NCBI GenBank assembly: GCA_029838195.1
Contig: JALGVJ010000003.1
Span: forward strand, 1-64,000
From: Promethearchaeota archaeon
GTDB lineage: Archaea > Asgardarchaeota > Lokiarchaeia > Sigyniarchaeales > SOKP01
Length of the DNA: 64,000 nt
Direction: 5' to 3'
Below the pieces are notes generated by a model, which saw only the letters and a program-made list of their open reading frames with translations, was not told where the DNA came from and ran no database searches. A program made the position numbers and the translations under genes. This document shows, piece by piece, positions 1 to 64,000 of the stretch. How positions within the stretch are numbered: position 1 is the first letter of the stretch; the number at the start of each line of letters is the position of its first letter.

Positions 1-425
1 CATTGAGAAAACGGTTTAAACTGCTCTGATCAAGGGGCACGAGCAAGGAGTCTGCCATGGAACTGAGTGATTTGTGAGGGAGAGAGCTACAGAGTCCCTG
101 ACAAAGCCTAAGAGTGTTCTTGAGTTGGGACGCAGAAAAGGCGGGGTTAATTTCCGAGAGAAAGTTTCGGAGCAGCCCATCTTGTCCTAAAATCGGAATT
201 GATTGCATCACGGGGAGCACTTCTAAAACGTTTTAGAAAGAGTGAGAGTCCCGCCTCCCATCGTGTTTGTATCGCTTGGTGAGGCAAGACTTCTCATGGG
301 TTAACATGTTACGGAGATATTATCTTCGACCTTTAATAAACCCGTGTAATATCGGCGTGATACGTGCAGGACATGGTTATTCCTAAAGCGCACCTTCCCT
401 TGGCTTGCGAGCAACGTCAAGAAAA
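1..425. ncRNA. candidate structured non-coding RNA (unidentified, cut by window start)
   Basis: Roughly 47-50% GC by hand count of the first 120 bases, in surroundings of about 30% GC, and it switches abruptly to A/T-rich sequence near 425. No long open frame covers it. A long interrupted stem is visible: a perfect 18-base palindrome at 221-238 is extended by CACT/AGTG (218-221 with 241-244) and CGGG/CCCG (211-214 with 250-253). High GC in non-coding DNA of an AT-rich archaeon usually marks a stable RNA. I looked for RNase P, SRP, tRNA, SSU/LSU rRNA and group II intron domain V hallmarks on both strands and found none convincing. The strand is unknown and the 5' side lies outside the window. 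Confidence 0.45.
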
Positions 426-731
426 AAAGTTTTAACTTTAAGGAAAATTATAAATTTACAAAACTTAAGTATATAAATTTTTAAATTTAAATATTATAAC
501 ATAAAATCATTACTTAGAAATACACGTTTGGAAAAATGGGAAAATTTTCTTAAAACTTTAATTGAAACATTAATATAACGTAGTTGATTCACCTTGTTGG
601 AAAAAGAATAAGTATTTGTAAAAATTTTTAATAAAAAATTAATTAGCTACAAGAAGTTCGAAGATGGGCGAGTAATTGGTTCGGGAATCCTTAATCCGCT
701 CTTAGATAAAATTAACATTTATAGGCTTCTA

Positions 732-1490
732 ATGGTATTGATTCTACAAGGAAACTTTTATAATAATGAAGTAGGTAAATGGAAAGGAAAGCCAGTTTCA
801 AATACATTTACTCCTCCCGTGGGCAGTGGTCCCATATTTCGTGCGCTTAAAGGCTTAATTAAATCTCAATTACTGCCTTATCCATTTCCCGTGGTCATGA
901 CTTTTGCCGTAACTTACAGGTGTCAATGCAAGTGTGTTCATTGTAGTGCCGTGAATCACATTAAGGAAGATCAGAAAGAGTTAAATACCAGAGAAACCAA
1001 AAAATTAATTGACGAGGCTCAGAAACTTGGAGTTACAATCATAGCCTTTACCGGTGAAGAACCCCTTCTGCGGAAAGATATTTTCGAACTCATTTCCCAC
1101 GTGAATCCGAAAAAAGCCATGTCCATCATGTTTACCAATGGGCAATTTTTGACCGAGGAGAATGTTAATAAATTGGTAAAAGCGGGGGTGTACTCTTTGT
1201 TTGTAAGCATTGGCGGCTGTCTTGCCGCTAATATTCAGTTTTACGTTTCTGCATATGGAGACGTGACTCCTTGTGATTTCACGCCTTTATCTTTTGGAAA
1301 CGTGCGAAAGGAACCGTTAAAAAATATTTGGATGCGAATGGTTAAACATCCTGCTTATAATCATGAAAGTCCTTTTTGTAGAATGCAAGATCCAAAATTT
1401 CGTAAGTGTTATATTGAGCCGATTCCCGAGGACGCCATCCTACCGTATGAGATTTCGCATTTACCCTGCAAGGATTACCGCAACCTTTAA
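732..1490 (+). pseudogene. radical SAM/SPASM protein with internal deletion
   Basis: The N-terminal part has the radical SAM cluster motif CQCKCVHC (CX3CX2C) and the strand-loop FTGEEPLLR, where the usual GGEP is changed to GEEP. The reading then jumps from LFVSIGG directly to GCLAANIQFYVSAYGDVTPC, which looks like the SPASM domain (normally more than 100 residues further on). The second half of the TIM barrel is therefore missing, joined in frame. Intact relatives are about 380-450 residues and this one is 252. With most of the barrel lost and the GGEP glycine replaced it should not bind SAM normally, so I call it a pseudogene. A functional mini-protein is less likely. Confidence 0.7.
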
Positions 1491-1604
1491 TCAACATTAC
1501 CACTTTTTGCTCTTTACAAGCAAGAATGATGATCTTCCAATTTAAATTTTATAATAAGATAATAAGGAGAAAAGGGTAATAAAAAAATGAAGTTCATGAA
1601 ATAT

Positions 1605-1781
1605 TTATCTATTGCAGTCATCCTTCAAAATAATTTGCTCTTTCATCATCTTTCTCTTTAAAATTGAGATGAATTCTTTTGTATCAGGAAATACATAGGA
1701 GATACTCTCTCCATCCTCCTCTAAGTTAATCTCCTTCAGGAATTTGCCATCAATTTTTTCTTTTAAATCATTAACAAACAT
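1605..1781 (-). CDS. small hypothetical protein (58 aa)
   Basis: An ATG-started frame encodes a charged 58-residue protein starting MFVNDLKEKIDGKFLKEINL and ending in KEQIILKDDCNR. Its amphipathic, Lys/Glu-rich composition looks like real coding sequence and it lies alone in an otherwise empty stretch of about 600 bases. No Shine-Dalgarno site is evident, as is common here. I do not recognise the family. It may be the surviving end of a larger gene. Confidence 0.35.
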   Translation of the reverse strand: MFVNDLKEKIDGKFLKEINLEEDGESISYVFPDTKEFISILKRKMMKEQIILKDDCNR

Positions 1782-2105
1782 GTTATTAAAGAGAACAAAA
1801 ATTTAAATAAAATGATGTAACATGAGAATAATATGAGAATAACATGAAAACAATATGGTGTCGGTCTTGTTTCTCAAGATCTCTTCAAGCTTCTAGGGAA
1901 AGAGAAATGCATTTAATTTTAAATTAACAATCCAAATCCCTTACATTTTCACTTTTTCAAGGAGTACGGGCTCTCATTCCCTAAAATATTAATTGAAAAA
2001 GAGTAAAATTTTAATTTGTCTATTATTTTATTTATCATCTTATATTTAATTTCATGTAAAAAATTAAAGATAATCTTAAAATGGAGGAGGTTTTCAATAA
2101 AAATC

Positions 2106-2435
2106 ATGTTTAGTAAGGAAATTAAACCAAACCAAAACTATACTTTGGAATTTGAAACTAAGAATAATGAAACGAAATATGCGGAATGGAAAATCACGTT
2201 TCGAATGCTTGGATTGCCCCACGAGCAAGCCTTTAAAACAATAACCATTTCTCCAAACCAGACGGTAGAAGAGATTAAACGAATAATTTTAAAAGAATTT
2301 CAGCTAAATCCTTTAATAGATATTCAATTACTCTTTAGAGGGAAAGTTTTATCAGAACTTAATAATATAAATGACTTCAAAATCTCCCCTGAAGAGGATA
2401 CCATTACCGTAATGGCAGTAATGAATGGAGGCTGA
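2106..2435 (+). CDS. ubiquitin-like modifier protein with C-terminal Gly-Gly
   Basis: A 109-residue protein with a beta-grasp pattern: a first hairpin (about 20-43), a helix with TVEEIKRIILKEF, an IQLLFRGKVL strand matching the ubiquitin IFAGKQL segment, and a final strand TITVMAVMNGG ending exactly at the di-glycine. A mature C-terminus means no processing protease is needed before activation. In Asgard archaea and Caldiarchaeum such proteins serve as ubiquitin-like modifiers with E1/E2/RING partners; none of those, nor a JAMM protease, is in this window. The frame is open 30 codons upstream, but those residues are hydrophobic and out of character, and GGAGG at 2083-2090 favours the ATG at 2106. 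Its role as a modifier is inferred from the fold and tail. Confidence 0.75.
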   Translation: MFSKEIKPNQNYTLEFETKNNETKYAEWKITFRMLGLPHEQAFKTITISPNQTVEEIKRIILKEFQLNPLIDIQLLFRGKVLSELNNINDFKISPEEDTITVMAVMNGG

Positions 2436-2526
2436 AAAAATACTAATAAACAGATTTAATTTTTTTAAGATCATTTAATATGTAATTCATTATATTTTTT
2501 CCTCTCCCTTAAATTTTTTTTTCGCA

Positions 2527-2688
2527 TCATGTACATGGCGATTTCATCTCACTCATGGGAATATAAGCATAATAACGACGCTTAGAGGTCTTTCCGAGAA
2601 ACTCATCTAATTCCATTTTAAAATTAACCCCTTTCTTCATCGATGATCTTGCAATCATCAAGGAGTACCGTTGGATGAGAAAATTCAT
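2527..2688 (-). CDS. small hypothetical ORF (53 aa), possibly a gene remnant
   Basis: An ATG-started frame reads MNFLIQRYSLMIARSSMKKG and finishes YYAYIPMSEMKSPCT. The DNA here is somewhat richer in GC than the flanks and the frame stays open upstream of the ATG for about 20 codons, suggesting a decayed end of a longer gene rather than a designed small protein. No family recognised. The rest of the stretch 2436-3019 shows only A/T-rich sequence. Confidence 0.25.
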   Translation of the reverse strand: MNFLIQRYSLMIARSSMKKGVNFKMELDEFLGKTSKRRYYAYIPMSEMKSPCT

Positions 2689-3019
2689 TAGAAATAAGAT
2701 GGATTTTGCTAGCTCACGGCTCGAGAAGGCAAAATAAATGAATTACATGGATAATGTTAATATTTTATAATAATATTTTTATAAATTTCCTTGCTTTTTA
2801 ATGATAAATAGTGAATTTTAACACTTAAAATCTCCAAGTATTTAAAATCATTTAACCTTGTTTTGAAATACTTTCCTTTTAAACCTATTATTGTCTTTAT
2901 GGCACATGGCATTAAAAAATTTTATGATCTTTACTTCTTATTTTGTAATTTTTTAATCTTAATTTTAAGGGATTATAAAAAGTCAGCCCTTCTAATGTAT
3001 TAGAATATTTAATTTCGGT

Positions 3020-3904
3020 TTATCCCATCTTTTTTTCAGTAATCTTCTTGTTTAAATCTTTTTTCGATAAAATACGTCTCTTAGGGGATAAACCGACTGC
3101 AATCAAGAAAATAATGCAAGATATTAGAATCATGGAACTGGAAATGGGAAAATTAGTTGTTAATGACAAAAATAATCCCAAAATCGCAGAAAATGCCCCA
3201 AAAATAGGACTAATATAAAGAATTTTCTTGAAGTCATAAAGAAATTGATAAGCAGTAGAAGTTGGCATGATAATCAACGCATAAACCAACAATGCTCCAA
3301 CTATTTTTATTGAAATTGAGACAATTAATGCCGTAATGGTTAAAACTAAAAATTTAAACATCGCAACCCGAATACCCGCAGCCATTGCAATCTTTTCATG
3401 AAAGATTATGGCTAAAAATTCCCTGTAATAGATTGTAAGAATAATTATAAACCCAATGATGATGAAGCTTAAATTCAAGAAATCTATATAACGTAATCCA
3501 AATAAGCTACCCCATAATACCGAAACCGCACGCTGAGTAATCACTCCCGTTGGTAATGTTGATAGGAAGATGAATCCTAAAGCCGTTAATAGTGAAAATA
3601 AGGCCCCTAAAATGACTTCTGAGCTCAACTTTGTTTTATTTGAAAGTGGCCCCAATATTAAAGCCGTAATTAATGTAAAAATAAGGGCCGTAATTTGTTC
3701 ATCAAAATTGGGAAACATATAAGCATTTAACCAAATTCCAAAAGAAGCTCCGGCAAATGCCGCATGCGACATTGAATATCCAATATTAGTTATCTTGAGT
3801 TGTACTATTAATGTACCCACCAAAGAAAGCGCAATTGAAGCAATTACCGCTCCTAAAGCAACTTTAATTAAGATTTGACTCGGTAATTCCACTAAAAATA
3901 ACAT
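3020..3904 (-). CDS. metal ABC transporter permease, ABC-3 (ZnuB/TroC) family
   Basis: A 294-residue, strongly hydrophobic protein with about eight membrane spans and the family pattern of the ABC-3 metal permeases, including YSMSHAAFAGASFGIWLNAY near residues 43-62 and KIVGALLVYALIIMPTSTAY about two thirds along. It would form the membrane channel for zinc, manganese or iron uptake. It follows the ATPase gene by 9 bases on the same strand, and the binding-protein gene is divergent at 5320, so this is a complete importer. The length is normal. Which metal is carried cannot be told from sequence. Confidence 0.88.
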   Translation of the reverse strand: MLFLVELPSQILIKVALGAVIASIALSLVGTLIVQLKITNIGYSMSHAAFAGASFGIWLNAYMFPNFDEQITALIFTLITALILGPLSNKTKLSSEVILGALFSLLTALGFIFLSTLPTGVITQRAVSVLWGSLFGLRYIDFLNLSFIIIGFIIILTIYYREFLAIIFHEKIAMAAGIRVAMFKFLVLTITALIVSISIKIVGALLVYALIIMPTSTAYQFLYDFKKILYISPIFGAFSAILGLFLSLTTNFPISSSMILISCIIFLIAVGLSPKRRILSKKDLNKKITEKKMG

Positions 3905-3913
3905 TTTCTAATT

Positions 3914-4762
3914 TCACGCTCCATTTCCTAATGTTTCCCAATTTTTCATTGCTTGTTCCATGACAATATATTTTTTAAATAGAAGATTCTCATAAGCTTT
4001 TTCAAGTGAACCATCAACATCTATCCATCCACGGTCTATCATTATAATGCGATCCACTTTTGGGGGAATTTTTATTCCATGGGATACCAATAAAATAGTA
4101 ATGCCGATTGATTTTAAATAACTTAACAATCTCATTATTTCCTCTTGCGAATTTAAATCCAAATTCGCAAAAGGTTCGTCTAATAATAAAATCTCAGGTT
4201 GTTTGCATAAAGCTTGTGCAATGAGTACTTTTTGTTGTTGCCCTCCCGAAAGTCGACCGATAGGACGATTCATAAAGCTTTCCATACCTACTACTTTTAA
4301 ACTTTCTTTAACCGCTAACCAATCTTGTTCATTCGGCGGTCTCCCAGATCCACGGCGCGCTACTCTTCCAATCATTACTATATCTTTAACTAAAAACGGT
4401 TGGTTCGGATCCATTTCAAAATTTTGAATAACATAACCGATTTTACGACGTAAATCATCCCTAGCATTTGTTATGGGATGTCCAAAGATTTCTATTATCC
4501 CATTTTTTACTTTCAAGAGACCTAAAATAGTCTCTAATAATGTGGTTTTTCCTGCTCCATTTGGTCCGAGAATTAAAATATATTCTCCCCGATAAATTTT
4601 GAGATTAACATTATGTAAGGCGGGAATCCTCTCCCCTTCATAAAAAGTATTTACATTATTCAAGAATATTATAATCTCTTTCTTTTTTTGGTCTTCTCGG
4701 AAGGTTTTTAAATTAGAATAGAATTTAAAAAATCCTTCCAACCTATTGGTTTTAATCTTCAT
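3914..4762 (-). CDS. metal ABC transporter ATP-binding protein (ZnuC-like)
   Basis: A 282-residue ABC ATPase: Walker A GPNGAGKTT near residues 68-76, signature LSGGQQQK, Walker B ILLLDEPFANLD, and a switch histidine in LLVSHG. The first 30 residues are an extra charged stretch before the canonical start of the domain. It powers the permease encoded 9 bases downstream. Upstream by 12 bases is the FmdE-family gene, so the three minus-strand genes probably form one transcript. Metal specificity is inferred only from the ABC-3 permease partner. Confidence 0.9.
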   Translation of the reverse strand: MKIKTNRLEGFFKFYSNLKTFREDQKKKEIIIFLNNVNTFYEGERIPALHNVNLKIYRGEYILILGPNGAGKTTLLETILGLLKVKNGIIEIFGHPITNARDDLRRKIGYVIQNFEMDPNQPFLVKDIVMIGRVARRGSGRPPNEQDWLAVKESLKVVGMESFMNRPIGRLSGGQQQKVLIAQALCKQPEILLLDEPFANLDLNSQEEIMRLLSYLKSIGITILLVSHGIKIPPKVDRIIMIDRGWIDVDGSLEKAYENLLFKKYIVMEQAMKNWETLGNGA

Positions 4763-4774
4763 ATTGAAAAAGAT

Positions 4775-5224
4775 TTATTCTGTTAATTTCTTTTTATAAT
4801 ATTTTCTTAAAGGAAAATTAGATTGAATTTCAAAAACATCATGAATAGGAGATTTCATGAATTCTTTGACATAGTCTTCTAACTCATCTAAACCCTCACC
4901 TTTAAATTGAAAAGGTTTCTTTAGCTTGATTCTTATCTCTTTTTCCTTATGAATAAATATGGCTTCAGGAATGCCTTCACTTGTTGCAACAATACGTCTA
5001 GTGCCGTATGTACATCCAGATACAAATTGTATCCCATCAATTAAACATGACATTGGCGTTGTATCACATCTTACAATGCAATATTTTTCGAGCTTATTTT
5101 TTGATAATTCCTCATTTGCAATAACGCCCATTCTAGCACCAGCAACTAGATATGGTCCCAAATGACCATGGAAATCTTTTAATGATTTTAAATCGAAATC
5201 AAATTCTTTAAATTCAGTGATCAC
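4775..5224 (-). CDS. FmdE-family (formylmethanofuran dehydrogenase subunit E-like) protein
   Basis: A 149-residue protein with the FmdE hallmarks: FHGHLGPYLVAGARMG at 18-33, a conserved Cys in VRCDTTPMSC, and DGIQFVSGCTYGTRRI. Despite the name, stand-alone members of the family bind metal and are not tied to methanogenesis; many sit beside metal-transport genes. As first gene of the metal-importer transcript it may store, sense or deliver the imported metal (inference). It lacks the C-terminal zinc-ribbon found in longer FmdE proteins. Divergent from the binding-protein gene across a 95-bp promoter region. Confidence 0.8.
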   Translation of the reverse strand: MITEFKEFDFDLKSLKDFHGHLGPYLVAGARMGVIANEELSKNKLEKYCIVRCDTTPMSCLIDGIQFVSGCTYGTRRIVATSEGIPEAIFIHKEKEIRIKLKKPFQFKGEGLDELEDYVKEFMKSPIHDVFEIQSNFPLRKYYKKKLTE

Positions 5225-5281
5225 ATTATATTATAAAAAAGTATTACTTTTAAATAATATGAAATTTTTAATATCATACTA

Positions 5282-5302
5282 TTTTATAAAAGGGTATTAC
5301 CC
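5282..5302. promoter_or_regulatory. promoter with palindromic operator between the divergent metal-uptake genes
   Basis: The 95-bp divergent region holds a TATA-like stretch (tttataaaagg, from 5283) running into a perfect 11-bp dyad GGGTATTACCC at 5292-5302, ending 17 bases before the ATG at 5320. A dyad just downstream of the TATA box is the usual place for an archaeal repressor site, so a metal-responsive repressor is a reasonable inference. No regulator gene is adjacent. Confidence 0.45.
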
Positions 5303-5319
5303 AAAAAAGTAGAATTAAA

Positions 5320-6294
5320 ATGTTTGGAAAAAATAGATTTTTGATTTTAATTACTATCTTAGTAATTGCGGGAATTTCACAGATAACGATTGTCCAATGC
5401 ATTAGTGATTCTCAACAAAATATGAATAATATCAAGCTATATGAAAGTGATTCTGAAATAAATGTTGCTGCCACTTCGGGAATTTTAGCTGACTTTGTTG
5501 GAGCGATCATAGATCAGAAACTGGACCCAATCGTAGATCCCGGTACTTGTCCTGCTCATTATGATATCCAACCGGAAGATGCCGCAATCGTTGCTAATGC
5601 GGATGTTATCTTTTATCATGGATTTGAAGGAGAATGGTTTATAACACTTGTGAATGAGAATAATCCCTCGACTAAATTAATAAAGGTTGGAAACTTGGTT
5701 AGCGGACCATGGTTACCGCCCCCTCAAGCTATAAAATATCTAAGAACAATTACCCAAGAGCTTGTTAAAATTTATCCTGAAAAAAATTTAGCGTTTAGTG
5801 CGAATCTTAACGCCTATATAACGCAAATTAACGAAAATGCGGCTCAAATAAAGCAGGAATTTGCTCAATCTTCATATTATGGTGCTAATGCTGTGGTAAT
5901 GGAATTTCAAGCCATGTTTGCCACTTGGCTCGGATTAAACGTAATGGTGACATTTGGTTCGGATGAAACATTAGGCGCACAAGATATTGAATCAATAGTA
6001 GCAGAGGCAGAAGCAAAAGCTTGTACGATTGTTATTATGAACCTTCCTTCAGGAACCGATGCTGGGAAGGAAATTGCAAGAGAAATAGGAGCTAAATATG
6101 CAATTTTCGGAAATTTTGTAGGTGATCTTAATACAGAAAGTTATATTGACCTTCTTAGAAAAAACATGGAAGCAGCAAAAGAGCCTATCACGCCTGGTTT
6201 TGATACAATTGGAATAAATAATATTTTACTGCTGATTTCCATTATTGGAATATCTATAGTTCTCATTGGACGGAGAAAAATGAGAAAAAATTAA
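5320..6294 (+). CDS. metal ABC transporter substrate-binding protein (ZnuA/TroA family), membrane anchored
   Basis: A 324-residue cluster A-I binding protein. Residues 6-26 form a signal or anchor helix, and a second hydrophobic segment (NILLLISIIGISIVLI) followed by RRKMRKN would anchor the C-terminus in the membrane. Family motifs are PAHYDIQPEDAAIVANADVI (first metal His), HGFEGEW, and SGTDAGKEIAREIGA near the end. The position that usually carries the second His reads VVMEFQAMFATWLG, without histidine, so the ligand set is altered and the metal may not be zinc. It faces the permease, ATPase and FmdE genes divergently and completes the importer. Confidence 0.87.
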   Translation: MFGKNRFLILITILVIAGISQITIVQCISDSQQNMNNIKLYESDSEINVAATSGILADFVGAIIDQKLDPIVDPGTCPAHYDIQPEDAAIVANADVIFYHGFEGEWFITLVNENNPSTKLIKVGNLVSGPWLPPPQAIKYLRTITQELVKIYPEKNLAFSANLNAYITQINENAAQIKQEFAQSSYYGANAVVMEFQAMFATWLGLNVMVTFGSDETLGAQDIESIVAEAEAKACTIVIMNLPSGTDAGKEIAREIGAKYAIFGNFVGDLNTESYIDLLRKNMEAAKEPITPGFDTIGINNILLLISIIGISIVLIGRRKMRKN

Positions 6295-6314
6295 AATATA
6301 CTAAAATTAATTCA

Positions 6315-6324
6315 TTTTTTTTTT
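6315..6324 (+). terminator. oligo-T transcription terminator after the binding-protein gene
   Basis: A run of ten T residues 21 bases beyond the stop codon, with no need for a hairpin, fits archaeal intrinsic termination. Confidence 0.35.
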
Positions 6325-6447
6325 AAATTGAATTTTACATTCCTAAAATAGCCAAATTGAATCGGTTAATTAATTAAAATAAAATCTATCAATGTGAATG
6401 ATTAAAAACATCAATGATGAACTCAATTAAAAAGAAATAATTGTATA

Positions 6448-7005
6448 ATGACTATGCTAAGAAATAACTTTATAATAAAACCTATTGGATACGTTAAAAA
6501 TACTAAGGATAAAGAAACACTTAGATATTCGAATAAAAGTATCGAATTTGATATGAAAACGGCAGCAAGTCAAAAAAACGATTTGATCATTTCGGAAATC
6601 ATTATAAATGAGGAGCATGCTGAAACACTAGATGGAATTGAAGAGTTCTCCCATTTAATAATTATCTTTTGGGCACATAAAACTCCTGAGAAAGCACGGC
6701 AAATAAAAAAAGTCCATCCCGGCGGGTTAAAAAAAATGCCTCTTAAAGGAATTTTTTCCACCAGATCTCCGATACGCCCCAATCCTATTTGCATTACAAC
6801 CGTACGCTTACTCGAAAGAAAAGATAATATTCTTATCGTTGATAGAATGGATGCCATAAACAATACGCCCGTTCTTGATATAAAACCTCACTTACGATAT
6901 TATGATGTGCCTCATAACGTGAAAATAGCAAGTTGGGTAAATGAACTAATGAATGAATATGCGAAACTTTATGATCGTTTGAAAAGAAATTTTAATTTTA
7001 AGTAA
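6448..7005 (+). CDS. trmO: tRNA N6-methyltransferase TrmO family
   Basis: A 185-residue protein with the TrmO (UPF0066) signatures: IKPIGYVKN at the start, LDGIEEFSHLIIIFWAHK, and the SAM-site sequence STRSPIRPNPI. The family methylates N6 of threonylcarbamoyl-adenosine at position 37 of tRNA reading ACY codons, using a beta-barrel SAM site. The first ATG at 6448 lies a few residues before the conserved start. The 7TM gene follows 35 bases later on the same strand but is not obviously related. Length is close to the minimal single-domain archaeal form. Confidence 0.88.
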   Translation: MTMLRNNFIIKPIGYVKNTKDKETLRYSNKSIEFDMKTAASQKNDLIISEIIINEEHAETLDGIEEFSHLIIIFWAHKTPEKARQIKKVHPGGLKKMPLKGIFSTRSPIRPNPICITTVRLLERKDNILIVDRMDAINNTPVLDIKPHLRYYDVPHNVKIASWVNELMNEYAKLYDRLKRNFNFK

Positions 7006-7040
7006 AAATTATAATTTTACAAAACTTAGGTTATTAACTT

Positions 7041-7787
7041 ATGGAATTAAACCTTTTACAAATCTTTCAAGGCACTTTTTCTCTAATATATGTCATTATT
7101 TCTACGATAGTGAGTATCGTTATTCTAAGCCATTACCTTTCTAACAAAAGATTGGAGTTTATCCTTGTCGGTGTAGCAATTTTTGGCTTAGCTGGGCCAT
7201 GGATTCCAGATGCAATCACGTTCCTTGTTATAATTTTCACGAATTTTGCTGCTCAAGCCTCATTTTATCTAGAGTTCACTATTCGCATGGTATTGATTAC
7301 TACCGCTTTCACGCCCATTTCCATCATTTGTTGGCTCGGTGCCATAACTAAATTCTTAGGAATAAAATATCGAAAAATTATCTTAATAATATTCACTATC
7401 CTCATGATTATTTTCGAAATTTTCCTATTTGCTTTTTATTTCATGGATATTAGTTTACTTGGAAATTTTCATGGCCCCTTTGATTATCAATGGAGCATGT
7501 TTACCACGATTTTTTATTTATTTTGTATATTCCTCGTGATTCTCACGGGTTTACCGTTCGCAACAACGTCCATGCGAGCAAACGCTAAGAATATTCAATT
7601 AAAGGGAAAATTCATTTTACTCGCATTAATCTCTTTTGCTATCGGAGCACTCATCCCCTATATCGTTTATAATATCCCGGCTTTAGTCATTTCTCGGTTA
7701 ATCTTAGTCTCATGTGCTTTTGAATTCTATATAGGATTTCTCTTGCCAAAATGGGCGGAAAAACTCTTTCTACGGAAAGAATCTTGA
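7041..7787 (+). CDS. hypothetical seven-helix membrane protein
   Basis: A 248-residue protein with about seven predicted membrane helices separated by short loops, an N-terminus of about eight residues before the first helix, and a short basic tail (WAEKLFLRKES). There is no soluble domain. The layout resembles the 7TM sensor modules seen alone in Asgard genomes, but no conserved ligand or kinase motif is visible, so no function is assigned. It starts 35 bases after trmO. Confidence 0.65.
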   Translation: MELNLLQIFQGTFSLIYVIISTIVSIVILSHYLSNKRLEFILVGVAIFGLAGPWIPDAITFLVIIFTNFAAQASFYLEFTIRMVLITTAFTPISIICWLGAITKFLGIKYRKIILIIFTILMIIFEIFLFAFYFMDISLLGNFHGPFDYQWSMFTTIFYLFCIFLVILTGLPFATTSMRANAKNIQLKGKFILLALISFAIGALIPYIVYNIPALVISRLILVSCAFEFYIGFLLPKWAEKLFLRKES

Positions 7788-8280
7788 GTTCATTAAAAAA
7801 AATGACTATACTCCTTTTTTTTCTTTTTCATTATCCGTTTTAATTCCAATCTTAATAAATCTTTATTCATGATTATCAATAATAAGAATTAATATGAATG
7901 AATCTTTTTTCCCTTAAATAAGGACATTTTTTTAACAAAATCATTATTATCCAATTCAAAATCTTATCACTTTCACTTTTATTTTAACTTATCCATTGCT
8001 AAGAGTATGGAACAAGCAAGTTAAACATTATTTCTTGTCAAACTTAAAAGCTTTTAATCTTAACTTTTTTTCTTATTACTTTGTAGGAATTTAGAATTCA
8101 GGAAGAAGCGGTGGAAAGGTGGAAAAAAAATAAAAATATGGGAAGAATTCTTCCGAAATTAGGAAATAAGAAAAATAATCATTATTTAAAATAAAAATTA
8201 TTTAAATAAAATAATATATATTATAGATATTTCAATGATATAATAAAAAAACAAACGAAAAATCTAATTGTGTTGATTGA
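7788..8280. other. intergenic region with oligo-T terminator
   Basis: T8 at 7815-7822 after the membrane-protein gene is a likely terminator. The remaining 450 bases are A/T-rich without an open frame or recognisable RNA; the last 100 bases before the hydrolase start contain several TATA-like stretches. Confidence 0.4.
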
Positions 8281-9171
8281 ATGGAATTAAAAGAACAATT
8301 TTCTCAAACAATAAAACTTAAAGACGGACGATTATTGGGCTATGGAGAATTCGGCGATCCTAAAGGAGAACCTATTTTTCATTTTCATGGATTTCCAGGC
8401 TCGCGATTGGAAGGCTTGTTTGCTGATGAGGTTTGTAAGCGCGCTGGAGTTCGATTCATCGGAATTGATAGACCCGGAATGGGACTTTCCACTTTTAAAA
8501 AAAATAGAACCATCTTGGATTGGCCCGACGATGTGGTAGAATTAGCTAATGCCTTGGGTTTCGATAAATTTAGCGTGGAAGGAGTTTCTGGAGGTGGACC
8601 TTATGCCGCTGCATGTGCCTATAAGATCCCTGCACAATTGAAAGCATGTGGAATTATCGGAGGGCTTGGACCGGCAACTCTTAGCAAGGAAGGTATGCAA
8701 AAAAGCGGACGTATCCTTTTTTCTATTGCTCGCACCATGCCATGGCTCCTTCAATTTTTCCTTTGGGCATCAATTGGACGTAAATCCAAGAGCTTAGAAA
8801 CAACCAAAGAAATGATAAAAAAAAGTTCTAAAAATTTACCAGAACCGGATAAAAAACTCATTGAAGACCCTATCGTGGTCATGTATTTCGCAAAAGGAAC
8901 TCAAGAAGCCTTCCGACAAGGCTCTAAAGGCCCCGCTCATGATGCAAAACTGTATGCTAAAGATTGGGGTTTTAAACTTCAAGATATCTCTCCTAATGTA
9001 AAAGTCTATCTATGGCATGGCGAACTCGATATCGACGTGCCGATCTCTATGGGACGGGCTATGGCAGAAGCTATTCCGAACTGCGAAGCCACCTATTTTC
9101 CTAACGATGCTCATATCTCAACTGCTATAAATCATTTTGATGAAATCATTAAAAAATTCAAGACCAATTAA
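8281..9171 (+). CDS. alpha/beta-hydrolase
   Basis: A 296-residue alpha/beta-hydrolase fold protein. The oxyanion-hole motif is HFHGFPGSRLEG (about 36-47), the nucleophile elbow is GVSGGGP (Ser of GxSxG), and the late acid and histidine are in HGELDIDVP and NDAHIS, so the catalytic triad is complete. The substrate cannot be told; the family includes esterases, lipases and C-C bond hydrolases. Monocistronic, with about 490 bases free upstream and 297 downstream. Confidence 0.85.
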   Translation: MELKEQFSQTIKLKDGRLLGYGEFGDPKGEPIFHFHGFPGSRLEGLFADEVCKRAGVRFIGIDRPGMGLSTFKKNRTILDWPDDVVELANALGFDKFSVEGVSGGGPYAAACAYKIPAQLKACGIIGGLGPATLSKEGMQKSGRILFSIARTMPWLLQFFLWASIGRKSKSLETTKEMIKKSSKNLPEPDKKLIEDPIVVMYFAKGTQEAFRQGSKGPAHDAKLYAKDWGFKLQDISPNVKVYLWHGELDIDVPISMGRAMAEAIPNCEATYFPNDAHISTAINHFDEIIKKFKTN

Positions 9172-9468
9172 ATAAATAATCATTAAATTTTTACGGTTTA
9201 ATATTTAATTACTTTTCATTTCCGCATTCAGAGAATTAAATTAAAAATATAACCTCTATATCAATGAGATTTCATTCAAACTCAATATTTTTATTCTTGT
9301 CTTTTTAGTTGGAAAATAATACCATTTTTAATTTAATAATTAAGTCTGGTATAATCCTTATTCTTATCAATTTTTTTATGATATTTTTCATTTTCTGCCA
9401 AGATTGATTCTCAAAAAAAGAGTATTTAAAAGAGTGAGCCAGTCAGGAATCTAAATAATAAAATCAAT

Positions 9469-10671
9469 TTAATATAATTTTGAATTTCTCGTATAATACT
9501 TCTTATAAATATAAAATAATGCGAAAACGGCATATAAATCAAATAAGAGTTCCAAAATAATACAAAAAAAGTAGCTATTTGGAGTTAATCTATTATACAC
9601 GTTTAAATAAAATATCATCACGCTATTAATTAAACTATAAACAGAAATAACATGGAAAAAAACAAGCGAAATTGCTAAAATCAATATTATTATAAAGAAT
9701 TTAGGTTTTATTTTGTTTCTATATATTGTCAAGCTAATAGGAATAATAACTGGAAAAGCATAAAAGAAAAGGCGGGAGTAAGACGTCCCCAGAAATCCTT
9801 GCACGAATACAAAAGGTAAAAAGAAAAGCGTTCTACGTAGATAATCATTATTCATCTTTCCAAGAACTACTAAAAAAACAATCCATAATATTCCAAAACT
9901 TAAAAAAAAAGTATAAGGATGATAGAAGAAGTTTAATTGATGATTCCTAATGTTCACCAGAAAAACAATTTTTAACGTGTAAAATGTAATTATACTAAGT
10001 TCCAACCCATAAATTAATCTTACAATTCCAAAACAAATAGCAGGTACAATCGAAACAAGAAGGGTTGATCCTAATACTTTCATGAATTCCTTTTTTTTCA
10101 AATAAAATAAAAAATAAAATATTGGCAAGAGAATCATGAATTCTCTATTTAAAACACCTAGACTCACGCTTATTGAGAAAAGAATTCTCTTATTTTCCTT
10201 AATAGCGTGGAATGATAATAATAATAAGAAAAAAGATAAAAAATCAATAAAACAAATGGCCCATAATAAAAAAATCGTTATCGGATTAAGAATGAAGAAA
10301 ATACAGCCGATATATTTGATATCATTAGGGAATTCTAACTTGTCTAAATACTTATAAAAAAGGAAAATCGATGCATATAACGCTGCGATGTTGACTATTA
10401 TAAAACTCGTAAGGGTATTAAAAGGTAAAAGATATACAAGTAAGGGCGTTAAAATTCGATATCTAAAAGGTGCCGTGGAAGGCTGAAATATGTCCTCACC
10501 CATTTCATAATAAGAAAGATCATCTACATAATATCCATGACTTAAAAAGGGGTCAATAAAAACGAGTCCATACAAAATTATCGAAAAAATAAGAACCGAA
10601 GAAATGAATAATAAAATCAAATACGGGTTTTTCAAGACTTTTAAATTAATCTTCAAAATATTCCTTCCCAA
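9469..10671 (-). CDS. multi-spanning membrane protein, GT-C glycosyltransferase-like
   Basis: A 400-residue protein with 10-12 membrane helices. After the first helix an extracytoplasmic loop carries VDDLSYYEMGEDIF followed by FRYRILTPLLVYLLPF. An acidic first loop between helices 1 and 2 followed by an R-Y/F-R-rich stretch is typical of lipid-linked-sugar-dependent GT-C transferases and their uncharacterised relatives. Sugar and acceptor are unknown. Very A/T-rich and monocistronic. A pure membrane protein of other function is possible. Confidence 0.55.
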   Translation of the reverse strand: MGRNILKINLKVLKNPYLILLFISSVLIFSIILYGLVFIDPFLSHGYYVDDLSYYEMGEDIFQPSTAPFRYRILTPLLVYLLPFNTLTSFIIVNIAALYASIFLFYKYLDKLEFPNDIKYIGCIFFILNPITIFLLWAICFIDFLSFFLLLLSFHAIKENKRILFSISVSLGVLNREFMILLPIFYFLFYLKKKEFMKVLGSTLLVSIVPAICFGIVRLIYGLELSIITFYTLKIVFLVNIRNHQLNFFYHPYTFFLSFGILWIVFLVVLGKMNNDYLRRTLFFLPFVFVQGFLGTSYSRLFFYAFPVIIPISLTIYRNKIKPKFFIIILILAISLVFFHVISVYSLINSVMIFYLNVYNRLTPNSYFFCIILELLFDLYAVFALFYIYKKYYTRNSKLY

Positions 10672-10865
10672 AATTATAAATTGTAGCTAAAGTATCATGG
10701 ATTGATTGTATAAGTACTAAAATGCTTTAAATTATATGTTTTATTGAAATGATCCAAACCTAATTAAATGTTATCTTATTAGAGTCAGATTTTTAATCCC
10801 TTTTTTTGTTAAATATGATATATTATATCGATTAACCGTAGATTTAACAAAATTAGAATTTATCG

Positions 10866-11073
10866 TCAGAGAATTTGCTTATTAGCTTTTTCAAAATCAT
10901 TCGGAATGCTTTTACTAATATGAACAATGATTTCAATCTTTCTTATTGCGGCATCTTGTAGTTGCTTCTAAATAAAAAAATCCCTTTTATTTTTATCATT
11001 TAAATAATCTTCAATTAATTTAATTCATACTAATAAATGCTATATTTATCTCCCTGGATTCTTTTTTATAAAA
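10866..11073 (-). pseudogene. HepT-like HEPN toxin, decayed
   Basis: One continuous minus-strand frame reads a HepT-like sequence interrupted by several stop codons. It starts around KKNPG, continues through IKLIEDYLNDKNKRDFF, then LQDAAIRKIEIIVHISKSIP, the conserved HepT stretch. The catalytic RX4-6H part of the HEPN domain is lost beyond the stop at 10866-10868. It lies directly behind the MntA remnant in the usual gene order, so this was a toxin-antitoxin pair. Not translated as a whole. Confidence 0.7.
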
Positions 11074-11097
11074 CCTTCACCTATTCTGCCATTATCT

Positions 11098-11370
11098 AAT
11101 GTTTTAAAAGAAGGTGCACGGAATCAAATGTGAAGATATCACTCTTACGACGTGATATTCGTTCTAATTCCTGCTGTAAGGTAAATAAATCAAAAAGATT
11201 TTTCTCCCCCTTAAACTCAATTAAAAAATCAATATCACTCTGTTCAGTTAAATCTTCTCATATGATTGAACCAAATAAAAAGGTTTGCTTCCCATTGAGC
11301 TTTTATAAAAATTTAATAATTTCTAATTCTAATTTCCCAGCTTTAAAGATTTTATTTGAAAATTTATTTT
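11098..11370 (-). pseudogene. MntA-like nucleotidyltransferase antitoxin, decayed
   Basis: The minus strand reads LELEIIKFL, stop, KLNGKQTFLFGSII, stop, EDLTEQSDIDFLIEF and then an intact remainder to LLLKH and a stop at 11098-11100. This is the minimal nucleotidyltransferase of MntA-HepT systems: GS motif with Asp-X-Asp in SDIDFLIEF. A TAA and a TGA interrupt the frame and the usual YAR after GS is scrambled. The antitoxin normally AMPylates HepT. Both genes have died together. Confidence 0.75.
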
Positions 11371-11536
11371 AATAAAATTATCAGTTCAAATAAAATATTT
11401 AATATTTAACGGAGTAACATGTAAAGCATGATAATTAAATGATAAATCGTGATTTTTTTATGTATGGAATAAATTTTTCCACTTTTCTTTTGTTTTTTCT
11501 AATTTCAAATAATTACAATGATTTTGGTAAAAAGAA

Positions 11537-11653
11537 ATGAATAGAATGATAATCGATGGCGAGCAAGAATTGACTAAAAAAACCAATAGTATTGTAAGAA
11601 ATTCAATGAAATTTCATGATATAAATCCAGAAATCTCCTATGATGCTTCTTAA
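11537..11653 (+). CDS. small hypothetical ORF (38 aa)
   Basis: An ATG-started frame reads MNRMIIDGEQELTKKTNSIV and ends EISYDAS. Composition is protein-like but no family is recognised and there is no clear ribosome-binding site. It could be a remnant in the decayed stretch 10672-11696, which otherwise holds only the toxin-antitoxin fragments. Confidence 0.2.
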   Translation: MNRMIIDGEQELTKKTNSIVRNSMKFHDINPEISYDAS

Positions 11654-11696
11654 ATCAAATTAATTTAATAAGTTCATGTAAATATTTTAATTCAAT

Positions 11697-12512
11697 TCAT
11701 AATAATAATTCTTCTTTACTTACGGGTTCAGCACGTTTCCAATAAGATTCAAAGAGTTCTTTAGCCCAGGCTATCACGGTTTCCTCTTTTTCGGAGTATA
11801 AGCATTCAGAATAATCAATCTTTTTATAATCTGAAAAGAACATTAAAACTTTTGATTCTGTAATCAGAAGAACAATTTTTTGATCATGTAATTTGCGCAA
11901 GGTTTGAGGGATTCCTGCCTTATTGCTTAATTCGCGAAATATAGCCGGCTTCGGACCTTCAATATATTTTTCCCATTCTTCAGTTTGCACGTATTTTTTA
12001 ATTAAATCAACATGCAATATACTTCTTATTTTTATTTTTTGATTAATAATTTTTTTTTGCATGATAGGAAGATCTCTATCGAGCGTTTGTTCTGTAATGG
12101 ACCAAATAAATTGCTTTGCTTCTAATATGATTTGAGACCAGCGTTCAATATTTTCCATAGTTTGATCGAATAACTTGCAATTTTTTAAAACGCCTAAATT
12201 TAATAAAAGATGAGCGGGAATTACACTAATGTCATGAGAATTTATAAAATCTCGAAATTTAATATTCACTTCAAAAAAGTCCAAAGATTTGTTAATAAGC
12301 CATCCAAAATTAGTTCTATAATATGAATTATCAAGATTTTTCTTTATTAATTTATTTTTCATGAGACGTTTCATGTGCCTCGTGATTTCCGGACCCGGCA
12401 AATCAAATTTTTTTTCAAGTTCCGAATGTTTCCATTGTTTCTTGCTGGTTTCTCTTAGGATCTTGTATCTTGCGTCGTGAGATAATTCAAAAAAGAGTTG
12501 ATTTACATTCAT
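11697..12512 (-). CDS. winged-helix transcriptional regulator, FilR1 family
   Basis: A 271-residue protein: an N-terminal ArsR-like winged helix (LSHDARYKILRETSKKQWKHSELEKKF-type start, recognition helix around GPEITRHMKRLMKNKLI), then a C-terminal ligand-like domain of about 180 residues with the pattern of FilR1 (DUF1724), including WSQIILEAKQFIWSITEQTL and KKIDYSECLYSEKEETVIAW. Archaea carry many of these regulators with unknown ligands. It is flanked by a decayed toxin-antitoxin locus and a transposase remnant, so no target is obvious. Confidence 0.75.
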   Translation of the reverse strand: MNVNQLFFELSHDARYKILRETSKKQWKHSELEKKFDLPGPEITRHMKRLMKNKLIKKNLDNSYYRTNFGWLINKSLDFFEVNIKFRDFINSHDISVIPAHLLLNLGVLKNCKLFDQTMENIERWSQIILEAKQFIWSITEQTLDRDLPIMQKKIINQKIKIRSILHVDLIKKYVQTEEWEKYIEGPKPAIFRELSNKAGIPQTLRKLHDQKIVLLITESKVLMFFSDYKKIDYSECLYSEKEETVIAWAKELFESYWKRAEPVSKEELLL

Positions 12513-12635
12513 GTTTATTCAAAGAAAAAGTTTTAAAATTGCTTTAAACTATTATTATGATTTTTAATTATTTTAACTTTTTTAATTATTTTTTAAAATT
12601 AAAAAGGCTGTTGATAAATTAATAAGTATCCTCCT

Positions 12636-13094
12636 TTATTCATTTTTATGAAATAATCTCCTTAAACTGATACGATCTTCAAAACGACCCTCCACATGGG
12701 ATAGTAAATAGAAAAGATTCCAAGCACTCACCTTCAAATCCATTTCGCCCTTCACCTTCTCCCCTCCCCGGACCTGAGTACGGCCGAAATGATAATTTTC
12801 CTCCATGATTCCAAAGACGGCTTCTATTTTAGAACGAATGCATACTTTTCTTTTTGCCCCCCGCTTCTTTTTGGGATGCTTGCCTGATTCCTCCTTGGAA
12901 TGGAATTCACACTGCTTTTCATGAAAGGCTAACCATTTCAAATTCGCAGCGGTGAAATACGCATGATCTCCATGAAAACTCTTCAGCCGGCAGAGCAGCT
13001 CGTGCTGTTCTAACGAAAGAAGACCAGGACGGAGTTTTTTCTTTAATCCATGACCGACGGAATTAGAGGGGAGAAAGGTATAGTATGACCGGGG
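12636..13094 (-). pseudogene. transposase C-terminal remnant (DDE-type IS)
   Basis: An open minus-strand frame of 153 codons without a good start reads SVGHGLKKKLRPGLLSLEQ, later FHGDHAYFTAANLKWLAFHE, then RSKIEAVFGIMEENYHFG and a Leu-rich end RISLRRLFHKNE. This is the C-terminal part of an IS4/IS5/IS1182-like DDE transposase (the RxxIEAxFGxxK-type segment carries the catalytic Glu). The N-terminal catalytic part is gone, with an in-frame stop immediately before 13094. The DNA is richer in GC than its neighbours, a sign of transfer. A 26-base piece of the same gene end recurs at 22959-22984. Confidence 0.7.
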
Positions 13095-13365
13095 CTAAAA
13101 AAGGAGAAGAGAGCGCCTTTTTATGGGTGAGAAGAGAGGGGAGGGAAGAATTTAAAATTTTTATAATTTTAACATTAGCGGATGTTGTTAAAAGGAATTT
13201 AAAGGATATTTTTATAAATGAAGTCAAAGAACTTAATCATGATAATATTTGATATTGTAAATTTCATAAAAACTGCTAGTAAATTTGATAAGTATGGAAA
13301 TTATTGAAATTTCTAAAAATTTAAGATAAAATTAATCATTTAAACCGATTTTTCTAAAGTTTAAA

Positions 13366-13503
13366 GTTAAAAATAAAAAGAATTAGAGAAAAATAAAAAT
13401 AAATCATTATAGTTAAAAATAAAAAGAATTAGAGAAAAATAAAAATAAATCATTATAGTTAAAAATAAAAAGAATTAGAGAAAAACAAAAATAAATCATT
13501 ATA
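13366..13503. repeat. three tandem copies of a 46-bp repeat upstream of the M28 peptidase
   Basis: Copies at 13366-13411, 13412-13457 and 13458-13503; the third differs by one T-to-C change. The unit starts GTTAAAAATAAAAAGAATTA and ends AAATCATTATA. Near-perfect identity points to recent duplication. The array ends 20 bases before the ATG at 13524, so each copy may carry a promoter element or regulator site, or lengthen the 5' UTR. Confidence 0.9.
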
Positions 13504-13523
13504 TAAAAGAGGTATAAATTTAC

Positions 13524-14756
13524 ATGAATGAAGAAAAAGAAATTAAAAATGCAATGAGAGAAACGATTCAAAAAATTTGTGATGAAATCGGCCCCAGGCC
13601 TCCGTGTAGCGAACAAGAAGCAAAATGTGCCGTTTTTATTCATGAATTTCTTAAAAAAATTACCGATGATGCTAAGATCGAAAATTTTTATTGTCATCCG
13701 GGCTCTTATCGAGCGGCATTTCGCATTCCCATACTAAATCTAATTTTAGCAACAACATTCTATTGGATTTATTTTTTTTATACCAATTTGGCATTTATAG
13801 TAATTTCATTCATTTTAATTTTAACTTCAGCAATAATTATTCAAACCAATTTAATGCGCAACATTGAATTGATCGATCCTTTTTTTAAAAAAAAAAAATC
13901 GACTAACGTGCATGCAAGATTTAAACCTAAACAAGAAGTTAAAAGAATAGTGGTGATTGGAGGACATCATGATTCTCATTGGGAATTTCCGCTCTTGAAA
14001 AGATGGCCAAAATTCTATACATCGCTAATGGGAATCCCTATGATATTTACTTTTATAATGCTGGGTATTTATGGCCTGAAATTAATCTTATATCTATTTT
14101 TCATTAAATTTTTGGTGGTTCAAACTGTCGATTTCCTGTTTTTATTAATACAAACGGCTTTAATCCCGCTATTGATATATATCGCAATTAATTGTGTCTC
14201 AAATAATCCGGTCATGGGTGCAGATGATAATCTAACGTCAATCGCAATAATTTTTGAAATTGCTAAATATTTAAAAGCCTCCGATGGTCTAAACCATACA
14301 GAAATTTGGTTAGTATCCCACGGATGTGAAGAGATTGGAGATAGAGGAAGTAAACGCTTTTCTAAAAAATATCTTGATGATTTAAAGAATGCCCTCGTTA
14401 TTAATATAGACATGGTTGGAGGAAAGGGTTCCGAATTGAAAATTGACATAATGGAAGTACGCTCTCTAATAAAACTAAATGATGAGCTCGGTAAAGAGTT
14501 ATCCAAGATTGCTGCTGAATTAAATATTTCACATGAAATAGGAAATGTCATCTTTTTTACAGATTCCATGGCATATGCCCAAAATGGAATCAAAGCTTGC
14601 TCAATTGTAGGAGCTCCTAAAAAAGGATTTGCTTTACACTACCACACATTAGATGATACGATTGATAAAATAGATTTTAATAATCTATGGAATTGCTTTA
14701 GAATTTTAATAGAATTTCTCAAGAGAATAGACAAAGACAGAATACAAATTGAATGA
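13524..14756 (+). CDS. membrane-bound M28-family zinc aminopeptidase
   Basis: A 410-residue protein with the co-catalytic dizinc ligands of peptidase family M28: VIGGHHDSHW (His, Asp general base partner), GADDNLTS (bridging Asp), SHGCEEIGDRGS (Glu-Glu), VINIDMVG (Asp) and HYHTLDDTIDKI (His). Between the N-terminal part and the first ligand, and again after it, are two hydrophobic blocks (about residues 72-108 and 168-225) giving about four membrane helices. The catalytic domain is thus threaded through the membrane. The N-terminus is soluble with GPRPPCSEQEAK. A 46-bp repeat array precedes the gene. Confidence 0.85.
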   Translation: MNEEKEIKNAMRETIQKICDEIGPRPPCSEQEAKCAVFIHEFLKKITDDAKIENFYCHPGSYRAAFRIPILNLILATTFYWIYFFYTNLAFIVISFILILTSAIIIQTNLMRNIELIDPFFKKKKSTNVHARFKPKQEVKRIVVIGGHHDSHWEFPLLKRWPKFYTSLMGIPMIFTFIMLGIYGLKLILYLFFIKFLVVQTVDFLFLLIQTALIPLLIYIAINCVSNNPVMGADDNLTSIAIIFEIAKYLKASDGLNHTEIWLVSHGCEEIGDRGSKRFSKKYLDDLKNALVINIDMVGGKGSELKIDIMEVRSLIKLNDELGKELSKIAAELNISHEIGNVIFFTDSMAYAQNGIKACSIVGAPKKGFALHYHTLDDTIDKIDFNNLWNCFRILIEFLKRIDKDRIQIE

Positions 14757-14851
14757 TTAAATATTTAACACGTTTTATTATTATCTTAATTAAAAAATTT
14801 TTTATTCTGAAAAAATAATTGATAATTATAAAAAAAGATGAAATATTAATT

Positions 14852-15289
14852 TCATTTCCAATATCCTAATTCTGCCATGATTTCCATTGCAAGTTGGAAA
14901 TAGTCTCCAAAAGCCATAGTATCTTGAACATTACCTTCTATTTTTAATGATCCTGCCATGTAAGCTGCAGTGCCATCAACTTGACCGGTTAATACACCTG
15001 ATAAAGTATTCCAGTCAGCTAACATTGAAAAAGAAGCATTTTCATTTTCTCCTTCGCCGTATTCAAATTTACCATTTCCAAGTTTAATCCACCATTTAAA
15101 ATCCCTATCAGTTAATTTCATTTGAGCAGTTATTTCATCTAAATTATCTAATTCATCAATCAAATCTTCATGCTCTATTGATGTTTGTTTAATAAGTTCC
15201 ATTAATTTAAACATGTTTTTCGGATCGTCAGCTATAGTCCCACTTTCTTTCATTTCTTTTAATTCTTTAACTAAATTTTCATCTACCAT
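14852..15289 (-). CDS. SCP2 sterol-binding-domain protein
   Basis: A 145-residue protein: about 45 helical N-terminal residues, then an SCP2 domain with FKWWIKLGNGKFEYGEGE, FSMLADWNTLSGVLTGQVDG and AAYMAGSLKIEGNVQDTMAF. SCP2 domains carry a hydrophobic tunnel for lipids or acyl-CoA. It stands alone, convergent with the M28 peptidase gene. The ligand is unknown; in archaea such proteins are common and uncharacterised. Confidence 0.85.
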   Translation of the reverse strand: MVDENLVKELKEMKESGTIADDPKNMFKLMELIKQTSIEHEDLIDELDNLDEITAQMKLTDRDFKWWIKLGNGKFEYGEGENENASFSMLADWNTLSGVLTGQVDGTAAYMAGSLKIEGNVQDTMAFGDYFQLAMEIMAELGYWK

Positions 15290-15785
15290 TTTTTCAACCT
15301 GTCCATGTATTAAAATCTTTTTTTTATAATGAATTTAAATTTTAACCTTTTTGCTTCATAATTCTATTAATTAAATTGATGAAACTAAAATATATAAAGA
15401 TATAGTTAAAATCATTCTTAATATGAATGAATTAGTTTATATTAAAATTCATGTTTTTATTAAAAATCATTTAAAATTATTCATTCTTTAAAGCGCCCGA
15501 GATTAATAATTCATTATAGTTAAAACCAATCTAAATTATTTAGCCCAATCTTAACTTTCTTTCATACACATGTTAATTTTTTCAAAAGATTAATAACAAG
15601 AGTAAACATAAAAAAACTCATTTAATGATTTTAATGCTCTTTAACCTCTTCTACAGCGGCTATTTTAGAAGTGCATTCTTAATATCAATTTTAAGAAAAC
15701 ATTTAAAAATTCGATTAAAATAATTTTTATATGTAAAATGTATGTTTTAAATACATTTGAATTAAATTTTTGAAAGGTCAAACAA
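15290..15785. other. intergenic region, probable promoter of the carbohydrate cluster
   Basis: About 500 A/T-rich bases without a convincing open frame. A TATA-like stretch (aatttttatatg, about 15722-15733) lies some 55 bases before the TTG start of the first cluster gene, and gaaaggtc at 15772-15779 is its likely ribosome-binding site. Confidence 0.35.
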
Positions 15786-16565
15786 TTGAAGCTTGATGGA
15801 AAAATATTTATCATAACCGGTGCCATTGAGGGTATTGGACTTTCTATTGCAAAATTATTCTCAGAAAATAATGCAAAATTGGTCTTAGCAGATATAGAAA
15901 AACCAGATCCTCAATTTAAAAATTGCGTGTCCGTTAAATATGATCCCCTGTCGCTAGTGGATGTGAAAGAATTGGTAGCCACGTCCGTGAACAATTTTGG
16001 AGCAAGAATAGATGGTGTTGTTAATACAATAAGTACTTGTGTCGTGAGAAAAGTTTCCAAATCGGATTTAGAATTATGGAATTATCACATGGATTTTAAT
16101 TTCAAAAGTGTTTTTTTCTTGAATCAAGCAGTAGCTAATCAAATGATTAAAAATGGTAATGGAGGTGTTTTTTTAAACTTGGTCACTACCGCAGCGTTAT
16201 CCGGAACTAATACCGTTGCTGCCTATTCAGCTAGTCAGGCAGCATTAATGAATTTATCAAACACAATGGCATTGGAATTAAGGCAATATAACATTCGTTC
16301 TAATTGTCTGGTCGTACCTTACATAGAATCCGGGGCAATAAAATATGGAGAACTATTTGGCGGTAAAACATTAGAAAGAATACGCCCTATGGCTTATACA
16401 TTCTCCCCGATGATGGATTTAGTTGATCCCGATCAAATTGCTAAAATTGCATTATTTTTAGTATCAAGTGATTCACATATAATTAATGGCCAAACTATAG
16501 GAATAGTTGATGATGAACTAACTAATATAAGAAATATTTTAACAAGAAAGAGGTTAAAGAGCTGA
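15786..16565 (+). CDS. short-chain dehydrogenase-like protein lacking the catalytic lysine
   Basis: A 259-residue SDR-fold protein starting at TTG (MKLDGKIFIITGAIEGIG, a good TGxxxGxG cofactor loop). The usual NNAG is VNTIST, the active-site Ser region reads LVTTAALSG, and the catalytic YxxxK is YSASQ: Gln replaces the essential Lys. Normal oxidoreductase activity is therefore doubtful; it may be a regulatory or structural partner of the intact SDR encoded 5 bases downstream. First gene of the carbohydrate cluster. Confidence 0.8.
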   Translation: MKLDGKIFIITGAIEGIGLSIAKLFSENNAKLVLADIEKPDPQFKNCVSVKYDPLSLVDVKELVATSVNNFGARIDGVVNTISTCVVRKVSKSDLELWNYHMDFNFKSVFFLNQAVANQMIKNGNGGVFLNLVTTAALSGTNTVAAYSASQAALMNLSNTMALELRQYNIRSNCLVVPYIESGAIKYGELFGGKTLERIRPMAYTFSPMMDLVDPDQIAKIALFLVSSDSHIINGQTIGIVDDELTNIRNILTRKRLKS

Positions 16566-16570
16566 TCATC

Positions 16571-17347
16571 ATGAAATTAAAAGATAAAATCATTATTGTT
16601 ACGGGAGGAGGTTCGGGAATAGGAAAAGCAATCGCCATGAGATTAGCGCAAGAAGGTGCTAATATAATTATTGCTGATATTAATGAGAACTTAGCCCGAG
16701 AAACTGCTCAAGAAATAAGTGATATGGGGCGTGAAAGCATTGCTGTTAAAACGGATGTTTCAAATGAAGATAGCGTGAAAAACATGGTAAATATAACGTT
16801 AGAGAAATTTGGACGATTAGATATAGTCGTGAGCAATGCAGGTGTATCCAGAATGGGAAAATTTATTGATATTTCAGAAGAGGATTTCGATTTCAATATG
16901 AATGTTAATGCAAAAGGCGGGTTCATTGTTTCTAAGATTGCTGCTGATGTCATGGAAAAACAAGGATATGGTAAGATTTTATTTACAATCAGCATGGCCG
17001 GAAAATGCGGAAGCCCTTTATATGCACATTATAATGCCTCTAAAGCAGCACTCTTAGCTTACATGCAAGCACTTGCCATGGAATTAGCCCCAAACATAAT
17101 AGTTAATGGTGTTTGTCCTGGATTAGTTCAAACCTCGATGCAAGAAAGAGAGATTAAATGGAGTGCTGAGCTTCAAGGAATAAGTGAGGATTTGGTAAAA
17201 TCACAGTATCTTTCCGGAATTCCTCTTCAGAAACTTGAGAAGCCAAGTGATGTTGCTAATTTAATCGCATTTTTGGCTGGTGATGATGCAAATTATATAA
17301 CGGGGCAAGCTATTAACATCACGGGTGGAATGATTTTAAGAAGATGA
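16571..17347 (+). CDS. short-chain dehydrogenase/reductase
   Basis: A 258-residue classical SDR with TGGGSGIG cofactor loop, acidic residue in IIIADIN suggesting NAD preference, SNAGVS, catalytic Ser region FTISMAGKCGSP and intact YNASK. Ends with TGQAINITGGMILRR. It probably oxidises a hydroxyl on the sugar or polyol imported by the cluster's symporter. The 5-base spacing from the preceding SDR suggests coupled translation and perhaps a heteromer. Confidence 0.88.
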   Translation: MKLKDKIIIVTGGGSGIGKAIAMRLAQEGANIIIADINENLARETAQEISDMGRESIAVKTDVSNEDSVKNMVNITLEKFGRLDIVVSNAGVSRMGKFIDISEEDFDFNMNVNAKGGFIVSKIAADVMEKQGYGKILFTISMAGKCGSPLYAHYNASKAALLAYMQALAMELAPNIIVNGVCPGLVQTSMQEREIKWSAELQGISEDLVKSQYLSGIPLQKLEKPSDVANLIAFLAGDDANYITGQAINITGGMILRR

Positions 17348-17449
17348 GAGAAAAATTAAAAAAAACATTAATAAATGTTAAAAAAATAAAAAAAGAATAA
17401 AAAAAATAAAAAAAGAATGAAAAAAAATAAAAAAAATAGGGGTTAAAAA

Positions 17450-18241
17450 ATGTTTGATATATCAAATAAAAAAATAGTAGATCTATCAATCATGATGGAT
17501 CCAACCGATCCTAATCATGCTAAAGAAACTCAATGGATAAAACAGAGAGGGACAATCCCTCCCGCATACATACCGGAAGAGCGTATCGTTGTTGAACCAT
17601 ATATTTTCATGGCAGATAGGTGCATGTGTGAATGGTTGACCATGTGGAGTCATGCAGGAACTCATCTTGAAGTTGCAATCCATTCTTATGTATATGGAGC
17701 AACGGATATTCCTGAAAAAATGCATTATAGTATTGGTGATGTACCCTTAGAAGATCTATGTGGTGAAGGTTATGCTATCGATCTAACATTTGTAGGAAAA
17801 GAAAAGAAAGAAAGTGATCCTAAAGTCATAATGGATCGATTAGAAAGATTATCCGTGTCAGGTCCGCAAGTTTTTCCTGAAGATATTGAAAAATGGGAGG
17901 AGCGAAATAATACGCACATAGAGAAAGGAGATATAGTTTTTTTACACACGCGACTTGAAATTCCCGACATTCCAATCATTCCAAAAGAGACATGTAGTTA
18001 TTTAGTACGAAGAAGAAGGATAAAGGCTATCGGCACTAATGATCATACGATCATTTATGGCGGATTAGGGCACATGTTCCTGCATGAACGTCGCATGCCT
18101 GTTGTTGAGATGTTAACCAATTTAGAAAAGATTGGCAATCAGAGAGCTTATTTCATTATTTCTCCTTTACCCATTAAGGGGATAGGAGGATCTCCCGCTC
18201 GTGTATTAGCATTTGTGGACGAAATAATCGAAGATAAATGA
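17450..18241 (+). CDS. cyclase-family metal hydrolase (kynurenine formamidase-like fold)
   Basis: A 263-residue protein of the cyclase family (PF04199-type): SHAGTHLEVAIHSYVYG is the metal motif HxGTHxDxxxH with Glu in place of Asp, followed later by HTRLEIPD, NDHTIIYGG and ending with ISPLPIKGIGGSPARVLAF. The family includes arylformamidase and isatin hydrolase and hydrolyses amide, lactam or lactone bonds. In a sugar cluster a lactonase after the dehydrogenase step is an attractive guess. A 102-base A-rich spacer with an aaaatagggg ribosome-binding site precedes it. Confidence 0.8.
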   Translation: MFDISNKKIVDLSIMMDPTDPNHAKETQWIKQRGTIPPAYIPEERIVVEPYIFMADRCMCEWLTMWSHAGTHLEVAIHSYVYGATDIPEKMHYSIGDVPLEDLCGEGYAIDLTFVGKEKKESDPKVIMDRLERLSVSGPQVFPEDIEKWEERNNTHIEKGDIVFLHTRLEIPDIPIIPKETCSYLVRRRRIKAIGTNDHTIIYGGLGHMFLHERRMPVVEMLTNLEKIGNQRAYFIISPLPIKGIGGSPARVLAFVDEIIEDK

Positions 18242-18327
18242 ATTAAATAATATTTTTTTTAGTTATTATTGAATTTTTTTAGAAAAAATAACAATAAATA
18301 AGAAAATAGTTTTAAAAAAAACTTAAG

Positions 18328-19011
18328 ATGGATAAAATGACAGAATTCATTTTCATGTTAACTTACAATGATGTCACTAAAAAAGACGCTATAGAAATTT
18401 ATGAGGGTATTAGGGACATTTCGGATTTGAAATTCATTGGTTTTAAGAATATAGGATTAGAAATGGAACAATATGAAAAATTAGTAGCAATGATGAAAGA
18501 GGATGGAAAAACCATTTTCTTAGAAGTAGTTTCAGATTCAGAAGAAGCATCAATAAAATCTGCAGAGGTCGGTCTTAAATTGGGAGTGGATTATTTAATT
18601 GGAACGATGAAACAATATATTGATCCAACTCTTAAAATTATAAGGGGTAAACCGATCAAATTCATGCCTTACATTGGAGATGTAATAGGACACCCTTGTA
18701 TCTTGACGGGAACCATTGAATCAATACAAGAAGATGCAATAAATATTGAAAAAAAAGGAGTTGATGGAATTAATCTCTTGGCATATAGGCATGAAACCGT
18801 TAATGTTGAAAAATTAATTAAAAAAGTCATGGAAGTAATGAAAACAAAACTAATCGTCGCCGGTAGCATAAGTACACCCCATCAAGTAAAAAAAATGCAA
18901 GAACTTGATGTATGGGCATTTACCATCGGAAGCGCAATTTTTGATAAAAAATTCGTTCCTAAAGGCTCTAATGCTGACAACATCAAAACTGTATTAAAAA
19001 TATTGTCGTGA
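18328..19011 (+). CDS. TIM-barrel protein of the phosphate-binding superfamily, possible sugar-phosphate lyase or isomerase
   Basis: A 227-residue beta/alpha barrel. The end reads KLIVAGSISTPHQVKKMQEL and then WAFTIGSAIFDKKFVP, the two-loop phosphate clamp of the HisA/TrpF/3-keto-gulonate-phosphate decarboxylase superfamily. Barrel strands such as FIGFKNIGL, IFLEVVSDS, YLIGTM and GINLLAYRHE are evident, with charged residues at strand ends. Since an FGGY kinase is encoded in the same cluster, its substrate is probably the phosphorylated sugar. I do not recognise a named family. Confidence 0.6.
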   Translation: MDKMTEFIFMLTYNDVTKKDAIEIYEGIRDISDLKFIGFKNIGLEMEQYEKLVAMMKEDGKTIFLEVVSDSEEASIKSAEVGLKLGVDYLIGTMKQYIDPTLKIIRGKPIKFMPYIGDVIGHPCILTGTIESIQEDAINIEKKGVDGINLLAYRHETVNVEKLIKKVMEVMKTKLIVAGSISTPHQVKKMQELDVWAFTIGSAIFDKKFVPKGSNADNIKTVLKILS

Positions 19012-19047
19012 TTCATAAAAATAAAAAAAATGAGAGAGTTCATAAGA

Positions 19048-20439
19048 ATGTCAAAAAAATCTACCGGCATTTTTCAAAAATTGTCCTATGGAATCGGTTC
19101 TATCGCAGATACGGGCTCATATTCAATCGTGAGCACATTTTTACTTTTTTTTTTAATAGACGTGGTTTATCTTAATGCTTGGTTAGCATCATTAGTATAC
19201 ATGATAGCCTATGGTATTTGGAATGCTATAAATGACCCAATCGTGGGTGTCTTATCCGATCGTACTCATACACGATGGGGTCGAAGAAAACCATGGATAA
19301 TGATTGGAGCTCCGCTTTCTTTACTTTTTTACATTTTAATGTGGGGTCCACCAACAAAAATTAGCAATACGGAAATCTTCATTTTCATGCTCCTCGTAGT
19401 AATAGGTTATGAGTTTGCATATAGCATGGCCGCAGTTACATGGTTTGCTGTATTTCCTGAAATATGGATTACTGTAGAAGAACGAAGCGAAATTGTGATT
19501 TATAGGCAAGTATTTGCCGTATTTGGAGGTGCTCTGGCAGTGGGATTGTTTCCCGTCATTCAAGTGCATCTTTCTGAGATTCTTGAAGAAAAAATTGGAT
19601 GGACGTTGGCCGGAGCAATCTTGGGAACGATATTTACTATTTGCTTTTTAATTTCATTGTTGGGGATTAAAGAGCGAAAAGAATATTCTTTGGACCAGCA
19701 AATGCCCTTGCTGATCTCTATTAAAACCACCTTTAAAAACAAGACACTTTTAACGTACATGATCATTGATTTGATGACTTGGAGCATGTTTGGGTGGATG
19801 AGTGCCATGTCTCCATTCTTTGTTACTCATTCACTGGGCTTAGGTTTAGATGTAGTTGCTTTAATAATGCTTCCAAACATGATCACTACGATTCTTTTTT
19901 TTGCACCTTGGAGAAAAATATATATTCGTTTCGGTTGTAAAAAGACATTAGCTCTAAGTTGCATTTTACAAGCGGGAGTTTATTTGATGGTTTTTACCAT
20001 AAAGGATATTATAGGGCTTGTCTTATGGGGGTTCTTCATGGGAATGTGCACAGCTGGAATTCTAGTAGCACGAGAAGTCATGATGGGTGATGTTGTAGAT
20101 GAAGATGAGCTTAAAACCGGGATAAGAAGGGAGGGATCTTATTTTGGATTCATGATAATGGTCGAAAAAATGTCATTAGTGGTAATCGGTCTTTTTACTG
20201 CTATCTTGTTAAGCGTATTCATCGGTTATGATCCCCAATTACCTGATCCTCCATACATGGATATCGCATTAAGGATCGGAATGGTAATAATGATTGGAAT
20301 ATTTACTATCATCTTGTTAATGTTTTTAAATTTTTATCCTTTAAGCAAAGAAAAAGTTGCCGAAATGCAAGAACAATTGGAAATAATACATGAAAAAAAA
20401 AAAGAACAATTAATGAAAAATACAAATACAAATCTCTAA
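19048..20439 (+). CDS. GPH-family sugar:cation symporter (MelB-like)
   Basis: A 12-helix major-facilitator protein of the glycoside-pentoside-hexuronide family, shown by NAINDPIVGVLSDRTHTRWG and RRKPWIMIGAPLSLLFY between helices 2 and 4. The frame is open from an earlier ATG at 19030, but MSKKSTGIFQKLSYGIGSIAD is the natural family start. About 463 residues, normal. It would bring in the cluster's substrate with sodium or protons. The C-terminal tail is charged and Lys-rich. Confidence 0.88.
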   Translation: MSKKSTGIFQKLSYGIGSIADTGSYSIVSTFLLFFLIDVVYLNAWLASLVYMIAYGIWNAINDPIVGVLSDRTHTRWGRRKPWIMIGAPLSLLFYILMWGPPTKISNTEIFIFMLLVVIGYEFAYSMAAVTWFAVFPEIWITVEERSEIVIYRQVFAVFGGALAVGLFPVIQVHLSEILEEKIGWTLAGAILGTIFTICFLISLLGIKERKEYSLDQQMPLLISIKTTFKNKTLLTYMIIDLMTWSMFGWMSAMSPFFVTHSLGLGLDVVALIMLPNMITTILFFAPWRKIYIRFGCKKTLALSCILQAGVYLMVFTIKDIIGLVLWGFFMGMCTAGILVAREVMMGDVVDEDELKTGIRREGSYFGFMIMVEKMSLVVIGLFTAILLSVFIGYDPQLPDPPYMDIALRIGMVIMIGIFTIILLMFLNFYPLSKEKVAEMQEQLEIIHEKKKEQLMKNTNTNL

Positions 20440-20480
20440 AAAATTTTCAAATTAAGATGTAAATAAAAAAGAAAGAGGGA

Positions 20481-20819
20481 ATGATTTTGGGAGAAATAAA
20501 AATTGTTCGGAAAGAAGAAGCAAAAGAATGGCACGAAGATGATGAATTGTGCCATCTTTACCGAGAAGATGAATCGATGGTGTTTGGTACATCGTATTTA
20601 GGTCCCGGTGAGATAGGTGCAGTAGATCCGGGCCACGCACGTGGTAAAGAAGTCTTTTTCTGTGCTCAAGGAAAGGTCATAGTAGAATTTTCTAAGGAAA
20701 AAATTGAATTAAACAAAGGAGATGCAGTTATCATTCCGGAAAATGAGCCTCATAAATTAATTAACAAATTCAATGAGCCAACCTTTATTGTATGGTCGTT
20801 GGCTCCACCTGACAAGTAA
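20481..20819 (+). CDS. single-domain cupin protein
   Basis: A 112-residue cupin: motif 1 around PGHARGKEVFFCAQGKVIVE (His, Glu) and motif 2 in GDAVIIPENEPHKL (Pro, His). Small cupins in sugar clusters are often isomerases, mutarotase-like enzymes or sensors. It lies between the transporter and kinase genes with 11 bases to the kinase ATG, so it belongs to the same transcript. Exact role unknown. Confidence 0.8.
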   Translation: MILGEIKIVRKEEAKEWHEDDELCHLYREDESMVFGTSYLGPGEIGAVDPGHARGKEVFFCAQGKVIVEFSKEKIELNKGDAVIIPENEPHKLINKFNEPTFIVWSLAPPDK

Positions 20820-20830
20820 AGGTGGTAGGA

Positions 20831-22360
20831 ATGGAGGAATACATTCTTTCTTTAGATGCAGGTACCACTGCTTCAAAAATATCATTATTTGATACAAGAG
20901 GTAATTTAATTAGCCTATCAACACAAGAGTACGAGTTATTAACACCAACCGCACTTACAGTAGAAATTTCGGCAGAAAAATTCTGGGAAGCTTTTAAATT
21001 GGGAACACGGGAGGTGTTGAAACATTCAAATATCGATCCGGGTAGCATTAAGGCGTTTAGTTTATCGGCACAAGGGGAAACATTAATTATAATTGACAAG
21101 GAAGGAAAACCATTACGTAATGCAATTTCATGGATGGATAATCGCGCTCAAGAACAAGCAGAAATTCTTTCTAAAGAATTTCCAAATGATGAAGTATATA
21201 AAATAACAGGTCAAGTGTCTATTGTTCCCACTTGGCCTGCGGCAAAACTTCTTTGGATAAAACAGAATGAACCGAAAATATTTGAGAGAATAGAGAAAGT
21301 ATTATTAGTAGAAGATTATTTAATATGGAAACTAACGGGGCAATTTGCTTGTGAAGGATCCTTGATCTGTTCGACCGTTTACTGGAACATTACAACAGAA
21401 AAATGGTGGGATGAAATGTTAGAATTTTTAGGCATTTCACCCGCGCAATTACCAGAAATAAGACATTCCGGTGAGGTTATTGGAAACATTACAGCAAATG
21501 CGGCAAGAGAATTAGGGCTTACTACTAATTTAATTGTTTCAATGGGAGCACTTGATCAAGCATGCGGAACCATCGGAGTTGGAAATGTCAAGCCAGGTAT
21601 ATTTACGGAAAATACAGGAGCTGCATTAGCGATATGTGCGACTCAAGATAAAAACACGCCTACTTTCGATAAACAACGGAGAATTCCCGTTCATTATCAT
21701 GGAATACCTAAACGATACATGTTTCACACCTTTACAACTGGGGGAATGGTTCTACGATGGTATAGAGATAAATTCTGTCAGGAAATTATAAATGTTGCCA
21801 AGGAGAAAGGAATCGATGCTTACAAATTAATTGATGAGATGGTTAGAGAAATTCCTCCGGGAAGCGATGGATTGGTGATGTTACCTCACTTACAAGGCGC
21901 CATGGCTCCAGAAGATAATCCAAATGCTAAAGGTGTCTTTTTTGGTTTTACATTGAAGCATGGAAAAGCTCATTTTGCCAGGGCGATAATGGAAGCAATT
22001 GCTTTTATTGTTCGGAGAAATTTAGATATAGTAGAGGATATTAATATAAAAGTTAATGAAATACGTGTCTTAGGAGGAGGCGCTCGAAGTGATATCTGGA
22101 ATCAAATTAAAGCAGATGTTACAGGAAAAACCTTGGTAAGAACAGTGAATGAAGAAGCAGCTTGTCTCGGAGCAGCCATATTTGCCGGTAAAGGAGCCGG
22201 CATATATTCGAGTATTGAAGATGCCGCAAGCCAAATGATATCCATAAAAAAAAAATATGAACCAAATAATTCCAATATGAAAATATATAGTAATGCATAT
22301 CAAAAATATATTAAACTATATGAAGATTTAATTGATTTATTTTCTTTAAGTAAATCTTAA
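20831..22360 (+). CDS. FGGY-family carbohydrate kinase (xylulokinase-like)
   Basis: About 509 residues with both FGGY lobes: N-terminal phosphate loop ILSLDAGTTASKISLFD, substrate region AISWMDNRAQ, C-terminal ATP lobe with GALDQACGTIGVGNVKPG, ENTGAALAIC and GGGARSDIWNQIKADVTGK, and the late acid in NEEAACLGAAIFA. It would phosphorylate the sugar or oxidised sugar made by the cluster. GTG at 20822 is an alternative start; I prefer ATG at 20831, preceded by ggtggtagga, since the family begins right at this strand. Last gene of the cluster, followed by oligo-T. Confidence 0.88.
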   Translation: MEEYILSLDAGTTASKISLFDTRGNLISLSTQEYELLTPTALTVEISAEKFWEAFKLGTREVLKHSNIDPGSIKAFSLSAQGETLIIIDKEGKPLRNAISWMDNRAQEQAEILSKEFPNDEVYKITGQVSIVPTWPAAKLLWIKQNEPKIFERIEKVLLVEDYLIWKLTGQFACEGSLICSTVYWNITTEKWWDEMLEFLGISPAQLPEIRHSGEVIGNITANAARELGLTTNLIVSMGALDQACGTIGVGNVKPGIFTENTGAALAICATQDKNTPTFDKQRRIPVHYHGIPKRYMFHTFTTGGMVLRWYRDKFCQEIINVAKEKGIDAYKLIDEMVREIPPGSDGLVMLPHLQGAMAPEDNPNAKGVFFGFTLKHGKAHFARAIMEAIAFIVRRNLDIVEDINIKVNEIRVLGGGARSDIWNQIKADVTGKTLVRTVNEEAACLGAAIFAGKGAGIYSSIEDAASQMISIKKKYEPNNSNMKIYSNAYQKYIKLYEDLIDLFSLSKS

Positions 22361-22382
22361 GCAAATTTTATTCTTAATAATA

Positions 22383-22392
22383 TTTTTTTTTT
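22383..22392 (+). terminator. oligo-T terminator of the carbohydrate cluster
   Basis: T-rich run beginning 22 bases after the kinase stop codon; no hairpin is needed for archaeal termination. Confidence 0.4.
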
Positions 22393-22500
22393 CTTTATAT
22401 CATGCCTCATTCTTTAAAATCTTCCGAATTTACACCTTAAACAACAAAAACTTTTTTATTTTAATATCAAGTATCATTTAATTAATATAATTAAGGACTT

Positions 22501-22794
22501 TTAAGTACAAACAAATAACTGATCAGAAAAGTATTCATTTAATTCATTCAATATTCTCATGCGAATATTTTCAAGAGTGCGCATCCCGCATTGGGTTTTA
22601 TACAAGGTATTCATCAATTTATTGCTCGACTCGTTAAACACCTTAATGGAAGGAGAAAAGGCACGCCGAGGGAAAAGCTCATGAAAATGTTGGAATCGAA
22701 ACACGTTTTCCTCATTGTTTAGTAAAGTCAATATAGCATTTTTTAACCAAGGATGCATTCCGGGTTTTAACAAGCCCAAAAGGAATTTTGGCAA
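22501..22794 (-). CDS. hypothetical ORF, perhaps mobile-element fragment (97 aa)
   Basis: The frame reads MPKFLLGLLKPGMHPWLKNA and ends EYFSDQLFVCT. It stays open upstream to about 22845 (FNFKRKEKRFYL just before the Met), with no better start and no ribosome-binding site. No family recognised. It lies next to a copy of a transposase 3' end and a decayed ATPase gene, so a remnant is likely. Confidence 0.3.
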   Translation of the reverse strand: MPKFLLGLLKPGMHPWLKNAILTLLNNEENVFRFQHFHELFPRRAFSPSIKVFNESSNKLMNTLYKTQCGMRTLENIRMRILNELNEYFSDQLFVCT

Positions 22795-22958
22795 ATAAAA
22801 TCTTTTTTCTTTACGTTTAAAATTAAAGGAAATACCTTTTCTCCGGCAAATTCACAGCAAAATGTTCTGTTTTTTTCTCTCCTTAAAAGGATGTGATCTT
22901 TAAGTGTAGCGAACAAAAAAATTTGAATGAATATTAACTAATATAATCAATATATTAA

Positions 22959-22984
22959 ATCGTATCAGTTTAAGGAGATTATTT
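22959..22984 (+). mobile_element. short remnant of the 12.6-kb transposase gene end
   Basis: These 26 bases are identical to the 3' end of the transposase remnant on the opposite strand near 12646-12674 and encode the same RISLRRLF tail. Nothing else of the element is visible on either side. Confidence 0.6.
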
Positions 22985-22996
22985 TATGAAAAACCG

Positions 22997-23310
22997 TTAA
23001 TTTTGTTCCTCTAAGATTCTTTTGATATCCTCAAAATCTAACGCAATAATATTATTTAAAATTAATTTTTCCTTTTGCGTGAAACTCTTTGCTATTACTC
23101 CAAAATATTCTATTCAACAATTCCGTTCCCATTCTATTAATTATGCTTTTCTTTTGAGTTCTTCAATAATTTTCCTTGTTTTCTGAAAGGTAGATTAGCC
23201 CATTTGAATTCAAAAAAAGTAATCTCTTTCGCCTTTTCATTTATCGTAAGGATATCTATTTCATCCTTCTTGAAATCTGTCTCTCTTTCTATTAACAAAA
23301 TTACTAATCA
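22997..23310 (-). pseudogene. archaeal AAA ATPase, DUF234 C-terminal domain, decayed
   Basis: Minus-strand frames, pieced together across frameshifts and stops, read EIDILTINEKAKEITFFEFKW, then ILEELKRKA, then EYFGVIAKSFTQKEKLILNN and a final DFEDIKRILEEQN before the stop at 22997-22999. This is the restriction-nuclease-like C-terminal domain (DUF234) of archaeal STAND-type ATPases, with the D..E.K nuclease core still readable. The ATPase part is missing. Confidence 0.65.
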
Positions 23311-23546
23311 TGATTAGTACTAATCTAAATTAGTATAAATTCTTTTTAAATTTTGAATTTATATTAAATTCTTATATAATCTAGTAAATTTTAAACTCTA
23401 TTGAAATAATAATTAAAGGAAAAAGATAATGCTTAACTTTATCGATTTGCGTTGTCATGGAACTCGATCCCTCTCATTTCTATTATTTGAAATATTGTTA
23501 TTTTTCCTAAAATTTTCATCTACTTAGTTTTATTTTAAAATATTTC

Positions 23547-24332
23547 TCAAATAGTAGGAAATACTATCGTCCATTTATTTTCATTCATTAAATTCGCCGT
23601 TCTACCCATTAACTCAACTGCTAATTCTCTATCAAGATTTCTTAAGATTGAATGATTATCTATTTCATCATATAACTCATATCCATTATCTATTAAATTA
23701 ATTCCATATCCAAAAAAAGTTTTTAATCCCTTGTCTAAAGAACTTATTTTTCTGCCTTCAAAAATATAATATGCTAATGCTTCGAGTTGATATGATTTAA
23801 AACATTTTCCATTAATATAATTCCATTTTTTTAATAGCTTTATCAGTTTTGTTCCTAATCCGTTATTCTTTTTATTTAAATCATTTAATTTTTCCTCATC
23901 TAACTCTGGATTAATAACAATTGTATTTCCACCTTCTGGAATTCTGAGAAAACCACGATTCAATTCAATTGCCGGAATTAAGTCTAATTCTATATCATTA
24001 TTAAAAAGGCACGGAATCGCATGTAGATAAGGTGGGCCACGAGCAATTTCAAAAGGTACGTAATATTCTTCTAAATCTCTTAATTTATATTCGAAATTAC
24101 TTAATAAATTATATTCTTCAAAGTATCCCTTAAAATACACGTCTACATCAAAATAGTTTCTGATGCATGTGTATCTATCAAAACTGCCTCCATATCTATA
24201 TCCATAACAATTTGGTTCAACTTGAGAAAATTCATTGTGAATCTTTTTTATACAATTTTTAATATATTTCTTTCTTTCGGGAGTTATTGAAATTTTTATT
24301 AAAATTTTTTCTAAATACTGATTTGGATTCAT
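23547..24332 (-). CDS. CD-NTase (cGAS/OAS-like second-messenger nucleotidyltransferase)
   Basis: A 261-residue polymerase-beta-fold nucleotidyltransferase. The GS motif is YGGSFDRY (G49 S50), the first two catalytic acids are D62 and D64 in YFDVDVYF, and the third is D117 in IELDLIPAI. After it come GFLRIPEGGNTIVINP and LIKLLKKWNYINGKCFKSYQ, then LEALAYYIF: the order IPD-like loop, TNP-like strand, LIKLLKxWN helix and LExLA helix is that of CBASS CD-NTases and OAS, not of CCA-adding enzymes. It should make a cyclic or linear oligonucleotide. Cotranscribed 23 bases after the wHTH-CARF gene. No CBASS effector, E2 or HORMA gene is adjacent. Confidence 0.8.
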   Translation of the reverse strand: MNPNQYLEKILIKISITPERKKYIKNCIKKIHNEFSQVEPNCYGYRYGGSFDRYTCIRNYFDVDVYFKGYFEEYNLLSNFEYKLRDLEEYYVPFEIARGPPYLHAIPCLFNNDIELDLIPAIELNRGFLRIPEGGNTIVINPELDEEKLNDLNKKNNGLGTKLIKLLKKWNYINGKCFKSYQLEALAYYIFEGRKISSLDKGLKTFFGYGINLIDNGYELYDEIDNHSILRNLDRELAVELMGRTANLMNENKWTIVFPTI

Positions 24333-24355
24333 TTTTTAAAGCCTTCCAACCTTAT

Positions 24356-25075
24356 TTAATCGAATAACTTAATCTCTCCTTCTATTTTCATTTTAGAAAG
24401 AGAATATAATCGATAATTCTTTTTCTCGTCCATGGCGCAATAAACACTCGGAATGAGATATTTATTAGATAATTCTAATAACTTTAGGGTATATAATTTA
24501 CTTAAAGGGGTTAAATCTAAAATAATATCGGCATTTTTCATTTCTTTGCTAATTATGCTTTCTACTTCTTTAAAAAATTTAGATCCAAGATTTCGGTAAT
24601 CCTCATAATTATATGAAAAAGTCTTATGAATTTCAATTAATTTTTCAGATTCTTGCTTTTCTTTTCTTTTTGCCTCGGCGTCTGGAGATGTAAAACAAAT
24701 AATTTTTGAAATGGGATAACGTTTCTCTTTTAATAATTTGAATACCCTATCAGGAACTTTATAACCCTCTTTTAATACACCATATCCAGTAATGAGAGTG
24801 AAATTTTTTATTTCATAGCCTAAAATTTGACGTACTTGTTGCCGAGCAGTAGAATTTAACAAAATATTATTTATTTTAACATTTCCGACTTGTTGAAGGG
24901 TAATTCTCTGAATTAAACCCAAATCTTCTAATCGATTCAAGTGATAATGCAAATTAGAGCCGGTAGTTTTCAATTTTCGCTGTAATTCTTTTTGCTGGTA
25001 TTCTCTCTTAAATAATAATCTTAATATTTTTATTTGCGTTTCTGGAAAATCCTTTTTAATTAAATTTTTTTTCAT
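24356..25075 (-). CDS. winged-helix regulator with C-terminal CARF-like domain
   Basis: A 239-residue protein. Residues 8-75 form a winged helix (ETQIKILRLLFKREYQQKEL, recognition helix around TTGSNLHYHLNRLEDLGL). Residues 90-239 are Rossmann-like: LITGYGVLKEG, SKIICFTSPDAEAKRKEK, and ADIILDLTPLSKLYTLKLLE, the last matching the D/N-L-T/S-G-G-x-K nucleotide-binding turn of CARF domains with Pro-Leu-Ser replacing Gly-Gly-Thr. Order is wHTH then CARF, the reverse of Csa3. It is followed by the CD-NTase in one operon and faces viperin across a promoter with two operator-like sites. Inference: it senses the CD-NTase product and controls viperin and itself. Confidence 0.72.
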   Translation of the reverse strand: MKKNLIKKDFPETQIKILRLLFKREYQQKELQRKLKTTGSNLHYHLNRLEDLGLIQRITLQQVGNVKINNILLNSTARQQVRQILGYEIKNFTLITGYGVLKEGYKVPDRVFKLLKEKRYPISKIICFTSPDAEAKRKEKQESEKLIEIHKTFSYNYEDYRNLGSKFFKEVESIISKEMKNADIILDLTPLSKLYTLKLLELSNKYLIPSVYCAMDEKKNYRLYSLSKMKIEGEIKLFD

Positions 25076-25112
25076 TACGTTTATATGATTTTTAAAAATT
25101 ATAATATTTTAC

Positions 25113-25151
25113 TTTAACGGCCGTTAAATGATAGACCGAACGGCGGTTAAA
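25113..25151. promoter_or_regulatory. paired operator sites in the divergent wHTH-CARF/viperin promoter
   Basis: A perfect 16-bp palindrome TTTAACGGCCGTTAAA (25113-25128) is followed 23 bp later by a near-copy, AACGGCGGTTAAA (25139-25151), matching 12 of 13 bases. A second inverted motif CCGAACGG overlaps the copy. Both sit upstream of the viperin TATA-like stretch (atatttaa, about 25158-25165), which lies near 25 bases from the ATG and suggests a leaderless mRNA. GC-rich palindromes stand out sharply here. The adjacent winged-helix protein is the obvious candidate to bind them. Confidence 0.75.
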
Positions 25152-25186
25152 CAAGGATATTTAAGGGAAATAAAAATCTATTACAT

Positions 25187-25999
25187 ATGAAAAAACACGT
25201 GAATTTTCATTTTTGGCCTTATTGTAAATTTAAATGCAAGTATTGTTTTTTAAAATTTGAATACGTGAAAAGACCTTTATCCAAGAAAGATTGTATGAGT
25301 ATCCTCTTAGCGTTATGGGAATTCGGAGCTGAGAAAATTAATTTCGTAGGGGGAGAGCCTACTTTATGCCCATTCTTAGGAGAATTAATTGCTTACGCCA
25401 AGAATTTAGGCTTCACGACCAGTATCGTTTCAAATGGAACGGTAATTACACCTTCTTTCTTAAGGAAGTATGGAAAAAATATCGATTGGATTGGATTAAG
25501 CCTTGATTCCGGAAATGAAGAGACTCAAAAAGCCCTTGGACGTGGAAATGGCAACTACGTCCAAAAAACGATTAATAAAAGTCTCATGATCAAAAAATCA
25601 GGAATTAAATTAAAGATCAATACCGTTATAACTCGTTTGAATGTTAATGAGGACATGTCTGCTGTTATTAATAAAATCGCTCCTGATAGATGGAAAGTTT
25701 TCCAAATGCTCATCATTAAGGGACAAAATGATAATGAAGCAAAAAATCTCACCATTTCCTCATCTGAATTCAAGAATTTTACTAAAAGATATGCTGATTT
25801 TAATCCAATAGCTGAGAATAATGACGCAATGGTAGATTCTTATATCATGATCGACCCTTTAGGTAGATTCTTCCAAAACTCAGGAGGCACCTATAGTTAT
25901 AGCATGCCAATTTTACAAGTGGGCGTGTTTAATGCTTTTGACCAAATCACGTTTAATCATGATAAATTTATAAAAAGAGGCGGAATCTATTCTTTCTAA
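25187..25999 (+). CDS. archaeal viperin (radical SAM ddhNTP synthase)
   Basis: A 270-residue radical SAM enzyme that follows eukaryotic viperin end to end: VNFHFWPYCKFKCKYCF with cluster cysteines C13, C17, C20; EKINFVGGEPTLCP; SIVSNGTVI; IGLSLDSGNEETQKALGRG; KINTVITRLNVNEDM; DRWKVFQMLIIKGQN; and the C-terminal VDSYIMIDPLGRFF and FIKRGGIY. Prokaryotic viperins convert CTP, GTP or UTP to 3'-deoxy-3',4'-didehydro nucleotides that terminate viral RNA synthesis. It lacks the amphipathic N-terminal helix of animal viperin. No nucleotide kinase lies beside it, unlike many relatives. Confidence 0.92.
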   Translation: MKKHVNFHFWPYCKFKCKYCFLKFEYVKRPLSKKDCMSILLALWEFGAEKINFVGGEPTLCPFLGELIAYAKNLGFTTSIVSNGTVITPSFLRKYGKNIDWIGLSLDSGNEETQKALGRGNGNYVQKTINKSLMIKKSGIKLKINTVITRLNVNEDMSAVINKIAPDRWKVFQMLIIKGQNDNEAKNLTISSSEFKNFTKRYADFNPIAENNDAMVDSYIMIDPLGRFFQNSGGTYSYSMPILQVGVFNAFDQITFNHDKFIKRGGIYSF

Positions 26000-26055
26000 T
26001 CATGAATCGTTTCCATTTACTTTATCTGAAATTATAATTCAAGGAGGTGAAAAAA

Positions 26056-26178
26056 ATGGGAAAAAGTAAGATGAATAAGTCAGCAGCTCGGAGAATTCAA
26101 TCACACGCAGATAAAACGGGAAAAAATCAAGGCTTCAAATCCAGAGCTATGCGCGCTGCTGACAAAAATAAAAAATAA
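26056..26178 (+). CDS. small basic SMP-like protein (40 aa)
   Basis: A 40-residue protein, MGKSKMNKSAARRIQSHADK then TGKNQGFKSRAMRAADKNKK. The RIQSHADK...GFKSRAMRAAD pattern resembles the short SMP (seed maturation protein-like) repeat found in small proteins of many organisms. It has an exceptionally strong Shine-Dalgarno, AAGGAGGTGA at 26041-26050, five bases before the ATG, in a region where most genes show none. It starts 56 bases after viperin and may share its transcript. Function unknown; the charge suggests nucleic-acid or protein binding. Confidence 0.7.
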   Translation: MGKSKMNKSAARRIQSHADKTGKNQGFKSRAMRAADKNKK

Positions 26179-26365
26179 TTATGACTAAAAAATCAAGATT
26201 GAAAATCAAATTTCTCTTTTTTTTCTTTTTAATCCTAATACTTTACATCAATACCTGAAATAATCAATATAAATGATTATAAATTAACTAAAGTTCAACA
26301 AGTCCTACTAATAATTTATTAATATTTAGAAGTTTTTTTCTGATATAATTCATTTAAATGAATTT

Positions 26366-26635
26366 TTATTTGTTTTGCGCAATTGCTTTAGCCATTAATG
26401 GTAGTACAGCATTACCTATTTGTTTTAATATTGAACTTTTAGTTCCCTTGAAAATAAAAGTATCATCAAATGATTGTAACGCCGCCAATTCCCGTGGAGT
26501 CAGTACTCTATTAAATTTATAGTGTATGAAAACACTTCCGTGGTTCGCCTTAACGGTTCTGGCAGGTTTATCAGGATCTAATCTCCACCACGCATCACTA
26601 TAATTTTCATATAAATTTTCTCCGAATTTTATGGC
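26366..26635 (-). pseudogene. DNA cytosine-5 methyltransferase, C-terminal fragment
   Basis: The minus-strand frame reads YENYSDAWWRLDPDKPARTV, then NRVLTPRELAALQSFDDTFI and IFKGTKSSILKQIGNAVLPL ending at the stop 26366-26368. These are motifs IX and X of C5 methyltransferases (RxLTxRExAxLQxF; QxGNAVPP, here QIGNAVLP). All earlier motifs, including the catalytic PC, are absent. It is the tail of a lost restriction-modification gene. Confidence 0.8.
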
Positions 26636-26758
26636 AAAGAATGTTTGGGAGATATTTACTTTGAAGATTTTGAAGAGGGGAGCAAATATCTGGCAGAATC
26701 TGATTTAATGAGCTATGAAGATTATCTAAAAGAAAATGGCAAACACCTGGGAATATAG
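26624..26758 (+). pseudogene. fragment of an unknown gene end, antitoxin-like
   Basis: A plus-strand frame without start reads GDIYFEDFEEGSKYLAESDL and MSYEDYLKENGKHLGI before a TAG at 26756-26758. The acidic composition and the SxEDYLKE-type ending recall small antitoxin or DUF2281-type tails. It abuts the methyltransferase fragment, so several broken ends were joined here. Confidence 0.35.
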
Positions 26759-26935
26759 AAACTAATCCTAATCTTAGATAATCTCTTAAATTATTATTAG
26801 TTTCAGCGCTATAAAAAATCTTTATAATACGTTCTTTCTTTTAAAAAGCATTTCCCATTGTCTAACATTATTCTAATTCTATCTTCTTCTATGATCAGGT
26901 AATTTCCTCCAATAATAGAAATCCCGACATAAAAG
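26746..26935 (-). pseudogene. RNase J-like metallo-beta-lactamase protein, N-terminal fragment
   Basis: The minus strand reads ISIIGGNYLIIEEDRIRIML, DNGKCFLKERTYYKDFL, a stop and a frameshift, then NNNLRDYLRLGLVSIFPG. This matches the start of archaeal RNase J/MBL-exonuclease relatives (GGN-x-hh-x-D-x-x-h-D-x-G-x-x-F, then L.D.L.LGL.P). The catalytic HXHXDH is missing. The remaining bases 26179-26365 show nothing. Confidence 0.55.
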
Positions 26936-26952
26936 GAAATGCTTGTAATAAT

Positions 26953-27750
26953 TTATTCCTCCGTCGTGAATTGAATCAATTCTTTTTGAAAGAGATATTT
27001 TAAAACAAAAGCTATGCCGATATATGTTATTTTAATTTTTTTTTCTATTTTTGTTTCTTGATTAACCATTGTTTCCAATACGGATATTTTTTTTAATTTC
27101 TTGATAAATCCATTAATAGAACCCCGAGTAATTTCTTCATTTTTTATTTTTTTCCCATAGGCTTTTCTTAGATCTTCAATGGATTCAAAATTTCTAATAC
27201 AAGTTAAAATTTTATCAAAAGACTCTTGATTTTTCATTATTTCTACAATATCTCTATAGCTTGTAAAAAATAACTCTAAAAATTCATATTGCTTTTCTGT
27301 GGGAGTTGTTAAAGGGATTCTCACTAAGTTCATATTATAGTTAATCCCAACGGCCTCTTTTCCTTTATACTTGAAATCCCCATGAATTATATCCGTATTG
27401 GTAATTAAACATCCTAAATAACACCAGATCACCATAAATCTTAAGCCTCCCGAAACATTTACCGAAATATTCTTAAATCCAAGTAATCGCTGTTTATAGA
27501 TAGTGAGGGCAAGTTCCGCCACGGGTCTAGTTTGCTCGGTAAAACTATACTCCACTATTTCCGTATTAATTAATCTTTCTTGATAATAATTTTTTAATTC
27601 TTGAATGACTCTTATTTTTTCTTCCGTACCTGAAATTTTTTCACGTTCTTTAATAAGAATTAATTTGTCCACTATTTCCTTATCTATAGAGAGTTTTAAC
27701 CTATTCGGATGGAGACCTACCAGGACGATTAGGCATTTTTTATTTTCCAA
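26953..27750 (-). CDS. Csa3-like CARF-wHTH transcriptional regulator
   Basis: A 265-residue protein. Residues 1-135 form a CARF domain: KKCLIVLVGLHPNRLKLSI, a helix with VAELALTIYKQ, and KNISVNVSGGLRFMVIWCYL at 93-112, with the NxSGG nucleotide-binding turn intact. The rest is helical with a winged helix (ITRGSINGFIKKLKKISVLE). This is the domain order of Csa3, which in Crenarchaea responds to cyclic tetra-adenylate. No CRISPR-cas gene is nearby; it is divergent from the NurA-HerA-Mre11-Rad50 operon starting at 28001, its most likely target together with itself. Confidence 0.8.
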   Translation of the reverse strand: MENKKCLIVLVGLHPNRLKLSIDKEIVDKLILIKEREKISGTEEKIRVIQELKNYYQERLINTEIVEYSFTEQTRPVAELALTIYKQRLLGFKNISVNVSGGLRFMVIWCYLGCLITNTDIIHGDFKYKGKEAVGINYNMNLVRIPLTTPTEKQYEFLELFFTSYRDIVEIMKNQESFDKILTCIRNFESIEDLRKAYGKKIKNEEITRGSINGFIKKLKKISVLETMVNQETKIEKKIKITYIGIAFVLKYLFQKELIQFTTEE

Positions 27751-27815
27751 TTAATATCTCCCTTTAATTTTTTAAAAAATGTATATTTTATATAGTAATT
27801 ATAGATTAATAGATT

Positions 27816-27847
27816 TGTGCATACATCTTTTATATTATATGTGCATA
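27816..27847. promoter_or_regulatory. paired TGTGCATA sites in the divergent CARF/NurA promoter
   Basis: TGTGCATA occurs at 27816-27823 and again at 27840-27847, 24 bp apart, in the 250-bp region shared by the Csa3-like gene and nurA. Each is an imperfect dyad around TGCA. The spacing is close to the 23 bp between the two sites in the viperin promoter, which fits a dimer of dimers on one DNA face. Nothing else stands out in this A/T-rich stretch. Confidence 0.5.
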
Positions 27848-28000
27848 TGAAAAAATATTTAAATATGTTTTATTTATAATTATTTATTTAGGAGAAAATC
27901 TTAAATAAATAAGGAATTAAGGCATAATTTTGTAAAAATTTTTAATAGTTAATTTATGATTTATTAATTACAAAAATGCAAAGCGTTTTACCTCAAAAAA

Positions 28001-29383
28001 ATGCCAAATTTTATCGATCTATTTGGATCACAAATAGATAATAAGAAAAGGACTTTTATCCAGTATTTAACGAAAGGAAAAGAATTGAAATTTTTAGAGA
28101 AAGATTATGAGAAACAATTCAAAAGGTTTTTTATTCCTATAAAAACTAATACATCAATTCCAGAAAATTTTGAAGCAGTGGCGGTTGATGCGAGCGGAAA
28201 AAAAAGAGAATTTTCCAACGGAACTTATTTCTTAATATATAGGGCTTCTGGAATTCAAAATAATGGCAATATTAAAAGAATGTTAGATACGGATATTTTT
28301 ACTCTTTCAGAAGCGAGTACAGAAATAAATCGATATTTCGGTAGAAAATTGGAGCATATTGAATTGAAAGTCCTCGAATCATATTTAAATGAGATAGAAA
28401 AAACTAATCAGTTACGAGTTGGTTTTATTGATGGTTCCATTTATAATCGCTTAATGAGTCGGATTTTTGAATTTTCGGTGGAGGGTGATGAAAAATTTAT
28501 GTTGAATTATATTGAAAAAGTTTTTGAAGTTTTAACAAAAGCTAAAGAGAAAAATGTTGTGTTAATTGGTGTAAGCAAGGATTCCAGGGAAAGTTTTTTC
28601 AGAAATGCTTTACTTGATGAAATTTATTATGAGGAAAGAGACAAATTAAAGAAATCGGGAAAACTTACTCAAAAAGAACTCTTATTAATTGAAGATGTAA
28701 TCAAAGAGATTGATGTTTATAATGAAGATAAAGTCAGAAGATTTAAGGAATTAGTCAAAAAAAATCCAATACTTCTAAATAAAATGTATCTAATTTATAA
28801 CGAGTATCTTAATCTAAGAACTGATGGTGAAATTATGTATCGTTTTGCTAAAGATCCTGGTTATACATTTCCAATCGAAAAAGGATTAGGAAGAAGGGAG
28901 CAAGTTAATATCTTTAAACAAATGGTAAATAATACGGATAACTATATTTCAAGTAAATTTAGAAGATATCTTTCTAATCTTGACGATAAAGAGAAAAAAA
29001 AGTTCCTAATAGAAGCAAGGAGAGTTATACAAAAATTTAATAATATTCCTACTTTCATTTCATACCATATATTGCCCGATATTAGAGATAATCCCATTAA
29101 AATAGATGTTCCAGGTTGGTATTTTAAAACTTATCACAAACTGATAAACTTTCCTCACGTGTGTTTTTATAATCAAACGGATCCGATGATAGAGAAAATA
29201 TTATTAGTTAATATGAAATTATACTGTGGATTAAATAATTATAATTTACTTCTCTCTGCTGCCCATAATGATGCTGTTTTAAGAGAGAAAACATATATGG
29301 ATGTATATGAGCAATATTTACAAGATAAATTGGAATTAGTATTACCTTATAGAAGAAGAACAAAAAGACAAATATATGGATGA
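28001..29383 (+). CDS. nurA: NurA nuclease
   Basis: A 460-residue NurA-family RNase H-fold nuclease: FEAVAVDASGKKREF (catalytic Asp63 on the first strand), VGFIDGSIYNRL (second Asp), VLIGVSKDS, and near the end PIKIDVPGWYFKTYHKLI and NLLLSAAHNDAVLREKTYMD, the usual NurA C-terminal signature. NurA degrades 5' strands when driven by HerA. First gene of a four-gene operon; its stop overlaps the HerA start. Residues 225-330 form an extended charged helical insert, making it longer than crenarchaeal NurA. Confidence 0.88.
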   Translation: MPNFIDLFGSQIDNKKRTFIQYLTKGKELKFLEKDYEKQFKRFFIPIKTNTSIPENFEAVAVDASGKKREFSNGTYFLIYRASGIQNNGNIKRMLDTDIFTLSEASTEINRYFGRKLEHIELKVLESYLNEIEKTNQLRVGFIDGSIYNRLMSRIFEFSVEGDEKFMLNYIEKVFEVLTKAKEKNVVLIGVSKDSRESFFRNALLDEIYYEERDKLKKSGKLTQKELLLIEDVIKEIDVYNEDKVRRFKELVKKNPILLNKMYLIYNEYLNLRTDGEIMYRFAKDPGYTFPIEKGLGRREQVNIFKQMVNNTDNYISSKFRRYLSNLDDKEKKKFLIEARRVIQKFNNIPTFISYHILPDIRDNPIKIDVPGWYFKTYHKLINFPHVCFYNQTDPMIEKILLVNMKLYCGLNNYNLLLSAAHNDAVLREKTYMDVYEQYLQDKLELVLPYRRRTKRQIYG

Positions 29384-31002
29384 TGATAATGATAAGAGAG
29401 AATTTTATTGGATATATTATCGGGGAGGCTTCTACTATGGAGTTTGAATTTGTCACGGATGAAAAGTTAGCTCCCCTAAAATGGGATTATTTAATGGTGG
29501 AATCTTTTGAAAGAAGGGAGGGAAAAGAATTTAAAGTGGAAATATTAGCACAAGTATCTGAAATCTTTGCTTTTAGCAAAAATATCACTATAGATACTCT
29601 TCCTTCTATGGTAAAGAAACAAATTGAACAAAATATTGTCAATCCCAAAATATATGGAAGAGCAAAGGTCTTGGGTTATATTGATAAGAATACTAAGAAC
29701 AAATTGATAAGAATTCCACGAAGAAATAGACTCCCCGGTGAAATGGTTTTTAGAGCACCTAATTCTTTATTAAGTGAATTCTTTAGTAAAAGAGAAGATG
29801 AAGGGCTTGAGATAGGAACCCTTTTAACAAATAGTCAAGTAAAGTTATTATTAGACCCGAATGGTCTCAATAGACATCTTGCCATTATAGCTCAAACTGG
29901 TGCAGGTAAATCATATACAACTGGAGTAATCATAGAGGAACTCTTTAAATTAGGGGGATCTATATTAATATTGGATCCTCACTCTGATTACGTTTTTCTA
30001 AGTCAAAAAGCAAAAGATTATTCTTTAGTGGAGAGGAGTGAATATATAAGAGTTTTTCGTAATCCCAATAGTACGGGAAGATATTCAAGTTCCTCTATAA
30101 TTAATCTACATCATTATGAAATAAATTTTGCAAACTTAGATGAGGAGGATATTGCGGAGATCTGTTTCATACCTGGGAATGCAGTCAGAATTAAGGAGAC
30201 AATAAGGTCTGCGATCGAAAAGATTGACGAAGACAATTATTCTCCTGAAAAATTGATCGAGCAATTAGAGGATATGGAAAAAAAAGCCCCCAATAGCAAG
30301 GAGCGCAGTATTATACGGAGTACAATTATAAGAGTAAGGCAGCTACTAAGATATAAGGTATTTGGAAATAATGATGTTCCTATAGAGGATATTATAAAAC
30401 CTTGGACGATCTCAGTGTTAGATCTTTCTGGATTAACAGATAAATCAATGAATTATATCGCAGCCCATATCTTACAAGAGACATATTCATATATCCTAAA
30501 TAAGGTGGATTTTCCCATATTCATCATTATTGAGGAAGCTCATAGATTTATCCCTCCTATCTCCAAAAAACAAACTTTTTGTAGTCGAATAATTAATACC
30601 ATAGCCGCGGAAGGAAGAAAATTTGGTTTATTTTTGATATTGATAACCCAAAGACCTTCCAAATTAGATCCTAACAGTCTTTCTCAATGCAATAGTCAAA
30701 TCATCATGAAAATTACTAATCCTGAAGATCAACAAGCAATTTTAAAATCGAGTGAGCGAGCTACTGAAGAATTATTGAATAATCTTCCGGCACTTTCGCC
30801 AGGTGAGGCCATCATTACTGGGGAAATCGTAAAAGTCCCAGTCATGGTTTCTATTAGAGAAAGAATTACTCGAGAAGGTGGAGCGGATATTAATATATTA
30901 GAAAAACTAAGACAAGCCAGAGAAGGATATGAAATAGAAAAAGAATCTGAGGAAGAAGAAAAATCAAGAATTAATCCTCGTAAAAATCCTTTCATGAGAT
31001 GA
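29380..31002 (+). CDS. herA: HerA hexameric DNA translocase
   Basis: A 540-residue HerA/FtsK-type ATPase: an N-terminal HAS barrel (about 1-110), Walker A AQTGAGKSYTTG near 171-182, ILDPHSDYV, Walker B FIIIEEAHRFIPP, and sensor sequence LILITQRPSKLDPNSLSQCN, followed by EAIITGEIVKVPVMV. It pumps DNA into NurA. The start overlaps the nurA stop, with ATG codons at 29380, 29383 and 29389, showing tight translational coupling. The charged C-terminal tail (EKESEEEEKS) may contact partners. Confidence 0.92.
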   Translation: MMIMIRENFIGYIIGEASTMEFEFVTDEKLAPLKWDYLMVESFERREGKEFKVEILAQVSEIFAFSKNITIDTLPSMVKKQIEQNIVNPKIYGRAKVLGYIDKNTKNKLIRIPRRNRLPGEMVFRAPNSLLSEFFSKREDEGLEIGTLLTNSQVKLLLDPNGLNRHLAIIAQTGAGKSYTTGVIIEELFKLGGSILILDPHSDYVFLSQKAKDYSLVERSEYIRVFRNPNSTGRYSSSSIINLHHYEINFANLDEEDIAEICFIPGNAVRIKETIRSAIEKIDEDNYSPEKLIEQLEDMEKKAPNSKERSIIRSTIIRVRQLLRYKVFGNNDVPIEDIIKPWTISVLDLSGLTDKSMNYIAAHILQETYSYILNKVDFPIFIIIEEAHRFIPPISKKQTFCSRIINTIAAEGRKFGLFLILITQRPSKLDPNSLSQCNSQIIMKITNPEDQQAILKSSERATEELLNNLPALSPGEAIITGEIVKVPVMVSIRERITREGGADINILEKLRQAREGYEIEKESEEEEKSRINPRKNPFMR

Positions 31003-32201
31003 GTTTTAAAATGGTTCAAATTTTACACACGGCTGACTTTCATTTAGATCCCAAAATGACTAACTTTCTTCACAGAGATCAAGAACGCAGAGATGATTTT
31101 CAGAAAAATTTTGATGAGATAATCAATTTTTCCCTAAAAGAAAGACCAGATATATTATTAATTTCGGGAGATCTTTTTGATAGCATTAATCCCAGAAATC
31201 CCGTTAGAAATCACGTGATTTCGCAGTTTAAAAGAATCCATTCAAAAAACATTAAAGCGTTTGTTATAGGCGGCAATCATGATATGCCTAGATCTATAGA
31301 AAATGCTCTCAGTCCAATTTCGATATTAAACACGATTGAATACATAGATTTCATCCAACCAGAAGGTCAATTCATCAGTAAAAGGGAGCTAAATATAAAT
31401 AATCTAAAAATAAATATCTTTGGTGAATCTTATGATGTTTTGAATACCAGAATGAGAGATCCATTGGATGAATTGAGTTTTGGAAATCTCGATGCGGATC
31501 TTAACATATTTATGGTTCATGGGAGTATAGGCTTATTTAGATATCGATATCCGGGAGATTATATCATTAAAGAAATTAATATTCCTGAAAAAATAGATTA
31601 TGTTGCAGCAGGTCATCTCCACGACCATATTGAAAAGGAAAGATACAATCCAAATTTAGGATCGAGCACTCTTATGGTTTATCCTGGTAGCATCGAGTTT
31701 TTATCTTTTAATGAAAATTTAAAAAAAGTGAAAGGATTTATGTTTTTAGAATATGATAAAGAAGGTCTAATTAATAAGGAGTTCATTAAATTGGAAACAC
31801 GTCCTATAGAGCAAATACCAATTTCGATTAATACCAATCAAGAAAATATTTATCAAACAATAATTCAAGAGATTGAGAATTTTTTAAATGATCGAAAAAT
31901 TCTAAAAGTCATCCTCGAAGGAAAGATTAAAGTTGACCAGATCGCATCAATTAAATCTTCAAAATTAATTAATTATGGAGATGAAAATTGCTTTAAATTC
32001 TTCTTAGATTCCTATTCAAAACTTGATTTTGAAACCACTGAATTAATTTTACCTGATAAAGAGAGAGCAAGCCCTATAGAAATTTTTTCACAATTTGTAG
32101 ATTCGTTAATCGCTAGGGAAGAAAATGAGAATTTTAAAAAAATTCTAATTGATGCCAAAAAAATAAGCTTAGAAAAGCTTGAAAAATTTGGGGTGAAATA
32201 A
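30999..32201 (+). CDS. mre11: Mre11 DNA repair nuclease
   Basis: A 400-residue calcineurin-like nuclease with all phosphodiesterase motifs: HTADFHLD, ISGDLFDS, GGNHDMPRS, MVHGSIG and VAAGHLHDHI. The capping and C-terminal Rad50-binding parts follow. The ATG at 30999 overlaps the herA stop (ATGA); an internal ATG at 31011 would also give a complete domain. It should form the end-processing complex with the ATPase encoded directly downstream. Confidence 0.9.
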   Translation: MSFKMVQILHTADFHLDPKMTNFLHRDQERRDDFQKNFDEIINFSLKERPDILLISGDLFDSINPRNPVRNHVISQFKRIHSKNIKAFVIGGNHDMPRSIENALSPISILNTIEYIDFIQPEGQFISKRELNINNLKINIFGESYDVLNTRMRDPLDELSFGNLDADLNIFMVHGSIGLFRYRYPGDYIIKEINIPEKIDYVAAGHLHDHIEKERYNPNLGSSTLMVYPGSIEFLSFNENLKKVKGFMFLEYDKEGLINKEFIKLETRPIEQIPISINTNQENIYQTIIQEIENFLNDRKILKVILEGKIKVDQIASIKSSKLINYGDENCFKFFLDSYSKLDFETTELILPDKERASPIEIFSQFVDSLIAREENENFKKILIDAKKISLEKLEKFGVK

Positions 32202-32203
32202 AA

Positions 32204-35200
32204 ATAGAATTAAAATCTTTAAAATTAAGAAATTTCATGGTAATTAAAAAGGCTACTATTAATTTCATTCATGGGATAATGGCGATCATAGGGCCAAATG
32301 AAGCAGGAAAATCCACTATTATAGAGGGCGTCTTATTCAGCTTATTCGGCAAACGAGCATTTAGAGATTATGAACATTTAATCCATTTTGAATCAAATCA
32401 TGCTAAAATTTCCCTAATCTTTTCCGTTAGGGATAATATTTATCGAGTAAATCGAGAATTAAGAAAGAGCAAATCAGGTTCAACAAGTCAAATAAATGCT
32501 GTACTTTCAGAGTTAACCAATGGAGAAGAGCATTTTATTATAGCTAAAGGGGTATCAAACGTTGATTCTCAAATTGAACGAATCATTGGATTTTCTTATA
32601 ATGAACTCACGGCTTCAAATATTATCGCTCAGAAGAAATTAAACAAGATAAGTAAAATGACACCTCAAGAATGGAAGGAATTATTTAATGAATTTCTAAA
32701 CCTAAAAGGATTCGGAGATAGTATTTCAGAATTAAAAGAAGAGAAAAAAGAAAAACAAAATCAATTAAATAATGATGAGATTAGATTAGATGAATTGAAA
32801 AATAAAAAGGATGATTATTGGTCTCGATTCAAGGAATTAATTAGATTATCTAAAAATCATTATCGTAAAGCTAGAACTCACAGAAAACTCTCTAAAGAAG
32901 TAGAAATTTTATCAAAATATTTGAAAATTGTAAAAGATTACATAGAAAAAAGAGATCTAAAAATGAGACTTCAAGATGAGATGGCCTCTAAAGAGAAATT
33001 TTTAAACCAGTATAATGAACGTTTAGCTGAGATCGAGGCCTTAGAAGAAGAAACAGCACAATTAAAACATCAATTGGAAATTTATAAGGGATTAAATGAT
33101 GATGAAAAAAATTTTCTTAATATCAAAAACCATTTTGAGAATTATCAAAAAACACTAAAAAGAATAGAAGAATTAAAAGAAAAATTAAGATATATTATAG
33201 AATTAGAGGGAAAACTAGAAAATAAGAAAGAAAAATTTATAGAATACAAAGATATGCCTAATCAATTGAAACATTTCAGGGATTTAGAATCCTCATACAA
33301 ATTTTTAGAAGTTAATGTAAAGGAGAGAAATTCGCTTGAAGAAGAATTGAATAAGGTTATTACAGCCGAGAAAGAAGTAGCGAATTTAAAAAAAGATTTA
33401 TTGAAGGTAGAAGAAGATCTCAGTTATAAAAATGATTATATAGAAGCTGAAAATAAATTTCGTGAATTTAAAGCCAAATATGATCAAATAAAATATGAAA
33501 GAGATAAAAAAGAAGAATTAAAATTTGAGATTACCAAAATTAAGAAAACTTGTCCGAAAGAAACTCCCGAAGAGCTTGGAAATTTAAAAGAATATAAGGA
33601 TAGTTTGGAAAATCTTGTTAAAAAAGGTTTATTAAATTATATCACCCACTCATTTAAGTGGAATCTCCCCATTCTGATTGGATTTATAATAATTAGCTTA
33701 ATACCTATTTTTTTTGGTCGAATATTATATTCATTCATAGGAATAGGAGCATTTGCCCTATTTTTTATCTATTTATATTATAAATACCTTTCGCTTCAAG
33801 CATTAGTTAAAAAATTGGAAAATTTGATTTTTTCATTAAAAAAACTACAAAAAATAAAAGAAGAATTAAAATCAGTTGAGAAAAGCCTGGAAAAAAAATA
33901 TATTTCAATAGCTGAAATAATTAAAAGTTTATCAGAATATTATAGTAGTTCTTTTCAAGCGACGGAGGGCCTAAAAGAACAAGTATATTCATTAAATCTC
34001 TATTTTCAAGAAATTAATAAGAAATTGAATAGTTCAGAAGCTCGAATGGAAAATTTAAATAAAAAAATCAAGGAATTAAAAAAGCTCATAAAAAAGAAAC
34101 CAAAATTAGAGTATGATTTAGAAAACTCAATCAAGAATATTCATGAGGATAAAAAGCAATTGGATGCCATTTTTTCTGATGGTTTAGAAGAAAAGTATAT
34201 CAAAGAAAGGATTGACAAAATCTACTATGATGATTACATTGATTTTTCTATAGTAAAGCAACAGTTAAAGCAGATAGAAAATATTATTCTTAAAGATTTT
34301 GATCAATATAATATTTTAAAGAGAGAGATTGAAGATTTAAAAACTAAAACTAAAGATAAATCAACAGTGATTGAGAATTTAAAAAAAAAACAAAAAGAAA
34401 AACAAACTATATTTAATACTTTAGTTGAATTAATTGAAAGAATTAACCAAAAATATATAAATTCCATTACAAGTGAATTAACTATACATGAACAAGTAGA
34501 AAAAGTAATTCCTTTTGAAAATTCCATTAAAAAGCTTAATTCTTTTATCCAAGAAGATAAAAACGCACGTGACAAATTAGAAGCCCAAATAAATACAAAT
34601 AGCGCTCAGATCAATAAAAAACCGGAAGTAATTAAAAACATTAACAATATTAAAGGAGAGATACAAGAGATAATTTCCAATATAAAATCTATAGTTTTTC
34701 CAATAATCCCTGAAGAGATTTCAAATATCTTTGATAAAAATAAACCTAAAGATTGTCAGAATACCTTGGAAAATGAAATTATTGACTTAGATGAAAAAAG
34801 AAATCAAATTTATGGTGAAATGAAATCTATAAATACATCTAGAACAAAGATTCGTAATTATCTGAAAGATAATGAGCAAATTATTCATGATTTTTTTAAA
34901 ATGAAAAAAAAAGTTGAGAATTTAGAAAGAGAAATAAAAATATATAGTAAATCCATAGATTTGCTTGAACAAGTTAATAGAAAGATTTGGGATCTCCAAA
35001 TGCCCTATATCTATAGTTATATCAAGGAATTTTTACCTAAAATCACAATGGGGAGATATAGAAATATGATCATAACGCAGCCCGAATCACGTAGGAAGAA
35101 AAAATATGAATTTAAAGTATTTGAGGAAACTATAGAAACATATATAGATAAAAAATATTTATCAGGGGGTACTGATGATCAAATTTTACTAGTTATACGT

Positions 35201-35464
35201 GTTGCTGTTGCCATGTCTTTATTACCGCAATCTAAAGGACATTATCCTAAATTCATCTTTATTGACGAAGCATTCGCTTCAAGCGATGCTCAAAGAAGGA
35301 TGGAAATCTTAAATTGGTTAAAAAAAGATCTCTCCTCCATTTTTACACAGATCATTATCATCTCGCATCAAAAAGAAATTATTGAAGAAATACCCTATTA
35401 TTATAAACTCAATAGAGGAGATTTAATTGATAAATTTTTACCTGATCGAGAAATCATAAATTAA
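32204..35464 (+). CDS. rad50: Rad50/YhaN-like ATPase with transmembrane hairpin in place of the zinc hook
   Basis: About 1086 residues. Walker A GPNEAGKST is near residues 30-38, the Q-loop region in NIIAQKKLNK, then long coiled coils, with a C-terminal signature LSGGTDDQILLVIRVAVAMS and Walker B KFIFIDEAFASSD. No CXXC zinc hook exists; instead about residues 485-535 read LPILIGFIIISLIPIFFG and GIGAFALFFIYLYYKYLSL, two membrane helices at the coil midpoint, as in YhaN-type proteins. The first ATG is 32237, but the frame upstream encodes ELKSLKLRNFM, the conserved first strand, so translation probably begins at an ATA (32204, or 32198), 8 bases after GGGGTG. Confidence 0.8.
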   Translation: MELKSLKLRNFMVIKKATINFIHGIMAIIGPNEAGKSTIIEGVLFSLFGKRAFRDYEHLIHFESNHAKISLIFSVRDNIYRVNRELRKSKSGSTSQINAVLSELTNGEEHFIIAKGVSNVDSQIERIIGFSYNELTASNIIAQKKLNKISKMTPQEWKELFNEFLNLKGFGDSISELKEEKKEKQNQLNNDEIRLDELKNKKDDYWSRFKELIRLSKNHYRKARTHRKLSKEVEILSKYLKIVKDYIEKRDLKMRLQDEMASKEKFLNQYNERLAEIEALEEETAQLKHQLEIYKGLNDDEKNFLNIKNHFENYQKTLKRIEELKEKLRYIIELEGKLENKKEKFIEYKDMPNQLKHFRDLESSYKFLEVNVKERNSLEEELNKVITAEKEVANLKKDLLKVEEDLSYKNDYIEAENKFREFKAKYDQIKYERDKKEELKFEITKIKKTCPKETPEELGNLKEYKDSLENLVKKGLLNYITHSFKWNLPILIGFIIISLIPIFFGRILYSFIGIGAFALFFIYLYYKYLSLQALVKKLENLIFSLKKLQKIKEELKSVEKSLEKKYISIAEIIKSLSEYYSSSFQATEGLKEQVYSLNLYFQEINKKLNSSEARMENLNKKIKELKKLIKKKPKLEYDLENSIKNIHEDKKQLDAIFSDGLEEKYIKERIDKIYYDDYIDFSIVKQQLKQIENIILKDFDQYNILKREIEDLKTKTKDKSTVIENLKKKQKEKQTIFNTLVELIERINQKYINSITSELTIHEQVEKVIPFENSIKKLNSFIQEDKNARDKLEAQINTNSAQINKKPEVIKNINNIKGEIQEIISNIKSIVFPIIPEEISNIFDKNKPKDCQNTLENEIIDLDEKRNQIYGEMKSINTSRTKIRNYLKDNEQIIHDFFKMKKKVENLEREIKIYSKSIDLLEQVNRKIWDLQMPYIYSYIKEFLPKITMGRYRNMIITQPESRRKKKYEFKVFEETIETYIDKKYLSGGTDDQILLVIRVAVAMSLLPQSKGHYPKFIFIDEAFASSDAQRRMEILNWLKKDLSSIFTQIIIISHQKEIIEEIPYYYKLNRGDLIDKFLPDREIIN

Positions 35465-35697
35465 AAAAAAAAGGAAGAAGTTTAATTAAACGTGACAATG
35501 CGACAACAAATGTTTTTCCCTTGAAAATATTTATTAATTTCATTCTAATATAAATAAAAGAAAAATAGATCTTTGAAATTCACTTTTTTAATAAATTTGA
35601 ATTTAAATTTATTAATTAAAGATTACAGAATAAAGTAATTAATAACATCATTTCAGCAAATAAAATGTATCAATAACTTTAAGAAATAAAATTTTCA

Positions 35698-36102
35698 TTA
35701 TTTTATATCTTTAATATGAGTAAAAAAGATAATTTTCTCTTTTAAAGGTGTCTCTTGAAGCAATCTTTTGTAAAGTGAATGGAATCGACCGGGATTGTAA
35801 TAAAACCATATCTCATCATATTGTTGAAGTTTTTTAGTGAAATTTTCCAAAAGATAATGGTACTCTTTTTCAGTTACTTTATTAGGATGTTTATCATAAT
35901 AACAATATTTTTCTTCTGGAAACCATACACCATATAAATCAGAAAAAATTGCCCATTTAACTCTTTTTTCTTTGCATTTTCTAATAAATCGTTGTATTGG
36001 GGTCGCTAAATATAAAATATCTGGTGTTACTTCTATATTAGTGTTTTTTAATTTTTCATTCTTTTTAGCTGAACAATGAGTTATATATATTCTCATCTTC
36101 AA
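35698..36102 (-). CDS. DUF6884-like protein
   Basis: A 134-residue alpha/beta protein with ITHCSAKKNEKL at 7-18 (the CSAKK/CGKKK motif of DUF6884 and related archaeosine-enzyme domains), FSDLYGVWFPEE, and FYYNPGRFHSLYKRLL. Such single-domain proteins are frequent in defence islands but their activity is unknown; relatives fused to tRNA-modifying enzymes handle deazaguanine substrates. Monocistronic, opposite in direction to the Rad50-like gene, with 233 A/T-rich bases between. Confidence 0.6.
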   Translation of the reverse strand: MKMRIYITHCSAKKNEKLKNTNIEVTPDILYLATPIQRFIRKCKEKRVKWAIFSDLYGVWFPEEKYCYYDKHPNKVTEKEYHYLLENFTKKLQQYDEIWFYYNPGRFHSLYKRLLQETPLKEKIIFFTHIKDIK

Positions 36103-36316
36103 ATTTATTGTATATTCTTTTATTATTTCCTAAAAAATATAACATTATTGTAATTAATTATAAAAAAATCTATATCTTTCCCCCAAAGGTTTATAAAAGT
36201 ATTTTTAATTTTATAATTACTACTTATGAGATACATTTAACATTTAAATAAGCTCTTAAAAACCTTATGGTATTAAAATTGTGATTATTTATTTCTTCTC
36301 TATTTAAAACGGTTAA

Positions 36317-36721
36317 TTATTTTATCATTTCATTTATTTTTTTTTCAATATGAACCGAAATAGTCCCTTTAGATGCTATTTCGATTAATGCCTCCCTAAT
36401 TACCCCATATTCTTCTTTAGAAAGGTTTCTTAAAAGAACATTTCCATATTTTGAATATAAAGAGCCGATTAATCCATTATAACCTTCATTATCGCAAATT
36501 ATTTTTGGAATTAAGCATTCACGACAATAAATTTTGCTCTTATTTTTTAATATTTCAATACAAAATGGGCAAGGGGACAATAAGCTTTTAAGATTTTTAG
36601 ATTGGTCTTGTATCCATTTGTCATCTAAGCTCTTTTTCGCTAATTTTTTTAATTTATTATCACTTGAAAAAATATTATTATTTTTCTCATTTATATTATT
36701 TTTCTTTTTAGATATATCCAT
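36317..36721 (-). CDS. hypothetical zinc-ribbon protein (134 aa)
   Basis: A charged protein with one treble-clef or ribbon-like motif: CPFC, 12 residues, then CREC (about residues 52-72), followed by PKIICDNEGYNG. The first 50 residues are Asn/Lys-rich and low in complexity; the C-terminal 50 are helical. A zinc-stabilised adaptor is likely. No family recognised. It is divergent from the winged-helix gene at 36892. Confidence 0.5.
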   Translation of the reverse strand: MDISKKKNNINEKNNNIFSSDNKLKKLAKKSLDDKWIQDQSKNLKSLLSPCPFCIEILKNKSKIYCRECLIPKIICDNEGYNGLIGSLYSKYGNVLLRNLSKEEYGVIREALIEIASKGTISVHIEKKINEMIK

Positions 36722-36891
36722 GATTTTGAGTTTTTTTAATTTTTTAGATCAATAATATTGAAAATATTTAAACAAAAATTCTTCAAAATTGAATTATTTA
36801 AAATCCATTCATTATAAACGGGGATTTTTATTTCTTTAAATAGAACAAACCTTTTTTTTAACTTCCACAAAAATTATTATTAGAAATTATA

Positions 36892-37572
36892 ATGTCAATT
36901 GACGAGTTAATTAGGAAGAAAGGAAATTATGAAATATTAAAACAGCTCAAAATTAAAGGTCAAAATTATAATTCAATAAAACAAAAATTAAAAGAAAATA
37001 TTTCGGCAAGAACTTTGGATTATCGTCTACGAAAACTAATGGAATTAGGATTTTTAGAATCTACTAATATAATACTTGACGGTTCAGCAAAAACTAAAAC
37101 TAAAAAAAAGTATTTTTTAACTTATAAAGGTCTCTTTTTATTAACATGTTTTGAGACCTTGGAATATGTTATAATAAATAATTCTATTTTGCCACAAGAT
37201 TATTTGAAAAAGTTTAAATCAATTTTATTGAAAAATATAAATTTAAATTTCAAAAGAGTTTGGAAGCAATTAAAAATTCAAATATCTAAAAATAACACAA
37301 TTTATACCTTAAAAAAGAAAAAACCAAACAAAATTGTTAAATTTAATGATAATGGGATCATCGTAGAAACTGAGAAAGGAAAAGATTTCATCTCTTATTC
37401 TAAATTGGAAGAAGCATGGGCTAAATTTGTTAAAAACGGATATTTATTTCACAATAATTATATAGAAACATCTTATCGTAGTTCTTTCATGATGGCTCTT
37501 TTTTCACTATTACCTTATGTTAAAGTTAATGAAGGGCCTCCACTCCAAATAAAATTAGAGATTGGATGTTAA
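36892..37572 (+). CDS. winged-helix DNA-binding protein
   Basis: A 226-residue protein whose first 85 residues form a winged helix: YEILKQLKIKGQNYNSIKQK, then ISARTLDYRLRKLMELGFLE and KKKYFLTYKGLFLL (wing). The rest is basic and alpha/beta, ending KVNEGPPLQIKLEIGC, without a recognised ligand domain. It may regulate the divergent zinc-ribbon gene or the convergent GIY-YIG gene 30 bases away. Confidence 0.55.
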   Translation: MSIDELIRKKGNYEILKQLKIKGQNYNSIKQKLKENISARTLDYRLRKLMELGFLESTNIILDGSAKTKTKKKYFLTYKGLFLLTCFETLEYVIINNSILPQDYLKKFKSILLKNINLNFKRVWKQLKIQISKNNTIYTLKKKKPNKIVKFNDNGIIVETEKGKDFISYSKLEEAWAKFVKNGYLFHNNYIETSYRSSFMMALFSLLPYVKVNEGPPLQIKLEIGC

Positions 37573-37602
37573 ATCTCTTAATTTTTTCTACATTTTCTTA
37601 AA

Positions 37603-38982
37603 TTAACGCCCTTGTTTGTTGATTAGTATATTTGGAAAGAGCATTCTTGCTAAAGAAATAAGAAGTGTTTCTAATTCTGGTGTAAAGAGTCCAATTTGAT
37701 TAGAAAAGTTTATATTAAATGGAAACCACGGTTTTATCTGAAAATATATGGGAATTTTAAGTTGGGGAATGCCTTCTTTCCTTTTATCATCATCAAACAT
37801 TATTTTTATCCAAGATTCATAATCTGTACTTTGATAAGGATTTTCAACATTAAAAAAACAAGAGCTTAATCCACCAATATGTCTTGCCTTATCATGACCC
37901 CATCTTGCAAAATATTGACGATTTTTTCCTGCTGATACCCCCTTTAAATTAGCTGAAAAATTTCCATTTCTCCCAAGAGTTTCTGTTTTACCTATATAGA
38001 GGGGAATAAATTTAGAGGGAAGAGATTCTTGGGAAAAATCAGGTAGAGTTTTAATATCAGAACGAAGAACATAAACCATATAAATTAATCCATCAGTAAA
38101 AAAGGGAACTTGTTCCTCATAATCACCAAATGCATTGTTATTATCTATTTGACTATAATAATTATAAGATTCTTCTATTATCATCGCTGCTTTAATTACC
38201 TGGTCAATCATAAAAGGGTGCCTTTTTAATATTTTTAATCCATTTATATCTTCAAATTTTACTCTATAGGATTTTTCATCATAATCAAAAAGAGGAATTA
38301 AATTTATTTTATTAGATAAAGGTGGAAAAGGTATATTTTCTTCTTTTAAGAACCACGTATTAAACCATTCGTTCCATAAAGAAATTGAATCATTTCCTAA
38401 GATTTCAATTAAATACTCTTTTTTTGAAAGCGTTTTTAACTTAAAATTTAAGAGGTTTGAAAAAAATTTTGAATTCTGCCATTTTTGTCTACTAATAAAA
38501 TTATGATTTATTAATGCCCTTGGAAATCTTAATGCAAAATAGGATATTAAGATCGCTTCAGCATTCGAAAGATTAGAATGAAGTTCAAAAGGAAGAATAT
38601 TTTTAATTATCCGTTCTTTATTCCAAAAAAATAAAACAAGAAAAAGTGGAAGTTTTTTATCTTTTTTGAAAAAATGAGCATGCATTCGTATATAGAAGTT
38701 ATCTTCTAATAGAGACAATCCTTTGAAATGTTGTTTTAAGCGATTTATATTTTTAGTTGTTGATTTTCCGATATATATACTTTTTACTAAGGAACCGTCA
38801 TATTTAATGAAAATATAAAGAAATTTTTTCCCGGAAATCTCACTTTTTAAAGATTCAAATACATTATTCCATGATTCTGGTTCAAATTTTATAGTTTCTT
38901 CTTGTAATAATACAATTTTATCAGGAAATAATAAGAAATATTTAAATATTTCTTCTATTTTTTGAAATTGGTGATTATCCAC
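37603..38982 (-). CDS. protein with two GIY-YIG nuclease-like domains
   Basis: A 459-residue protein with tandem GIY-YIG modules. Domain 1 (about 53-170) has FLYIFIKY, SIYIGKSTTKNINRLKQHF, then SNAEAILISYFALRFPRALI with the metal-binding Glu and a final Asn. Domain 2 (about 305-459) has LIYMVYVLRSD, LYIGKTETLGRNG, ARWGHDK and LETLLISLARMLFPNILINK. Both keep the YIG tyrosine, an Arg/Lys and the Glu, so both may be active. Two catalytic sites in one chain could cut both strands. Convergent with the winged-helix gene; 356 bases of A/T-rich DNA precede it. Confidence 0.65.
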   Translation of the reverse strand: MDNHQFQKIEEIFKYFLLFPDKIVLLQEETIKFEPESWNNVFESLKSEISGKKFLYIFIKYDGSLVKSIYIGKSTTKNINRLKQHFKGLSLLEDNFYIRMHAHFFKKDKKLPLFLVLFFWNKERIIKNILPFELHSNLSNAEAILISYFALRFPRALINHNFISRQKWQNSKFFSNLLNFKLKTLSKKEYLIEILGNDSISLWNEWFNTWFLKEENIPFPPLSNKINLIPLFDYDEKSYRVKFEDINGLKILKRHPFMIDQVIKAAMIIEESYNYYSQIDNNNAFGDYEEQVPFFTDGLIYMVYVLRSDIKTLPDFSQESLPSKFIPLYIGKTETLGRNGNFSANLKGVSAGKNRQYFARWGHDKARHIGGLSSCFFNVENPYQSTDYESWIKIMFDDDKRKEGIPQLKIPIYFQIKPWFPFNINFSNQIGLFTPELETLLISLARMLFPNILINKQGR

Positions 38983-39338
38983 ATTTTTTAAAATTAAAAT
39001 TTCTTTTAATAATAAAAAGCGAAAAAAAATGCGCTAATCAAATTAAAAGTTAGGAGAGCATATTCTGTGAAGATAATCAGAATATATTATTATCAAATAT
39101 GGTAAAAAAATAGTTTAAATTTAAAAAATATCATTTGAATGAGATTATGAATAAGAAATTTAAAAAATTAACTAAAGAAATACGCGCTTTTTAAAATTCT
39201 TCTATTATATATATTTTTCTATTCGAAGAGGGAGAAATAATTAATTGCTAAATAAATATAGAATACAGATATTCACTTTTATATTCAATTAATCTTATAT
39301 TAATATAATTTATTTGATTTTATTAAGATGATTAAAGA
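38983..39338. other. intergenic region between divergent nuclease genes
   Basis: No open frame of note. A loose inverted repeat GATAAT...ATTATC lies at 39073-39094, and TATA-like sequences precede the NurA-like gene. Otherwise A/T-rich. Confidence 0.3.
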
Positions 39339-40412
39339 ATGGAATCTCAAATAGATTTCGATATTAATGGAATTCAAAATATTTATGAAATTGTTGAAAA
39401 ACAGGTTAAACGCTTTCAACAACTACGACAATTAGTAAGAGAATTAAAATTTATTCCTGTAGACCCCATTGCGACTTATTCATCAGTTACTTATAAGTCT
39501 ATTGATGGTGGAAAAATGGGGATTTCATTTCATCCCTTTGAATTTGATTTTATTGTAATAGCAAATTCAATGGGTAGTGAATTGTTGAAATATTTAGTTC
39601 CAAAATCTGATTTTCTTAGTTCTTCAGATTTTCTTTATATGAATGGTTTTAAACAAATTAAATATTTACTAAATATTTTGGATTTAAACACGGTTTCAGA
39701 ATTATCTGATTTATTAATAAATCCGCAAATGGCAATGGAATTAACTGAATATGCTTGTATTTTCGAGAGATTAGGAAGAGATAAAAATGATCCAATAATT
39801 GTAATGAAAGATGGTCTTTTAAGGACAAAAGCGATTAAATATCAAATCATACCGAAAATGATCTCTTTTCTTAAAACTAATCCCAAGAGAAAATTAATTG
39901 GTGTTGCTAAAAGTTCACAGGTAATAAATCTAATATCGACAGCATTATATCTTGAAAAAGTAGTTCCTAAGAATTGCACAGGATTTATTGAGATTCCTTG
40001 GGAAATTGAAAAATTAGCATATAGGCAAAGTAAAATGAAATATCATTTGTATTATTCTTTTGGAAAGCTTTACGTGGCAAAATTATGTAAGAGATCAAAT
40101 CTATTAATCACTATTGAAATTCCTTATGATTTTAAAAATGATCAACCTGTTTATACTAAGTATGAAATTTTTGAAATTATTGGCCATTTAATCAAGGATT
40201 CAAGTGGATCCTATCCCATATTAGGATATCCCCAAACAATCATGAGAGCTCATGAAAAAGCTGTTAGGACTGGATTTTCCGCTTCTATTTGGAGAGATAA
40301 AATAATTAATTATTTATTAGAAAAACTTGGAGATAGAAAAATTAGGATTTTAATCCAAGAGAGTCATTTTCTTAAAGAATATGTACAAAAAGAAATATTA
40401 GGGGGGATATAA
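39339..40412 (+). CDS. NurA-like nuclease, second copy
   Basis: A 357-residue divergent NurA-family protein: TYKSIDGGKMGISFHPFEFD has the first catalytic Asp, IVMKDGLLRTKA the second acid, KLIGVAKSSQVINLI the middle strand, and SGSYPILGYPQTIMRAHEKAV the C-terminal signature. It lacks the long helical insert of the copy at 28001. The HerA-like gene begins 4 bases downstream, so the pair should form a NurA-HerA machine, here followed by an HNH nuclease. Confidence 0.75.
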   Translation: MESQIDFDINGIQNIYEIVEKQVKRFQQLRQLVRELKFIPVDPIATYSSVTYKSIDGGKMGISFHPFEFDFIVIANSMGSELLKYLVPKSDFLSSSDFLYMNGFKQIKYLLNILDLNTVSELSDLLINPQMAMELTEYACIFERLGRDKNDPIIVMKDGLLRTKAIKYQIIPKMISFLKTNPKRKLIGVAKSSQVINLISTALYLEKVVPKNCTGFIEIPWEIEKLAYRQSKMKYHLYYSFGKLYVAKLCKRSNLLITIEIPYDFKNDQPVYTKYEIFEIIGHLIKDSSGSYPILGYPQTIMRAHEKAVRTGFSASIWRDKIINYLLEKLGDRKIRILIQESHFLKEYVQKEILGGI

Positions 40413-40415
40413 TTA

Positions 40416-42593
40416 ATGGAAATGAATATTGGAGAACCTATAGGAATATTTTTGGGGATTGAAAGTACGACTTTTGAATATTTAGCAAGCATTATTACTC
40501 CATATCAATTAGATTATTCTCCAACAATTGGAACTTTTATACTAATCGATAATTTTGATGAGTATATTGTTGCTCGTGTAATGGAATATATCCCGCAAGG
40601 AGAAATGATTTCTTTTTATGGTAAAAAATGGTTATCTGAAGTAGCATTGACACCTGAAGTAATTGGGCAAGATATTAAAACAAGTAAGATAAGCTATTCA
40701 GTTAAAATAAAATTATTAGGGCGATTGAGTAAAAATTTAAGGACATTTATTCCTGGTATAAAAAGAATTCCTCACCTTACAAGTAAAGTTATTCAACCTA
40801 ACTCGAAAATCGTGAAAATCATATGTAATAAAGCATTGAAAGAAATGGAACAAGGAATAGAAATAGGGAATTATTGGAGTGATGAAAATATTAAGATACA
40901 TTTTGATATGAAAAGCTTAATTGGAAAAAGGACTTTCATATTCGCCCGAGCAGGTTACGGAAAAAGCAATTTAATGAAAATTATTGCTTCTAATTGGAAG
41001 GAAGAGTTTGGAAGTTTAATTATTTTTGATCCCGAGGGAGAATATTCAATTACAGATAAAAAAGAGCGCCCTGGAATAATGGATCAAATTCCCGCATTAT
41101 TAATAACTAATCGTATTGGAATTCAAGAAGGATTAGGTAATAATGTTTATAATAAATTAAAATTTGATTTTAGGAAGTTTCATCCAAAATTTATTATACC
41201 TATTATTGTTTCAGAGAGTAAATATGAATTTGTTTTTTTCAACAAGTTAATGAGCCTTACAAAGGAACAATGGTGTAATTTAATTGATTATTTATATGAA
41301 AATAGGTACAATGGAGAATATCACGAAATTGCGGAAATTATGGGAATAAAATATGAAAAACCTGTTGATGTTACTCCAATAATGAATAACATTATTCCTC
41401 CAATGGATCAATTACATGACCCAGAATCAAAACTTTTCTCAATATTAGAAAAAGCGGTAAAAAAAAATCTGATTATAATTATTGATATCTCATTATTAGC
41501 TTCAAATAATGCACTGAATTTATCTTCATTAATAATAAGTAAATTTTTCCGTAAAAATCAAAAAGAATTCACTATGAAAGGAAGGGATTTAAATAAAATT
41601 ACTTTTGTAATTGAAGAAGCTCAATCAGTAATAGGGGGCACGAATAATGTAAGTAAATTCGTTGAACTTGCTAAAGAAGGCCGGAAATATCAATTAGGGG
41701 CTATATTTATAACACAACAGCCAGGAAGTATTTCAATGGACATATTAAGTCAAGGAGATAATTTCTTTGTTTTTCATCTTTTAAGTAAAGATGATTTAAG
41801 AGCACTTCAAAAAGCTAATGCTCATTTTTCAAATGATATTCTAACTCAAATCTTGAGTGAACCTATTCCCGGTAAAGCATATATGTGGACCTCTCATCAG
41901 CCATTCGTAATTCCGCTTCAAATAAAAAATTTTGAATTAGAAGCAACACCAAATAAAGCTAAAGAAATACAAGCTCAAAATGATCTTTTAATGCCTATTT
42001 TAAACGAAATTGTTGAAATTTCCGAAATTGAAGAAAAAATAATAGAAAAATTCCAAACCATTTTAATAAATAATCAAATTGACATTCGGGATAAAGTTTC
42101 AATATTTAATAATACCTTAAAAAAAAAAATTACGGTTCAAACTTTTAAATTACTTTCCGAAAAAGAAATTAAATTCTTAGAAGAAAAAGATCTTTTAGCT
42201 AAAAATACAGAGACAAATAAACCTTATGCAGTAAGTTATAATTATCTCAGTGAGTTATATCAGAAAGCTCTTATGAAACATTCATTAAAAATAAAAAAAA
42301 ATATTCCTATTGAAGCAAATAGTACCGATTTGAAAATGATTATAGATGATTATTCTGTTAATATAAAAAACAATCCGAAAGATGGTAATTATGTAGAAAA
42401 TTTATATTATAGTTTTGAAACGGAAAAAGCAATAAAATTCAGACGTAAAAAAGACGATAAAATTCTTTGGATACCTAAATCTGCTATAAAAAATAAATGG
42501 GTTAAAGATAACAGTCTCTCTCAAAAAATTATTTTAAATTATATTCCCTCAGATTTCCAATGGAGTAAAGATAGAGAATTTAATGATAGGTAA
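40416..42593 (+). CDS. HerA-like ATPase with extended C-terminus
   Basis: A 725-residue HerA-type translocase: HAS-barrel-like N-terminus (about 1-140), Walker A ARAGYGKSNLM near 181-191, IIFDPEGEYS, Walker B FVIEEAQSVIGG, then LGAIFITQQPGSISMDILSQ and PGKAYMWTSHQP. About 200 further residues beyond the usual end are charged and helical, with a possible winged-helix region (EEKDLLAKNTETNKPYAVSY). It differs greatly from the HerA at 29380, so it is not a recent duplicate. Same transcript as the NurA-like and HNH genes. Confidence 0.85.
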   Translation: MEMNIGEPIGIFLGIESTTFEYLASIITPYQLDYSPTIGTFILIDNFDEYIVARVMEYIPQGEMISFYGKKWLSEVALTPEVIGQDIKTSKISYSVKIKLLGRLSKNLRTFIPGIKRIPHLTSKVIQPNSKIVKIICNKALKEMEQGIEIGNYWSDENIKIHFDMKSLIGKRTFIFARAGYGKSNLMKIIASNWKEEFGSLIIFDPEGEYSITDKKERPGIMDQIPALLITNRIGIQEGLGNNVYNKLKFDFRKFHPKFIIPIIVSESKYEFVFFNKLMSLTKEQWCNLIDYLYENRYNGEYHEIAEIMGIKYEKPVDVTPIMNNIIPPMDQLHDPESKLFSILEKAVKKNLIIIIDISLLASNNALNLSSLIISKFFRKNQKEFTMKGRDLNKITFVIEEAQSVIGGTNNVSKFVELAKEGRKYQLGAIFITQQPGSISMDILSQGDNFFVFHLLSKDDLRALQKANAHFSNDILTQILSEPIPGKAYMWTSHQPFVIPLQIKNFELEATPNKAKEIQAQNDLLMPILNEIVEISEIEEKIIEKFQTILINNQIDIRDKVSIFNNTLKKKITVQTFKLLSEKEIKFLEEKDLLAKNTETNKPYAVSYNYLSELYQKALMKHSLKIKKNIPIEANSTDLKMIIDDYSVNIKNNPKDGNYVENLYYSFETEKAIKFRRKKDDKILWIPKSAIKNKWVKDNSLSQKIILNYIPSDFQWSKDREFNDR

Positions 42594-42615
42594 AAAAGAT
42601 TTTAAATCATAAGAA

Positions 42616-43860
42616 ATGACATTAGTCAAATTAATTAACAGCATTTTAGAAATAGCGCGTAAAACTACGACTTATAAATTTGCAACCTTACTTTCTATTT
42701 TTGATTATGTTATAGATCATCCTGAAGAAGAGCCGATTAATAATTTTCATTTTATTCCAATAATCTATTTAGCAAGGCAATTCTTTTCCTATTATTATCC
42801 TCTTTCTTATTATGATTTTTCTCAAGGAACATCTACCGGGCTTGCGATTTATTCTCAAATCAATAAAAAATTAAAAAATAATGATAAGATAAATGACAAA
42901 TTATTATTAAAAGCCTTGAAGTCTCGAGCAGAGGGAATTGTTTGGATCAATCAATTGTATGATTCTCCCGATATGCTTCCAGAAATCCTTGTTAAGTTAC
43001 TTTGGGACATTCGAGGTAAGATTATTGATCAACCCTTGCATTATATTTCAAATATAGCAGGGACAAAACGAAGGTTTTTCGGCATAATAAATAAAACCCT
43101 TCAATTTGATTCTACTTATGAGGTTCATCGAGAAAAAGCAAGAAAGCAGCTTCCTCCCAACGAGCCCATGAATTGGTTGCAAATATTCATGTATGATCAA
43201 ACTTCTCTAATAATTGATGATCTTACTTATAAGGAATTAGCCCGATTTAGATTTTGGATTCGTGATGTGATTTTAAAGAAATGGTTTGAATTTTCACATG
43301 AAATTGACAAGAACAAGGGAAATATTTCTTATGATTATGGGGAATTTTTTAATATCTTGAATTTAGCCTATAAAAAAGAGATTTCTCGTGATTCATATTT
43401 GATATCTCGTTATAGAGATTTCTATATTCATATAGGAGCTCTTATTTCAATTTTTTCGGGGAAACGCTTCAATTCTAATGATAATTTTCAAATAGATCAT
43501 TTATTACCTTGGTCCTATTATCGCGTCAATCGTTTTTGGAATCTTTTTCCTCTTGAACCCGATATAAATCGAGAGAAATCAAATTATCTTCCGCGTCTCA
43601 CGGAAGAAATAGAGAAGAGAATTGCTCACCATTTAGAAGCGTGTATAAATAATTTAGACAACTCTTTAATAAAGAATGATTTGACTTATTTTTATTGGAT
43701 TCTTCAGAAGGATTTTACTTTTACTATTGAAGAATGTCATGCGGATGAAGTCGTGGAGCAATTATTGGTAGCAATTAAGAAAGATCTAAAGAATTTAAGA
43801 AGAATCATTCCGGGAAAAGAATATATTAAAGATACCTCATCAATCAAGGAGGGCAAATAA
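42616..43860 (+). CDS. HNH endonuclease-domain protein
   Basis: A 414-residue protein, 22 bases after the HerA-like gene. Residues about 285-325 hold an HNH site: FQIDHLLPWSYYRVNRFWN, LFPLEPDINREKSNYLP, with Asp-His, the central Asn and the later Asn/Lys in place. The N-terminal 280 residues are helical with no recognised fold. An added endonuclease could make the DNA ends that NurA-HerA then digest (inference). Confidence 0.72.
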   Translation: MTLVKLINSILEIARKTTTYKFATLLSIFDYVIDHPEEEPINNFHFIPIIYLARQFFSYYYPLSYYDFSQGTSTGLAIYSQINKKLKNNDKINDKLLLKALKSRAEGIVWINQLYDSPDMLPEILVKLLWDIRGKIIDQPLHYISNIAGTKRRFFGIINKTLQFDSTYEVHREKARKQLPPNEPMNWLQIFMYDQTSLIIDDLTYKELARFRFWIRDVILKKWFEFSHEIDKNKGNISYDYGEFFNILNLAYKKEISRDSYLISRYRDFYIHIGALISIFSGKRFNSNDNFQIDHLLPWSYYRVNRFWNLFPLEPDINREKSNYLPRLTEEIEKRIAHHLEACINNLDNSLIKNDLTYFYWILQKDFTFTIEECHADEVVEQLLVAIKKDLKNLRRIIPGKEYIKDTSSIKEGK

Positions 43861-44044
43861 AGGAGTTTTGAAGGCATATAATTTTATTTTCTATAAATTT
43901 TAAATCAGTTTTATGGTTAATGGAAATTTAATGGAAAAAAGAAGTAATCTAAAAAAATTAATTTCTAACTATTCATATTAGGGGGGTCATGTTTTTATAG
44001 GCATACTGCATTATTTTGTTTAATAACAAAAAAAATGAGGACCA

Positions 44045-45709
44045 ATGGAATTTGAAAATAGAATTTCTCCAGCGGTGGTTGATGAGACCTCATGGAAGGA
44101 GAATGAGGAGCAGGTTTCGGTCAAGCCTGAATTGGAGGTGGCCACGGTTCTTTCTTATTTTGAGGAGCAGCGGGATCCTGTTGGCAAAATAAAGAAAAAG
44201 TCGAAGGAGCAATATCAGAGCTTATTGAAGCTTTATTGGCCTTATTATTTGATTCCGCTGAGCGAGGAAAATAGTGCAATTGGGATTGACGGCATGGCCT
44301 TAAGTTCTCTGGAGCTATTCAAAGGTCTGGCGATTAGGGAAGAGCAGATAAGGAACGAATTAAAAAACTTGGAAGATGCTGCGTTGCTTGAAGGGCTGGC
44401 AAATTTACAAGAAGCTTATAAAAGTTTAGGGGAGAAAGAGAAAGTAAAAGGCCTATTGTCTCCCGAATTCACGAAAGCCTTAATTGATTTAAGCAATTAT
44501 AGCTTGAAAGAGGGGTATTTGGGAATCTCCATCACGCCAGTTGTAGATGAGGATAAAGCTACAGAGATTTTTGAGAAAGTGGACATTTACGTGAAGACTA
44601 TAGCGGAAATAAAAGGTGATATTGATAAGAAGAATCAAATGATTGAAGAGGCGCTTAAACAAAAGAAAGAGGAAATAAATGGAGAAATCAAGGCGTTAGA
44701 AGCGGAGTATGACCAAAAAATAAATGAAATGACTCCTATCATCGAGGAAAATAAGCGAAACATTAATTCTAAGAGACAAGGCGAGATTGCGCATTTAAAG
44801 GAAGAGCGGAACAAGGAAATCGTCCAGACCATGAATTTAATCAAGGAATCTTTCAAGCCTATAGAAGCGAAAGTGGCATTTCTCAATGATTTATGGGAAA
44901 AAGACAAGAATACGGTGTTGAATATAAACGAGTCGGGAGAATTAATATCAGAAATCGAAGGGAGCATTGACCGGTTCAAGAATAGGATAAAAGAATTTGA
45001 TACTGAATTGACTAATATCCGTCAAGAAATCAATAAGATTGCTGAGCGTTTCACTCAAATTAATCAAAAATATGATAATGAGGAAAATATTGTTAATTCA
45101 AAATATGATAAACAAATTCAAGAAGAGGAGGCAAAAATCTCGGCTTTAGAAAACGAGAAAAGCGGAAAAATTAAAGAACGGCAAGAGATGGCAAATAAAT
45201 TAGACCAGCAATTAGCTCACCTCCAAGAATTAACGGATTCATTCAAAGAGCAATTAGACCAATCTGTTTCAGATTTAGATGAATATATTGCGAGAAATAC
45301 GGAATTAGGAAAACCTCTTAAATTAGAAGTGCCCATTTGGGTGGCTAAATTTTTTCATGTTAAAGAAGGTAGTCGTCAAATAGTTTTACCTCCGGTTTTT
45401 CTCCCAAGAATCATGCCGAAGAAAATAAAAGATGATGGATTAGGGCAAAATGATATACCGGTCATGATTTACAATGAATTATTCATTCCACATCTCAAGG
45501 AAACCTTTCAGAAATTTCTACAAGAAGAATCTGCCGCGAAAAAGCAAATGGAGGAAGATATAGGCGAGCAAGATTATCTTAAAATTAAAGAAATTCGAAA
45601 TCGTTTTATTGACGGGATTGACATGCTCTTGGGAAGGCAATTGATCTCTGCCAAAGCAAAAGAGATCATCCAAGCTAACGTGCTGGCAGCCTTCAAATCA
45701 TTTGAATAA
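44045..45709 (+). CDS. coiled-coil protein of unknown function (554 aa)
   Basis: A globular N-terminal part (about 1-180, including LYWPYYLIPLSEENSAIGID), a long coiled coil (about 190-425) and a C-terminal part with LEVPIWVAKFFHVKEGSRQI and VLPPVFLPRIMPKK. No nucleotide-binding motif. The first half of the gene is clearly richer in G and C than the neighbouring island genes, more like the metabolic genes after 50 kb, so it may be an old resident gene rather than an island gene. Monocistronic, 184 bases after the HNH gene. Confidence 0.6.
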   Translation: MEFENRISPAVVDETSWKENEEQVSVKPELEVATVLSYFEEQRDPVGKIKKKSKEQYQSLLKLYWPYYLIPLSEENSAIGIDGMALSSLELFKGLAIREEQIRNELKNLEDAALLEGLANLQEAYKSLGEKEKVKGLLSPEFTKALIDLSNYSLKEGYLGISITPVVDEDKATEIFEKVDIYVKTIAEIKGDIDKKNQMIEEALKQKKEEINGEIKALEAEYDQKINEMTPIIEENKRNINSKRQGEIAHLKEERNKEIVQTMNLIKESFKPIEAKVAFLNDLWEKDKNTVLNINESGELISEIEGSIDRFKNRIKEFDTELTNIRQEINKIAERFTQINQKYDNEENIVNSKYDKQIQEEEAKISALENEKSGKIKERQEMANKLDQQLAHLQELTDSFKEQLDQSVSDLDEYIARNTELGKPLKLEVPIWVAKFFHVKEGSRQIVLPPVFLPRIMPKKIKDDGLGQNDIPVMIYNELFIPHLKETFQKFLQEESAAKKQMEEDIGEQDYLKIKEIRNRFIDGIDMLLGRQLISAKAKEIIQANVLAAFKSFE

Positions 45710-45896
45710 CTCCACTATTTTTTATTATTTTAAATATTTGTTAGCAGAGAGAAATAGTTAGTAATGGTAAAATCAATTCATATTATTTTTAAAGGAGGTA
45801 ATCAAGTTCGTTTTTAAAAACAAATCTTAAAAAAGGTTCAATAAGAGAATTTTTTTCCATGAAACGGAACATTTTATCAATTTAAAAGTAAATCGA

Positions 45897-46550
45897 TTAT
45901 TTTGACTTGTGAGTTCTAACTAAATCTACTATAGATTCTTCTGCTTTAAGGGTAAGAAGGCGATCTTTTTCTATCAAATGTAATTTTCTGGCCTTTTCAT
46001 TAATCAACCACAATTCAGAATGAATGTTTTCTTCGTCTTGTTTATTTTGATTTTTCCCTGGTAAGCGAATAGAACAAGATTGTAAATTGTCTATAATGCC
46101 ATAGATATAATCTCGAGAAATAATAGCATATTTGTCATGGATTTTTAATAATTTGAAGTACTCTTGAGGCTGATATTGGTCGCATTTATATTTAAAATGA
46201 AATTCCTTATTTTTATTAACATAAATGGGCATGCCACAAAAAATACATCTTCTTAAAGATCCTTGCACTTTTAAGAATCTTGGTTCTTCTGATAGATAAT
46301 ATTTAAATTTTGTATGACCATATCTTGTTTTATAACCTGAAAGACTTTGGAATTTGAAGATCTCATTATCTTCTTTAGCCCTTTTTTCCAAATGGTATTT
46401 AATTTTAGAAAGAGTCCAATCTTGAGCGGTAAAATAACCTTTTTGATAAAAAAAATCAGAATGTACATAATCAAGAATCTCCAATGGAGCACAAGGCCCA
46501 AATTCGGATACAATGTTTTTAATGAAATCCATTTTAGAATATAAAACCAT
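45897..46550 (-). CDS. hypothetical protein with helical N-terminus and Cys motif
   Basis: A 217-residue protein. The first 85 residues look like a winged helix (IVSEFGPCAPLEILDYVHSD, WTLSKIKYHLEKRAKEDNEI). Then RRCIFCGMPIYVNKNKEFHF with CxxC and a later YKC suggests a small zinc site. The end is helical and charged. It is the third gene of a minus-strand operon, 52 bases after the SMC-NYN gene, so it may be a partner or regulator of that ATPase. Confidence 0.5.
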   Translation of the reverse strand: MVLYSKMDFIKNIVSEFGPCAPLEILDYVHSDFFYQKGYFTAQDWTLSKIKYHLEKRAKEDNEIFKFQSLSGYKTRYGHTKFKYYLSEEPRFLKVQGSLRRCIFCGMPIYVNKNKEFHFKYKCDQYQPQEYFKLLKIHDKYAIISRDYIYGIIDNLQSCSIRLPGKNQNKQDEENIHSELWLINEKARKLHLIEKDRLLTLKAEESIVDLVRTHKSK

Positions 46551-46602
46551 GAACTTTATTTTTTTTTAAAATCTTCCCCTTTCTGAATAAAAATTTAAAA
46601 TT

Positions 46603-49600
46603 TTATAGTTTACCATCCATTATTTTTTTAATTTTTTCTTCGAAACCTTCTTCAAATTGAATTCTATTTACTAATATGTTATAACGTATGGAGTGTTCCT
46701 CAAGAAATTGATTATATTGAGGATATTTTTCTCGATAATCCAAATATCTATCATTAGTAATAATATAAGAATTGTTTTTCCGTGCAAAATCTATGATGAA
46801 CCAATCATCATCTCTTCCTGCTGGTGCTTGAGAGATGGTTGGTTCATTAATTAATTTTTCAAATAACATTAGTTCTCCTTCAGAAATTTTATGTCTGATT
46901 CCCGAACCAAAAAGAATTAAAATATTTTTTTCTGGTACTCCCAAATTAATAAGTTTCTTCTTACAATTAAGTACATTTCTAATTGAAGGTTTATTTGAAA
47001 TGGGATTACTATAAGCGATATTAGATCCATCCAGAATGAATGAAAATTCAAGAGAATCTTCTAAACCATCGTCAATTCCAAGAATGGGTCGTTTTTGAGA
47101 AATCGTAGATTCAGAGAAATTCCCATTATTATTAATTAAAGGTATCTTTCCTACATTAAAATCTAAAATTTTACGTTCTGAATTAGGAAAATTAATCTCT
47201 TGATAATATCCTTGAGTAGCCACTTCTTTTTGGAAATCATTAAGAATTTTAAGTTGAGAATTTAGACTATCGATATTAGAAGTAATCCCCCTCTTTTTTT
47301 CTTCATCAATAGTTCTTTCTACGAGTTCTGCGATGGTATCTAAATCCTCTTTTAAAGGCAGTAAATTGATAAATTTGGTAATATATCCTTTTTGAACCAT
47401 TTCTTCTTGAAATTGGTATAAATTTTGACCATGCTCGTGATCTAATAATGCATACGATTCATCAAGGACGACAATATTATATTTAGCAATTTTTGCACTC
47501 ATGGAGATAATGGAGCGACAATAAGCATAAGTCTTCTCGCCGCTTGAAAATTCTTCCAAATCTCTGGTTTCTTGTAACCCTGCTTTTGTTTCAAATATTA
47601 TTGTTTTATTTTTAATATCAAATTGTAAAATTTGAGAATAATCTTTAAACACGTATTCGAAAAATTCCTTTTTACCATAGATATCTTTAAAAATTTTATC
47701 AAATTGTTCAGTTATAATTTTTAAATGAGCTTCATTTTTAGGTTTCTTCCCTTCAATGACCTTTTCTATATCATCTTTAAGAATTTTCAATCGTTTTTGG
47801 AGTTCTTTTGTAGAATTAATATATTTATTTAGTTTTTCGACATGATTATTATAATAATCAATGAATTTTCCCATTTCCAAAAACCCGAATTTCCGTGCAA
47901 CCTCTTTTATTTTTGATGTTAATGGTTCTAATTTTTTTTTAAGATCTTCTACTGATGCTTTGATTTTTTCCTCCTCATATTCCATTTTATTTAATTCTTG
48001 TTTATCTAATTCAAGCTTTTGATTAAGTTCAACAATTTTTTGTGTAAGAGCCTTTGGATTTGGATGTGGTTGATTCCTGTTTAGCCCTAATTTATTAATA
48101 AGGGATAATTTAGAAGGGATTTCATTAATTCGATTTAATAAATTCTCAATATCTTCGATTTTTTTCTTACGGGAATCAATTTCACGCTCTAAATTTTCAA
48201 TATTTTTCGTTTTTTCTGTTATTTTTTCTTTTAAATTCTTAATTCTTGTGTTGAGATTAATATAATCATCGATTTTAGAACTCTTACCCATCAATTGCTT
48301 TTTTAAATTCATCAAACTTTTTTGATTCTTGCTATATTTTTTTAAAATTTCAAGAATTTCTTTATTTTTTTTAATTTTTTCATTTAAACCTTGAACGGTA
48401 TTTTTATATTGTTTCAATTTCTCATTTTCCTTAAAAACAAGATTATTCTCCTCAAAAATCTCATGAAGCTTTTTAAAAGAAAAATAGAGTTCATTTCCAT
48501 TCTCTAATTTAAATTTAATGAGGTTTTCTTTACCAAAATCATGAGAACTAGCTTTGCTACAAGTATCCCGTAATTGGGTTAGAAATTTATTTATTTCAAT
48601 AATTCTTTCATTCTTTTTATTTAATTGTTCAATAATGCTTTTAGAATCAGTTAATTCCTCTTCATATTTATTTATTTTTTGTCCAATTTCTTTAATAATC
48701 AAGTTTGATTCTTTTTCATGTAAACTCTCTAAATTCAAGTTGAAGTCATGAATTAATCGTTTTTCTAATTTATCCCTTTCTTTTTCCTTTTTTCCTATCT
48801 TTTTTAATAAGTTTTTGGTTTTTGTATCAAATTGATTTTGAAAATCTTCATATTTTTTTTGATAGTCAATTAATTTCTTATAATCTACTTCTTTTTTTTC
48901 TTTAAGCTGCTCAAGCTTCGATTCCTCTTCTTGTTTTTGCAGAGTTAAGCTTTCTTCGTCATTCTCACATATAAATAATAATTTTTTAAATAATCCAATT
49001 TGTTTTTCTATTTTTTCTATTTTCGATTTTCTATTTAAATTACTGTTCTTAAATTGATTGATTCTATTTAATTGGTCACTATATTGTTCTTGTAATTTAA
49101 TATAGGAAGTAATTGTATTACCTGTCATAGATTCAGATATCCATTCTTGATATTGATTTAGAAACTCTAATTTTTTCTCTAAATTTTTTATTTTTTGTTC
49201 TATTTTTGCTACAAACACATCCTTAAAGAATAGAATTTGCTGTTTAAGAGATTCATCTCCCCTAATGGTTCGAATATTGAAGCAATCACGAAATTTTTCA
49301 TGGCTGATTTCTCTCTCTCCTCTGTTATCTATTTCATAAAAATTTCCAAGACTCAATGGATTAATCCGATTTAAGCTATTATCAAATTTCCATAAATGGG
49401 GTATTAATTTCACTTTATATTTGAGATTTTTATTAATTTCAAATATAATTTCACATGATTCAATGGCTTTAATAAATTTTGTAAAGTTAGCTTCATTTTT
49501 GAAAATATAATTATCTGAAGCAATTTCAAGGAGTGTAGCGGCCATGGATTTACCAATTCCATTTTTACCATGAATAGTGATGATACTCTGAGGTGCGATA

Positions 49601-49671
49601 TAAGGAATAACGTTTCTTCCTCTTGCATTAATATTAATGCTAATGTATTGAGCTGGTTTCATATCAAGCAT
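46603..49671 (-). CDS. SMC-like ATPase fused to a NYN (Zc3h12a-like) ribonuclease domain
   Basis: A 1022-residue protein. Walker A HGKNGIGKS at about 34-42; long coiled coils from about 150 to 680; signature FSSGEKTYAYC near 708-718; Walker B NIVVLDESYALLD near 733-745. After a linker, residues 878-1010 form a NYN/PIN-like RNase: FILDGSNIAY (D881), ILFGSGIRH, SQAPAGRDDDWFI (D954-D956) and YIITNDRYLDY (D974), the Zc3h12a arrangement with all acids kept. No zinc hook. A 70-residue protein gene precedes it by 14 bases and a zinc-site protein follows. Layout recalls Lamassu-type SMC-plus-nuclease defence systems, but this fusion is unfamiliar to me. Confidence 0.82.
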   Translation of the reverse strand: MLDMKPAQYISININARGRNVIPYIAPQSIITIHGKNGIGKSMAATLLEIASDNYIFKNEANFTKFIKAIESCEIIFEINKNLKYKVKLIPHLWKFDNSLNRINPLSLGNFYEIDNRGEREISHEKFRDCFNIRTIRGDESLKQQILFFKDVFVAKIEQKIKNLEKKLEFLNQYQEWISESMTGNTITSYIKLQEQYSDQLNRINQFKNSNLNRKSKIEKIEKQIGLFKKLLFICENDEESLTLQKQEEESKLEQLKEKKEVDYKKLIDYQKKYEDFQNQFDTKTKNLLKKIGKKEKERDKLEKRLIHDFNLNLESLHEKESNLIIKEIGQKINKYEEELTDSKSIIEQLNKKNERIIEINKFLTQLRDTCSKASSHDFGKENLIKFKLENGNELYFSFKKLHEIFEENNLVFKENEKLKQYKNTVQGLNEKIKKNKEILEILKKYSKNQKSLMNLKKQLMGKSSKIDDYINLNTRIKNLKEKITEKTKNIENLEREIDSRKKKIEDIENLLNRINEIPSKLSLINKLGLNRNQPHPNPKALTQKIVELNQKLELDKQELNKMEYEEEKIKASVEDLKKKLEPLTSKIKEVARKFGFLEMGKFIDYYNNHVEKLNKYINSTKELQKRLKILKDDIEKVIEGKKPKNEAHLKIITEQFDKIFKDIYGKKEFFEYVFKDYSQILQFDIKNKTIIFETKAGLQETRDLEEFSSGEKTYAYCRSIISMSAKIAKYNIVVLDESYALLDHEHGQNLYQFQEEMVQKGYITKFINLLPLKEDLDTIAELVERTIDEEKKRGITSNIDSLNSQLKILNDFQKEVATQGYYQEINFPNSERKILDFNVGKIPLINNNGNFSESTISQKRPILGIDDGLEDSLEFSFILDGSNIAYSNPISNKPSIRNVLNCKKKLINLGVPEKNILILFGSGIRHKISEGELMLFEKLINEPTISQAPAGRDDDWFIIDFARKNNSYIITNDRYLDYREKYPQYNQFLEEHSIRYNILVNRIQFEEGFEEKIKKIMDGKL

Positions 49672-49685
49672 TTTTCTTTCCCTCT

Positions 49686-49898
49686 TTATATTTTATTTCT
49701 ATTATCAAGGTATTTTCGGAACTCTTCATTAGAAAAATTTTCAAAATTATTACATTTAATGAGGGAATCCAGGAATTCTTGATAAACATCTTCTAAATTA
49801 AACGTCTCAACAATCTTCTGAATTAATGATTCTGTAATCATCTCATAATCCATAATTATTTCACGTAAAATATTTTTGCAGTTTTCCAATAAATACAT
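49686..49898 (-). CDS. small helical protein, first gene of the SMC-NYN operon (70 aa)
   Basis: MYLLENCKNILREIIMDYEM followed by ITESLIQKIVETFNLEDVYQ and a charged end. All-helical and acidic, 14 bases upstream of the SMC-NYN start and on the same strand. Small helical partners are usual in SMC-nuclease defence operons, where they bind the ATPase arms; that role is inference. No homology recognised. Confidence 0.55.
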   Translation of the reverse strand: MYLLENCKNILREIIMDYEMITESLIQKIVETFNLEDVYQEFLDSLIKCNNFENFSNEEFRKYLDNRNKI

Positions 49899-50185
49899 GT
49901 GTTTTTTAGAAATTTATATCTTTCTAAAAATATAAAATTAGAAAATTTAAAAAATTCGAATCTCGCTTCATCACCATAACGACAATAAAAATTAAAAAAA
50001 TGTTATCATCCAATTCTCTAATAAACCACATTAATATAAATTTTTTTTTTGGTAATTGAGATAAATTAAATAATATCATCAAGAAGATTACATAAGAAAT
50101 GGTAGATTCAAAGAATTTAATATTATTAAGATTAATCTTTAAATGAGTATCAATAAGCAAAAAAAGGAAAAAGGTATGTAAAATC

Positions 50186-51310
50186 GTGTCAGAGAAAGAA
50201 AAAGAAGAAGGGATATATTATATTGATGCCAAGCAATTAGAAAGCTTTATGAGGGACGTTTTCATAGCGTTAGGCGTGCCCGAAGAGGATGCGAAGATCA
50301 TAGCAGATGTCTTAATCACGTCTGATTTGCGGGGGATAGAGTCTCACGGCGTTCAGCGTTTCAAGATGTATTATGATAGAATTCGTGCGGGCATTTATGA
50401 AACTAAAACCAAGATTGATGTCATAAAAGATGGCCCCACCACGGCGTTATGGGATGGTAATAACGGAATGGGGCACGTCATTGCGTATAAAGCCATGAAA
50501 ACAGCCATAGAAAAGGCAAAGAAGTACGGATTAGGCGCCGTGGCGGTCAGGAATTCCACGCATTTTGGGATTGCCGGCTATTATTCCTTGATGGCGATAA
50601 AAGAAGGCATGATTGGCATTACAACCACGAATGCGAGACCGTCGATTCCTCCGACTTTTGGGTGCGAACCGATGTTAGGTACGAATCCCTTGACAGTGGG
50701 AGCTCCAACAGATGAAGAATTTCCTTTTCTCTTGGATTGCGCGACTTCTATCATCCAGCGGGGAAAAGTAGAGCTATATGCTCGGTTAAACAAGAAACTT
50801 CCGAAAAATACGGTAATTGATGACAAAGGAGAAGAATTAAGAGATCCTCAAGAAATTTTAGATAAGATGTTAGAAAGGAAAGCTTGTTTATTGCCATTAG
50901 GGGGGAAGGGAGAAGAAACTGCTGGTTATAAAGGATATGGATATGCTACAGTGGTCGAGCTGTTATCTGCTGCCTTGCAAGAGGGGATATATTTAAGGGA
51001 TACCTTAGGGATCAAGGAAAATGGACAAAAACGATTAAAAGTAGGGCATTTCTTCTTGGCAATTAATATAGAGAATTTTGCCGGTTTAGAATCATTTAAA
51101 AGAACCGCAGGTAATATCATGAGAGATTTGCGAAGTTCTCGAAAGATACCCGGCAAAGAAAGAATTTATACTGCCGGTGAAAAGGAGCACGAGATGAGCA
51201 AGAAACGAGAAAAAACGGGAATCCCCCTTAATAAGAGCATTCAAGAAGATCTTTTAACCATGCAAAAAGAATTAGGATTAACTCAATATAAATTTCCTTT
51301 TAAATCATGA
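50186..51310 (+). CDS. malate/L-lactate dehydrogenase family (Ldh2/MdhII) NAD(P)-dependent oxidoreductase
   Basis: A 374-residue member of the Ldh2 fold, unrelated to classical Rossmann malate dehydrogenases: TSDLRGIESHGVQRFKMYYD, VRNSTHFGIAGYYSLMA (catalytic His), TTTNARPSIPPTFGCEPMLG and TNPLTVGAPTDEEFPFLLDC. The family reduces 2-oxoacids such as pyruvate, oxaloacetate, sulfopyruvate or ureidoglycolate partners. Substrate cannot be fixed. Starts at GTG with a likely ribosome-binding site (aaaaaggaaaaagg) upstream. A 287-base empty stretch separates it from the SMC operon. Convergent with the CDF gene. Confidence 0.88.
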   Translation: MSEKEKEEGIYYIDAKQLESFMRDVFIALGVPEEDAKIIADVLITSDLRGIESHGVQRFKMYYDRIRAGIYETKTKIDVIKDGPTTALWDGNNGMGHVIAYKAMKTAIEKAKKYGLGAVAVRNSTHFGIAGYYSLMAIKEGMIGITTTNARPSIPPTFGCEPMLGTNPLTVGAPTDEEFPFLLDCATSIIQRGKVELYARLNKKLPKNTVIDDKGEELRDPQEILDKMLERKACLLPLGGKGEETAGYKGYGYATVVELLSAALQEGIYLRDTLGIKENGQKRLKVGHFFLAINIENFAGLESFKRTAGNIMRDLRSSRKIPGKERIYTAGEKEHEMSKKREKTGIPLNKSIQEDLLTMQKELGLTQYKFPFKS

Positions 51311-51343
51311 AATTAAAACCAAGAAATTCAATTTATCTAAATT

Positions 51344-52813
51344 TCACAATTTTTTATTTCTTTCTTGCTTATTTTTGAAAATGGTTCCATTCGTTCGACC
51401 AATAATCGGTTCGGAATGAATGATGACTTCCAAACTCTTTTCCAAGTTTAACCTTTCTTTTATTTCAAGTTCCAAACGGGACACGAGATTATGTACTTGG
51501 AAAATATTTAACGAGCCATCAAAAAAAACGTGAATTTCTAATATTAAATGATCCAAGGTTTTCCAGAATTCTAATCCATGATATCCTCGTATAGCTTCAT
51601 ATTTTTTTAGAATTTCCTCAATTTCTGCTTTAAGTTCCAATTTTTTTTCCTTATCTTTCAATGCAAAATCCACGGGTTCCATACCTTTTTCTACATGTTC
51701 AATTTGAGGCTCAATATGAGTAATGATGCGGGTGAGTTCAGGCGCTAATTTTTTAATGTCTCGTTCAAATCTCGTAGAAATGTCATGAGCTTGTTGGAGC
51801 GACAAATTAGGAATCATCACGATGGTGAAGGAGAAAAACAATTTATCTTTAAAAGAAAACAAGTTGCATTCTTTAAGTTCCGTTATTTCTGGATATTCTG
51901 GTTTTAAAGAATACACGATATTCATGAGATTATCCTTATAAATTAATTCGCTTCCTAAAGGATTCATTTCAATAATCATTTCTAACTCGTGAGCGGGGAA
52001 CAATCGTTTCCCAATAGCTTTTATTGCTAAATTAATTTCATTTGCTCGCGCCACGGAGATATGATCTTCAACAAATAAAACGATTTCTATGAATAATCTA
52101 TTCTTAATAACTCGTAATTTTATATCTTGAATCCCATTTACGTGCTTGAGATTAAAAATTTCTCGTCGAAATTGTTCCATGATGTATTGATTAACGGGAT
52201 TCACGTCCATTAATGCATTAATTCCGCCCCTTAATAATTTAAGAGCTCCAACGATTATCCAACCGGATAAAATGATGCTGATGATGGGATCCATGAAAGT
52301 GATGCCTACGAGGGATAAAATAAAACTTGCCAGTACTAATAAAGCCCGTAGCGAATCTTGAAATAAATTTAATCCTTGTAATTCCAAGGATAAACTCCTG
52401 TTCTTTTTTCCTTGCCAAATCAAAATCCTCGAATAAGCCATGTTAATCATGAAAGAAATTATCAAAAAGATCATTCCGGTTTCTGGATTTTTAATTTCAA
52501 ACACGCCTGTTAAAAGCGTGCGAAGTGCATTAAAAACTAAAAACATGTAAATAGCGATTAGAATGACGCTTTGAATTAATGCTCCAATTTCATCAATCTT
52601 AGAATGTCCATACATGTGTTCATGGTCAGCAGGTTTTCCGCTTTGATATAAAAAATATAAAGTAATGGATATGAACACGATATCTACTAACGTATCTATA
52701 GTTTCAGATAAAAAACTCAAGCTATTAGTAATTAATACTCCAATGATTTTCAAACACGATTGAATCAAGATGATGAAAAGAGTTATAACGCCAAATTTCA
52801 TTTTATCGTTCAT
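51344..52813 (-). CDS. cation diffusion facilitator transporter with extended cytosolic region
   Basis: A 489-residue CDF protein. Six membrane helices (about 5-205) with SFLSETIDTLVDIVFISITL in helix 2 and HEHMYGHSKIDEIGA after it. In helix 5 the usual HxxxD metal pair reads NLFQD, so selectivity may differ from zinc. After the first dimerisation domain (about 210-300) two more domain-sized repeats follow, each with a Glu-Pro-type end (IITHIEPQIEH, VIIHSEPIIG). Usual CDFs end near 300. The extra domains may sense metal on the cytosolic side. Confidence 0.8.
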   Translation of the reverse strand: MNDKMKFGVITLFIILIQSCLKIIGVLITNSLSFLSETIDTLVDIVFISITLYFLYQSGKPADHEHMYGHSKIDEIGALIQSVILIAIYMFLVFNALRTLLTGVFEIKNPETGMIFLIISFMINMAYSRILIWQGKKNRSLSLELQGLNLFQDSLRALLVLASFILSLVGITFMDPIISIILSGWIIVGALKLLRGGINALMDVNPVNQYIMEQFRREIFNLKHVNGIQDIKLRVIKNRLFIEIVLFVEDHISVARANEINLAIKAIGKRLFPAHELEMIIEMNPLGSELIYKDNLMNIVYSLKPEYPEITELKECNLFSFKDKLFFSFTIVMIPNLSLQQAHDISTRFERDIKKLAPELTRIITHIEPQIEHVEKGMEPVDFALKDKEKKLELKAEIEEILKKYEAIRGYHGLEFWKTLDHLILEIHVFFDGSLNIFQVHNLVSRLELEIKERLNLEKSLEVIIHSEPIIGRTNGTIFKNKQERNKKL

Positions 52814-52903
52814 GTCTTTCTCTGCCTTTAATTTATTAGAATTAATGTAAAAAATAGAAATAAAAAAATAAAGAATAACTTTTGAACTTTTTGGATTTAA
52901 CGG

Positions 52904-54139
52904 TTATAATGCTTCTCGAGGAATTATTACTTCTAAATCTGAGATGGGATAAGAGCAGCATGGATGGAAATAATTAAATTTTTTATCTCCTTCTCTTCGC
53001 CAATCAGAGAGCGGATTAACGTACACATTTCCTGATACCAAAAGTGAACGGCAGAATCCGCATTCTCCTGAGCGACATTTTGAAGGCGGAGCAAGATTGG
53101 CTCTTTCTAAAGCCACTAATACGGATTCCGTGGCAATAGCAGGAATTTCTTTCGTTAGAGTACCAATAGTCGCCTTGATTTTAAAGGTTTTTTCTGCAAC
53201 TGTTTGAGGATAGCCAGGCAACGCCAACACGTTTTTTGGTTCTCCAAAAGCTTCTCTCCGCACTCTTTTTGGAGGTAGATTGAATTTTTTGAGTTGCTCT
53301 TCCACAAAATTATACATGACTTGAGGACCGCAGATAAAAAATGAACTATTATTTACGTCGGTGTATTTTTCAATGATCTCAGAGGTAATAAAACCCGTTT
53401 CACATCCTGTAAGGGTGACTTCTTCAGAACTCAATACGATGACCATTTTAAATTTGTCTGGATGCTCGCTTTCCATTTTTTTAAGCTCATCATGGAAGAT
53501 GATATCTTCCTCATCACTACAACCATAAATTAATGTCAGCTTTGCATCGCAATTCCCTTCAATGATATCTTTAGCAATAGATCGAAACGGCGTAATGCCT
53601 GAGCCACCTGCGAGCCCCACGATGTGTTGCTTATCCCTCAACGGTTCGTAATAAAAGAAACCTTCGGGTCCGGAGGTCTCGATTTTCGTGCCTACTGTCC
53701 AATTATCCCATATATAATGGGTTAAAAATCCCTCTTCTTCCCTTTTAATCGTAAGGTCATAAAACCCTTTTAAAGCTTCGGATGGGGAAGAAGAGATGGA
53801 ATAAGGTCGGGTAATCCTCACGCCATTTACGTTAACTTTCACGCTTAAATATTGTCCGGCTCGAAAGTAAGCTAACTCTTTAGTGGGTGAATCGGGATTG
53901 GGTACTAACCGGAATGTTTTTGTTGATTTAGTTTCATCTTTAATTTCATTGATTTTCAGGTACTGGCGTTTCGGATGCAATTTTTTAGCCAATTCATTCA
54001 TGGGGTCAGATTTTATGGGTTTGCTTGGCGCTTTTTCAAACCTTTTTTTCCGCTCTGGTACCAACTTAGTAAATGCAAGCAAATCCTTTGTATTACTTCT
54101 AACCGTGATGGTCAAGTCTTTATCTTGTTTTCCACTCAT
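52904..54139 (-). CDS. FAD/NAD(P)-binding reductase with C-terminal 2Fe-2S ferredoxin domain
   Basis: A 411-residue electron-transfer flavoprotein: an N-terminal extension (about 1-60), FAD barrel with RPYSISSSPSEA, NAD(P) domain with GLAGGSGITPFRSIAK and FFICGPQVMY, and a plant-type ferredoxin end with CRSGECGFCRS and the final HPCC. It passes electrons from NAD(P)H to a partner. Its ATG overlaps the stop of the FAD oxidoreductase gene upstream (ATGA), so the two are translationally coupled and probably work together. Confidence 0.88.
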   Translation of the reverse strand: MSGKQDKDLTITVRSNTKDLLAFTKLVPERKKRFEKAPSKPIKSDPMNELAKKLHPKRQYLKINEIKDETKSTKTFRLVPNPDSPTKELAYFRAGQYLSVKVNVNGVRITRPYSISSSPSEALKGFYDLTIKREEEGFLTHYIWDNWTVGTKIETSGPEGFFYYEPLRDKQHIVGLAGGSGITPFRSIAKDIIEGNCDAKLTLIYGCSDEEDIIFHDELKKMESEHPDKFKMVIVLSSEEVTLTGCETGFITSEIIEKYTDVNNSSFFICGPQVMYNFVEEQLKKFNLPPKRVRREAFGEPKNVLALPGYPQTVAEKTFKIKATIGTLTKEIPAIATESVLVALERANLAPPSKCRSGECGFCRSLLVSGNVYVNPLSDWRREGDKKFNYFHPCCSYPISDLEVIIPREAL

Positions 54140-55707
54140 TTTATCACGCCCTCCTTTATTAATTCTTGTAAAGTCAACAATCCCGCAGTTTCTCCATCCT
54201 TCATGGCGCTACTGTACCCGTGGCAGCGTTTTCCAAACCCTCCGCAGAATTCTAATCCTTGAATGTGTTTCTCATCATTCATGTTCATTAACCGTGCGAT
54301 AAAAGAATCCCAAGAATCGGGTTCATATCCATACACGACGCCGTTATATGTTCCCGTATATCTGGCAAATGTTTGAGGGGTTGCTATTTCAATTTCTTCT
54401 ATGTGGTCCATGATATTGGTTCCCGTAGCTTTTTCAAAATTTCGGATTAATCCTTCGGCAATCTTATTTTTCAATTTAAAATATTCTTCCGGCTTGACAT
54501 TATCCCACACTCCCGGAAGGAACGCGGAGGTTATGGAAAGAATGCTTGTTCCTGGAGGGGAACAATCAGGAATGGCTGCATTCAAGCATATGGTAGCTTG
54601 GACTTTAGGAATCTCTAATTTACCTAAAGATTCATAAAGAACATCGGTATCTGAGGTTTCGTTGATAAAATAACTATATTCTGTTAAACCCAACTCTTCT
54701 GCGGATGCATCTAATCCCATGTACACAACAAACGTCGAAATGGCGTGCCGCCGAGCATTGATTTCCTTTAATGCGATTTCCGGGACTTCACTTTTTGGAT
54801 AAATGAGTTTATTATATACAAGAGTAGGGGATGCATTGGAAACCACGTGGTTAGTTTTGATTTTATCGCCATTTGATGTTTCAACACCCACGACCCTGCC
54901 ATCTTCTACTAATATTTTGTCAACCCTGGTATTGTATTCTATTTTTCCTCCAAATTCTCTTATTTTAGCATCTAAGGCGGTTGTAAATTCATTTGAGCGA
55001 TATTTGGGTATGTATGCCCCTCTACGGATGTATAGATATGTCATGATAGTATATATCGTGGAATTCATTCTGCTTTCTGGTAGGCCTAAATAGACCCAAT
55101 AAGCATTTAATATTTTTCGTGCTTGTTCAGGGATACCTAAAGCATCTTGAACTTCTTTAAGAGAATAAGCTGAAGTTTTTAAAAAATTGGAGTGTTCTTG
55201 TAATAAAACTTTTTGATCTGGATTTCCTTTGGTTTGCCCAATGTAGGTTGTCGCTCGCAGGATGTCCTCCCCTAATTTGAAGAATTTCTCCACGGATTCT
55301 TTACTCCCCGGTACTTCTTTTTCGAGCGCTTCAATGAATTCATTTATTCCAAAGGGCATTGTAACATCGAGTTTCTCCTTAGGATCTGTTAAAATGAGCC
55401 TATATGCTTCTGGAACCCTAATGAATTCCGCATCTAAATTAAATTTATCTTCAAATAATACTCGAATGCCACCTTTATCATCTGGTGGCCCAAAATCGCA
55501 CAATTCGTGTAAAGATGTTTCAAATTCAAATCGTCCCCTAACAAAACTTGATGCAAATCCACCGGGTAAATTATGTTGCTCTAAAAGTAGAACTTTCGCT
55601 CCTTTCATGGCTAATTGAGTTGCTGCCACTAATCCGCCGTTTCCCGCTCCTATAATCACCGCATCATAAGCAGCATCATATTTTTCTTGCGTTATTTGTT
55701 CTGTCAT
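54136..55707 (-). CDS. phytoene-desaturase-like FAD oxidoreductase
   Basis: A 523-residue FAD-dependent amine oxidase/CrtI-type protein: AVIIGAGNGGLVAATQLAMK with the GxGxxG loop, VLLLEQHNLPGGFASSF, VVGVETSNGDKI with TNHVVSNASP, and C-terminal GLEFCGGFGKRCHGYSSAMK closing the FAD site. Related enzymes desaturate or saturate isoprenoid chains or isomerise carotenoids. Coupled with the 2Fe-2S reductase gene. A reductase partner suggests a saturating reaction, for example on membrane-lipid isoprenoids (inference). Confidence 0.83.
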   Translation of the reverse strand: MTEQITQEKYDAAYDAVIIGAGNGGLVAATQLAMKGAKVLLLEQHNLPGGFASSFVRGRFEFETSLHELCDFGPPDDKGGIRVLFEDKFNLDAEFIRVPEAYRLILTDPKEKLDVTMPFGINEFIEALEKEVPGSKESVEKFFKLGEDILRATTYIGQTKGNPDQKVLLQEHSNFLKTSAYSLKEVQDALGIPEQARKILNAYWVYLGLPESRMNSTIYTIMTYLYIRRGAYIPKYRSNEFTTALDAKIREFGGKIEYNTRVDKILVEDGRVVGVETSNGDKIKTNHVVSNASPTLVYNKLIYPKSEVPEIALKEINARRHAISTFVVYMGLDASAEELGLTEYSYFINETSDTDVLYESLGKLEIPKVQATICLNAAIPDCSPPGTSILSITSAFLPGVWDNVKPEEYFKLKNKIAEGLIRNFEKATGTNIMDHIEEIEIATPQTFARYTGTYNGVVYGYEPDSWDSFIARLMNMNDEKHIQGLEFCGGFGKRCHGYSSAMKDGETAGLLTLQELIKEGVIK

Positions 55708-55962
55708 GATTTTTTCTCTTTCTTTAATTTGGATTATTAAATTATATGATTATCAGAAACTATTAAAGTCTTTTTCATTTAAAAATCCAAAATTTTACAT
55801 GATTGGAAAAAAGCTCGGTTCTGAATTAATTTCAAATAATAAGCATCCATGGGCGTCCTTATTAATCGAATTTCCTTAATAAATGAATCTTAAGCTTAAA
55901 ATTTTCCTCATGAATAAAATATTATTTAAATGCGGAAGTAGGCTTTTAATAGAGCAAATTCA

Positions 55963-57429
55963 TCATCCTAAAAATCGACGAATATTGGCTGCCATTAATA
56001 CTTGCTCTTCGATGTTCACGTTTTTAATTTTCTTGAGAGATGAAGAAATAAAAGTGGTAATACTTTCATGCTCTTCATTAATTTCATGGTCAATATTTAA
56101 TTCATTTATTTTTTCTATTAATGGTTCAGGTAAGTAATCTTGGTGGGGATTATAATATTGTAAAGCATCTTTAAGGTCTTTTCGAAAATTTACATAAACC
56201 TCCTCCACTTGTTCTAAATCTTTATCGGAAAGAGCGTTAAGCCCTAAAATTTCGGGAGGAATCCCGATGGAGTAAAGTGCAGCCGTAAAGGTGATGGCTC
56301 TTGGTAGCTGAATACCGTTGACACTTCGAGAATAGCCGAATAGACCAATGTGTAGTTTTCTTTTCCTGCGTTTTGGAACAAATCTAGCAATTTTGTTGAT
56401 GAAAGGGGCGAGAAGTTTAATTTGTCTTGAATATTCTTCAATATATTTGTCTAAGATTGGTAGAATTTTTTCTTCTTCTACCTTACGGGGAGGAGAACGT
56501 TTTCGCTCTTTAATTTGATTTATAGCCCGTGTTACCTTCTCCGGTGGATTATCATATTTAAATGCGGATTGAATGGTGAAGGTATGCACGCTCGGATATT
56601 CATTTGATACCCGCTCTACTGTATCTGGGCAAAGATTTCCTCTAAAGGGGGGTGATCCTACGCCAATAATGGGAAATAATTCTATGTTTATTTTTTCAGC
56701 TAAGTTATAAATTTTCTGAAGGGCAATTTTGTTGAATAATACAGCTGATAATAAGCCATAGTTCATCGCAGGATCTGATCTCGCTAAAAATACACGTTGA
56801 TATTCAAAATCTTTATCAATTAAATATTCTCGCAAGATCTCGTGAGCAGATAACATGTGTTCTTTATCCTCAAAAAGAGGAATGACATTAATTTGTTCTG
56901 GCTTGAATTTTCCAATCCATTCTGCAATGGTAATATCTCCCCCTTGAAAAGCAAAATTCTGCTTGCCAACCACAAAATCCTTGTAATATTTATAGATCCT
57001 TTCAATACTTTGAACAGACGTTGTCATGGGAAGAATTATTTCAAATATTGGCGCTATATCATCATTAAATAGTAAATTAGAGGCATCAAAAGATCGAGGA
57101 ATGCTCTCTAAGGTCTCTAAAAGTATCTTTGCTTCTGCTCTTTCAATTAAAGGATTAGGAACACGCAAGGTAAGGAACACGTCTCTTCCCAGCCGCTTTT
57201 CCTCAAAAAACGTTTTATAGCGCGTTATTAATTTTTTCACGACATAATTATCAATTTCTTTTCCTTCACAATCCCACATCTGCTCATCGCATCCCAAATG
57301 AGAAAAAGCATAATAAGCTTCCATTATCTCGTCTTCACCCCCAATTTCAGAACTCTCTGTAAAAAAAGGGGAATTAACGTTATCGGGATGCTGTGTGGAC
57401 ATGCATTTTGGAATATTCATGCGGATCAT
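55963..57429 (-). CDS. ppcA: archaeal-type phosphoenolpyruvate carboxylase
   Basis: A 488-residue PpcA: CMSTQHPDNVNSPFF at the start, DEIMEAYYAFSHLGCDEQMW, TLRVPNPLIERAEAK, ARSDPAMNYGL, GVGSPPFRGNL and the end INEEHESITTFISS. It converts phosphoenolpyruvate and bicarbonate to oxaloacetate; archaeal PEPC is half the size of the bacterial enzyme and the length here is typical. Monocistronic. Translation could start two codons later at MNIPKCMSTQ. Confidence 0.93.
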   Translation of the reverse strand: MIRMNIPKCMSTQHPDNVNSPFFTESSEIGGEDEIMEAYYAFSHLGCDEQMWDCEGKEIDNYVVKKLITRYKTFFEEKRLGRDVFLTLRVPNPLIERAEAKILLETLESIPRSFDASNLLFNDDIAPIFEIILPMTTSVQSIERIYKYYKDFVVGKQNFAFQGGDITIAEWIGKFKPEQINVIPLFEDKEHMLSAHEILREYLIDKDFEYQRVFLARSDPAMNYGLLSAVLFNKIALQKIYNLAEKINIELFPIIGVGSPPFRGNLCPDTVERVSNEYPSVHTFTIQSAFKYDNPPEKVTRAINQIKERKRSPPRKVEEEKILPILDKYIEEYSRQIKLLAPFINKIARFVPKRRKRKLHIGLFGYSRSVNGIQLPRAITFTAALYSIGIPPEILGLNALSDKDLEQVEEVYVNFRKDLKDALQYYNPHQDYLPEPLIEKINELNIDHEINEEHESITTFISSSLKKIKNVNIEEQVLMAANIRRFLG

Positions 57430-57740
57430 CGTTCTCCTTTTATTAAAATAAATAAGGTAAAATAAAGGGATTAATTTACTTCTTATTCTTTAATGGTTCT
57501 AAAAATCTATTTTTATTTGACGAATTTTTTAAAAACCTTATTTGGCTAACTACAGGAAAATAAGTCAAAACGAAAACATCCATTTTTATCAAATTTCTTA
57601 AAGCTTTGCTAATGATTCTTAATTCTGAGAAATAAAAGCATGAATATCTAATAAAATTATCTTTAATTGATATATAACAAGTTATTGTTCCATTCAATGT
57701 GGTTAGAAAATATTTAATTACATAAGGAAATCCAACTCAA
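57430..57740. other. intergenic region, no clear gene
   Basis: About 310 A/T-rich bases. A minus-strand frame of 73 codons (57476-57697) opens only with TTG and reads IISKALRNLIKMDVFVLTYF in its middle; it could be a small gene or a remnant, but there is no ribosome-binding site or known family. Confidence 0.25.
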
Positions 57741-58613
57741 TCATTTTCGAGAGGGGGAGGCATAGCAATAATCACAATCATGCTTGCATTTGAAAATCCC
57801 CGTATATCCCCCAATATCTTTTGATTTGTGACAATTACAATTCTTTCTCTGGCCTGTATCGCGAATTTTTGGAATGGTTTCTCCCGCTAATGCTTCGATT
57901 TTAGTCGCATCAATACAACATGCTTGTTCAATTCCCGAAATTCTTAACAAATCAGGTTGACAACACGCCTTCATCACTACATCATGTTTTTTACATGTCG
58001 AGAGTAATTTTATTACAATTTCTTTTTTTTCCTGGAATGACAAGGTAACGGGATGTTTTCCTCGAGCAATCATTCTTTTTTTTACTTTTGGATAAATGGT
58101 AACAAAAGAAAAGATCATTTCTTCAAGTCCTAAAGAAGAGATGGTCTCGATGATGTATTCAAAATGAGTTAAATTATCATGAATTTTTTTTCCTTTCTTG
58201 TAAAAAACAATTGGATCAAATCTAAAATTTACCGCTAATTTGCCGAAAGTCTTGATTAACCATTTTAATTGCTCGAATCTTTCCTCTAAAGAGATGGTCA
58301 CATTAGGCTCTAATTCCGAGGGAGAATTAATGGTAAAATGAAAATAATGGGCTTTATATTGATTAAATAGTGGACGGTTCTGATGGTAGCATTTAATAAA
58401 AGGACCAAAATCTTTTGACCACCATACCCAGCATTTTACATCCTCCGGCAAGAGAGATACTCGATATACTTGCTTTGGATTAAAGGGATTGCGCACGTCC
58501 ACGTATCCCATATTAATTTTATCCATGACCCAATCCATCAAAAAAGCCGGAATATCACACCTTCTGGAACAGGATAGGATGGGAGATTTTACAAAAGGAA
58601 TGGTCGCATCCAC
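57741..58613 (-). CDS. DUF1848-family Fe-S cysteine protein
   Basis: A 290-residue protein of the DUF1848 family: ILSCSRRCDIPAFLMDWVMD near the start, FHFTINSPSELEPNV, VNFRFDPIVFY, and a C-terminal cysteine cluster CNCHKSKDIGGY and CKHDCDYCYA. The TIM-barrel core resembles radical SAM or spore-photoproduct-lyase relatives with the Fe-S motif at the C-terminus. Biochemical function unknown. Monocistronic. Confidence 0.8.
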   Translation of the reverse strand: MDATIPFVKSPILSCSRRCDIPAFLMDWVMDKINMGYVDVRNPFNPKQVYRVSLLPEDVKCWVWWSKDFGPFIKCYHQNRPLFNQYKAHYFHFTINSPSELEPNVTISLEERFEQLKWLIKTFGKLAVNFRFDPIVFYKKGKKIHDNLTHFEYIIETISSLGLEEMIFSFVTIYPKVKKRMIARGKHPVTLSFQEKKEIVIKLLSTCKKHDVVMKACCQPDLLRISGIEQACCIDATKIEALAGETIPKIRDTGQRKNCNCHKSKDIGGYTGIFKCKHDCDYCYASPSRK

Positions 58614-58983
58614 GCATGTTCCCTCTGAATTAATCGCATTACTTTAATTCATTTCAATTAACTGAATAAAAAATATTCTAAGAAAAAAATAAATTAAACA
58701 ATAAATAATTAATTGAAAAGTTTTAACAAGAGGATTACAATAAAATGATTTTATCAGGTAAGCGGTCGTTTTCTTTAAAATTTATCCTTTTTTTTATTCA
58801 CCTTCCATTGTTTCTTTACTCTGCGGAGGTAGGATTTCTCATTTCCTAAAAAGAATTAAAAATTTTACTTTTTGTAATTATTTTATTAAGGTCATTTATT
58901 TTCAAGGATAAACTATTAATATCTTTTTGAATCTTTAAAAATTATACATGAAATTACAAATCATTTCAAGTTGGATTTAAATC
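58614..58983. other. intergenic region, promoter of the isomerase gene
   Basis: 370 A/T-rich bases between divergent genes. No open frame; TATA-like stretches around 58905-58945 probably serve the gene at 58984. Confidence 0.3.
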
Positions 58984-60006
58984 ATGATTCCTTCAATAGA
59001 ATGGGTGGACAATAAGGTAAAAATGATTGACCAAACGGTATTACCGTTTGAGCTGAAATTTCTCGAATTTACCGATTATCGTGATGTGGCACGCTCTATC
59101 AAGGTAATGAACATAAGAGGCGCTCCCGCAATCGGCGTGGCAGCAGCTATGGGTATGGCACTGGCAACAATTGAGTATAAAGAATTACCCAAAGCCCAAT
59201 TCTTAGAAAAAGTAAAAGAAGCTGCTGAAGTCATTAAAAACACGCGGCCTACAGCTTCTAATCTCTTTTGGGCTGTTAATCGCATGTTGAATCTCATTCA
59301 TTCCCTTCCCGACAATCCTGAAGAAATATCAGAATTGGTCATCGAAGAGGCTAAATTAATGGCTCAAGAAGATATAAACGTCAATAAAAGTATTGGCAAG
59401 CATGGTGCCACGATTTTAGAAGATGGAGATACGGTTCTCACGCATTGTAATGCAGGTTCCTTGGCCACGGTTCAATATGGAACAGCTTTAGCTCCCATAA
59501 GATCGGCTATCGAACAAGGAAAAAAAATCAGCGTGATTGCGGATGAAACAAGGCCTCGACTACAAGGAGCTCGATTAACTGCTTATGAATTGCATTATGA
59601 TAATATCCCCGTAAAGGTCATTTCAGATACCTCTTCTGGATTATTAATGCGATTAGGAAAAATTGATAAAGTTATCGTGGGAACAGACCGAGTTACTACT
59701 GATGCCGTGTTCAACAAAATTGGAACCTATTTGGTGGCGTTAGCAGCAAAAGATAATAATATACCATTTTACGTGGCAGCACCCACATCCACTTTGTCTC
59801 TTCACGAAACCATTGAGGATGTTACCATCGAACAGAGAGATAGTTCCGAAGTTTGTACCGTGTTAGGTAAAGTACGCATCGTACCGGAAGGAGTGGAGTG
59901 CTTGAATTATGCGTTTGATATTACTCCATTCCGGCTTGTTACAGGGATAATTACAGAAGATGGGATTTTTACGCCGGAAGAATTGTTAAAAAAATATAAA
60001 ATTTAA
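58984..60006 (+). CDS. mtnA: S-methyl-5-thioribose-1-phosphate isomerase family protein
   Basis: A 340-residue protein of the MtnA/aIF2B-alpha fold: MNIRGAPAIGVAAAMGMALA, LTHCNAGSLATVQYGTALAP (active-site Cys), VIADETRPRLQGARLTAYEL, VIVGTDRVTTDAVFNKIGTY (catalytic Asp) and PFYVAAPTSTL. It would isomerise methylthioribose-1-phosphate in methionine salvage. In archaea close relatives act on ribose-1,5-bisphosphate in nucleotide salvage; the RGAPAIG and Cys-Asp pair fit both. Monocistronic. Confidence 0.87.
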   Translation: MIPSIEWVDNKVKMIDQTVLPFELKFLEFTDYRDVARSIKVMNIRGAPAIGVAAAMGMALATIEYKELPKAQFLEKVKEAAEVIKNTRPTASNLFWAVNRMLNLIHSLPDNPEEISELVIEEAKLMAQEDINVNKSIGKHGATILEDGDTVLTHCNAGSLATVQYGTALAPIRSAIEQGKKISVIADETRPRLQGARLTAYELHYDNIPVKVISDTSSGLLMRLGKIDKVIVGTDRVTTDAVFNKIGTYLVALAAKDNNIPFYVAAPTSTLSLHETIEDVTIEQRDSSEVCTVLGKVRIVPEGVECLNYAFDITPFRLVTGIITEDGIFTPEELLKKYKI

Positions 60007-60093
60007 TCTTTTATCTTTTAATTTTTCTGTAGGTCTCGAATTTTTTAATATCAAATAGATTTGAGCATTTTCATCTTAATTTTTCGCATGAAA

Positions 60094-61083
60094 TTAATTA
60101 GAAAATAATCCGTTTAACACGCTTCTTAATTGATGTAAATTCTTGGTATTACTAAGAGCCATTCGAATATTTGTAGAATTTTCTATATCTTTTGTTAACC
60201 AAATGGAATTTCGTTTCAATTCAATGAATTTAAAAGATTCTTTATTATAAGGTAATTCAATATTTTCTAAGAATTGATCAATTATTTTTTCATATAATTC
60301 TAAATTCTTCTGCATGAGTTTTAAACCATTTTCATGGGGAATCCAATTCCCTGTTTTCAAGAATTGGTCTACTTGTTCGAATATTGCGGGATTACCCATG
60401 GAGGCTCTTCCAATCATTAATGCATCCACTTTTACGTGTTCAAGATAATACCTTGCCATTTTTCCGTTAAAAATATCTCCATTTCCCACTATCGGCAAAT
60501 TCAATCGTTCCTTAAGTTTCTTAATGGTTTCTAAATCAAGATTTTCTCTCTCGAATCGATGTTTTACCGTTCTTCCATGAACTGTTAAAAATTCAATATC
60601 TAAATCGTTAATGAATCCACAAAATTCCTCGACATTTAAAGGTTCTTCAAAACCCGTTCTAATTTTTAATGAAACCGGAACAGATGAATATTTTAAGGCC
60701 GTTTCCACTATTTTTTTTAATTTATCTAAATTTTTAAGCAAGAATCCTCCATATCCCGCTTTAAGAGCTCTCTTTGAAGGACAGCCTGCATTAATGTCTA
60801 AAATGTCGTAGCTATAACTTTCTAAGTGATCGAGTGCTTTCTTTAGCGCTTCGGCATCCTCCCCGATTATTTGAATGCTAATTGGTTTTTCTTCTTTAAT
60901 TTTCATGAGAGGTAATTGAACGGATTTCGGATTTGAAGCAATTCGTTTAGCATAAATCATGGGAACGCTCACTAATCCAATGGGATAAAAATAACGACAA
61001 AATCGCCTATAGGGTGCAGTTGTCACGTTTTGCATTGGTGCCAGCATGAGGTTGTTCTTTAATGCCAAACGACCCAACTTCAT
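60094..61083 (-). CDS. dus: tRNA-dihydrouridine synthase
   Basis: A 329-residue FMN TIM-barrel enzyme: LAPMQNVTTAPYRRFCRYF, INAGCPSKRALKAGYGGFLL with the catalytic Cys, SLKIRTGF, TVHGRTVKHRF and PIVGNGDIF, then ALMIGRASMGNPAIF. It reduces uridine in the tRNA D-loop using NADPH. The C-terminal helical tRNA-binding domain is present (about 240-329). Monocistronic. Confidence 0.92.
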   Translation of the reverse strand: MKLGRLALKNNLMLAPMQNVTTAPYRRFCRYFYPIGLVSVPMIYAKRIASNPKSVQLPLMKIKEEKPISIQIIGEDAEALKKALDHLESYSYDILDINAGCPSKRALKAGYGGFLLKNLDKLKKIVETALKYSSVPVSLKIRTGFEEPLNVEEFCGFINDLDIEFLTVHGRTVKHRFERENLDLETIKKLKERLNLPIVGNGDIFNGKMARYYLEHVKVDALMIGRASMGNPAIFEQVDQFLKTGNWIPHENGLKLMQKNLELYEKIIDQFLENIELPYNKESFKFIELKRNSIWLTKDIENSTNIRMALSNTKNLHQLRSVLNGLFSN

Positions 61084-61222
61084 TTTTATCCCGCTTCAAT
61101 TATAATACTATCGAATTGACGATTGAGAATGAATGATCGAGAGATTTTTTACAAAACATTTCCTTTTTTCATTAAGAAGGAATTAATAATCTCAAAAGAA
61201 TCTTATCAAGCAGGAAAAAGCC

Positions 61223-61738
61223 ATGAGCAGATACTTAAATAAATTTGAATTTCAACCTACCGAAGTAGAAATCAACTACTTGGAAGGGGAACCCCTAAAA
61301 TTAACCGAAAAATTCTCATTTTATCATAATAAAAATTTCTTTCGAAATAAGATCACCCCCCTTCAGATTCTCATGAAAAATTACGTTAAAACCCCTTTAA
61401 CCGCCGCAGGCATTCGGGATTCTTATTTAGACGAAAAATACACGCAAAAATATTTAATCGTAATATTTACTGATAATGAGACCATTAAAAAAACAAATGA
61501 AATCCTTGCGTCAAAAGAAACCCTCCCGATTTCTCCCTCATGTTATTACATGGAATCTACTGCTGAATATTTCTTATTGCTTGCCCGAGACTTAGATGGC
61601 TTGAAATATGGTCTCCAAACAATGGAACTTTTTCTAAAACAAGTTTTAGATCATTATTTCAAGCAGCAAAATTTTGATGATTACATAAAAATTAGGCCCT
61701 TTCAACTGAAGGCGTGTCAACCGTTAAAAGAACCATGA
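61223..61738 (+). CDS. hypothetical protein resembling the N-terminal domain of hexosaminidases
   Basis: A 171-residue protein with alternating strands and helices. Its second half reads YYMESTAEYFLLLARDLDGL followed by KYGLQTMELFLKQ and IRPFQLKACQPL, the order of the small alpha/beta domain that precedes the barrel in GH20/GH84 enzymes (Y-x-h, DxxGxxYGLQTL, IxPCxI). The catalytic barrel is absent. It may bind sugar or be a relic; confidence in this likeness is moderate. Convergent with glgP. Confidence 0.5.
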   Translation: MSRYLNKFEFQPTEVEINYLEGEPLKLTEKFSFYHNKNFFRNKITPLQILMKNYVKTPLTAAGIRDSYLDEKYTQKYLIVIFTDNETIKKTNEILASKETLPISPSCYYMESTAEYFLLLARDLDGLKYGLQTMELFLKQVLDHYFKQQNFDDYIKIRPFQLKACQPLKEP

Positions 61739-61739
61739 A

Positions 61740-61761
61740 AAGAAAAAAATTCCTTTTTCTT
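61740..61761. terminator. bidirectional terminator between convergent genes
   Basis: The inverted repeat AAGAAAAA (61740-61747) and TTTTTCTT (61754-61761) gives an oligo-T tract in both directions in the 22-base gap between the two stop codons. Confidence 0.45.
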
Positions 61762-63512
61762 CATTTTATAAATTTCCAAGGTTTTTGTCTCTTTAATTTA
61801 TATGCTTTTTCAGCATATTCTTCGATCATGCGATGCGTGTTGAAATAAGCCACTAACGAAATCGCGTTTTTTTGCCGAAAAATCCATTCCGATTGATTCA
61901 AATAAGTTGGAATGATATCATTTTCTAAGATATCATAAATCGCCATGGAATCAATGGTCCAATCATTAGAAATGCGTGGATCGTTTGGATTCGAATCGTC
62001 CGGGCCAATAGCCCATCCGGAGAGGGGATTCATTTTATAGCCTTCCAACCACCATCCATCTTGCACGCTGAAATTAGGCACGCCATTCAATGCTGCTTTC
62101 ATGCCGGAAGTTCCGCTGGCTTCTCGATATCGCTCGGGCGTGTTAAGCCATAAATCCACGCCGCTTGTTAACAAATGAGCGAGGTCCATCCCATAATTTT
62201 CCATCAAGACTACTTTTACGCCAAATTTATCAAATAAATATTCTCCGGCTTCATATATCTTTTTAATGTATTCTTTTCCTGCAATATCTTTAGGATGCGC
62301 TTTACCGGCAAAAATGAATTGAACGCGATCTTTACAAATTCTCCCCAACCTATCGATATCATAAAAAATTAAAATAGCCCGTTTATAGGTTGCGAAGCGT
62401 CTAGCGAATCCTATGGTTAATAATTCCTCATCCAACAGATTCCAAGAATGTGCTTTTTGATACTTTATCAAACTCCATTTATTTTCTAAATGGGCGTCAA
62501 ACAAGTCTAAATCATCAATTTCGAGTGCATTTTGAAAAATAATAGGATTAGCTTTCCAATTTGGCCACATTCTGTCATAGATTTTTTTCATGGGAGCAGA
62601 TACCCAAAAGGGCAAATGTATTCCGTTTGTAATATAATCTATCTCGAAATTAGGAAACATCTTTTTCGTTATTTCTCCGTGCTTTTTTGATACGGCATTT
62701 CGATATCGGGATAAATTCATGGCTAAATAAGTCATGTTCAACTCTCCATTGTCATCTCCTAATTTCCTCAATTCTGGAGGAAAACGATCCATGAATACTT
62801 TTTTTACTAAATCATCTTTAAATCGGTCATGGCCTGCCGGAACGGGAGTGTGCGTGGTAAATGCAACGTGTTCTCTAATTTTTTCGATATCTCCACCAAA
62901 TTGTTCATGAAGCTCTAAGGTGGCAAAAACCCCGTGCCCCTCATTAATGTGGTATGTTTTTATATTGTTGTACCCCAACGACTTTAATAATTTGACGCCT
63001 CCAATCCCTAAAATCATTTCTTGTACGATGCGATTCCATCGAGATGTTGAATCATAAAGAGACCCCGTCATTTTTTTCATCCACGGTTCGTTTCCTTCCA
63101 CGTCTGTTGTCAATAAATATATAGGAAGGACGTGCCCCGAATGCCCCACCACATTATATTGCCACGCTGAAACTAATACATCTTTATCTTCGATTTTTAC
63201 AGTAATGGGTTTCTCTACTTTATCAAATTCGTAATAAAAACTCCATTGAATCTCTTTTTCCACTTGTTCTCCTCGTTCATTAAAAAGCTGGTAAAAATAT
63301 CCCGCACTATAGCATAAGCAAATCCCAACCATTGGGATTTCCAAATCTGCGGCGGATCTTACCGTATCTCCGCTCAACACCCCAAGACCTCCACTATACG
63401 TTGGAATGTTGGAATCTAAACCAATCTCCATGGAAATATAAGCAACTAACGTATCATCTTTCCTTTCCTCTTCTAAATCCATGCTTAACCATCCCTGAGT
63501 ATTTTTATTCAA
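61761..63512 (-). CDS. glgP: alpha-glucan phosphorylase
   Basis: A 583-residue archaeal-type glycogen/maltodextrin phosphorylase (GT35): YISMEIGLDSNIPTYSGGLG, HINEGHGVFATLELHE, FTTHTPVPAGHDRF, FAGKAHPKD, and the PLP-lysine segment REASGTSGMKAALNGVPNF. It releases glucose-1-phosphate from stored glucan. About 580 residues is the short archaeal/bacterial form without the regulatory N-terminus of animal enzymes. The first residues MNKNTQGWLS may be replaced by a later Met start. Confidence 0.92.
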   Translation of the reverse strand: MNKNTQGWLSMDLEEERKDDTLVAYISMEIGLDSNIPTYSGGLGVLSGDTVRSAADLEIPMVGICLCYSAGYFYQLFNERGEQVEKEIQWSFYYEFDKVEKPITVKIEDKDVLVSAWQYNVVGHSGHVLPIYLLTTDVEGNEPWMKKMTGSLYDSTSRWNRIVQEMILGIGGVKLLKSLGYNNIKTYHINEGHGVFATLELHEQFGGDIEKIREHVAFTTHTPVPAGHDRFKDDLVKKVFMDRFPPELRKLGDDNGELNMTYLAMNLSRYRNAVSKKHGEITKKMFPNFEIDYITNGIHLPFWVSAPMKKIYDRMWPNWKANPIIFQNALEIDDLDLFDAHLENKWSLIKYQKAHSWNLLDEELLTIGFARRFATYKRAILIFYDIDRLGRICKDRVQFIFAGKAHPKDIAGKEYIKKIYEAGEYLFDKFGVKVVLMENYGMDLAHLLTSGVDLWLNTPERYREASGTSGMKAALNGVPNFSVQDGWWLEGYKMNPLSGWAIGPDDSNPNDPRISNDWTIDSMAIYDILENDIIPTYLNQSEWIFRQKNAISLVAYFNTHRMIEEYAEKAYKLKRQKPWKFIK

Positions 63513-63725
63513 ATAAAGTCAATTCATGTTAAATTAAAAAAATAAAAAACCATGGTTTGAGTTAATATTTTTATATGGTAATTTAAATTTAAATTTGAAC
63601 AATTTTTTTTATTAATTCCATCATGATATTTTTTCTGGCGGTGAATAATTTAAATAGTAACATGCATGCTTAAAACGCTAACAAGAGTTTTTTAATTAAA
63701 AGAAGAATGAAGAAAAATAATTAAT

Positions 63726-64000
63726 TTAAAGTTTAAGGGTTTTATTGGATAATATTTCTACTTTAATGTTAGGATCTTTTTTCGAAAGAATTTGCTGGTA
63801 TTCATTCAAATCCTTATCCCAATTATGCATGGGAACGACTATTTCAGGCCGGATGTCGACGGCAGCGTCGCTAGATTCTTCAAAGTCCATGGTATAAGTT
63901 CCTCCGCAAGGAAGAAGTGCTACGGTGATGCCTTCATTTGCTAACTCCTTCATTTCGGGGATTCTTTCTGTATCTCCTGCATGATATATTTTTTTCCCTT
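63726..64000 (-). CDS. metallo-beta-lactamase-fold hydrolase (UlaG-like), partial
   Basis: The C-terminal part of an MBL-fold protein, running off the window end. The visible frame begins GKKIYHAGDTERIPEMKEL, the metal-binding Asp after the fold's third motif, followed by VALLPCGGTYTMDFEES and VVPMHNWDKD, with the final metal His in PMHN. The HXHXDH motif must lie beyond 64000. Substrate unknown. Confidence 0.8.
   Translation of the reverse strand, partial: GKKIYHAGDTERIPEMKELANEGITVALLPCGGTYTMDFEESSDAAVDIRPEIVVPMHNWDKDLNEYQQILSKKDPNIKVEILSNKTLKL

Follow-up and report, generated by a model that had tools for sequence, protein, structure and literature searches.

The locus at positions 23547-25999 of the window (the whole 64,000-nucleotide stretch of Asgard archaeal DNA analysed here) is most likely a second-messenger-gated viperin switch; a variant of CBASS/Csa3-like signalling in which a CD-NTase and a winged-helix/CARF regulator (REG) are encoded together on the minus strand, with viperin divergent from them on the plus strand. 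New here is a 41-bp tandem palindrome in the 111-bp divergent promoter, its spacing to the start codons being fixed. This putative operator, absent from the original prediction made for this DNA, ties REG to the viperin promoter. We judge it slightly better than even that REG binds the tandem palindrome, that a cyclic nucleotide, for which the CD-NTase is the likely source, is sensed through the CARF domain of REG, and that viperin and REG's own operon are switched on as a result.

Organisation of the locus

Working outwards from the shared promoter along the minus strand, we see that REG (24356..25075; 239 aa), with its winged helix at the N-terminus and its CARF domain at the C-terminus, is followed after a gap of 23 bp by the CD-NTase (23547..24332, minus strand; 261 aa), a predicted cyclic or linear oligonucleotide synthase. 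In the other direction, with a start codon 111 bp from that of REG, lies viperin (25187..25999, plus strand; 270 aa), a radical SAM enzyme whose predicted products are ddhNTPs. Placed 56 bp behind it is an 'SMP-like' mini-gene (26056..26178, plus strand; 40 aa), the sole copy detected in this genome and possibly co-transcribed with viperin. All three principal ORFs are found where the original prediction placed them, which confirms its operon and divergent arrangement.

That prediction also placed a transcription factor where CBASS has its killer effector, and here too it is supported: the co-directed gene adjoining the NTase is the winged-helix/CARF REG, and there is no effector match downstream. 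No effector-sized ORF is found 3′ of the CD-NTase in the window, the minus-strand ORFs listed for 22361-23546 being of 97 and 53 aa, for which Pfam gives no match except a DUF234 fragment. Elsewhere the window holds a defence-like cluster, comprising a second CARF gene (with no helix-turn-helix by Pfam), HerA, NurA and HNH.

The CD-NTase and viperin

Profile, fold and motif agree in identifying the nucleotidyltransferase as a CD-NTase. It matches the PADLOC oligonucleotide cyclase PDLC00823 (2.7e-23, residues 13-215), scores 25.8 bits against Pfam SMODS, just below the cut-off of 26.5 (27.7 bits with its neighbours in the genome search), and 50.4 bits against NF041117, below the cut-off of 200. 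The expected GS, DxD and third Asp are seen, in CD-NTase order, as G48-G49-S50, D62xD64 and D117; amongst the alignment rows covering them, D62 and D64 are present in 9/9, S50 in 7/9 and D117 in 11/11. Searched against the PDB as a sequence profile, the protein retrieves PaCdnD entries only (best 8.2e-07), the single sequence giving chance rows only (E 0.4 or worse), and its predicted structure has the CD-NTase fold over the whole chain, with a full-length alignment to CdnD. By profile, PDB profile and modelled fold it therefore groups with CD-NTases, and not with the CCA-adding enzymes, which the original prediction had named among the alternatives. A CCA-adding or other housekeeping identity was rejected, with a TIGR03671 score of 11.8 bits (cut-off 281.3) and the fold also against it; a minimal MNT/HEPN toxin–antitoxin NTase, considered owing to a weakly HEPN-like gene behind the REG–NTase pair in genome G033, is disfavoured because of the full-length alignment to CdnD. 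One member of the NTase clade (P0037) is named a CCA-adding enzyme by one source. The enzyme of the window is predicted to make an oligonucleotide second messenger.

Viperin is full-length, as first described, scoring 297 bits against NCBIfam NF038283 (cut-off 180; 1.2e-88) and matching PADLOC pVip at 1.6e-85; in the PDB it matches 9dfw, a radical SAM protein (6.8e-55, residues 4-269), and Viperin 6b4c (5.1e-53). Its CxxxCxxC motif begins at residue 13 (C13-x3-C17-x2-C20).

The regulator

REG matches Pfam HTH_5 (7.1e-08, residues 12-56) and PADLOC CARF_m5 (6e-15, residues 18-217). In our structural model its C-terminal domain (residues 90-237) takes up a CARF fold, with the cA4/cA6 receptors Can2, Card1, Cdn1 and Csm6 among the CARF folds nearest to it; both the 'winged helix plus CARF-like' assignment and the expected folding of the C-terminal domain, on which the original prediction depended, are upheld to that extent. 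The CARF ligand motif is DxTGGTK-like; the corresponding stretch of REG reads D187-L-T189-P-L-S192-K193, P and L replacing both Gly, with D, T and S present in 28/28 aligned rows and K in 27/28. Sensing of a cyclic oligonucleotide by REG would fit with the position of L037, a distant relative (CARF_m5 3.7e-41) found in a Cas10 locus of genome G054, 4.3 kb from Cas10 itself. REG was not found in viral contigs.

On a tree of REG proteins (109 rows, 95 of them unlabelled), linkage to the NTase needs a single change, as compared to a mean of 4.8 for shuffled labels, with a value as low in 1/500 shuffles; the NTase-linked side has an SH-aLRT support of 78. The tree omits proteins shorter than 195 aa, P0123-P0131 (the lowest-scoring listed), G070 (internal stops) and the winged-helix-only loci G037 and G172, and includes a G080 row trimmed at its start.

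The divergent promoter

The operator-like element occupies positions 25112..25152 (no strand), its 41 bp containing two 16-bp dyads (25113-25128 and 25136-25151) separated by a 7-bp spacer, and is the predicted binding site of REG. On the viperin side a TATA-like element (25158..25166, plus strand) follows at an offset of 5 bp, which is the same in all five loci compared. The viperin start codon lies 34 bp from the operator in 4/4 loci with viperin or its remnant, a distance that suggests a leaderless viperin transcript. On the other side (25076..25111, minus strand) an AT-rich, TATA-like stretch spans the 36 bp to the REG start codon; across five loci this distance is 34-36 bp.

The element recurs upstream of the same REG gene in related Asgard genomes. 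Sites could be aligned by eye in 8/12 REG upstream regions, with none in the same register in G014, G077, G069 or G070. When each site was left out of the model in turn, the operator site at the locus ranked 1 of the 127920 positions in the window, 0/20 shuffles scoring equally high, and rank 1 was obtained in 6/8 aligned loci; at both G073 loci the site fails this procedure and is unsupported. An independent match of 29.1 bits, outside the model set, is located upstream of a regulator-like gene on a Hodarchaeum contig. In a search of 147 genomes the four best matches to the operator pattern (0-1 mismatch) all fall in REG promoters, 0-mismatch sites being found only there; at ≤3 mismatches the pattern matches 58/147 genomes, and a reversed control matches many too. 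Because the pattern was derived from those same REG promoters, this search speaks to specificity and not to discovery. The G070 upstream region contains similar repeats at another spacing.

Within the genome of the window, the simple dyad TTTAACNNNNGTTAAA has one other occurrence, inside a coding ORF, and its reversed control is equally common; we therefore claim no regulon beyond the divergent promoter, and a genome-wide role for the operator was rejected. Three candidate both-strand sites in other genomes (G037:C1:1882436, G037:C1:1776108 and G001:C151:2333) were likewise set aside, no defence gene being recognised nearby when their ORFs were inspected by eye.

Conservation of the neighbourhood

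The arrangement of regulator, NTase and viperin is more than chance, since divergence of REG from viperin recurs in genome G011 and adjacency of REG to the NTase in G033. REG adjoins the NTase in the genome of the window (G000) and in G033; moreover, for 6/11 proteins of the NTase clade, these two included, there is a REG protein on a contig of equal size (one pair being tagged 20235/20240), so that adjacency probably extends to four more contigs. Divergence from an intact viperin is seen in G000 and G011, and from truncated viperin remnants in G052 and AMOR/L081. Conservation of the neighbourhood, a check set by the original prediction, hence stands for the REG–NTase and REG–viperin pairs but not for the whole: the full trio was seen in G000 only, no second genome with all three genes adjacent having been found. 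REG is the hub of the locus.

In G033, REG and the NTase have no viperin beside them; the operator faces an SMP-like mini-gene instead, and the genes behind the NTase encode a protein of weak HEPN similarity and a Shedu nuclease. In G011 (99% complete), where a TPR protein lies behind viperin, we detected no NTase relative, SMODS protein or Cas10, the SMODS profile being a weak one that gives the window's own NTase only 0.0037.

Looking at Asgard viperins more widely, 6/14 full-length genes have a CARF gene on their divergent side: REG at two of them and, at four (in G187, G186, G114 and G168), a type in which the CARF domain comes first. Pfam finds a winged helix in the CARF-first protein of G187 (4.3e-07, above the cut-off), near the cut-off in G186 (9.6e-06) and with a weak score in G114 (0.0044), G168 giving no match; for the last two, assignment of a C-terminal winged helix rests on full-length matches to PADLOC CARF3/Csa3. 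Given these four further viperin genes, it seems that Asgard genomes place viperin under CARF control more than once. No divergent CARF gene was found at seven of the 14 (G166, the second G114 copy, G183, G159, G148, G045 and G077) using ORFs and a motif search, together with PADLOC on nine neighbours (no CARF), with G148 and the second G114 copy lying near a contig end. One viperin, that of G190, was left unjudged, its 5′ flank being only 151 bp, and three partial matches below the cut-off (G076 and two in G159) stand outside the 14. A Csa3 gene in the vicinity of viperin may already be familiar to those who curate PADLOC, as the accession number of PDLC02909 (Csa3) is near those of the pVip and TPR models.

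Proposed circuit and alternative explanations

In the circuit we propose, the CD-NTase would make a signalling nucleotide, presumably upon infection, and this product would be the ligand sensed by the CARF domain of REG. Bound to the operator (25112-25152) in the shared promoter, ligand-loaded REG would induce, rather than repress, viperin, which would then make chain-terminating nucleotides. Because the operator is almost symmetric between the two start codons, induction would take in REG and the NTase as well as viperin, amplifying the alarm; and as the pair and viperin share a conserved, likely control site, the three genes likely form one compact alarm circuit.

The source of the ligand could be a different one. 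REG might serve type III CRISPR as a relay of the Csa3 kind, sensing the cyclic oligoadenylate of Cas10, with the CD-NTase as a second input or a separate matter; a reading we consider unlikely, if still credible. The genome of the window has two type III CRISPR Cas10 matches, and one of them, whose GGDD motif is intact (SGGDDLF), could supply such a ligand. The proximity of L037 to Cas10 and the cA4/cA6 receptors amongst the folds nearest to our REG model are consistent with this, as is the binding of cyclic oligoadenylate by Csa3 described in PMC8844856 and PMC8699464. Against it, the NTase adjoins REG in G000, in G033 and probably on the four further contigs, an arrangement that favours the NTase as cognate supplier of the ligand, and G011, with REG and viperin, has no Cas10 match.

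It is rather improbable, in our view, that an ordinary CBASS-type effector, encoded elsewhere, receives the NTase product, with REG only silencing defence genes and viperin a co-regulated neighbour. The operator does face REG's own promoter also, the G033 pair is followed by the weakly HEPN-like protein and Shedu, and PMC9122588 associates a WYL transcription factor with CBASS; yet the minus-strand ORFs listed behind the NTase for 22361-23546 are of 97 and 53 aa, and the CARF domain of REG keeps its ligand motif. Coincidence within a defence island, with REG and the NTase as one unit and viperin merely beside it, would accord with the defence-like cluster in the window and with a trio observed once. 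It is made highly improbable by the REG–viperin divergence in G011 and, with remnants, in G052 and AMOR, the 34-bp operator-to-start distance being kept, and by the CARF-first genes of another type that diverge from viperin in four more genomes.

Relation to known systems

The effector that responds to the messenger in known CBASS kills the cell as a rule. The viperin switch proposed here shares with CBASS a CD-NTase as the predicted messenger synthase and a likely receptor encoded by the adjacent gene; it differs in that this receptor is a predicted transcription factor and not a killer effector, with viperin the likely output, and in having no Cap2/Cap3-sized ORF behind the NTase. The WYL transcription factor of CBASS, CapW, is proposed to act as a repressor; whilst it too is tied to a CD-NTase system, it has a WYL domain and controls CBASS itself, as opposed to the CARF domain and divergent viperin promoter seen here. 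With Csa3/CasR of CRISPR loci, REG has in common a CARF domain, a winged helix and a predicted conversion of a cyclic nucleotide signal into a change of transcription. Its domain order is reversed, however (winged helix first, the Csa3 family having CARF N-terminal and winged helix C-terminal), its CARF domain matches CARF_m5, and it is paired with a CD-NTase and viperin in place of cas genes. Prokaryotic viperins ('pVip', reportedly of Bernheim 2021) resemble the present one in their full-length core and CxxxCxxC motif, but here a CARF regulator and a CD-NTase share the promoter.

In eukaryotes, cGAS or OAS leads through interferon to viperin. By analogy, the locus would follow the same logic of nucleotide synthase, receptor, transcription and viperin, but with no STING, interferon or cell-to-cell step; the receptor itself would bind DNA. 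We see an even chance that it represents a prokaryotic interferon-like axis (cGAS-family messenger, DNA-binding CARF receptor, viperin), viperin being inducible and repeatedly under CARF factors in Asgard archaea, relatives of the eukaryotes and perhaps the source of their viperin, and that this coupling predates, or is independent of, interferon. If true, a messenger would drive a non-suicidal antiviral enzyme; a strategy unlike that of known CBASS, with the same logic as viperin induction in animals. The operator, REG and the enzyme are small, defined and amenable to in vitro work.

Judged by titles and abstract openings, no paper among the matches listed from the open-licence PMC literature links viperin to a CD-NTase or to a regulator of the CARF type, and the word CARF is absent from the main text of both PMC11291487 and PMC12988326. 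Passages of PMC11291487 present Asgard viperins as the source of eukaryotic viperin, and passages of PMC12988326 support an archaeal origin (phylum unnamed); the control of an Asgard viperin is therefore relevant to the choice between an ancient and a convergent origin of the sensor-to-viperin link. An association of viperin with TPR proteins is described as Archaea-only in part of PMC12988326, and some Asgard viperins protected E. coli from T7 (9/48 in the first assay), as given in a section of PMC11291487.

Organization of the locus

All three open reading frames of the original prediction are found where it placed them. The minus-strand pair comprises a CD-NTase (261 aa; 23547–24332) and a regulator (239 aa; 24356–25075) with 23 bp between them; viperin (270 aa; 25187–25999) lies on the opposite strand, its start 111 bp from that of the regulator. 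The complete trio is known only in the window, whose genome (G000) comprises 94 contigs and 4.5 Mb.

The regulator gives an HTH_5 match at residues 12–56, and its structure model (pLDDT 90.7) combines a MarR/ArsR-like winged helix with a CARF domain at residues 90–237, so that the CARF-like fold anticipated from sequence is borne out, at the level of a predicted structure. Chains nearest to the CARF part include Can2, VC1899, Cdn1, Csm6 and Card1; in a 28-row alignment D187, T189 and S192 never vary and K193 almost never does. The order of domains, winged helix then CARF, is the opposite of that in Csa3. A profile search of 5.8 billion proteins returned 121 relatives, the named organisms among the 120 listed being Asgard archaea, ‘archaeon’ or marine sediment; within the phylum the family occurs in 12 of 227 genomes (threshold 1e-12). 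A distant relative (8.7e-07) with a strong match to the PADLOC profile CARF_m5 lies within a Cas10 locus of genome G054.

Neighbours of the regulator

Conservation of the neighbourhood holds for its parts: the regulator–NTase pair recurs (G000, G033; NTase directly behind the regulator), as does the divergent regulator–viperin pair (G000, G011), but the full trio is known only in G000. Truncated viperin remnants are divergent from the regulator in G052 and at the AMOR locus (L081), both of which, like G014 (where a contig end cuts the gene), carry a TPR protein of ~1040 aa directly behind it; in G011 the TPR protein is instead behind viperin. An association of viperin with TPR proteins has already been described as Archaea-only (PMC12988326). 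Elsewhere the position behind the regulator is taken by a HerA-domain protein (G069) or a helicase (G073), the latter related to the MkoA-like helicase of G077, where one gene intervenes. L081 (JANBVM010000002.1), with its Asgard-like regulator, TPR gene and viperin remnant, is labelled Patescibacteria and is probably a mis-binned contig. In G033 (L024, 5246–7001) the genes that follow the regulator–NTase pair encode a protein with weak HEPN resemblance and a nuclease of the Shedu type (SduA, 2.5e-54).

Six of 11 NTase-clade proteins are matched by a regulator on a longest contig of equal size (192677, 2319, 1976, 81800, 6333 and 1175220); two of these are G000 and G033, and from the equal sizes we infer that the other four also share one contig each. 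When 109 regulators are placed on a tree, a single change (support 78) accounts for the six that are NTase-linked; shuffling gives a mean of 4.8 and reached so low a value in 1 of 500 cases. Regulators of G011, G052 and AMOR fall in a separate set of 42 rows (support 96), and viperin thus stands beside regulators on both sides of the tree.

A putative operator

The intergenic region contains a predicted operator (25112–25152) formed of two 16-bp dyads separated by 7 bp; the same element, aligned by eye, is present in 8 of 12 upstream regions. On leave-one-out scoring it ranks first among all positions at six of the eight loci, where none of the shuffles (20 or 100 per locus) scores that well, and fails at both G073 loci. 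A pattern search of 147 genomes finds three exact occurrences and a fourth with a single mismatch, all four being regulator promoters; at up to three mismatches 58 of the 147 match, mostly noise. In the five loci compared, 5 bp separate a TATA-like element from the operator, which is itself 34 bp from the start of viperin or its remnant (4/4 loci) and 34–36 bp from that of the regulator (five loci). We predict that one operator serves both divergent promoters and that both transcripts are leaderless. In a Hodarchaeum contig outside the model, a site ahead of a regulator-like gene scores 29.1 bits. G037 and a Hodarchaeum contig encode the same winged helix, apparently without CARF, yet have a matching site upstream of it, and this links the site with the winged-helix part.

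CARF genes beside other viperins

Fourteen viperin genes in 227 genomes exceed the cut-off, six of them divergent from a CARF gene: the present regulator type in G000 and G011, and in G114, G168, G186 and G187 a gene of another, ‘CARF-first’ type (PADLOC best 4.4e-25 to 1.2e-51). Pfam places the C-terminal winged helix of these CARF-first proteins above its cut-off in G187 and close to it in G186; G114 gives a weak match and G168 none. Seven viperin genes have no visible divergent CARF gene; one more is cut by a contig end. CARF control of Asgard viperin therefore seems to recur, and the presence of two CARF types in the same relative position supports the idea that it is messenger-controlled, regardless of messenger source. 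In G187 (L154) the CARF-first gene has a CARF_m1 gene behind it, with a MkoA-like helicase (1.1e-78) after viperin and a DrmC-like protein two genes on; G186 (L155) has the same order with similar sizes. In G183 (L150, 1390–4801) the divergent partner of viperin encodes a prokaryotic Argonaute (PADLOC pAgo, 7.3e-27).

Source of the ligand

The adjacent CD-NTase is the best candidate for the source of the regulator's ligand, since it recurs beside this regulator. Against this, G000 also encodes Cas10 at two loci, G000:C79 (L173) and G000:C48 (L174), the former alone with an intact GGDD motif; G011, which has regulator and viperin, gives no match to an NTase-clade relative, Cas10 or SMODS (the last a weak profile); and in G033 the pair is neighboured by other genes, Shedu included.

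A full-text literature search, covering mainly open-licence papers and judged from the listings, showed no paper linking a CD-NTase or CARF regulator to viperin, and ‘CARF’ is absent as a word from the main text of PMC11291487, PMC12988326 and PMC10732462. The coupling appears to be new; its parts (CBASS, Csa3, viperin) are known.

Other genes in the window

Behind viperin lies a 40-aa mini-gene (26056–26178, plus strand) that we take to be SMP-like, a Pfam scan giving no match. Copies adjoin the regulator in G033 and G014; G045 has a decayed one after viperin, and G056 one after an NTase relative. With 31 matches in 24 of 147 genomes, the majority are at other places. A second CARF gene, CARF3-type (26953–27750, minus strand; PADLOC 2.5e-13), means that viperin has a CARF gene to either side; in G043 (L071) its homologue, 49% identical, is ~2.4 kb away from an NTase relative. 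Beyond the second CARF gene of the window are genes resembling NurA, HerA, Mre11 and Rad50 (28001–35464; HerA and a metallophosphatase by Pfam, NurA and Rad50 read by eye), and a NurA–HerA pair followed by an HNH endonuclease (39339–43860) looks like a defence module. Downstream of the NTase, a DUF234 protein fragment (23137–23298, minus strand; 5.3e-06) looks like decayed sequence. Further away are a ubiquitin-family reading frame with a Gly-Gly end (2016–2435, plus strand) and a coiled-coil protein, SMC-like as read by eye, that carries a Zc3h12a-like NYN RNase domain at its C terminus (46603–49671, minus strand).
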